The notes beneath the pieces are model-generated. The model worked only from the letters and a program-made list of their open reading frames with translations, did no database searches and had not been told where the DNA came from. A stretch of 24,054 nt of DNA. It comes from a virus. Of the stretch, positions 1 to 24,054 are shown in pieces (the first letter of the stretch is position 1; the number at the start of each line of letters is the position of its first letter). Location: positions 1 to 24,054 of IMG/VR virus record IMGVR_UViG_3300031862_000043; one strand, given 5' to 3'. A program made the position numbers and the translations under genes.

Positions 1-129
1 GTTGCCTGGGGCTTCCCTTCCCCACCCCCCACTACCACTCAAACAAAGCACGGGAGCCAGAGCAAAAGAAATCGTGTTCTTACTTCTCCAGGCTCATTTT
101 TCGATTAGAAAAGACTGCTCTGGCGGCTG

Positions 130-145
130 TGGTATAATAGAGCTG
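130..145 (+). promoter_or_regulatory. Extended -10 promoter, probable leaderless start
   Basis: TGGTATAAT lies at 130-138, an extended -10 element (TG-n-TATAAT). No good -35 is visible at the usual distance, as is typical of extended -10 promoters. The expected start point, 7 bases after the hexamer, is base 145, which is the G of the GTG start of the next gene. The mRNA would therefore be leaderless. Bases 1-129 hold nothing else that I can support. Confidence 0.6.
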
Positions 146-363
146 TGTCAGACTGGGAAGATGCTCAAGGTCCAATCTGCCCTGAGTGTGGGCAGGAGGT
201 TTTCAAGTTATTTAAGGGGGTGTGCCTCAAATGCTCGCGGGAGAAGCAGCGGATAAAGGATATTAACCGGCTGAGCCGGAGGACAGTTAGTCTTTCACGC
301 CGGGGCAAGCCGATACCGGAGGAGCTCCTGGCTCTAGGGCGTGTGATTCAAGATGAGGAATAA
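145..363 (+). CDS. Small zinc-ribbon protein, unknown function
   Basis: This 72-residue protein has two CxxC knuckles, CPEC at residues 12-15 and CLKC at 27-30, the pattern of a short zinc ribbon. A basic helical tail follows (REKQRIKDINRLSRR). The start is GTG at 145, with no Shine-Dalgarno, placed exactly where transcription should begin from the upstream -10. Its 3' end overlaps the next gene by 11 bases, so the two are probably translated together. A nucleic-acid-binding or protein-docking role is possible but not shown. An overlapping frame at 2-256 was rejected in its favour because this frame has the zinc ribbon, the promoter and the coupling. Confidence 0.7.
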   Translation: MSDWEDAQGPICPECGQEVFKLFKGVCLKCSREKQRIKDINRLSRRTVSLSRRGKPIPEELLALGRVIQDEE

Positions 364-562
364 GAGGACCATCATCACCAAGCAGCTTTGGCTGGAGAAG
401 CCTGTCTACATAGAGGGGGAACAGTTATTAAATAACCTTGCCCCTGAGGATAGAGCTTTGATTGAGGAAGCTCTGGGAGAGCTGCCGCCTGGGAGAGTGC
501 TGGTATCTACAAGTAAACGGACCGGGTATCACAGTCTGACTCTCTCTGTTATAACAGAGTAG
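353..562 (+). CDS. Small hypothetical protein
   Basis: A 69-residue protein beginning MRNKRTIITKQLWLEKPVYI. I do not recognise a family. It has a short helical centre rich in acidic residues (LAPEDRALIEEALGEL) and beta-like ends. The ATG at 353 overlaps the stop of the upstream zinc-ribbon gene. This suggests translational coupling in a two-gene operon that ends at the terminator at 601-636. Confidence 0.6.
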   Translation: MRNKRTIITKQLWLEKPVYIEGEQLLNNLAPEDRALIEEALGELPPGRVLVSTSKRTGYHSLTLSVITE

Positions 563-600
563 AGAATTATCGCAAGCCATTGGGGGCAACAAAATAACGA

Positions 601-636
601 AGAGGGCTGGTGTTATTGAACAACCAGCCCTCTTTT
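601..636 (+). terminator. Rho-independent terminator
   Basis: AGAGGGCTGGT (601-611) pairs perfectly over 11 bp with ACCAGCCCTCT (623-633) across an 11-base loop, followed by TTTTA. It closes the 145-562 operon. It also lies just past the end of the opposing minus-strand gene at 674 and may act weakly in that direction too. Confidence 0.85.
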
Positions 637-645
637 AGCTTCCTC

Positions 646-705
646 AGATTTTGCAGGGACCCTTGCGGGCTGCCTAGATTTTGCAGGGACCCTTGCGGGC
701 TGCCT
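646..705. repeat. Exact 30-bp tandem duplication
   Basis: Bases 646-675 and 676-705 are identical 30-mers, each starting agattttgcagg and ending cgggctgcct. The duplication covers the 3' end of the minus-strand gene at 674-922. The junction creates a TAG stop after ...Pro-Cys-Lys-Ile. In the outer copy the same codons would be followed by TGA, so the encoded C-terminus is unchanged. Confidence 0.95.
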
Positions 706-922
706 TGAAGGCGGTCTGGACCTCGCCCAGGTTCTTGAATTTCTTACCTGCCAGCTCAGAGGCCATGCAGCCGTTAATCCTCATAAGCCTCGCGTCCTTG
801 ACGATGTTCATGACTCGCCGGACCTGCCTCAAGCCTAGATGCCCGCCACCAAGGTCTTTTTTGACCTTCTTGGTGACTACCATCATCCCGGAAGCGATTA
901 CATCAACACTATGTCGGGCCAC
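674..922 (-). CDS. Small basic hypothetical protein
   Basis: An 82-residue, strongly basic protein (many Lys/Arg, several Met) with no family that I recognise. It starts MARHSVDVIASGMMVVTKKV and ends KAARKGPCKI. The start is GTG at 922, preceded on the minus strand by AAAGGAGA at good spacing. The last codons and stop lie in an exact 30-bp tandem duplication that leaves the C-terminus unchanged. It sits 18 bases after a possible 39-residue gene and shares that gene's promoter/hairpin leader. High charge and small size would suit a nucleic-acid-binding protein, but that is a guess. Confidence 0.65.
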   Translation of the reverse strand: MARHSVDVIASGMMVVTKKVKKDLGGGHLGLRQVRRVMNIVKDARLMRINGCMASELAGKKFKNLGEVQTAFKAARKGPCKI

Positions 923-940
923 TTTCGTTTTCTCCTTTCT

Positions 941-1060
941 TTAATATTTGATGAAACCCCCACGGAGCATGAGGAAAGGAGGACCTCGAGCTGTCTCTGA
1001 TATAGAGCTTTCAGCGAAGGCAAAGGCTGGAACGATTGCAACGACTATCCACTGGTACAT
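941..1060 (-). CDS. Possible 39-residue membrane or signal-bearing peptide
   Basis: A short frame from ATG (1060) to TAA (941) encodes 39 residues. The N-terminus is hydrophobic (MYQWIVVAIVPAFAFA), and a small polar and Gly/Pro-containing tail follows. CAGGGG lies about 8 bases upstream of the ATG as a modest ribosome site. It fills the gap between the promoter/hairpin leader at 1093-1183 and the gene at 674-922, 18 bases before the latter's GTG. The hydrophobic stretch could be a signal peptide or a single membrane helix. It is too short for firm coding statistics. Confidence 0.4.
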   Translation of the reverse strand: MYQWIVVAIVPAFAFAESSISETARGPPFLMLRGGFIKY

Positions 1061-1092
1061 CGCTTCATCCCCTGTTTGCTAGCTAAATAATA

Positions 1093-1134
1093 AAAGGGCA
1101 TAGACCTTGGGTTATCCCAAGTGCTACGCCCCTT
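1093..1134 (-). terminator. Long hairpin with GGGGCGTAG-type stem
   Basis: On the minus strand GGGGCGTAGCACTTGGG folds onto CCCAAGGTCTATGCCC around an ATAA loop, with a few mismatches, and TTTTATTATT follows. It is a credible rho-independent terminator for the 2643-1180 operon. However, a TTGACA promoter (1154-1183) reads into it, so it is also the 5' leader of the 1060-674 transcript. The stem matches hairpins at 4944-4973 and 7664-7725. Confidence 0.7.
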
Positions 1135-1153
1135 ATTCTCTGTTTCTCCTTTA

Positions 1154-1183
1154 ACTTTAGAACAGAATGGGGGTCTTTGTCAA
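1154..1183 (-). promoter_or_regulatory. Candidate promoter reading into hairpin leader
   Basis: On the minus strand TTGACA (1183-1178) is followed after 18 bases by TAAAGT (1159-1154). The -35 is perfect and the -10 is weak (4/6). The predicted start, near 1147, is about 13 bases before the hairpin at 1134. The -35 overlaps the stop codon of the gene ending at 1180. Confidence 0.45.
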
Positions 1184-1494
1184 GAGGCAAGCTGGGGCTC
1201 TGTGGTTTCCTTGCTGCTAGTCTCCTCAAACTCAAGGGTGTCGAGCTGGGCAGCCTTCATTATGTAGTCCAGCATTTCCTTGACCTCGGGGAGCTTGCAG
1301 CTCTCGCGGAGCTTAAGGAACTCCTTTACGGCGTCAGACGCCATACCGTCTGGGTCATCCAAGGCTTTAAGAAACTCCTCGCAGTCCAGGCCGCTTTGTT
1401 TGAAGGTATTGCAGATGCCCTTGGTCACGGCAAAGGCAGAGGCTATATCGCAAACTGGGCACTCTTTAGATTCTTCAGGCATTGTGTTCCTCAC
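1180..1494 (-). CDS. Small cysteine-containing hypothetical protein
   Basis: Up to 104 residues with CPVC at residues 12-15 and further Cys at 28 and 38, then an acidic helical body and a Glu/Thr/Ser-rich tail. One metal site with the CPVC pair is possible, but no family is recognised. Two starts compete. GTG at 1494 overlaps the upstream stop as GTGA, favouring coupling. ATG at 1482 has GAGGA five to six bases ahead of it. It belongs to the minus-strand operon led by the gene at 2643. Confidence 0.7.
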   Translation of the reverse strand: MRNTMPEESKECPVCDIASAFAVTKGICNTFKQSGLDCEEFLKALDDPDGMASDAVKEFLKLRESCKLPEVKEMLDYIMKAAQLDTLEFEETSSKETTEPQLAS

Positions 1495-1583
1495 TTTCTG
1501 ATGACGCAGATATTACACCGGACACAACAACCGTGCTTATCAAGTGGTTCGCCACAGTTTGGGCATCTCTTTTCTTTACTCAT
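1491..1583 (-). CDS. 30-residue mini zinc ribbon
   Basis: ATG at 1583 to TGA at 1491 encodes 30 residues with CPNC at positions 7-10 and CVRCNIC ending at 26. Two opposed Cys pairs in 20 residues make a near-minimal zinc ribbon or knuckle. The ATG overlaps the stop of the upstream gene as ATGA. Its own TGA overlaps the next gene's GTG as GTGA, so it is coupled on both sides and fills the gap exactly. That layout and the Cys pattern are the case for a real gene. The function is unknown. Confidence 0.7.
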   Translation of the reverse strand: MSKEKRCPNCGEPLDKHGCCVRCNICVIRK

Positions 1584-2008
1584 GCTCCTGCCGCCCTGAA
1601 TCGAGGCAAGAAGCATTCAAAATAGCCCTTGGTATCAGTGGGGTACTTCTCTTTGCATTCCCTGGCAGCCTCTCTAATGGTCCTGGCTCGTGTGCAGCGG
1701 CCGTCAGGCATCTCAATGATTTCGGAGCACCAATTCCTGACCTCATCCTGGGAGAGTGTCCCTATCGCGTCCTCAGTGGTGACCATGACATTGCCGGCCT
1801 CGAGGGGCTTACTGGAGTCAATACGGCAGCCGTGGCACGGCTCTTTTCGAGTCTCTCTGCCATGAACCGGTATAGCTCCCTCACCAATAACTATACCGAT
1901 TAAAAGGTCCCGAGCTGCCAGTTCCTCTTTTGTTTTATGCAGTCGGGTCATAACCTCATCGGCTGTAGCTTCTGCTATTTGCTCTATTTCTTCTCTTGAG
2001 AGTGCCAT
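1580..2008 (-). CDS. Cysteine-rich hypothetical protein
   Basis: 142 residues. A helical N-terminus (residues 1-35, LSREEIEQIAEATADEVM) is followed by a domain with six Cys (58, 61, 94, 105, 118 and 132). The spacing would suit metal binding or disulfides, but no named family is recognised. The ATG at 2008 has GGAGGT about nine bases upstream, inside the end of the preceding gene, which it overlaps by 25 bases. It is the second gene of the minus-strand operon and is followed by the coupled mini zinc ribbon. Confidence 0.75.
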   Translation of the reverse strand: MALSREEIEQIAEATADEVMTRLHKTKEELAARDLLIGIVIGEGAIPVHGRETRKEPCHGCRIDSSKPLEAGNVMVTTEDAIGTLSQDEVRNWCSEIIEMPDGRCTRARTIREAARECKEKYPTDTKGYFECFLPRFRAAGA

Positions 2009-2643
2009 TTCCTCTCTACCTCCTTAGCTGCTTCCTCGGCAGCCAGTTTCTTTGCCTCGTCGAGGGTCATAGGTGGTGCCGGCTCCTCGATGGCGCTGAA
2101 GGCTGCAGTCCCCATAACTCGTTTCCGAAAGTCATTGAACTGCGCGGCCATCTTAGGATATTCGTTGTCGTAGAGCCCGCTCATAATGCCCTCTATGCTG
2201 ACTTTGGACTCGTTGTCTCCAATCCACTGAATTATCTCGGAGTAAACAGGGTTGTCGGGGTCCTTGGGGATGACTTCCTCAGCAAGAGCTTCCAAAGCGA
2301 GTGGATGTTTGACAATGAGGCAGTCGCATGGTAACCCGTCTATTTTTAGTTTGGCAGCCAAATCCAGCTCTGCTTTGTAAAGCTCCTTCGCGAGGCGACG
2401 CTTCAGCATCTTGGTGGTTTGCTCATTTGTCGGCAGTGCTGGTGAGACGGTCTGTGGCTCAATTTTCGGCTGTTTTTCGGTGGTAGTGGGAGAAAGGGCC
2501 TCAGCTTTTCCGGGGGTGCCTTCTTCTGCCCCCTCAGTGGCTTCAGCTTGTGGTTTCTTAGGGCGCGACATGACTACTTTGAGAAGGTCGCTCGCTACCT
2601 TTCCGCCTTCTCGGAAAATGTAGGCTTTTGTACTTGGCTTCAT
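1984..2643 (-). CDS. Hypothetical protein with CDC-containing helical domain
   Basis: 219 residues. The N-terminus is basic (to about residue 30), then comes a Pro/Thr/Glu-rich linker (31-75). A helical domain follows with CDC at 106-108 and KHPLALEALAEE at 112-123, and the C-terminus is a charged helix. The linker and domain resemble proteins I associate with Chloroflexota-type phage contigs, but I cannot name a function. It heads the minus-strand operon. The promoter places transcription start at the A of the ATG, so the mRNA should be leaderless. Two Cys and a nearby His suggest possible metal binding. Confidence 0.8.
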   Translation of the reverse strand: MKPSTKAYIFREGGKVASDLLKVVMSRPKKPQAEATEGAEEGTPGKAEALSPTTTEKQPKIEPQTVSPALPTNEQTTKMLKRRLAKELYKAELDLAAKLKIDGLPCDCLIVKHPLALEALAEEVIPKDPDNPVYSEIIQWIGDNESKVSIEGIMSGLYDNEYPKMAAQFNDFRKRVMGTAAFSAIEEPAPPMTLDEAKKLAAEEAAKEVERKWHSQEKK

Positions 2644-2649
2644 GGTTTT

Positions 2650-2678
2650 AGTGTAACGCCAAGACCACGGATTGTCAA
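2650..2678 (-). promoter_or_regulatory. Sigma70-type promoter for minus operon, leaderless
   Basis: On the minus strand TTGACA (2678-2673), a 17-base spacer and TACACT (2655-2650) put the start point at 2643, the first base of the ATG of the 219-residue gene. The spacer holds CCGTGGTCT, the reverse complement of AGACCACGG. That motif also sits in the spacer of the opposite promoter. Confidence 0.8.
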
Positions 2679-2727
2679 TGTCGTTGCTGGTTTGTTAATA
2701 GGTGGCTATTTCGGGCTGAAACCCATC

Positions 2728-2756
2728 TTGACAAACCCCAGACCACGGGCTAACAT
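2728..2756 (+). promoter_or_regulatory. Sigma70-type promoter for rightward operon
   Basis: TTGACA (2728-2733), a 17-base spacer and TAACAT (2751-2756) give a start near 2763. AGACCACGG (2740-2748) lies inside the spacer. The transcript would carry a leader of about 190 bases through the heptamer array before the HTH gene at 2951. Confidence 0.7.
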
Positions 2757-2770
2757 TAAGGCATGGAGTA

Positions 2771-2888
2771 CCGTGGAACCGTGAACCATGAAATGTGAAC
2801 CGTGAAATTAGCCTCAATTTTCGTGAACTAACCCCATGAAACTATACCACGGGAAATTTCAGGGGATAATTCACGGAAACCTTCACGG
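2771..2888. repeat. Array of CCGTGAA-like heptamers (operator or iteron candidates)
   Basis: Bases 2779-2806 are four abutting heptamers: CCGTGAA, CCATGAA, ATGTGAA, CCGTGAA. CCGTGGA lies just before, at 2771. More copies follow at 2821 (TCGTGAA) and 2834 (CCATGAA). Inverted copies TTCACGG lie at 2870-2876 and 2882-2888, and CCACGG recurs at 2847. The 307-base gap between the divergent genes has no other gene; it holds these repeats and the promoters. The layout suits cooperative binding of a regulator or an initiator protein. Confidence 0.75.
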
Positions 2889-2907
2889 ACAGGGATACGG
2901 CGGGGAT

Positions 2908-2923
2908 ATATGGTAATCCATAT
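2908..2923. promoter_or_regulatory. Inverted repeat upstream of HTH gene
   Basis: ATATGG (2908-2913) and CCATAT (2918-2923) form a perfect six-base dyad around TAAT, 27 bases before the ATG at 2951. A weak -10-like TAAACT follows at 2926-2931. It could be an operator for the HTH protein or part of a second, weaker promoter. Confidence 0.45.
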
Positions 2924-2950
2924 GCTAAACTATAGGACAAAGGGTAGCTG

Positions 2951-3352
2951 ATGCCAAAGTTTCAACCATCGCCTCACAAAGAGGAAGCGATACAAGCTCT
3001 CCGGGAGGGGACTAGCATAGATGAGGTCAAGAAGCGCTTTGGTCTCTCAAAAGCGACTGCTTGGCGCTATCAGAAGGAAGCCAAGGAAGGCCCTAAGACT
3101 CCAGGGGGGAAAGCAGGTGGTACGACACCACTTGGCGCTATTCTGATACCGCAAACTGGGGTAGCAGTGTTCACGGTAGGTCAAGACACCGTTAAACTTT
3201 ACCCGGAAGACATTTTCAGATGCTACGACGAATACCGGGACATGAGAGAGTTAATCGACTGGCAAAGCGACTTCTCCTCTACGATAAGAGAGGGAGCTAA
3301 AATGTATAGGGCAGTAATATGTAAGCTGCTGGGAGGAGACAAAAATGAGTGA
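2951..3352 (+). CDS. Helix-turn-helix DNA-binding protein
   Basis: 133 residues. Residues 10-45 (EEAIQALREGTSIDEVKKRF then GLSKATAWRYQKEA) form a resolvase/Mor-type helix-turn-helix, where 'GLSKATAWRY' is the recognition helix. A Gly/Lys-rich linker follows, then a beta-rich middle and a helical C-terminus. It is the first gene of the rightward operon and lies beside a dense repeat array, so it is a candidate regulator of the divergent promoters. A small-terminase-like role is an alternative, but no large terminase follows. The stop overlaps the next gene's start by 8 bases. Confidence 0.75.
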   Translation: MPKFQPSPHKEEAIQALREGTSIDEVKKRFGLSKATAWRYQKEAKEGPKTPGGKAGGTTPLGAILIPQTGVAVFTVGQDTVKLYPEDIFRCYDEYRDMRELIDWQSDFSSTIREGAKMYRAVICKLLGGDKNE

Positions 3353-4376
3353 TGGGCCAGAAGCCAGAAAAGATGCAGCGGATGAAGCCTTGCAGTGTTT
3401 GGGTGTAATAAGACCTGCCCAGGTGGCAGCGAAAAAAGACCCGATAAAGGAGATGGAAGAGTTCATCGGTACAATTGAGGACATAGACAAGCGTGAGACT
3501 ATGCAGGCTAAATTGCGTGAGATAAAAGCCAATGCTGAACTCAGGGCTAGAGAAGCTGAGGCTAGATTAAGACAAGGAGGTGACAAGGTGACCAGCACAA
3601 ATATTGGTACTGAAAAACCCAAACGATGGACCATAGCCCCCGATGGTAAACCAATAGAGGATCCCGAGGGTGAGTATGAATCCTTTGCTCAAGCCTATAA
3701 GGTAGCGGCACTTGATGCGGCGAAGGCTGCTGACCCGACTGCCTTCTTCAAGTTTCTAAAGGCCGAGGGCATTATAGGAACCAAAGCTACCGGTAGTGAT
3801 TTCACACAAGACCTCGCCAAGAGATACTTAGACCTTATTGAGGCACAGATTACCAACAAGGGTAAATCTACTGACTCCCAAATCATCGCAGACTTGCGGT
3901 CAGATATATCTACTTTGAGGGAAGAGGTTAAGCAAAGTTCCGACCCGGTAGTGATAATATCTAAAGCAAAGGCATTGACTGATGGTCTAAGGTCAGCTGG
4001 TCTTATTCCTGTGCCATCAGCAGGTGGGACTGGCCTCGAGGAGCTTAAAGAGACGCACCGCCACGATGAGAAGATGGAGGAGATTCACGCTGAGGCAGAC
4101 TATAAGAAGATTCTTGGCGAGACAATCAGTGAACTACCAGAGAGGATAGGTCGCGGTGTAGGCAGCGAAATCTTGGCACGGGAAGGGGCAGAAGAGCCTG
4201 GCGATAGCAGTGGTGGTGGCAGCCGGTTAGAGTATATGGCCTGCACTGAACAGGTTAATGGGAAAGTTTGTGGCACCAAAATCCCTGTACCGCCCGGGGT
4301 CAGTCAGGTAACGTGTCCGAGCTGTGGGACAATATACACAAGAGGTGCCGCAGGTGAAACCGAGGAGAAGTCATAG
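3345..4376 (+). CDS. Coiled-coil protein with C-terminal zinc ribbon
   Basis: 343 residues. Charged helical segments cover roughly residues 1-85 and 180-285. The C-terminal ribbon has Cys at 300, 309, 324 and 327 (C-x8-C...CPSC). There are no membrane segments. GGAGGAGA precedes the ATG at 3345 at good spacing, inside the end of the HTH gene. The position after the HTH gene and the Lys/Glu-rich coiled coils could suit a scaffold, a DNA-bound structural protein or an adaptor. I do not recognise a family. Confidence 0.8.
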   Translation: MSDGPEARKDAADEALQCLGVIRPAQVAAKKDPIKEMEEFIGTIEDIDKRETMQAKLREIKANAELRAREAEARLRQGGDKVTSTNIGTEKPKRWTIAPDGKPIEDPEGEYESFAQAYKVAALDAAKAADPTAFFKFLKAEGIIGTKATGSDFTQDLAKRYLDLIEAQITNKGKSTDSQIIADLRSDISTLREEVKQSSDPVVIISKAKALTDGLRSAGLIPVPSAGGTGLEELKETHRHDEKMEEIHAEADYKKILGETISELPERIGRGVGSEILAREGAEEPGDSSGGGSRLEYMACTEQVNGKVCGTKIPVPPGVSQVTCPSCGTIYTRGAAGETEEKS

Positions 4377-4437
4377 GCTGAGAGAGGGCATCATTTACAA
4401 TCTCTACCGCCTCGGGAGGTTGCTGAAGGGATGGTAG
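4354..4437 (+). CDS. Possible 27-residue basic peptide
   Basis: GTG at 4354 to TAG at 4435-4437 encodes 27 residues rich in Arg, Lys and Leu (for example RRSHRLREG and LYRLGRLLKGW), likely an amphipathic basic helix. GAGGTG lies about eight bases upstream. It overlaps the 3' end of the coiled-coil gene and runs past the ATG of the next gene (4431), bridging an otherwise empty gap. It is short enough that chance cannot be excluded. Confidence 0.35.
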   Translation: MKPRRSHRLREGIIYNLYRLGRLLKGW

Positions 4438-4769
4438 AGAGATTTGGCAGGTTCATAACTAGTGGTTGGGGTGACCGGGGATTGGTTGGCCTCCTTATGG
4501 CTGTGCTGGAGAACGTAAACGATGAGCGGTGCTATGAATACATCACTAAGAATATGAACCTACTTCATTGGGCATCGGATAAGGACTGGATGAGATATAG
4601 AAAGCTGGCGAAGGCAGCAAATATTGGTGACATTGACAGGGCAAGGGTTATTTCTGAACTCAAAAAATCTAGGTGCGACCTGTTAGGCGTTATTATCAGT
4701 ACTCCCGGCGGACTTACTTGGCTTGATAAGCAGATAGCCGAGATGAAAAAGAAACTGGGATTGGAGTAA
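4431..4769 (+). CDS. Hypothetical helical protein
   Basis: 112 residues, mostly helical and soluble, starting MVERFGRFITSGWGDRGLVG and ending in a Lys-rich helix (EMKKKLGLE). No known family is recognised. GAAGGG gives a modest ribosome site for the ATG at 4431. Its stop is four bases before a small membrane-protein gene, whose ribosome site (GGAG) lies in this gene's last codons. Confidence 0.7.
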   Translation: MVERFGRFITSGWGDRGLVGLLMAVLENVNDERCYEYITKNMNLLHWASDKDWMRYRKLAKAANIGDIDRARVISELKKSRCDLLGVIISTPGGLTWLDKQIAEMKKKLGLE

Positions 4770-4773
4770 GCAG

Positions 4774-4902
4774 ATGGCAAATGAAAACTGGGTGAAGGCA
4801 AAAGGAGGAGTAAAACAATTTGTGCCAATGCTGACCCTGAGCACCGCTATCATTGTTGGCTATGCTCTTCTCGTCAGAATCTTCGTAAAGGCAGGTAAAT
4901 GA
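4774..4902 (+). CDS. 42-residue single-span membrane protein
   Basis: ATG at 4774 to TGA at 4900-4902 encodes 42 residues. The N-terminus is polar and basic (MANENWVKAKGGVK). One hydrophobic span runs over about residues 17-38 (PMLTLSTAIIVGYALLVRIF), and a Lys/Gly tail ends it. GGAG lies seven bases before the ATG, at the end of the preceding gene. This predicts an N-in single-span protein. Small proteins of this kind occur in virion membranes and as lysis accessories, but the role here is unknown. Confidence 0.75.
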   Translation: MANENWVKAKGGVKQFVPMLTLSTAIIVGYALLVRIFVKAGK

Positions 4903-4909
4903 ATAGCAC

Positions 4910-4939
4910 TTGACTTTATTCCCCCCTCTCACTGATAAT
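4910..4939 (+). promoter_or_regulatory. Candidate promoter reading into hairpin leader
   Basis: TTGACT (4910-4915), an 18-base spacer and GATAAT (4934-4939) match 5/6 bases in each hexamer. The predicted start is near 4946, the first base of the hairpin at 4944-4973. The metalloprotease mRNA would therefore begin with a 5'-terminal stem-loop. Confidence 0.5.
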
Positions 4940-4943
4940 AAAT

Positions 4944-4973
4944 AAAGGGGCGTAGCTTATTTCTACGCCTTTT
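4944..4973 (+). terminator. GGGGCGTAG hairpin, terminator or 5' leader stem
   Basis: GGCGTAG (4949-4955) pairs with CTACGCC (4963-4969) around a seven-base loop. G-T and A-T pairs extend the stem, and a T-run (TTTTGTT) follows. It can end transcription from the upstream genes. Because a promoter starts almost at its first base, it is also the 5' end of the next mRNA. It shares its stem with hairpins at 1093-1134 and 7664-7725. Confidence 0.75.
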
Positions 4974-4994
4974 GTTATTAAAGGAGGTGCGAGA

Positions 4995-5732
4995 ATGACC
5001 TTTGACCAAGTTGACCAAATTCTGCTAGCCAAGGGGCTTGCCACTGACCCTGCCTTTGATAACCTCAAAATCGATATTGACCCAATCCGATGCTCTGACA
5101 CCTGTCCTCTTGGATTATATTTCCCCGTCGAGGAATGGAGTCCTAATTTACAATATACCGTGTCTGGGGGAACTATAGTCCTTCCCCCTGAAGCATCTGA
5201 ACCTGTCTTGCTCCACGAGCTCGGGCATAGGCACGGGCATTACTACTACGGAGACCTATCCGAAAGATATGCCGAGGATTTCAGGAAAATATACCAACCG
5301 AAAGGCAGAGCACTACTCTATAAAGGTAATGACTTCAGTAAATTACCTAGATTTGGGGCACTATTTGAGGAGGGGGAAAGAGGTGCTGTAGAAATGGCTC
5401 TAGCCTATCCTCTGACTCCTGATGAAGTATACGAAATTGAGAGTAGACTTAACTCCTACGGAGAGCGTTGTAGGGTTTGCTATGGAGATGGGGAGCTCCC
5501 ATTTCTCAGGATGGAGTTTACTCAGGGTGTTAATTGGCTGGTTATTGTAGGTTCGGTATTGGCAGCCTCAGTGGCTGCCGCTATTGGCACAATAGGGTAT
5601 GCTATTTACAAAATATCAAAGGAACTGCCCTGGGCAGTTCCCGTAAGCCTGTTTGGAATCATATCGGGCACGCTTTTGCTTCTCGGGGTGGCGGCAAAAG
5701 AAGCAAGAGCGAGGATTCCCGTCAGGGCGTAA
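4995..5732 (+). CDS. Membrane-anchored HELGH metalloprotease-like protein
   Basis: 245 residues. HELGH at 74-78, set in VLLHELGHRHGH, is the HExxH zinc site of gluzincin peptidases. SERYAEDF follows at 89-96, so Glu90 or Glu94 could be the third ligand, a layout like the ImmA/IrrE (M78) family. The N-terminal 60 residues are soluble and include C33 and C37; C159 and C162 make another pair. Two membrane helices lie at about 180-205 and 212-233, so the protease would be tethered. AAAGGAGGTG precedes the ATG. Roles could include cleaving a host repressor, processing virion proteins or attacking the envelope. The fold and motif are fairly clear; the substrate is unknown. Confidence 0.75.
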   Translation: MTFDQVDQILLAKGLATDPAFDNLKIDIDPIRCSDTCPLGLYFPVEEWSPNLQYTVSGGTIVLPPEASEPVLLHELGHRHGHYYYGDLSERYAEDFRKIYQPKGRALLYKGNDFSKLPRFGALFEEGERGAVEMALAYPLTPDEVYEIESRLNSYGERCRVCYGDGELPFLRMEFTQGVNWLVIVGSVLAASVAAAIGTIGYAIYKISKELPWAVPVSLFGIISGTLLLLGVAAKEARARIPVRA

Positions 5733-5775
5733 GGTGGAAAGAAAATAGTGGGTAATTTGCCGCGAGGGGGTAATT

Positions 5776-6381
5776 ATGATAGATTGCAGATCAAGAAAGC
5801 AACGAGAATATGATGAGGAAGCCGGTTATGAGGGCGTAGGGGCGGTCGCTCAGGAGGATAGGCGTAGAGGTGTTCCTCGCTCGGATATAGAAAGGGTAGC
5901 CAAGCATTATGGTATCAGCCTAGAAGAGGCACAATATTGGCTCACTATACATCCTGTTGAGGAACTATTGCCAGAGCGAGGAGCTGGAATAGAAAGGGGC
6001 ACAGCAGCAGCATTGCCCTCAGTATTTGAGAAAGCATTTGCCGTGCCTGCTCTGGCCAATCCAAGATTGGTGCCCTTTGACACCGTTCCCTCTCCCTATA
6101 TTGATATTAAGCCTACCAGTTTTAGACCCAGTGATAGAATTGACCTTGCCGTAGAATACAAAGCGTCCAACGATGAGGAAAGTGCGTGGCAGACCTGTGT
6201 GGTAGTTAAAATGGGGACAACAAAGCTAGTTAAGGAAAGACAGCACCACTATCAGATGCACCCTGATAAATCTCACGCTGACTGTGATACTGGAATGAGT
6301 ATGCCATCAACCCCAGTTACCCTTGAAGTTGAAGTCTGGGCACACCCTGATGAGTTGGAAACAAGCTGGCCGGATCCATAA
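5776..6381 (+). CDS. Hypothetical protein with helical N-domain and beta C-domain
   Basis: 201 residues. Residues 25-65 look like a small helical unit (VPRSDIERVAKHYGISLEEA, then YWLTIHPVEELLPERG). That unit resembles an HTH-like segment I associate with uncultured phage proteins. The C-terminal 90 residues are beta-rich, probably an immunoglobulin-like sandwich related to those of the next gene. No signal peptide or membrane span is evident. GAGGGGG lies five bases before the ATG at 5776. It ends eight bases before the next gene, so the two products may work together. Confidence 0.7.
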   Translation: MIDCRSRKQREYDEEAGYEGVGAVAQEDRRRGVPRSDIERVAKHYGISLEEAQYWLTIHPVEELLPERGAGIERGTAAALPSVFEKAFAVPALANPRLVPFDTVPSPYIDIKPTSFRPSDRIDLAVEYKASNDEESAWQTCVVVKMGTTKLVKERQHHYQMHPDKSHADCDTGMSMPSTPVTLEVEVWAHPDELETSWPDP

Positions 6382-6389
6382 GGAGTAAA

Positions 6390-7511
6390 ATGCCTGCTGT
6401 AGATTTAGCAATATCGCCTCCCTCTGATCCATTATTGGAGGCAGATTTGATGTTACAGACTCTAGAGGGGCGGCTAGGCACAAAGGAAAAACCATCGGTT
6501 GAGTGGAATGGAGCGTTTGGTGCTCCTATCATTAGCCCTCCTCCATGCTCAGTTGGCTCATTAGCTAGCGTGGCACTTGGTGCCTATACCGAAATAACCC
6601 AAATCACCGCTCCCCCCAGTGCCACCGCAGGTCAGTCTGTGACCATTGAGGCTACAGTCAAGAATTTGCATACCGCCAATATATATATTGCGGTCACGGG
6701 TCTTTATGATACTGCCGAGCTTCGTTTTACTCCCGAATATGCTATCGTGGAGCCTGGGGCAAACCATACATTCAGGGTATCTTTTACCATGCCTAATCAT
6801 AATGTTGAAGTTTGGGCATTCAGTCATTACTGGACAGGCACTGACTGGTATCAGGACGACCAGGATTCTGTTGATATTGCACTAGCTGTAGCATGGGCAA
6901 AACTTGCCACCAAAACTGTTACCATCACTCCAATAACATGGCAGAAGTTAGCCACCAAAACTGTTACCATCACTCCTGCAGAGGTGCCACCTGCAGAGTG
7001 GGTTAAGCTGGCTAGTAAGACAATTACTCTAACTCCAGCTGAAGTCCCTATTCCTGAGTATAAGCTGGTTCAGCACACTGAGTATCCTCGTGGTAAAACT
7101 TTTGTTGGTACGGCATCACAGTGCACCTTTACTTTTAAGCTCTTCCCCGAGCAGATACCGGGGGCTGGCTGGCTTGGTATAAAAGTTGCTACTGCCTTTG
7201 CTGATAAAGTGGTTGATAAGGGTTCGGAGATGCTTGACCTGAAAATCTATGAAGATACCTCACCAATGCTCTGGACAAACTATATGGTGATAGCTACCTG
7301 TATTGAGACATCACCGTTCCCCTGGGCAGTGGTTATACCTCTAATACTGGCCATCCTCTTTATAGTAGCTATTACTTTTCTGATTAAAGAGGTTAAGACC
7401 ATAGATTGGGGGAAACCAGTGGCAGCTATCCCAGTCTTAGCTATATTACTTGGTGTTGGTGCACTAGCCGGGATTGGTCTCGCCGCGGCAGCAGCCAAGA
7501 AAAGGAGGTGA
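6390..7511 (+). CDS. CARDB-like surface protein with C-terminal membrane anchor
   Basis: 373 residues. After a variable N-terminus, residues about 68-165 look like a CARDB/immunoglobulin-type sandwich (PPSATAGQSVTIEATVKN ... EPGANHTFRVSF). Three short tandem repeats of W-x-KLA(T/S)KT(V/I)T(I/L)TP follow, then another beta domain. Two hydrophobic helices end the protein (about 312-331 and 344-366), with a KKRR tail. AAGGAG precedes the ATG. The product is probably displayed on a membrane or envelope. There is no N-terminal signal, so topology would depend on the C-terminal helices. It closes the 4995-7511 group before a new promoter. Confidence 0.75.
   Translation: MPAVDLAISPPSDPLLEADLMLQTLEGRLGTKEKPSVEWNGAFGAPIISPPPCSVGSLASVALGAYTEITQITAPPSATAGQSVTIEATVKNLHTANIYIAVTGLYDTAELRFTPEYAIVEPGANHTFRVSFTMPNHNVEVWAFSHYWTGTDWYQDDQDSVDIALAVAWAKLATKTVTITPITWQKLATKTVTITPAEVPPAEWVKLASKTITLTPAEVPIPEYKLVQHTEYPRGKTFVGTASQCTFTFKLFPEQIPGAGWLGIKVATAFADKVVDKGSEMLDLKIYEDTSPMLWTNYMVIATCIETSPFPWAVVIPLILAILFIVAITFLIKEVKTIDWGKPVAAIPVLAILLGVGALAGIGLAAAAAKKRR
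6906..6976 (+). repeat. Intragenic direct repeats, 45-bp period
   Basis: A 26-base sequence (gccaccaaaactgttaccat plus cactcc) occurs identically at 6906-6931 and 6951-6976. A diverged third copy begins near 7008. They encode the KLATKTVTITP repeats of the surface protein. The identity of the first two at silent sites indicates a recent duplication or gene conversion. Confidence 0.9.
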
Positions 7512-7527
7512 TTTTTATAGAAAGGGC

Positions 7528-7556
7528 TTGACAAATTTGTAAACTAACTCTACACT
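7528..7556 (+). promoter_or_regulatory. Strong promoter before the virion gene block
   Basis: TTGACA (7528-7533), a 17-base spacer and TACACT (7551-7556) repeat the hexamers and spacing of the leftward promoter at 2650-2678. The start should be near 7563, eight bases before the first of two tandem hairpins. No ORF lies between this promoter and the gene at 7761. Confidence 0.8.
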
Positions 7557-7570
7557 AATTAAAGAGGCAT

Positions 7571-7625
7571 AAAAAGCGGGAAGAACCTGAGCTACTAAAA
7601 GTTCAGCTTCCCGCTTTTTCTTTTA
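7571..7625 (+). terminator. Terminator or attenuator in leader
   Basis: AAAAAGCGGGAAG (7571-7583) pairs perfectly with CTTCCCGCTTTTT (7607-7619). The loop can form a second short stem (CTGA/TCAG), and CTTTTA follows. It is a strong, bidirectional-looking terminator. It lies at +8 to about +57 of the promoter at 7528-7556, so it could abort a short RNA unless read through. Confidence 0.85.
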
Positions 7626-7663
7626 GCAGTCGGTTCTTCCCCTCCTAGTGGTCGAGCTAGGTC

Positions 7664-7725
7664 AAAGGGGCGTAGCACTCTCGGGTAGAGAGTTAGGAGA
7701 AGGCTACGCCCCTTTCCCTTTTTAT
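7664..7725 (+). terminator. Second leader hairpin with GGGGCGTAGC stem
   Basis: AAAGGGGCGTAGC (7664-7676) and GCTACGCCCCTTT (7703-7715) are perfect 13-bp arms. Inside them ACTCTC (7677-7682) pairs with GAGAGT (7688-7693), stacking on the main stem. CCCTTTTTA follows. It shares the GGGGCGTAG stem with 1093-1134 and 4944-4973. It is a terminator or a structured leader element before the gene at 7761. Confidence 0.85.
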
Positions 7726-7760
7726 CCGGGAGTGCTTGCCCGGAAAAAGGAGGTACTAAC

Positions 7761-8210
7761 ATGGCAGAATGGGTAAAGGCTGTGACCGATGTAGGCGTCG
7801 GCGGTGGCGCTGGTGTTGTTGACCAGCTATTGCAGAATCAGGATGAGAAGAGGGAAGCTGAGGCAACTACAGCTGGTAAGAAGTTCGGCATAATGTCTCA
7901 ATATGGGACCTACTATAACTACGGTGTCCCAATTCTCGCCATTTTTGCGACTGCCCTTGGCTTCCTGAAGGGAGACTGGGCAACCAGAGCGGTTGTTGCT
8001 GGCTCACAGTTAGCTGGTAGGAAGGTAACCAAGCAGGTTACCAAGCCAAAGGCAACTGCCTGGACACGCTGGTCACCAAGCCGAGAGCAAGAAGCGGCTC
8101 GCCAGAGGCAACTGGCTGAAGCTAGAGCCAGGGAAGCTAGAGCCCAACTGGGGGGACCAGTTTCACCAGTAAATATTCCCATTGTCGTTGATGAAGCTGT
8201 ACTCGTATAA
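7761..8210 (+). CDS. Small membrane protein with basic coiled-coil tail
   Basis: 149 residues. The N-terminus is Gly-rich (GVGGGAGVVDQLL). A likely membrane span lies at residues 54-69 (YGVPILAIFATALGFL), with a second, weaker hydrophobic patch at 73-84. A Lys/Arg-rich helix at about 105-130 (REQEAARQRQLAEARAREAR) and a hydrophobic C-terminal strand follow. AAAAAGGAGG precedes the ATG. It is the first gene after the strong 7528 promoter and directly precedes the candidate capsid-type genes. A virion membrane protein or an internal protein touching nucleic acid is plausible, but no family is recognised. Confidence 0.75.
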   Translation: MAEWVKAVTDVGVGGGAGVVDQLLQNQDEKREAEATTAGKKFGIMSQYGTYYNYGVPILAIFATALGFLKGDWATRAVVAGSQLAGRKVTKQVTKPKATAWTRWSPSREQEAARQRQLAEARAREARAQLGGPVSPVNIPIVVDEAVLV

Positions 8211-8261
8211 AAGTCTGGTTGGTTCGCTGGTAATCCCGGACCGACCTAAAGGAGGAAAACA

Positions 8262-9017
8262 ATGCAGAGACTACGAAACCTAAATCTTACCCCAACATCT
8301 GATGACCCAAAGCTGGACGTAAACCCTTGCACCAGGCCACAAGTCACTCTCTATAAGGAGACCATGACACTCGGCCCACTTGATGCTGAGGAGCTTGAGG
8401 TTTTTAAGGCTCAATTTGGTGGTCTATTGGCGGCACCCAGTAGCGATGAGAGAAAGCTAATGCTTGACCGCCTCAGCGTCTATGTAATCGGCCTGAGAGC
8501 CATTAAGCATGAGCTTAATGACATCAAGTTCAGAGGTATCAACCCTGAGGATACCGAGCTTGGCTTCAGTTTTATCCGCCCGATGTTTACCATTGCCGGG
8601 GTTGTCGCCGTCCCACGCACCTATAGGACAAACTGGCTTCAGGCTCTGACCCCAGTCTGGGCTGACTGGCTCTGGGAGGGTGCTGGTGCTGCCTTTACGC
8701 TGGGTAACAGCTTCGGGCTGGTAATCACCCACCTCAAGAGCTTGGTAACACCCGCACCGTTTATGACAGAGTGCAGATTCCAGGTAGGCCGCACCGGCGT
8801 CCTGATTCCTTTTGATGTCAGGATGCTGGCAGTCGCTGATACCGAGAATATGACCTCTATTGTCCCCATTCCATCAATGATACTAAAGCCCAGTTCCACG
8901 CTTTATGCCAGAGCAAGATCAGATGTGAACGGGACGGATAATGTTCCACTCGGTGGACTAGCAATTGGGCTGGGTAGAGTTCTCAGGCATGAAACCGGTA
9001 TTTTGGCTGGTTGGTAA
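8262..9017 (+). CDS. Candidate structural (capsid-type) protein
   Basis: 251 residues, no signal peptide. The N-terminal third includes a charged helical section (LGPLDAEELEVFKAQFGGLL). The remainder is beta-rich, ending with a motif like LYARARSDVNGTDNVPLGGL and a short tail. It contains VVAVPRTYRTNW, similar to VLAVPRTITDDV in the next gene, a hint of shared fold. AAAGGAGG precedes the ATG. Being first in a run of beta-rich genes with strong ribosome sites makes it a candidate major structural protein. No HK97 or known capsid signature is visible by eye, so this is an inference. Confidence 0.6.
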   Translation: MQRLRNLNLTPTSDDPKLDVNPCTRPQVTLYKETMTLGPLDAEELEVFKAQFGGLLAAPSSDERKLMLDRLSVYVIGLRAIKHELNDIKFRGINPEDTELGFSFIRPMFTIAGVVAVPRTYRTNWLQALTPVWADWLWEGAGAAFTLGNSFGLVITHLKSLVTPAPFMTECRFQVGRTGVLIPFDVRMLAVADTENMTSIVPIPSMILKPSSTLYARARSDVNGTDNVPLGGLAIGLGRVLRHETGILAGW

Positions 9018-9057
9018 TCCTAAAATAGAATAATAGGGGGGAGGATATTCTCCCCCC
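9003..9057 (+). promoter_or_regulatory. Candidate promoter followed by 5'-terminal hairpin
   Basis: TTGGCT (9003-9008), 17 bases and TAGAAT (9026-9031) suggest a start near 9038. GGGGGGAG (9036-9043) pairs with CTCCCCCC (9050-9057) around six bases, so the RNA would begin with an eight-base-pair GC stem. No T-run follows, so a terminator is unlikely. It lies between two candidate virion genes and may set their ratio or protect the 5' end. Confidence 0.45.
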
Positions 9058-9102
9058 TGACGCCTATACCCAGGAATCCCAAATAGAAAGGAGGCGAGGG
9101 GT

Positions 9103-9795
9103 ATGGATGTAAGTCTTTTAAAAACAAGCCACGAGGATTTATTCCTAGACCAGGGTCATTTGCTGGCTCTTGGCTTCTTTGAGGGCTGGGCCTGTTTTCG
9201 TATCACACATAAGGAGTGGGCAAACCTCAATCCCTGGTCTCTTGGTGCCGTTGCTGCTGGTGGCAACTTGGCTGCCTATAACGAAGTCCAGGATGCTAAT
9301 AGTCGTCACTACCTTCAGCCGCATGATGAGGCTCTAATTTATCATAGCTTCTGGGGAGTAACGCCTGTCAGGGCACGAATCTTCGTGCAGTATCCTCCCC
9401 AGTCCGATATTGGTAGCGTATTGGCTGTACCACGGACTATAACTGATGACGTTGGATATATTGATGGCGAGAAAAGCCCGTTTGAAGGCCCGTTCTCAAT
9501 TGCTACCGAGATGATAACCATCAAAGAGAAGTATCCTCAATATCAGGTCTACAATCCACTAGGTGATGCAATGGACAATGTGATGCTTAACTTCGACCAG
9601 ATGCACTATAGGTACATCATCATCAAGAATAGAGACCTGATAAAGAGTATGCTTATTGGCACAACGCGGGCAAAGAAATATACGATGGGTCCGACCTGGC
9701 CAAATGCAACAACTATTCCTGATTATCTCAAAAAGGCAGTTGGTGCTGACCTACTAAAATATAGCCTTGATGTGATGGCAGAGGGAGGTAGCTAA
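9103..9795 (+). CDS. Candidate structural protein
   Basis: 230 residues, soluble and beta-rich, with many aromatic residues (GFFEGWACFRITHKEWANLN; YHSFWGVTPVRARIFVQYPP). It shares the short VLAVPRT motif with the preceding gene. AAAGGAGG lies before the ATG, and the stop overlaps the next start as TAATG. Together with the 251- and 117-residue neighbours it could form a capsid or penton/spike set of beta-barrel proteins. This rests on gene order and beta content, not on a recognised family. Confidence 0.6.
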   Translation: MDVSLLKTSHEDLFLDQGHLLALGFFEGWACFRITHKEWANLNPWSLGAVAAGGNLAAYNEVQDANSRHYLQPHDEALIYHSFWGVTPVRARIFVQYPPQSDIGSVLAVPRTITDDVGYIDGEKSPFEGPFSIATEMITIKEKYPQYQVYNPLGDAMDNVMLNFDQMHYRYIIIKNRDLIKSMLIGTTRAKKYTMGPTWPNATTIPDYLKKAVGADLLKYSLDVMAEGGS

Positions 9796-10148
9796 TGCCA
9801 GATAAGAAAGCATTAAATTCAGCGTTAGGTACCATTACCAATGCTGTTGGTGGTGTTGCCTTCGGCTCTCATGTTCCGGCTAACATGAGGCGATATATCT
9901 ATAAGATAAAGACCGCCAACCAGTTTGCTGGAGCCAATCAGTTGCAGTTTGGTCACCAGACTGCCGTTCCTGCCAATGTCGTCCTTGACTACATAGACCA
10001 CGCTGTTATACATGATATGTGGAACGACCCTGATGAGGTAAAAGAGGATTCACTCCCAATCTACATCATACCAGCAGGGTCGCAACCTTGGGGTATCACA
10101 GATAATGGGAATTGCTATGTCTATATTGAATATGAGGATGCACCATAA
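9795..10148 (+). CDS. Small beta-rich candidate structural protein
   Basis: 117 residues, no membrane segment. Alternating hydrophobic strands (MRRYIYKIKTAN, PANVVLDYIDHAVIHDMW, CYVYIEYEDAP) suggest a single beta-sandwich or jelly-roll-like domain. The ATG at 9795 overlaps the preceding stop (TAATG), and GGGAGG precedes it, so the two products are probably made in a set ratio. The function is not recognised; a minor capsid or cement role is an inference. Confidence 0.65.
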   Translation: MPDKKALNSALGTITNAVGGVAFGSHVPANMRRYIYKIKTANQFAGANQLQFGHQTAVPANVVLDYIDHAVIHDMWNDPDEVKEDSLPIYIIPAGSQPWGITDNGNCYVYIEYEDAP

Positions 10149-10290
10149 TAAATAGAAGGAGGTGACGCCACAAAAAGAAGTGAGCAAGTTCGGGCTTGGT
10201 AAATCTTTATGCCAAAGCCTGTAGTACCCGGCTAGGGGGAAACTAATATGCTCCCTGAAAGGATTGGGGGAATAGCTCAAAAGGAGAAAC
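10149..10290 (+). other. Intergenic leader with orphan ribosome site and hairpin
   Basis: AAGGAGGTGA at 10156-10165 is a near-perfect anti-SD match, but no start codon stands at normal spacing behind it. GGCTTGG (10193-10199) can pair with CCAAAGCC (10212-10219) with one bulged A. The only frames are very short (15-23 codons). The next gene has its own AAAAGGAG at 10280. This may be the remnant of a gene or a regulatory leader. Confidence 0.4.
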
Positions 10291-11010
10291 ATGAAAAAGA
10301 TAGGATTCATAGCGGGTAGTAGAATAAAGAAATGGGGGGACTGGGAGCCGTCCTTAGTGGACACTGTGTATGAACAGGATGACTTCCTGGGTGACATACT
10401 CAAGGACGAGTGGGGTTTATTCCTTGGTGCTGGTTGCGCTGGCGCCATTGTAGCTTTACCGAACGGAACTGTCGTTCTTACCACCGTTGCTGGTGATAAC
10501 CTGTTTTCCCAGCTATCCCATCAGCTAAACTTCTCTGCAACGCACATGGCTGGTATTGAGGCCAGGGTAGCACTGGATGTCATTACTAACTGCACCATTG
10601 AGGTCGGTTTTAATGATGCCCTGACAGAAGCTCAAGGTAGAGCCTTTGATGACTACGAGCTAACCGGAGGTCTACCAACCCCAGTTGCTGCAAATGCAGC
10701 AATCGTCGGTTTTGACCCAACTGATAGTCCCCTCCATCCTCATCTGACTGGAGTTAGCGCAATAGCTGGCGCAGGTTTTGCCGTTAACCTGGGTGTTGAC
10801 CCTATAGCTGCAACCTTCATAAGGCTTGGAGTCCAGCTAGATGTGCTCGGGAACGCCTACTACTACGTGAATGGTGCTCTGTTAGGAACACGGTTACTCG
10901 CCATAACACCGGCTACACCTCTTACCCCTTGGTTAGCCATTAGCAATAAGGCAGGCGCCATAGCACGCAACCTGACCATTGACTATGTTAAGTTCTGGCA
11001 GAACCGTTAA
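10291..11010 (+). CDS. Beta-sandwich virion-associated protein
   Basis: 239 residues. After a short polar N-terminus the body is beta-rich, of the kind seen in lectin/LamG-like (concanavalin A-like) phage structural proteins: strands such as GIEARVALDVITNCTIEVGF and a closing YYYVNGALLGTRLL, then LTIDYVKFWQNR, where a final strand with a Trp is typical. AAAAGGAGAAAC precedes the ATG at 10291. The family call is by pattern only. Carbohydrate binding or surface decoration would fit. Confidence 0.65.
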   Translation: MKKIGFIAGSRIKKWGDWEPSLVDTVYEQDDFLGDILKDEWGLFLGAGCAGAIVALPNGTVVLTTVAGDNLFSQLSHQLNFSATHMAGIEARVALDVITNCTIEVGFNDALTEAQGRAFDDYELTGGLPTPVAANAAIVGFDPTDSPLHPHLTGVSAIAGAGFAVNLGVDPIAATFIRLGVQLDVLGNAYYYVNGALLGTRLLAITPATPLTPWLAISNKAGAIARNLTIDYVKFWQNR

Positions 11011-11022
11011 AGGAGGTAGCGC

Positions 11023-11433
11023 ATGAGAAGCAAGAGAAGCACTTATGGGAATACCAGGCGCTTTAGTGTTATGGCTACCCTCCCTGGTACTGCAGGTGCT
11101 ACTGCCGCTAACTACGGTAAGTTCTTTGTTGCTGACCGTGTATGCACAGTATTGAAAATCTCCGAGTCCCACGAAGTCGCGGGAACTGATGTTGGTGCCG
11201 TAACATTAACTGTTGAGCGGCTTCAAGGGGTTGAGACGTCAGGGAATGGTGATGACCTTTTGGCGGCACCGATTGACCTCAAGGGGGCAATCAATACCAT
11301 TCAGGCTCCAGCACTAAGTGCAGCGCCTGGTGTCCTGACACTGGCTGTCGGAGACAGGCTTAACCTCGTTGATACTGGAACTTTAACTGCTGTAGCTGGG
11401 GTTTGTGTTACCGTTGATATGGAGGAGGGCTAA
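11023..11433 (+). CDS. Single-module beta-repeat structural protein
   Basis: 136 residues with one copy of a module found twice in the next gene: an N-terminal ...AANYGKFFVADRVCTVLKI, a centre TVERLQGVETSGNGDDLLAA, and an end VGDRLNLVDTGTLTAVAG followed by a final strand VCVTVDMEE. This module resembles a beta-sandwich common in phage virion proteins. AAAGGAGG precedes the ATG. The stop overlaps the next start as TAATG. A decoration or fibre-shaft role is likely by context. Confidence 0.75.
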   Translation: MRSKRSTYGNTRRFSVMATLPGTAGATAANYGKFFVADRVCTVLKISESHEVAGTDVGAVTLTVERLQGVETSGNGDDLLAAPIDLKGAINTIQAPALSAAPGVLTLAVGDRLNLVDTGTLTAVAGVCVTVDMEEG

Positions 11434-12269
11434 TGAGAAGTAAAGTTGCTATGTACGATACCAGAAGAGTTCTAGTTTCTACCCACCTTCCCGATGCTAT
11501 AGCAGGAACGGCAGCTAACTATGGGGTTATGTTCATCTGCCCCGCGGCCACCCGCTTTAAGCTCGTTGGCGCTGAAGAAGTCCACACAGTTGCCGCCGGT
11601 GCTGCTGCTGGCGTCACCTTGGAGAAACTTGAGGCTGGCGAAGCCCCCGATGCTGGTGATGAAATGCTCGCAGCGGCACTTAACCTTCAAGGAGCGGCAG
11701 AAACGCCTCAGTATGGTAGCATCGCTGGAATTGCTGATGCTATAAGAACCCTGGCGAGCGGAGACCGCATCTGTCTCAAGGACTCAGGTAACCCGGCTGC
11801 TGTCAGGAACTGCCAGGTCACCATAGAATTGGAGGAGTTGGCGACTCTAAGGGCAAAAGAATCACCAACAGAAAAAGAGCGGATATTCGCTACGGCAGTG
11901 CTATATGGGGCGCAACCTCAGACTGCGGCGATGTATGACAAGTTCTTCACTGCCAGCAGACCATGCAGAGTGGTTGCTGCCAGGGCAGTTTTTACCACTG
12001 CCAGTGGCGATGCAGCCGGCTTTTGTCAGATTGAGAGACTTCAGGGAGTTGAGGTACCAGGGACGGGCGATAACCTATTAACGAATAATGCCAATGCTGG
12101 TTTTGACCTCAATGGGGTTGCCGAGACGGTGCAGGTAGGTACATTAACTGCTGTCGCTGCCACCTTGGTTCTTGCTAGAGGTGACAGGTTAGCGCTTGAC
12201 CCAGTGGATGCTCATATCGGTGCCACTGCGGGGCTGTGTGTTACCGTAGAGTTGGAAGCCATAGACTGA
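11433..12269 (+). CDS. Two-module beta-repeat structural protein
   Basis: 278 residues made of two copies of the module in the 136-residue neighbour. The first covers about residues 1-135 (ending QVTIELEEL), the second about 150-278 (MYDKFFTASRPCRVVAARAV ... GDRLALDPVDAHIG ... CVTVELEAI). The MRSK start is shared with the upstream gene, which points to tandem gene duplication plus internal fusion. GAGGAGGG precedes the ATG. Three modules in a row would suit a trimeric or elongated virion part. Confidence 0.75.
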   Translation: MRSKVAMYDTRRVLVSTHLPDAIAGTAANYGVMFICPAATRFKLVGAEEVHTVAAGAAAGVTLEKLEAGEAPDAGDEMLAAALNLQGAAETPQYGSIAGIADAIRTLASGDRICLKDSGNPAAVRNCQVTIELEELATLRAKESPTEKERIFATAVLYGAQPQTAAMYDKFFTASRPCRVVAARAVFTTASGDAAGFCQIERLQGVEVPGTGDNLLTNNANAGFDLNGVAETVQVGTLTAVAATLVLARGDRLALDPVDAHIGATAGLCVTVELEAID

Positions 12270-12296
12270 ATCACGAGATAAAGGGCAATGTAGTCT

Positions 12297-12354
12297 AGCA
12301 GCGGGGCTAAGCCCTTTCGCTGCTCAAAGTGAGGGGTAGCCTTAGCTACCCCTC
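12297..12354 (+). terminator. Tandem hairpins between structural genes
   Basis: AGCAGCG (12297-12303) pairs with CGCTGCT (12318-12324), enclosing GGGC/GCCC. Then GAGGGGTAGC (12331-12340) pairs perfectly over 10 bp with GCTACCCCTC (12345-12354) around a CTTA loop. Neither has a real T-run, so they may act as RNA processing or stability elements rather than terminators. The second stem is close to the GGGGCGTAGC stems elsewhere. Confidence 0.7.
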
Positions 12355-12370
12355 TATGTTAGGAGGAGAA

Positions 12371-12757
12371 ATGGTCACAGGACCAAGACCAGGAGAGGCA
12401 CCACTTTTAGTGCCTCCAAAGGAAATTGAGCAGATACCGTTTGCCTATAATCTAACGGTAGCGGGAACTCTTACCTCAGGAGTTGTGCTAACCGAAATTG
12501 CAACATTTGCCGGGTATATCAAGCAGATAGCTCTTCATGTCCCCGATGGTTGTGATGCCCTTGTGGATATAAGAGTAGGTGTTGGGGTTAAGCAGTTCTG
12601 TCCAAGAGAGGGCTATTTATCTCTTAATGACGCTACACCAACATATCCATTTAATATACCTGTTCAGCAGGGCGAGGAAATTTGGGTGGAGATGAGAAAC
12701 ACTGATGGTGGAAATCCCCATAATATCACCGTAACCGTGAGTTTGGAGAGTGCATAA
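12371..12757 (+). CDS. Beta-rich structural protein
   Basis: 128 residues from ATG 12371, chosen because TAGGAGGAGAA lies directly ahead; a longer frame from GTG 12329 would run through a hairpin. The sequence is a likely jelly-roll-type domain: IPFAYNLTVAGTLTSGVVLT, YIKQIALHVPDGCDALVDIR, PFNIPVQQGEEIWVEMRNTD, NITVTVSLESA. This strand pattern (membrane-like 'GTL ... HVPDG') is common in phage baseplate/capsid accessory proteins of unknown role. The stop overlaps the next ATG (TAATG). Confidence 0.7.
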   Translation: MVTGPRPGEAPLLVPPKEIEQIPFAYNLTVAGTLTSGVVLTEIATFAGYIKQIALHVPDGCDALVDIRVGVGVKQFCPREGYLSLNDATPTYPFNIPVQQGEEIWVEMRNTDGGNPHNITVTVSLESA

Positions 12758-13446
12758 TGGCTGTAAAGGTAACAAGAAGTTTTACTGCCACACAAAGAGG
12801 CATAGGCAAGCCCGATTACACTAGGGAAGTCTCTTCTGCACAAGAGAGAAGGGGCCTCAAACTAGCCTATAAGCAAACACTGGAAATTTGGGGTATCGTC
12901 TTTTCTGCCATACCATCGCCCTTTGCATGGGTTGCAGCCCCCTTAATTCCGGGAGGCATAGCCCACTATATTGACAATGTAACTGGACTTGTGTTGCCAT
13001 TTACTGTTCCGCAGGGCTACACATTAACACTTATAGCTGCGGGTGGTGGCTTTACCGAAGATGCAATAGCATGGGTGTATTTCGGCACCCCTCCTGCTCC
13101 TGACTTTCTAGTTCTAAGCGGTGGACTTATGGGTGGAGGTCAGTCAGGTTATGAAAACAGACTCGTCGGTATTTCCACTGCAACTATAGACCCTACTGGA
13201 GCCACTGCCCATACAGTAGACATTCAGCTAACCAACTTAGGAACTGGCAATCTTGAGGGAGGAGTAGAGTGGACTGGGATACTCGAGGAGGTAGGTACGC
13301 CAGCACTGCCCACAACAAAGGTAGTGCGGTGTAAATGGTGTGGCTATGAGCAGACTGTCCCAAGAGAAGTAACACGCATAATTTGCCCTAGATGCGGCCA
13401 GCTGACTCTTTACTATGACTTATCTCAGTTCAGGAGAACACCGTAA
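12757..13446 (+). CDS. Structural protein with C-terminal zinc ribbon
   Basis: 229 residues. The N-terminal part is polar (RSFTATQRGIGKPDYTREVS), and the middle is hydrophobic and beta-rich without a clear membrane helix. The C-terminus is a zinc ribbon with CKWC at 192-195 and CPRC at 210-213. A zinc ribbon on a gene inside a virion block is unusual; it may fix a fold or link to another subunit. TAATG overlaps join it to both neighbours. The family is not recognised. Confidence 0.7.
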   Translation: MAVKVTRSFTATQRGIGKPDYTREVSSAQERRGLKLAYKQTLEIWGIVFSAIPSPFAWVAAPLIPGGIAHYIDNVTGLVLPFTVPQGYTLTLIAAGGGFTEDAIAWVYFGTPPAPDFLVLSGGLMGGGQSGYENRLVGISTATIDPTGATAHTVDIQLTNLGTGNLEGGVEWTGILEEVGTPALPTTKVVRCKWCGYEQTVPREVTRIICPRCGQLTLYYDLSQFRRTP

Positions 13447-14348
13447 TGCTAGAAACAGTAGCTAGAAGAATATTGAGGGCCGTCTTTGGGGGCGGTGCTG
13501 ATATCAGTGCCGCCAACCCCTTGCCAGTGGATATCAGTCCGGGAGCCAAGGTCGCCACGACTATACTTAATTTGGCAGCAATCGCTGCTGCCCCGGCGGT
13601 CACAACACTGGCAAACTGCACTGCCAGAGGGACACATACCGGGGCACTACATCTAACGGTGATGACCGATGCCGCCGCCCACTTCATTGCCGATGAGCTC
13701 ATAGGGCTCACAATACAGAACACCGCTGATGGCAGTACGGGGGTCATCACCGCCAACACTCCAACTACAGTGACAGTAGCGGCTCTGGCTGGGGGCGCCA
13801 CTAACCGCTGGAACACTGGGGATGCCTACTCCATTGTTGGCTTCGCCCTCAATATGACGCTGGGTAAGGAAACTCTGGCCCTGACTGTGAAAGCGAGGTA
13901 TGATGGGGCTGCCACTAGGGGTATCCAGATTCACGTGAGAACTTCGCCAACGAATCGAGCCACAGGGACTCATACCGCTGCTAATCACCTCACTATTATG
14001 ACCGATAACGCTGCCCACCTTATCGCCAACGAGCTGATAGGCTTGAGAATACTCAACGCTACTGATGGTAGCTCTGGTATCATCACCGGTAACACAGAGA
14101 CGACGGTGACAGTGGCAGCACTGGCTGGCGGTACGCTTAATCGCTGGACTACTGGTGATGCCTATTCTATTGTTGGGGCGGACTTTGACGTTTATGACTG
14201 GGACGTATGGAATCCTACCTTCGTGGCGGGAGCAGTGCTGAGGCAAACCAAGATTTATGATACCGCCCCAGCCTATATTAAAGTTCTGGTTGAAAACCTA
14301 GACCCGGCACAGACTGTTACTGATGTAAGAATAATTGCAACAGGTTGA
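13446..14348 (+). CDS. Repeat-containing fibre or baseplate-like protein
   Basis: 300 residues with two copies of an approximately 75-residue module, at about 58-132 and 170-244. Each has GTHT, HL-T-MTD, ADELIGL or ANELIGL, NATDGS-G-IT, NT-TTVTVAALAGG and a closing GDAYSIVG. Such modules occur in phage adhesins and fibres. A beta segment (NMTLGKETLALTVKARYDGA) separates the copies. It overlaps the preceding stop (TAATG). There is no membrane segment or enzyme motif. A surface or host-contact role is inferred. Confidence 0.75.
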   Translation: MLETVARRILRAVFGGGADISAANPLPVDISPGAKVATTILNLAAIAAAPAVTTLANCTARGTHTGALHLTVMTDAAAHFIADELIGLTIQNTADGSTGVITANTPTTVTVAALAGGATNRWNTGDAYSIVGFALNMTLGKETLALTVKARYDGAATRGIQIHVRTSPTNRATGTHTAANHLTIMTDNAAHLIANELIGLRILNATDGSSGIITGNTETTVTVAALAGGTLNRWTTGDAYSIVGADFDVYDWDVWNPTFVAGAVLRQTKIYDTAPAYIKVLVENLDPAQTVTDVRIIATG

Positions 14349-14352
14349 TGAA

Positions 14353-15276
14353 ATGGAAAGACCACCGCTAGATGAGCTCCTATCTTTGATGCAGGCCACG
14401 GTTGCCGCAGAGGGCGTCACCACCGCTCCCGGCGCTGCCGCTGGCAATAGCATTGTAGATGCTGGACTAGCTGGTGCTGGGGCAAACAGCTTTTTTAGTA
14501 TGCTTATGGTGGTATACCCAGGTCAACCGCGTCTTGTTGACTCAATGGACATCACCGCCTTCAACAATGCTAACGGCGAAGTTACTCTATCCACTGCATA
14601 TAAAGGTGTTGCCGCTCCAATACCAGCTGGTGTGCCGTATAAGATAATTACCTTCCGGTTTGTCCCCGCCGAGGTGGCAGCAATCGAGGCAAAACTTGAC
14701 CTCCCCGCTGCTGATGCGGTCTTAAACACTAGAATAGCTGAGATTATCGGCAACAAAACAGATACTGCTATTGTTGCTGCTGATAATGTTTCCTCTATTA
14801 TGCGGTATCTCAAGGGCTTAATTGCTCAGACAAGTAAACTTCCCAACTTTCAGCATGAAGTAGAATGGGCAAGCACTCCAGTCTCCCAACAGGTAGCTAG
14901 TGCAGCATTAACCGACCTAACCGCAGGGAGCATAACCCCGACCTTCCCCACTGGGGCTACGAGAGTCAGGGCTATTCTAGTAGCCAGTATTCATGCTGCT
15001 AACCAGGCAGCAAACACCCACCATATTGGCTTCACTGTGCAGGGGCAGAAGGATGCTGGTGGCTATGTAACTCAAGTTGACCTGACAGCCGTAGCACCAC
15101 TTGGTTTAGTTAATCTTGATGGGGCTGGTGATGGCTGGAGTGGCGCGATAGATGTAACTACTCTAGTTGATGCCTCTGGTTCTGTTTATACCTTTCGCTT
15201 CCAAGTCGATAGCGATAATGCTGGAGCAGTGAACTATACCACCAACTTTGTTTTGGTTCTAGTTTATAGGATATGA
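14353..15276 (+). CDS. Structural protein with helical neck and beta C-domain
   Basis: 307 residues from ATG 14353; a TTG 18 bases earlier would overlap the upstream gene and has no ribosome site. The first 100 residues are beta-rich (NANGEVTLSTAYKGVAAPI). A helical neck at about 105-160 (PAEVAAIEAKLDLPAADAVL) could trimerise, and a beta C-domain follows (VRAILVASIHAANQAANTHH ... FRFQVDSDNAGAVNYTTN). The order neck-then-head suits a fibre adaptor. The product is not assigned to a named family. Confidence 0.7.
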   Translation: MERPPLDELLSLMQATVAAEGVTTAPGAAAGNSIVDAGLAGAGANSFFSMLMVVYPGQPRLVDSMDITAFNNANGEVTLSTAYKGVAAPIPAGVPYKIITFRFVPAEVAAIEAKLDLPAADAVLNTRIAEIIGNKTDTAIVAADNVSSIMRYLKGLIAQTSKLPNFQHEVEWASTPVSQQVASAALTDLTAGSITPTFPTGATRVRAILVASIHAANQAANTHHIGFTVQGQKDAGGYVTQVDLTAVAPLGLVNLDGAGDGWSGAIDVTTLVDASGSVYTFRFQVDSDNAGAVNYTTNFVLVLVYRI

Positions 15277-15285
15277 GGATAAGAA

Positions 15286-16776
15286 ATGGCAGTAGCCCGT
15301 CATATATTGATTCAGTCAAGAAAGATTGGCGGTGGTGGTGCTCTCGTAGTGCCCATAGGAGCAATCGCCCTCTGGACTGGAACGTTAGCGACCATCCCCG
15401 CTAATTGGAGTCTATGTGATGGGACAGGAGGCACTCCTAATTTAGTAGCCAGATTTGTTAGAGGTGCACCTGCCGCTACTAATCCAGGCACAACTGGTGG
15501 TGTAGACTCTCACAGTCATGCCTCAATGACTGCCGCTGGCGGACATACCCATACAGCGCAGAACCTTAGCCACCAGCATACAGTGAATAGCGCTGGAGAC
15601 CATGGGCACATCGCCACGACAACTCTTGACCCAATAGGAGTGGCTAATCAGGCGATGGACTTAAATGCTGGTGCCCATCAGCATACAAACAACGCAGCGA
15701 CACACTCTCACACGATGGACAGCACAGCAAACCATACTCACCCTATCAGCACCGGTGATGGACGCCCACCCTACTACGAGGTAGCCTTTATTCAGGCTGG
15801 GGTGGGTGCTTCAGTAGCACTAAACCTAATTATCATTTGGACAGGGCTACTGGCTAACATCCCCGCAGGCTGGACGCTATGCGATGGTGGTGGGGGACGA
15901 CCAGATTTACGCTCAAGGTTTGTGAGAGGTGTAAATACCAATGTCACCAACCCAGGGACAACTGGTGGTGCAGCTACCCATCTCCATACTGAGACAGCGC
16001 AAGCCGCCCATACCCATATTATGAATAATACTGTTGCTCATCAGCACACTTTCAATGCCTACACATGGACTCATAGCCATAATACCGCCAACAAATACTC
16101 TACAGGAGCTACTACCGACATGATACGCCAGTCAGATACTGGTGGGGGAGATCATACCCATGCTGCTAGCAACTCTATTGATACCCATAACCACAACCCT
16201 ATGGGTAATGATGGCGGTCATACCCATATAGTCAATGCTGCCTCCTCTCTGCCGGCTTATTATGATGTAGCCTATATCATCAACACTGGTGCAGCCATCA
16301 TTCCACAAAATGGTATTCTTATCTGGACTGGACTGCTGGCTAATATCCCTTTAGGCTATAATCTGTGTGATGGTGGGGGAGGTCGCCCTGACCTGCGTTC
16401 TAAGTTTGCCAGGGGTTCTAATGCAGGTGTTGACCCTGGTGGCACAGGTGGCTCAGATACCCATACTCACACTGATCAGGATGCAGGTGCTCACAACCAA
16501 CACACACAGACAGCTGCTGGGAGCCACCAACATGCGGCAACAGATAGCATTGGAAGCCATACACATGCAACTACTACCCCTGCCCATTATAGCGATTATA
16601 GCGGGACGCCTATACTCACTCAAAACGCTGCTGGTGCTCACTCTCATACCTACAACAACGAGGGCAGCCACAACAACCATGTCCTGACTGACCCCGGTAA
16701 TCATACCCATAATAACTGGAGTACAGATGATGGCAGACCAGCTTATTATGAGGTGGCGTTTATTCAAAAGGCTTAG
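15286..16776 (+). CDS. Triple tail-collar protein with dense His-x-His motifs
   Basis: 496 residues in three modules (about 20-170, 178-333 and 342-496). Each opens with a tail-collar motif: (I/L)WTG-L--IP--W-LCDG-GG-P(D/N)L--(R/K)F-RG. Each runs through about seven HxH pairs (HSH, HTH, HQH, HGH, HNH) and closes with PAYYEVAFIQ-like residues. The collar domain is known from short tail fibres, and HxH rows in T4 gp37 hold iron ions in a trimeric needle, so a metal-stabilised receptor-binding fibre or spike is likely. GGATAAG precedes the ATG. It is the best-supported virion protein in the window. Confidence 0.85.
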   Translation: MAVARHILIQSRKIGGGGALVVPIGAIALWTGTLATIPANWSLCDGTGGTPNLVARFVRGAPAATNPGTTGGVDSHSHASMTAAGGHTHTAQNLSHQHTVNSAGDHGHIATTTLDPIGVANQAMDLNAGAHQHTNNAATHSHTMDSTANHTHPISTGDGRPPYYEVAFIQAGVGASVALNLIIIWTGLLANIPAGWTLCDGGGGRPDLRSRFVRGVNTNVTNPGTTGGAATHLHTETAQAAHTHIMNNTVAHQHTFNAYTWTHSHNTANKYSTGATTDMIRQSDTGGGDHTHAASNSIDTHNHNPMGNDGGHTHIVNAASSLPAYYDVAYIINTGAAIIPQNGILIWTGLLANIPLGYNLCDGGGGRPDLRSKFARGSNAGVDPGGTGGSDTHTHTDQDAGAHNQHTQTAAGSHQHAATDSIGSHTHATTTPAHYSDYSGTPILTQNAAGAHSHTYNNEGSHNNHVLTDPGNHTHNNWSTDDGRPAYYEVAFIQKA

Positions 16777-16785
16777 GAGGTCTAC

Positions 16786-17001
16786 ATGAATAACGGGGAA
16801 AAAGAAAAGGAGCATCCCAAGACCATGATTGAAGTTATAGAGGGGACACGGGGTGCAGTAGAAGCGTATTCCCAGGCTCAAAAAATACCCGAGACACAGG
16901 CAGCCCTCATACTGATACTTAATGAACTGCGTTGTATCCACTGGCACCTTGATGTTATGATGGCTAAGGAGGCAGAAAATGCAGGTAAAAGTCAAAGTTA
17001 A
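16786..17001 (+). CDS. Small hypothetical protein
   Basis: 71 residues, charged and helical (KTMIEVIEGTRGAVEAYSQA), with a short Cys/His patch (LRCIHWHLD). No family is recognised. TAGGAGG lies five bases before the ATG. It overlaps the next gene by 23 bases, so the two are coupled. It follows the collar protein gene directly, and its size would suit a fibre chaperone, but that is only a guess. Confidence 0.65.
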   Translation: MNNGEKEKEHPKTMIEVIEGTRGAVEAYSQAQKIPETQAALILILNELRCIHWHLDVMMAKEAENAGKSQS

Positions 17002-17293
17002 GGATATCCAGACTATCCACACTGATGGCGGAGGTAGGCTTGACCAGCCGATGATAGAGGTGACCTTAGAGTGCAACAAGGTTGGTGAGGCTACGAAATA
17101 TGAGGTAAAGTTCTCAGAGCAATTAGCCAACCTGGCTGGGATGTCTGATGCCCAACTTCTGGGATATTGTCAGATGCTGGCTGAGTCTTATGCCAAGACT
17201 GCCTATAAAGGACAGCAGCAGCTTGACCCAGTTACCAAAAACTGGAAGAAACAGAATGATTATATCGGTCAGGAGTTCACTGTAGATATTTAA
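16979..17293 (+). CDS. Small hypothetical protein
   Basis: 104 residues; the N-terminal half is beta-rich (QVKVKVKDIQTIHTD ... MIEVTLECNKV), the C-terminal half helical and Gln/Lys-rich. AAGGAGG lies before the ATG at 16979, within the preceding gene. No family is recognised. It ends 10 bases before the CARDB-type gene and so belongs to the same operon. Confidence 0.65.
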   Translation: MQVKVKVKDIQTIHTDGGGRLDQPMIEVTLECNKVGEATKYEVKFSEQLANLAGMSDAQLLGYCQMLAESYAKTAYKGQQQLDPVTKNWKKQNDYIGQEFTVDI

Positions 17294-17303
17294 GAAGGTG
17301 CTA

Positions 17304-17819
17304 ATGAAAGATGGAAAGAAAGCAGCAGTAGTAATAGGGGTTGAGGCAGCTATAACCACTGTGATTATTCTTGCCACTAAAAAAGCTGAGGCAGCACCAC
17401 CAATACCGCCTGCCGAAATTGACCTTGGTGAGTTAGCTATCAACCCGCCAGAAGTTAATCCAGGGCAGAAGGTGACAATATCGGTTAGAGTAACTAACCT
17501 CGGTGGCCAGAGAGGCTCCTACGAAGTAACGCTAGGAGGTGATTTCATGGCAACCAAAACAGTAACCCTAGAACCAGGAGAAAGCAAGGCAGTAAGTTTT
17601 CAAGTGACGCCAACCGAACTGGGAGCTTACTCGGTCAGTGTTGATGGTCTAACTGGCAGCTTCTCGGTGGTTGCGGTGCCGGTGGCTGACATTAGACTAT
17701 CAGACCTGGTTATTGAGCCAAGCGAAGTTAATGTTGGTGAACCAGTTAGTATTAGCGTGGTTGTTACTAACTACGGCACAGCTTCTGGGTCAAGGACAAT
17801 AACCTGCATAGTTAGTTAG
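17304..17819 (+). CDS. CARDB-repeat surface protein, first part (interrupted)
   Basis: 171 residues from ATG 17304 (AAGGTG upstream; GTG 17298 is an alternative). Residues 5-24 are a hydrophobic signal or anchor (KKAAVVIGVEAAITTVIILA). One full CARDB domain follows (about 35-120: ELAINPPEVNPGQKVTISV ... LEPGESKAVSF). A second domain then starts (LVIEPSEVNVGEPVSISVVV) and stops mid-sandwich at TAG 17817. The missing half is encoded in the +1 frame from 17827. So this is a broken, frameshifted or reinitiated gene. The product is probably membrane-anchored and surface-exposed. Confidence 0.7.
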   Translation: MKDGKKAAVVIGVEAAITTVIILATKKAEAAPPIPPAEIDLGELAINPPEVNPGQKVTISVRVTNLGGQRGSYEVTLGGDFMATKTVTLEPGESKAVSFQVTPTELGAYSVSVDGLTGSFSVVAVPVADIRLSDLVIEPSEVNVGEPVSISVVVTNYGTASGSRTITCIVS

Positions 17820-17826
17820 GAGAGGA

Positions 17827-18744
17827 ATGGCACAGAAAACAATAACCCTTAATCCGGGGGAGAGCAAAATTGTGGAGTTTCCTTTTACTCCCAAAGAAGC
17901 TAAAACCTATCAGGTGTCGGTTAATGGGCTGACGGGGAGTTTCAGGGCTATCTCAGCGGTGCCAGTTAATAAAATTGTGGATTTCCCTGACCTACAGGTA
18001 TTGAATGTGGAGGGAATAACTTTTAACAAGGTTGCTATAGAGACAGCCTCAAATATAGATGCTCTTGTTGTAGTTCTAAAAGCCTATTCAGTTCCTCCTG
18101 AGACGCCTTGGGTTGAGCAGCCAGAGGGTATTATGACTGAGCATCTACGTGATGCAGCTCAGTTTATTCTTTCCACCGTGCTAAGCACTCCTTTAGATGC
18201 GACCTACAGCGCCCAGATAGCTCATATAATGCCAGCGGTAGTTGCTATTCCTAGTGATTGGCTTTACCCATTTAGCTGCACTATAAATCCATACACGGGG
18301 CAGACATGGTGGGTTAGCCAGTCGTATGCTGTGGCAAGCTACATAGCTCAAAACTTAACATCTATTATCGGGGAACCGATACTCACCGCCTATCTATCCA
18401 CACCAATAGTAATGTCCGAGTTAAGGGGCATTACCTTAACTATAATGGGTAAGGATTCCCTAGCTCCATATGTCAGCCGTAATCCCGTTGCTCAAGTTAA
18501 TATGTGGTATGAGCCTGCCTTTAGTGCCCCAATGCCACCACCTTCATATAGGGGCGGCGGACCTCTTCAAATAGGAAAAGCGACGGAAATTCATGCCAAA
18601 GGAACTATTGCTCCAGGGTACTACTATCCGGGGATCTACAATGCCAGAATCGGAATATGGTGGGAGGCATACCCCTATAGTGGGGGAGTCAATTACTTCA
18701 GGATTAAGAACCTAGCCAAAGTGACTGGGGAGGGGACAGTCTGA
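17827..18744 (+). CDS. CARDB-repeat surface protein, second part
   Basis: 305 residues. It opens MAQKTITLNPGESKIVEFPF, which aligns with the second half of the CARDB domain upstream (KTVTLEPGESKAVSFQV), so it completes the domain cut by TAG 17817. A large unassigned region follows, rich in aromatic and Pro residues (PSDWLYPFSCTINPYTGQTW; YYYPGIYNARIGIWWEAYPY). TAGGAG lies just before the ATG and could allow reinitiation. The stop overlaps the next gene as TGATG. The role is unknown; adhesion or surface interaction is plausible. Confidence 0.65.
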   Translation: MAQKTITLNPGESKIVEFPFTPKEAKTYQVSVNGLTGSFRAISAVPVNKIVDFPDLQVLNVEGITFNKVAIETASNIDALVVVLKAYSVPPETPWVEQPEGIMTEHLRDAAQFILSTVLSTPLDATYSAQIAHIMPAVVAIPSDWLYPFSCTINPYTGQTWWVSQSYAVASYIAQNLTSIIGEPILTAYLSTPIVMSELRGITLTIMGKDSLAPYVSRNPVAQVNMWYEPAFSAPMPPPSYRGGGPLQIGKATEIHAKGTIAPGYYYPGIYNARIGIWWEAYPYSGGVNYFRIKNLAKVTGEGTV

Positions 18745-18974
18745 TGGATGCTAAAATTCTCGGGGAGTTGCTAGCTAAAAAGAACGTCGTGTCTGTGGGG
18801 CGCGGGCACAAAAAGGTTGGCGGAGTTGACACCGGCAGACCGTGTATTGTGATAGGTGTTAGAAAGAAGCTGCCGCTCGCCGACCTCGCTTTTGAGGATA
18901 TTGTCCCTAAGATTATTGGGAACCCCGGCGAAGAGACAGATGTCGTTGTCGTTGGGGAAATAAAGTTACTTTAG
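18744..18974 (+). CDS. N-terminal domain of trypsin-like protease, separate frame
   Basis: 76 residues (NVVSVGRGHKKVGGVDTGRP then CIVIGVRKKLPLADLAFEDIVP). It matches the N-terminal domain that precedes many bacterial S1-type proteases with a RPAPGGVSIG boundary. Here it ends at TAG 18972 and the protease resumes in the +1 frame at 18985. The stop context is CTT TAG A, like the prfB slip site. The start overlaps the previous stop (TGATG), with GGGAGGGG upstream. Confidence 0.7.
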   Translation: MDAKILGELLAKKNVVSVGRGHKKVGGVDTGRPCIVIGVRKKLPLADLAFEDIVPKIIGNPGEETDVVVVGEIKLL

Positions 18975-18984
18975 AAGCAGAAAA

Positions 18985-19746
18985 ATGGATAGAACGAAGC
19001 GATTTAGGCCGGCACCGGGTGGTGTCTCTATTGGAAATGTCTTGGTTACCGCTGGCACCTTGGGGTGCCTAGTCTACAAAAAAGGACAACCATTCATTTT
19101 ATCAAATAACCATGTATTGGCTGCGGTCAACAAAGCAGAAATAGGGTCGCCTATCGTCCAGCCTGGGGTAGCAGACGGCGGAACGGTAGAGAATGATGAG
19201 CTGGGCAAGCTCTATGAGTTTATCCCTATTTCTCTATCAGAGGTCAGCGGCTGCTCTTTTGCCAATGCCATCACCTCAATAATGAATTGCTTCGCTCGGC
19301 TTTTTGGGCGGAAAACTAGATTAAAGGCTTATATCCCAGGGAAACCTAATACCGTAGACTGTGCAATAGCCTCGCCTAACCAGGAAGAGGATGTGCTGGA
19401 CCGCATTCTTGAGGACGAAAGCACTCTTATCAAAATAGAGGGCGAGGCGGAACCTGAAGTCGGTCTTGCGGTAAAGAAGAATGGACGGACAACAGGCACA
19501 ACCCGTGCCGTGATTGCCCAGGTTGATGCCGCTGTCAATGTCGGCATGGGAGAAGGTAGGATGGCACTCTTCGCCGATCAGTTTATTGTTGAGAAAGAAG
19601 GAATGTGTGCCGGAGGTGATAGTGGCTCTCTAGTTTTGACAGAAAATAATAAAGCGGTGGGGTTGTTGTTCGCCGGCAGTGATCAGACTATGGTAGCAAA
19701 CCGCTTCTCAAACATCAAAAAGGAGCTTGGGATTGAGCTTGGATAG
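18985..19746 (+). CDS. Trypsin-like serine protease (S1-type)
   Basis: 253 residues. The catalytic triad is visible: His43 in LSNNHVLA, Asp125 in NTVDCAIA and Ser213 in AGGDSGSLVL. The start region RFRPAPGGVSIGN is the usual join to an N-terminal domain, which here is encoded separately at 18744-18974. It lacks a good ribosome site before its ATG, which suggests production by a +1 frameshift or coupling. There is no signal peptide. In virus-like context it may process virion proteins or act in entry or lysis. The last bases overlap a small membrane-protein gene. Confidence 0.85.
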   Translation: MDRTKRFRPAPGGVSIGNVLVTAGTLGCLVYKKGQPFILSNNHVLAAVNKAEIGSPIVQPGVADGGTVENDELGKLYEFIPISLSEVSGCSFANAITSIMNCFARLFGRKTRLKAYIPGKPNTVDCAIASPNQEEDVLDRILEDESTLIKIEGEAEPEVGLAVKKNGRTTGTTRAVIAQVDAAVNVGMGEGRMALFADQFIVEKEGMCAGGDSGSLVLTENNKAVGLLFAGSDQTMVANRFSNIKKELGIELG

Positions 19747-19918
19747 AACTGAAATTATCAAAAACTTCCGAGATTTACTAGCGTTGTTAGCCCTTGTTAT
19801 TATTATCCCTGGTCTCTGGGTCATACACGGGCTTGGGATTGTCCAGTTTCCTGGTGAGGTGATTGGTGCAACGGTAATGGGCTGGGGTCTTATTCTTGAA
19901 TACTATCTTACGAAGTGA
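19733..19918 (+). CDS. Small membrane protein, holin-sized
   Basis: 61 residues from TTG 19733, chosen because AGGAG lies seven bases ahead; TTG 19727 and 19739 are alternatives. One long hydrophobic span (LLALLALVIIIPGLWVIHGL) is followed by a second, shorter one (IGATVMGWGLILEYY) and a Lys end, so two membrane passes are likely. It overlaps the protease gene by 14 bases. Size, two spans and position at the operon end recall holins, but no sequence family is certain. Confidence 0.6.
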   Translation: MSLDRTEIIKNFRDLLALLALVIIIPGLWVIHGLGIVQFPGEVIGATVMGWGLILEYYLTK

Positions 19919-20040
19919 AATCATTGAGTATCTGGTCGCCCTACCCAAACCTACATAAAAGAAAACTTAGTAGCCCAAAGACCAAAAGAGTTAAAATACC
20001 ATAGGCTACAGACTCTAAATTCCAACCCCACATTCCCCCT
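19919..20040. other. Convergent intergenic region
   Basis: This 122-base gap lies between the end of the rightward operon and the end of the leftward one. GTAGCC (19970-19975) and GGCTAC (20004-20009) form a loose dyad with a 28-base loop. No strong terminator or gene is seen. Confidence 0.4.
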
Positions 20041-20970
20041 CTAAATATTGTTTTTCTCGCAGCGACTGCCGCTTCTCCCCAGTAGCTCCCCATCACAATA
20101 GAGACTTAAAAGCTCGCAGTGATTTTCGCAGTCCTGGCAATAGCTTACCTTTGTGGTGTAGTCAGCATCTACACTTTCACCTATCCCTTTGAAGCTGGAC
20201 CCTCTGCCATTCATCTGTTCCTCAGTTAACAGGGCAATGCCCACTGCCCCGGCGAACTCGGGATACTCTGGGATAATCACCGGGCATCCCAGGGCTTCCT
20301 CAAAGGCTCTGGCAACGCCCTGATTTTTGGCTACTGCACCCTGAAAGACCACCGGCGCAAGCAGTTTCCTGCCTTTAGCCAGCATTAAGTAATTGTTTAC
20401 CATTGCACGGCACACGCCCATCAGAATGTCAGACATCGCTCTCCCTTTATTGAGTTGGGAGACGACTTCACTCTGCATAAAAATCCCACACTTTGACGGA
20501 AGATATAGCCTTTCCTTACTCTCCAAGGCAATCCTGCCAACATCCTCCACACGAAAGCCGAGCCTGCTGGCAATGGTTTCAATCATAGCTCCACTCCCAG
20601 CACCACAGACCTTATTCATCTGGAAATCCTGGAGAACTCCATCTTTGACCAGCAGTAATTTACTATCCTCACCGCCGACATCTATTATGGTTCTGGCGTC
20701 ATGATAACTTTTTAACGCGGCAACCATATGGCTGATGACCTCGGAGTCTATATAGTCTGCGCCTACCAAGGTCTTAATAAAGGCTGCCCCACTGCCGGTA
20801 ACGCCCACACCCTTAACCTGAACGTCAGGCATCCGCCTGAGACCCTGTTGAGTGGTTGGGATAAGCCCCTGGTTTTTGAGATAGGCTTTAGCAGCAAGCT
20901 CATCCCCTTCAAGAAGGGCAAACTTAATGCTCACACTTCCGACATCTATTCCTAGGTAACAGTCAAACAC
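20041..20970 (-). CDS. Acyl-CoA dehydratase activase (BadF/HgdC-type ATPase)
   Basis: 309 residues. ASKHA-fold ATP motifs are GIDVGSVSIK (7-16) and IDVGGEDSK (96-104). Cys122 (KVCGAGSG) and Cys161 (PSKCGIF) match the two Cys that bridge one [4Fe-4S] cluster across the homodimer. Family members use ATP to send one electron to 2-hydroxyacyl-CoA dehydratases or benzoyl-CoA reductases. The extra C-terminal Cys cluster (CQDCENHC and two more) is seen in variants linked to a CoA-activase partner. The start is GTG 20970, overlapping the partner's stop by 8 bases, with GGAGG upstream. No dehydratase subunits are in view, so the client is unknown. Confidence 0.85.
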   Translation of the reverse strand: MFDCYLGIDVGSVSIKFALLEGDELAAKAYLKNQGLIPTTQQGLRRMPDVQVKGVGVTGSGAAFIKTLVGADYIDSEVISHMVAALKSYHDARTIIDVGGEDSKLLLVKDGVLQDFQMNKVCGAGSGAMIETIASRLGFRVEDVGRIALESKERLYLPSKCGIFMQSEVVSQLNKGRAMSDILMGVCRAMVNNYLMLAKGRKLLAPVVFQGAVAKNQGVARAFEEALGCPVIIPEYPEFAGAVGIALLTEEQMNGRGSSFKGIGESVDADYTTKVSYCQDCENHCELLSLYCDGELLGRSGSRCEKNNI

Positions 20971-21862
20971 AGGCGAGCTTCCTCCGTTTAAGCATTGAGA
21001 CGAAGGTACTTAGGCGAGTATCAAAGCCAGTTTCAAAGGAGCTTTCATCAAACGGGAATCTGTATAATGGTATCCCATACTTATCAGCCACCATGTCTAC
21101 GATAGTCTCGACCGTGTTCTCCGGCATGCAACTCAAGGGTAAGATATGGATAACCCCGTCGTAGCTCTGTTTGGCGTAGTAGATAGTGTTAACAATGCTT
21201 TGAAATCCGTGCCCGCCAAGCTCTTGGCTCAGCAGCGACCTTGCCTCTTTCACCTCATCCTCGCCCCCTTTTTCTGTGTTCTCATTTAGATAGTCGGTAA
21301 GGGTTAAGGAGACATGGACGTTGACCGCCATTCTCTGGAGCTTTCTCACTATGTCAAAGTTGATGTCGGGTTCCAATATGGTGCCAATTTCGCCGACGAG
21401 ACCAATCCTGAGCTGCCTATCTGGGGAGAAGCTATAGGCCCTTTCCTCGACTGCCTTGATTTGCGAGTATATTCTCTTCAATCGCTTGTAAGCCTGAAAT
21501 CGGGAGATATGGCCGAGCTGCCCGATCATCTTCAGGATATTCTTTTTGGTAATGACGTGCATCCTGAAATCATACCCCAGGCGTCTCAATGTCAATTCCT
21601 GTATCTGGTGATAGTGCTTGAGGCGACAGAGTCCGCAGCTATTGTAGAAAAGGAGGTCAGTCGCTCCCTGATCTAGGCACCAGATTTGTTCCCCCAGGGT
21701 GTACTTAAAAGGGTGGCAGAAAAAATCACTACTGTTAGCACAGCCAGCCTTAATCATATCGCGAGTTATCTTGGCCGGCATAATCACCTCAATACCCAGA
21801 CTTTCTAGGAAAGCCTTAATAGTAGAGGAGTAAATTCCAAACCGTGGTATCCCAAACTTCAC
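20963..21862 (-). CDS. CoA-activase-type protein (DUF2229-like), partner of activase
   Basis: 299 residues, starting MKFGIPRFGIYSSTIKAFLE. Cys at 41, 49, 62, 76 and 79 (GCANSSDFFCHPFKYTLG; NSCGLCR) match the N-terminal Cys-rich part of acyl-CoA dehydratase activase-related proteins. IGLVGEIGTILEPDINFDI and the later ILPLSCMPENTVE also fit. Such proteins are found beside or fused to BadF-type ATPases and related to the dehydratase D-component fold. The GTG at 21862 shares its G with the upstream TAG (TAGTG), and the next gene overlaps by 8 bases. This makes it part of the virus-like minus operon. Confidence 0.8.
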   Translation of the reverse strand: MKFGIPRFGIYSSTIKAFLESLGIEVIMPAKITRDMIKAGCANSSDFFCHPFKYTLGEQIWCLDQGATDLLFYNSCGLCRLKHYHQIQELTLRRLGYDFRMHVITKKNILKMIGQLGHISRFQAYKRLKRIYSQIKAVEERAYSFSPDRQLRIGLVGEIGTILEPDINFDIVRKLQRMAVNVHVSLTLTDYLNENTEKGGEDEVKEARSLLSQELGGHGFQSIVNTIYYAKQSYDGVIHILPLSCMPENTVETIVDMVADKYGIPLYRFPFDESSFETGFDTRLSTFVSMLKRRKLACV

Positions 21863-21987
21863 TAATCTCTTACCTTGAATTTCTTTTTCAATCGTGTTAT
21901 GCCTTCAATATCCTGCCTAGACCCAATCCTCCGATAGAATCCCCCGCTGCGCTTCTTCAAGTAAAGGACTGCTCGTAACAAAGTCAC
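21862..21987 (-). CDS. 41-residue basic protein in operon gap
   Basis: GTG 21987 to TAG 21862 encodes 41 residues with a very basic second half (LKKRSGGFYRRIGSRQDIEG, then ITRLKKKFKVRD). The first 70 bases overlap the end of the YiiX-like gene in another frame. The rest fills the gap to the CoA-activase gene exactly, its TAG sharing one base with the next GTG. TTG 21960 is an alternative start. The coupling is the best argument for a real gene. A small RNA- or DNA-binding role is possible. Confidence 0.55.
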   Translation of the reverse strand: MTLLRAVLYLKKRSGGFYRRIGSRQDIEGITRLKKKFKVRD

Positions 21988-22495
21988 CTGGTAATGGCAC
22001 ATCCCAGTAGGGGAAAAGGGTCAGTTGCCCACGAATGAAGACTTCAGTAACAGCTTCGGAGCATATCTGATAGGCATCCCTCTCCCAGGCCATTGGAATT
22101 GGTAAATGAAACTTCTCCCTAAGAATCCTAGGCAGCACCCATCTGACGATGGCATAGTAATCGTAATAGCTTTTACTATCCGACGCCAGCTTAATGGCCT
22201 CTTCTAGGATAAAGGGAATACGCCTTCGGTCATATTCTGACTTCAGGCGCATGACAACGACTTTTTGGCTAAACCTATTGCTGAGGCTCTGTAACACGAC
22301 CCCTCGTCCATTACTCTCAAAGAGCATCGGGTGACGGAGTACTGCATTATCAGCCACGATTGCCACCTGCCCCAGATAAAGAAAAACGTGGTCGTAAGGC
22401 CCGACACACCATCGCTTGGCTACCGAAAAAGGGTCTTGACGGTCGCTGACGGTGACTAAAATATCCACTGGCTGAAGCTTGAATTTCACTATCAT
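21917..22495 (-). CDS. YiiX-like NlpC/P60 cysteine hydrolase
   Basis: 192 residues. A permuted papain-like layout is visible: His36 in YDHVFLYLG near the N-terminus and Cys145 in AYQICSEAV near the C-terminus, as in YiiX/YebB-type members of the NlpC/P60 superfamily. Members cleave amide bonds in cell wall peptides or lipids. It lacks a signal peptide, so it may be delivered with the virion or act in lysis. The start ATG overlaps the upstream stop as ATGA. Its 3' end overlaps a 41-residue frame. Substrate is unknown. Confidence 0.75.
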   Translation of the reverse strand: MIVKFKLQPVDILVTVSDRQDPFSVAKRWCVGPYDHVFLYLGQVAIVADNAVLRHPMLFESNGRGVVLQSLSNRFSQKVVVMRLKSEYDRRRIPFILEEAIKLASDSKSYYDYYAIVRWVLPRILREKFHLPIPMAWERDAYQICSEAVTEVFIRGQLTLFPYWDVPLPGDFVTSSPLLEEAQRGILSEDWV

Positions 22496-22800
22496 GGCTT
22501 GATCCTCCCGTGTTTTCGGATTTCCTCATTTATCACTGCCTTTGGCACAGCCTGAAAGCCAGGCTGACCCGGCAACACCAGCCCACTGGGTCTCTTTCCT
22601 TGCTCAACCCTGATGTGGGGCAGGATAAACAGCAGAAAAGCCAAGTCCTCCTCGTGCTTGGGGCATAATCCATGGGCACTATTACCGGTTATAACAAAGC
22701 CTCGGCAGTTCGGTACCGGGCACCTCACCAACTTAGATATCTTCCCATCACGGAAGATCCCACCCGAGGCAACTCGGACTCTATCCTTCTTGTGACTCAT
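22492..22800 (-). CDS. Small zinc-finger-like protein
   Basis: 102 residues. Cys27, Cys32, Cys46 and His49 (C-x4-C ... C-x2-H) form a probable zinc site in RCPVPNCRGFVITGNSAHGL then CPKH. A Pro-rich C-terminus follows. The ribosome site GAGGGAG lies inside the loop of a CGTTC-N7-GAACG hairpin just upstream, so hairpin formation might control its translation. It is coupled to the hydrolase gene by ATGA. The function is unknown. Confidence 0.7.
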   Translation of the reverse strand: MSHKKDRVRVASGGIFRDGKISKLVRCPVPNCRGFVITGNSAHGLCPKHEEDLAFLLFILPHIRVEQGKRPSGLVLPGQPGFQAVPKAVINEEIRKHGRIKP

Positions 22801-22805
22801 GCTAT

Positions 22806-22822
22806 CGTTCTCCCTCGGAACG
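22806..22822. repeat. CGTTC-N7-GAACG dyad, copy 1
   Basis: CGTTC (22806-22810), seven bases and GAACG (22818-22822). On the minus strand the loop holds the GAGGGA ribosome site of the gene starting at 22800. Two more copies lie in the next two intergenic gaps (23074-23094 and 23424-23440). Confidence 0.8.
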
Positions 22823-22829
22823 CTGTTAT

Positions 22830-23057
22830 TTAACTGACTATCTCCTTGATTTTGCCTTCAACATCGGTAAAGTAAAGCTCACACCCGGTAACAATCCAGC
22901 CAGGAAGCCAACTTGATGCTGAATATGCTCTAAGTTCACTAGCACCTAGATATAGGTATCGGAGAAACTTTTGTAATGCTGGATTATCTAATAGCTCCGC
23001 CCTAGCTTTCCTGTCTTGCTTCTCTTGTTCTCTACGCTCTTTGGTCTCGGGTTTCAT
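22830..23057 (-). CDS. Small charged hypothetical protein
   Basis: 75 residues. The N-terminus is a highly charged helix (KPETKERREQEKQDRKARAE). The rest is a small mixed domain (LQKFLRYLYLGASELRAYSA ... WIVTGCELYFTDVEGKI). AAAAGGAG is well placed before the ATG at 23057. It sits between two CGTTC-N7-GAACG dyads. No known family is recognised. Confidence 0.65.
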   Translation of the reverse strand: MKPETKERREQEKQDRKARAELLDNPALQKFLRYLYLGASELRAYSASSWLPGWIVTGCELYFTDVEGKIKEIVS

Positions 23058-23073
23058 CTTATCTTCTCCTTTT

Positions 23074-23094
23074 AGCGTTCTGCCTCGGAACGCT
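23074..23094. repeat. CGTTC-N7-GAACG dyad, copy 2
   Basis: AGCGTTC (23074-23080) and GAACGCT (23088-23094) are seven-base arms around TGCCTCG. The dyad lies between the stop of the gene ending at 23094 and the ribosome site of the gene starting at 23057. Its loop nearly matches copy 1 (TCCCTCG). Confidence 0.85.
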
Positions 23095-23390
23095 TAATCC
23101 TTCTTGAAGAAGTTATGCACGACTCCATCCTCTGCTTTTATCGCCACCTCACCACCGATTTTGTTCCTATCGGTCGGGTGCAGGTCTCCATTCATAAGTA
23201 GCAGCCAAGCTTTCTTCAGCGGGTTCCGGTTGATGCTCTGGATAAACTGGTTGCAGAGCTTTATATCGATAGTGACCGGCTCCGTAGGAGACAATTTGAG
23301 CTTTTTCCTCTCCTGCTCGGCTACCTGGAGCATCGCAATCCACGTCCACCATTCGTTAGACCCTCTCTCAATGGTTTCACGCTTCTTCAA
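23094..23390 (-). CDS. Small hypothetical protein
   Basis: 98 residues from TTG 23390, chosen because GGAGGGAG lies six bases ahead; the frame is open to TTG 23423, which has no ribosome site. The protein is helical at first (KKRETIERGSNEWWTWIAML), with a mixed C-terminus ending in FFKKD. No family is recognised. It lies between dyads 2 and 3 of the CGTTC-N7-GAACG set, downstream of the radical SAM gene. Confidence 0.6.
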   Translation of the reverse strand: MKKRETIERGSNEWWTWIAMLQVAEQERKKLKLSPTEPVTIDIKLCNQFIQSINRNPLKKAWLLLMNGDLHPTDRNKIGGEVAIKAEDGVVHNFFKKD

Positions 23391-23423
23391 CGTTATCTCC
23401 CTCCTCTCCGTATTAAACGCCAA

Positions 23424-23440
23424 CGTTCTCGATAAGAACG
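23424..23440. repeat. CGTTC-N7-GAACG dyad, copy 3
   Basis: CGTTC (23424-23428), TCGATAA and GAACG (23436-23440), in the gap between the radical SAM gene and the gene starting at 23390. Arms and spacing match the other two copies; the loop differs. Confidence 0.75.
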
Positions 23441-23447
23441 AACTATC

Positions 23448-24054
23448 CTATTCCGGCAGCCTCCCTACCAGCCGCAGGAACTTGACGATGTTCCGCCGGG
23501 ACCCATGTAATAGAGGGATATCTTCAATGCCCTTTAATATTCGCCTCCGTGGTTCCTTGCCATCCGGTCCCTTATATGCCATCGGGTAGACCTCCACATT
23601 GTAGGAGGTGAGGGTTTTTACCCTCTCCACGCACTCTTGGTTGATAATGGGAAATCCATATAGAAAATAAAAGCTTAGCTTCCTAGAGCCTAGCCCATTA
23701 GCCAGCAGTAGCTCAATCCCCTCCGTTACCGCCTTTGCATAGCCAATGTGGTCAAAGGCAAACCGTAGCTCCCTTGCCTTTACCCGCTTCAGATAGTCAA
23801 TATTTTCCTCATTCAGCAGTCTTATATCCAAGCCTTGGTTGAAGTCTACCTCAAGCCCCTCGGCTATCAGATCGTCCATGGTCTGCCGCCAGTTCGGCGC
23901 CGCCAGAAGGTTGTTGTCCAGGAGAGTTATCTTCCGATGCCGGTGGTTCCAAAACTCGTAGATGCGAGCCCAGGGTTTAATTTGTCCTTCTTTTTCGGGT
24001 ACAATGCACCAAGGACATCTCCTGATGCAGCCCCTCGAGGTGAAACCCATGCTA
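23448..24054 (-). CDS. Radical SAM protein, N-terminus beyond the window
   Basis: At least 200 residues. GCIRRCPWC holds the CxxxCxxC cluster that binds the [4Fe-4S] of radical S-adenosylmethionine enzymes. The rest continues as a partial TIM barrel (KITLLDNNLLA, VDFNQGLDIRLL, LRFAFDHIG, KLSFYFLYGFPI). The frame is open to the window edge with no stop upstream. Homologues normally have residues before the motif, so the start is probably outside. Radical SAM genes of this compact type occur in phages, often without a known substrate. It is the first visible gene of the minus operon. Confidence 0.8.
   Translation of the reverse strand, partial: SMGFTSRGCIRRCPWCIVPEKEGQIKPWARIYEFWNHRHRKITLLDNNLLAAPNWRQTMDDLIAEGLEVDFNQGLDIRLLNEENIDYLKRVKARELRFAFDHIGYAKAVTEGIELLLANGLGSRKLSFYFLYGFPIINQECVERVKTLTSYNVEVYPMAYKGPDGKEPRRRILKGIEDIPLLHGSRRNIVKFLRLVGRLPE

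Follow-up and report, generated by a model that had tools for sequence, protein, structure and literature searches.

Known bacterial dsDNA viruses are mostly tailed. Among non-tailed DNA viruses, the Halopanivirales (Thermus P23-77, Haloarcula SH1) have two adjacent single-jelly-roll capsid proteins, and FLiP (Finnlakeviridae), which infects bacteria and has small virion genes, encodes in its 9.2-kb genome a single 311-aa capsid protein with a double jelly-roll. In the part of the literature covered, we found no description of a non-tailed Chloroflexota virus. Here we analyze a 24,054-bp IMG/VR virus record (IMGVR_UViG_3300031862_000043, positions 1 to 24,054), the whole of which is called the window and which we took to be a fragment because its two ends have no common repeat. 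On balance, and by a modest degree, we favor the reading that its central gene block encodes the virion of a non-tailed DNA virus from an undescribed lineage with relatives in Chloroflexota bins, in which a conserved trio of genes (8262, 9103 and 9795, named by first position) would form the shell.

The block recalls the Halopanivirales in its two adjacent, similar-sized candidate capsid genes within a virion operon and in its small accessory virion proteins; it differs in that the trio has no sequence match and no FtsK/HerA ATPase was recognized near the block or across its 64.76-kb relative, G394. Small virion genes and a putative non-tailed form in a bacterial host are likenesses to FLiP. 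A link to the Spiraviridae (Aeropyrum coil-shaped virus, ACV) is a window protease (18985-19746) that is 30% identical to ACV 25-326 over 85% of the protease length, which is no lineage marker because a 484-kb phage also encodes a protein that shares 37% identity with this protease. Trio profiles had no match among P23-77, SH1 or FLiP proteins and no significant match to any ACV protein. Likeness to the Caudoviricetes comes from phage-like replication genes in G394 and a tail-collar-type fiber protein in the window, whereas terminase, portal, HK97 capsid and tape measure were undetected in the closed-looking G394.

Gene organization of the window

The original prediction, made from the letters of the window, described a virion operon without tailed-phage hallmarks. 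The ORFs that it named are present on the plus strand at their predicted coordinates and lengths, and most of them have strong Shine-Dalgarno (SD) sites or coupled starts, with one-base overlaps at 9103/9795 and 12757/13446. The features of the block are as follows.

7528..7556, +, predicted sigma70-like promoter (TTGACA-17-TACACT), intergenic and upstream of the virion block; 10/12 in the consensus scan
7761..8210, +, 149-aa protein heading the block; ORF with a strong SD site, no homologue in G394, L002 or L005
8262..9017, +, trio gene 1, 251 aa, capsid candidate; homologues 39-40% identical in L002, L005 and G394
9103..9795, +, trio gene 2, 230 aa, best major capsid candidate; 53-55% identical in L002, L005 and G394, 30% in L015
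9795..10148, +, trio gene 3, 117 aa, minor capsid, vertex or decoration candidate; 60-76% identical in L002, L005 and G394
10291..11010, +, putative LamG/concanavalin-like spike protein (fold class by sequence pattern only); 63% identical to the G394 gene 39931-40659
11023..11433, +, putative spike/decoration domain, 136 aa; 57% identical in G394
11433..12269, +, tandem two-domain version of the 11023 protein, 278 aa; 68% identical in G394
12329..12757, +, conserved putative spike/fiber protein, 142 aa; 64-67% identical in G394 and L005
12757..13446, +, putative virion protein with a C-terminal zinc-ribbon (CxxC..CxxC), 229 aa; 44-46% identical in G394 and L005, weak Zn-ribbon Pfam matches
13446..14348, +, putative fiber/spike protein with an internal repeat, 300 aa; segments 41-63% identical in G394 and L005
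14335..15276, +, putative fiber/spike protein ending the conserved block, 313 aa; N-terminal part 58-67% identical in G394 and L005
15286..16776, +, triplicated tail-collar-type fiber protein; PF07484 E 1e-4, PHROG 5795 tail protein E 7.7e-48

The 11023 protein is about 40% identical to each half of the 11433 product, and L002 has three tandem genes similar to 10291 at the corresponding place. When the 20 plus-strand proteins of 2951-19746 were compared with Pfam and PHROGs, none matched a portal, terminase, HK97 capsid, tube, sheath or tape measure family, in agreement with the original prediction. Clear family matches were limited to the tail-collar/fiber protein 15286-16776, the sole phage-structural match in this set, and the trypsin-like protease 18985-19746. 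Hydropathy bore out membrane segments in 4995, 6390, 17298, 19727 and the short frame 4774; the segment claimed for 7761 was not clear.

Intergenic sigma70-like promoters with 10/12 consensus bases precede 2951, 4995 and 7761, and a further one precedes 2643 on the minus strand. The scan of the window returned 29 sites against 21 expected, so that it is the placement of the sites and not their number that suggests a bacterial host. The minus-strand part of the window carries BadF/DUF2229-type activase genes and a possible radical-SAM protein. Naming a host from the DUF2229 genes was rejected, the similarity being too low (29-41% for the better matches).

Relatives and conservation of gene order

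The trio occurs in identical order in three further records: L005 (an 8.6-kb IMG/VR record), G394 (also L004; a 64,886-bp IMG/VR record) and L002 (a contig of a Chloroflexota MAG), and in every case the 8262 homologue adjoins the 9103 homologue. L002 came from a genome scan and the other two from alignment-guided scans; single-sequence scans of viral contigs with 8262, 9103, the protease and L015 proteins found nothing, and alignments were needed. L015 (also L007), a 13.6-kb contig from another MAG in the class of the L002 genome, encodes a 9103 homologue that is more distant, at 30% identity. The carriers thus include two genome bins, independent of each other, of which one is named Chloroflexota and the second belongs to its class; together with the promoter type, these bins suggest a Chloroflexota host. 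About 390 genomes from the class and 400 from the phylum yielded the 9103 family in these two cases only, which makes it rare in databases. Weak 9103-profile matches in G146, G084, G190, G373 and G091 were judged chance: of the sequences behind such matches, L026 is a different secreted-type protein, L029 and L030 are ordinary bacterial genes, and the G084 and G190 frames have a stop.

BLAST of the window proteins against those of G394 returned exactly ten collinear conserved genes, spanning 8262-15276, at about 40-76% amino acid identity. Codon comparison of the two gave dN of 0.15-0.56 and, where computable, dS of 1.0-2.6, values above 1 being rough; for the 9795 gene dN was 0.15 and dS 2.2. 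dN/dS was about 0.07-0.33 in seven block genes, and dS was not computable for the other three. The ten are real coding genes under purifying selection, and the block is more than a chance resemblance because ten genes are collinear in an independent genome at 42-77% amino acid identity, with dN/dS well below 1 in the seven that gave a dS. The flanking window genes, 2951-8210 and 15286-19918, have no G394 homologue except a marginal one for 17298 (E 0.004). Since nothing beyond the block is clearly common to the window and G394, common capsid genes, if there are any, should sit within it.

That the block alone is common to these two records, with different genes on both flanks, also makes an exchangeable attachment (fiber/spike) cassette the main rival explanation, according to which unrelated viruses carry the block and have differing capsid genes elsewhere. 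Several of the ten genes are fiber/spike-like and the adjoining 15286 is a tail-collar protein, which fit such a cassette. A 9103 homologue is present, however, in a 13.6-kb contig without fiber genes, and G394 has no other recognizable capsid set, and we therefore hold the cassette to be unlikely. The fiber gene 15286..16776 is itself not conserved in the relatives.

Near both of its ends L015 encodes tyrosine recombinases; a primase-helicase and a DNA methylase are also present, and after them come a zinc-finger/coiled-coil protein of 394 aa, the 9103 homologue (213 aa) and proteins of about 141-150, 181, 129 and 56 aa. Host genes and flanking repeats, which would mark its limits as an element, were not detected in L015. 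If L015 is a whole element, proteins of this kind must build its shell, and the 9103 family then becomes the best major-capsid candidate. Its neighboring proteins were rejected as homologues of 9795 and 8262.

The resemblance of L015 to an integrative element, together with the want of a recognized capsid gene, raises the question of whether the block could belong to a non-viral element, such as a plasmid or an integrative element that encodes adhesins or other surface proteins. Against this, G394 has a viral-type gene set (PolA-UDG, ThyX, dCMP deaminase, nucleotide pyrophosphohydrolase and Sak4), the window encodes a phage-type fiber protein, and three of the records are classed as viral in IMG/VR; we judge a non-viral origin very improbable. 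The G394 homologue of 9103 was not found in 72,556 plasmids.

Gene content of the 64.76-kb relative

G394 carries an exact 127-bp repeat at its start and end. This length is the largest k-mer of common metagenome assemblers, and such a terminal repeat is the usual sign of a closed circle. On account of this repeat, G394 is probably a closed genome of about 64,759 bp (about 64.76 kb). A simple ORF caller gave 92% coding with only one gap above 350 bp. Replication and nucleotide genes include a DNA polymerase A-uracil-DNA glycosylase fusion (PolA-UDG), ThyX, a thymidylate-synthase-like protein, a dCMP deaminase and a nucleotide pyrophosphohydrolase; a Sak4-like annealing protein, a RecB-like nuclease, a DinG helicase, ParA, an integrase and lipid-type genes are also encoded.

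Terminase, portal, capsid and tape measure were absent from the best 25 of 40 PHROGs and the best 25 of 72 NCBIfam families matched by 83 G394 proteins, and likewise from all 16 families of a separate PHROG scan of 47 virion-module or unassigned G394 proteins. Terminase_6N (PF03237) had no match in G394, G236 or G395 and was detected in 9 of 14 control genomes; Phage_portal (PF04860) had none in G394 and was detected in 4 of the 14. No HK97-fold capsid stood among the Pfam, PHROG or NCBIfam matches listed for window and G394 proteins, a result that leaves room for a diverged fold. Inspection of all G394 GK[S/T] motifs assigned the P-loops to Sak4, DinG and ParA; a variant P-loop occurs in an AAA protein that resembles a clamp loader. 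ORFs above 320 aa read as enzyme, fiber-like, HTH or coiled-coil proteins; the unassigned ones, a zinc-finger/coiled-coil protein (407 aa), an HTH protein (391 aa) and fiber-like proteins (386, 616 and 668 aa), include none resembling a portal or terminase, and no portal candidate is evident among the large ORFs. Neither tape measure nor tail tube was matched, the largest virion-module ORFs being the repetitive 616-aa and fiber-like 668-aa proteins. Homology of the G394 zinc-finger/coiled-coil protein to its L015 counterpart, or to window 3345, was unsupported.

These results bear on whether the virus could be an ordinary tailed phage in which divergence hides the terminase, portal and capsid genes. 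The tail-collar-type fiber gene of the window and weak PHROG matches in G394, which include tail fiber and tail proteins, point that way. Yet a closed-looking, 92% coding genome offers no terminase-like P-loop ORF, evident portal candidate or tape measure, and the terminase and portal models that stayed blank in it did find matches in the controls. A tailed phage is accordingly a highly doubtful explanation, and the non-tailed reading, the core of the original prediction, gains support from a relative that is probably complete.

The proposal of two single-jelly-roll major capsid proteins and an internal membrane, which the original prediction had added, fared less well: the trio matched no known jelly-roll protein by sequence, and a search for a packaging ATPase or terminase in the window and in G394 found neither. 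The motif-based search, which could miss a very diverged protein, gave no FtsK/HerA-type ATPase in G394 and no P-loop motif in the window fragment, which counts against a classical two-jelly-roll virus. As a special case of our main reading, 8262 and 9103 could still be single-jelly-roll capsid proteins of a membrane-containing icosahedral relative of the Halopanivirales. Two similar-sized adjacent proteins with a small third recall the VP7/VP4 and VP16/VP17 arrangements, and several window products have hydrophobic segments. A weak motif common to 8262 and 9103 (hhalign E 0.03) would fit as well but is not significant, and paralogy of the two was rejected on that ground. With the ATPase absent from window and G394, no profile match to P23-77 or SH1 proteins, and an 8262 N-terminal part that may be a long helix in a low-confidence model, we consider this special case distinctly unlikely.

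The trio as candidate capsid genes

Pfam and PHROGs gave no match for the trio proteins, and the PDB none that was credible. The 9103 protein had no match in 50,697 phage records, and the two found there for the 8262 protein were at chance level. PDB matches of single trio proteins at E 0.1-2 and kinetochore matches of the 8262 profile were likewise judged chance; a BP39L lectin match of the 9795 profile (E 7e-5 over 42 positions, with no stretch passing on its own) is probably a repeat artefact. AlphaFold models of 9103 and 8262, from alignments of 5 and 4 sequences, both had pLDDT 34, too poor to read or to compare with jelly-roll proteins, and the helical stretch that they suggest at about residues 42-84 of 8262, a protein taken for beta-rich in the original prediction, has the same low confidence.

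As far as gene order and sequence can tell, the trio is probably the capsid core of a non-tailed virus, with 9103 as best candidate for the major capsid protein, and the genes after it probably encode spikes. The operon would be driven from a sigma70-type promoter at 7528, and the 8262-9103-9795 trio would build the capsid shell, perhaps with the 9103 product as its main protein and the other two as partners or vertex proteins; the seven further conserved genes may provide attachment spikes or fibers. Collinearity of the trio in four records, the window included, supports the shell reading. Counting against it, the trio has no sequence similarity to any known capsid protein, G394 has no recognized dedicated packaging ATPase, which an icosahedral dsDNA virus normally needs, and 9103 is the only trio member, and the only block gene, detectably conserved in L015.

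A bolder version, which we put forward tentatively and would not expect to hold, is that the trio represents a capsid type non-homologous to known ones, in a new high-rank non-tailed Chloroflexota lineage with genomes of perhaps about 13 kb to 65 kb, whose DNA would be packaged or coated without a terminase or FtsK/HerA ATPase. A genome such as G394, with phage replication genes and without a recognizable packaging motor or capsid, lets the existence of a further bacterial capsid lineage be asked directly, and virus-finding pipelines built on terminase or known capsid hallmarks could overlook such viruses.

Metabolic and lipid-type genes

The window carries a CoA-dehydratase activase-like gene pair, possibly an auxiliary metabolic gene pair, with 29-41% identity to its better relatives in genomes of the Chloroflexota class concerned. 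In the 64,886-bp IMG/VR contig G394, a relative that is probably closed, a cluster of unusual lipid-type genes adjoins the virion module, and its membrane protein looks, by eye, like a dolichol kinase.

Window 20041-21862, (-), BadF ATPase and DUF2229 pair
G394 51267-57603 (stretch L012, 13267-19603), UbiA prenyltransferase, ketoacyl-synthase/DpgA-like enzyme, NAD epimerase and membrane protein

Proteases and protease-like proteins

At window 18744-19746 a 76-aa ORF is followed by a trypsin-like protease, which shares 30% identity with the protease of Aeropyrum coil-shaped virus and 37% with a protein of a 484-kb uncultured phage. The HELGH metalloprotease motif was found in one protein of the window (4995-5732) and one of G394 (54889-55617; L012 16889-17617), each encoded in the virion half of its genome; overall homology between the two was not detectable. 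Upstream of the candidate capsid trio, G394 (L012 5728-6405) and L002 (919-1596), a Chloroflexota MAG contig, encode a similar 225-aa protein whose His and Cys residues follow a caspase-like pattern (GHG ... SCQ); it is a possible maturation protease and has no counterpart in the window.

Short terminal peptides

Small proteins directly upstream of the trio in L004 (a stretch of G394) and L002 have a common C-terminal peptide, (R/K)PLG(Q/E/K)EI(L/M)S, possibly a tail by which an internal or scaffold protein binds the capsid.

L004 7854-8168
L004 8179-8475
L002 2167-2478

A short motif of the pattern W-E-G-P-P-L-P-R/K..G.YWP, nearly identical from copy to copy, lies at one end (N- or C-terminal) of six G394 proteins (stretches L010-L013) that are otherwise unrelated.

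G394 3-218
G394 30854-31450
G394 31457-31729
G394 47970-48257
G394 53490-53750
G394 58351-58686

This motif may be a tag for virion targeting or packaging.
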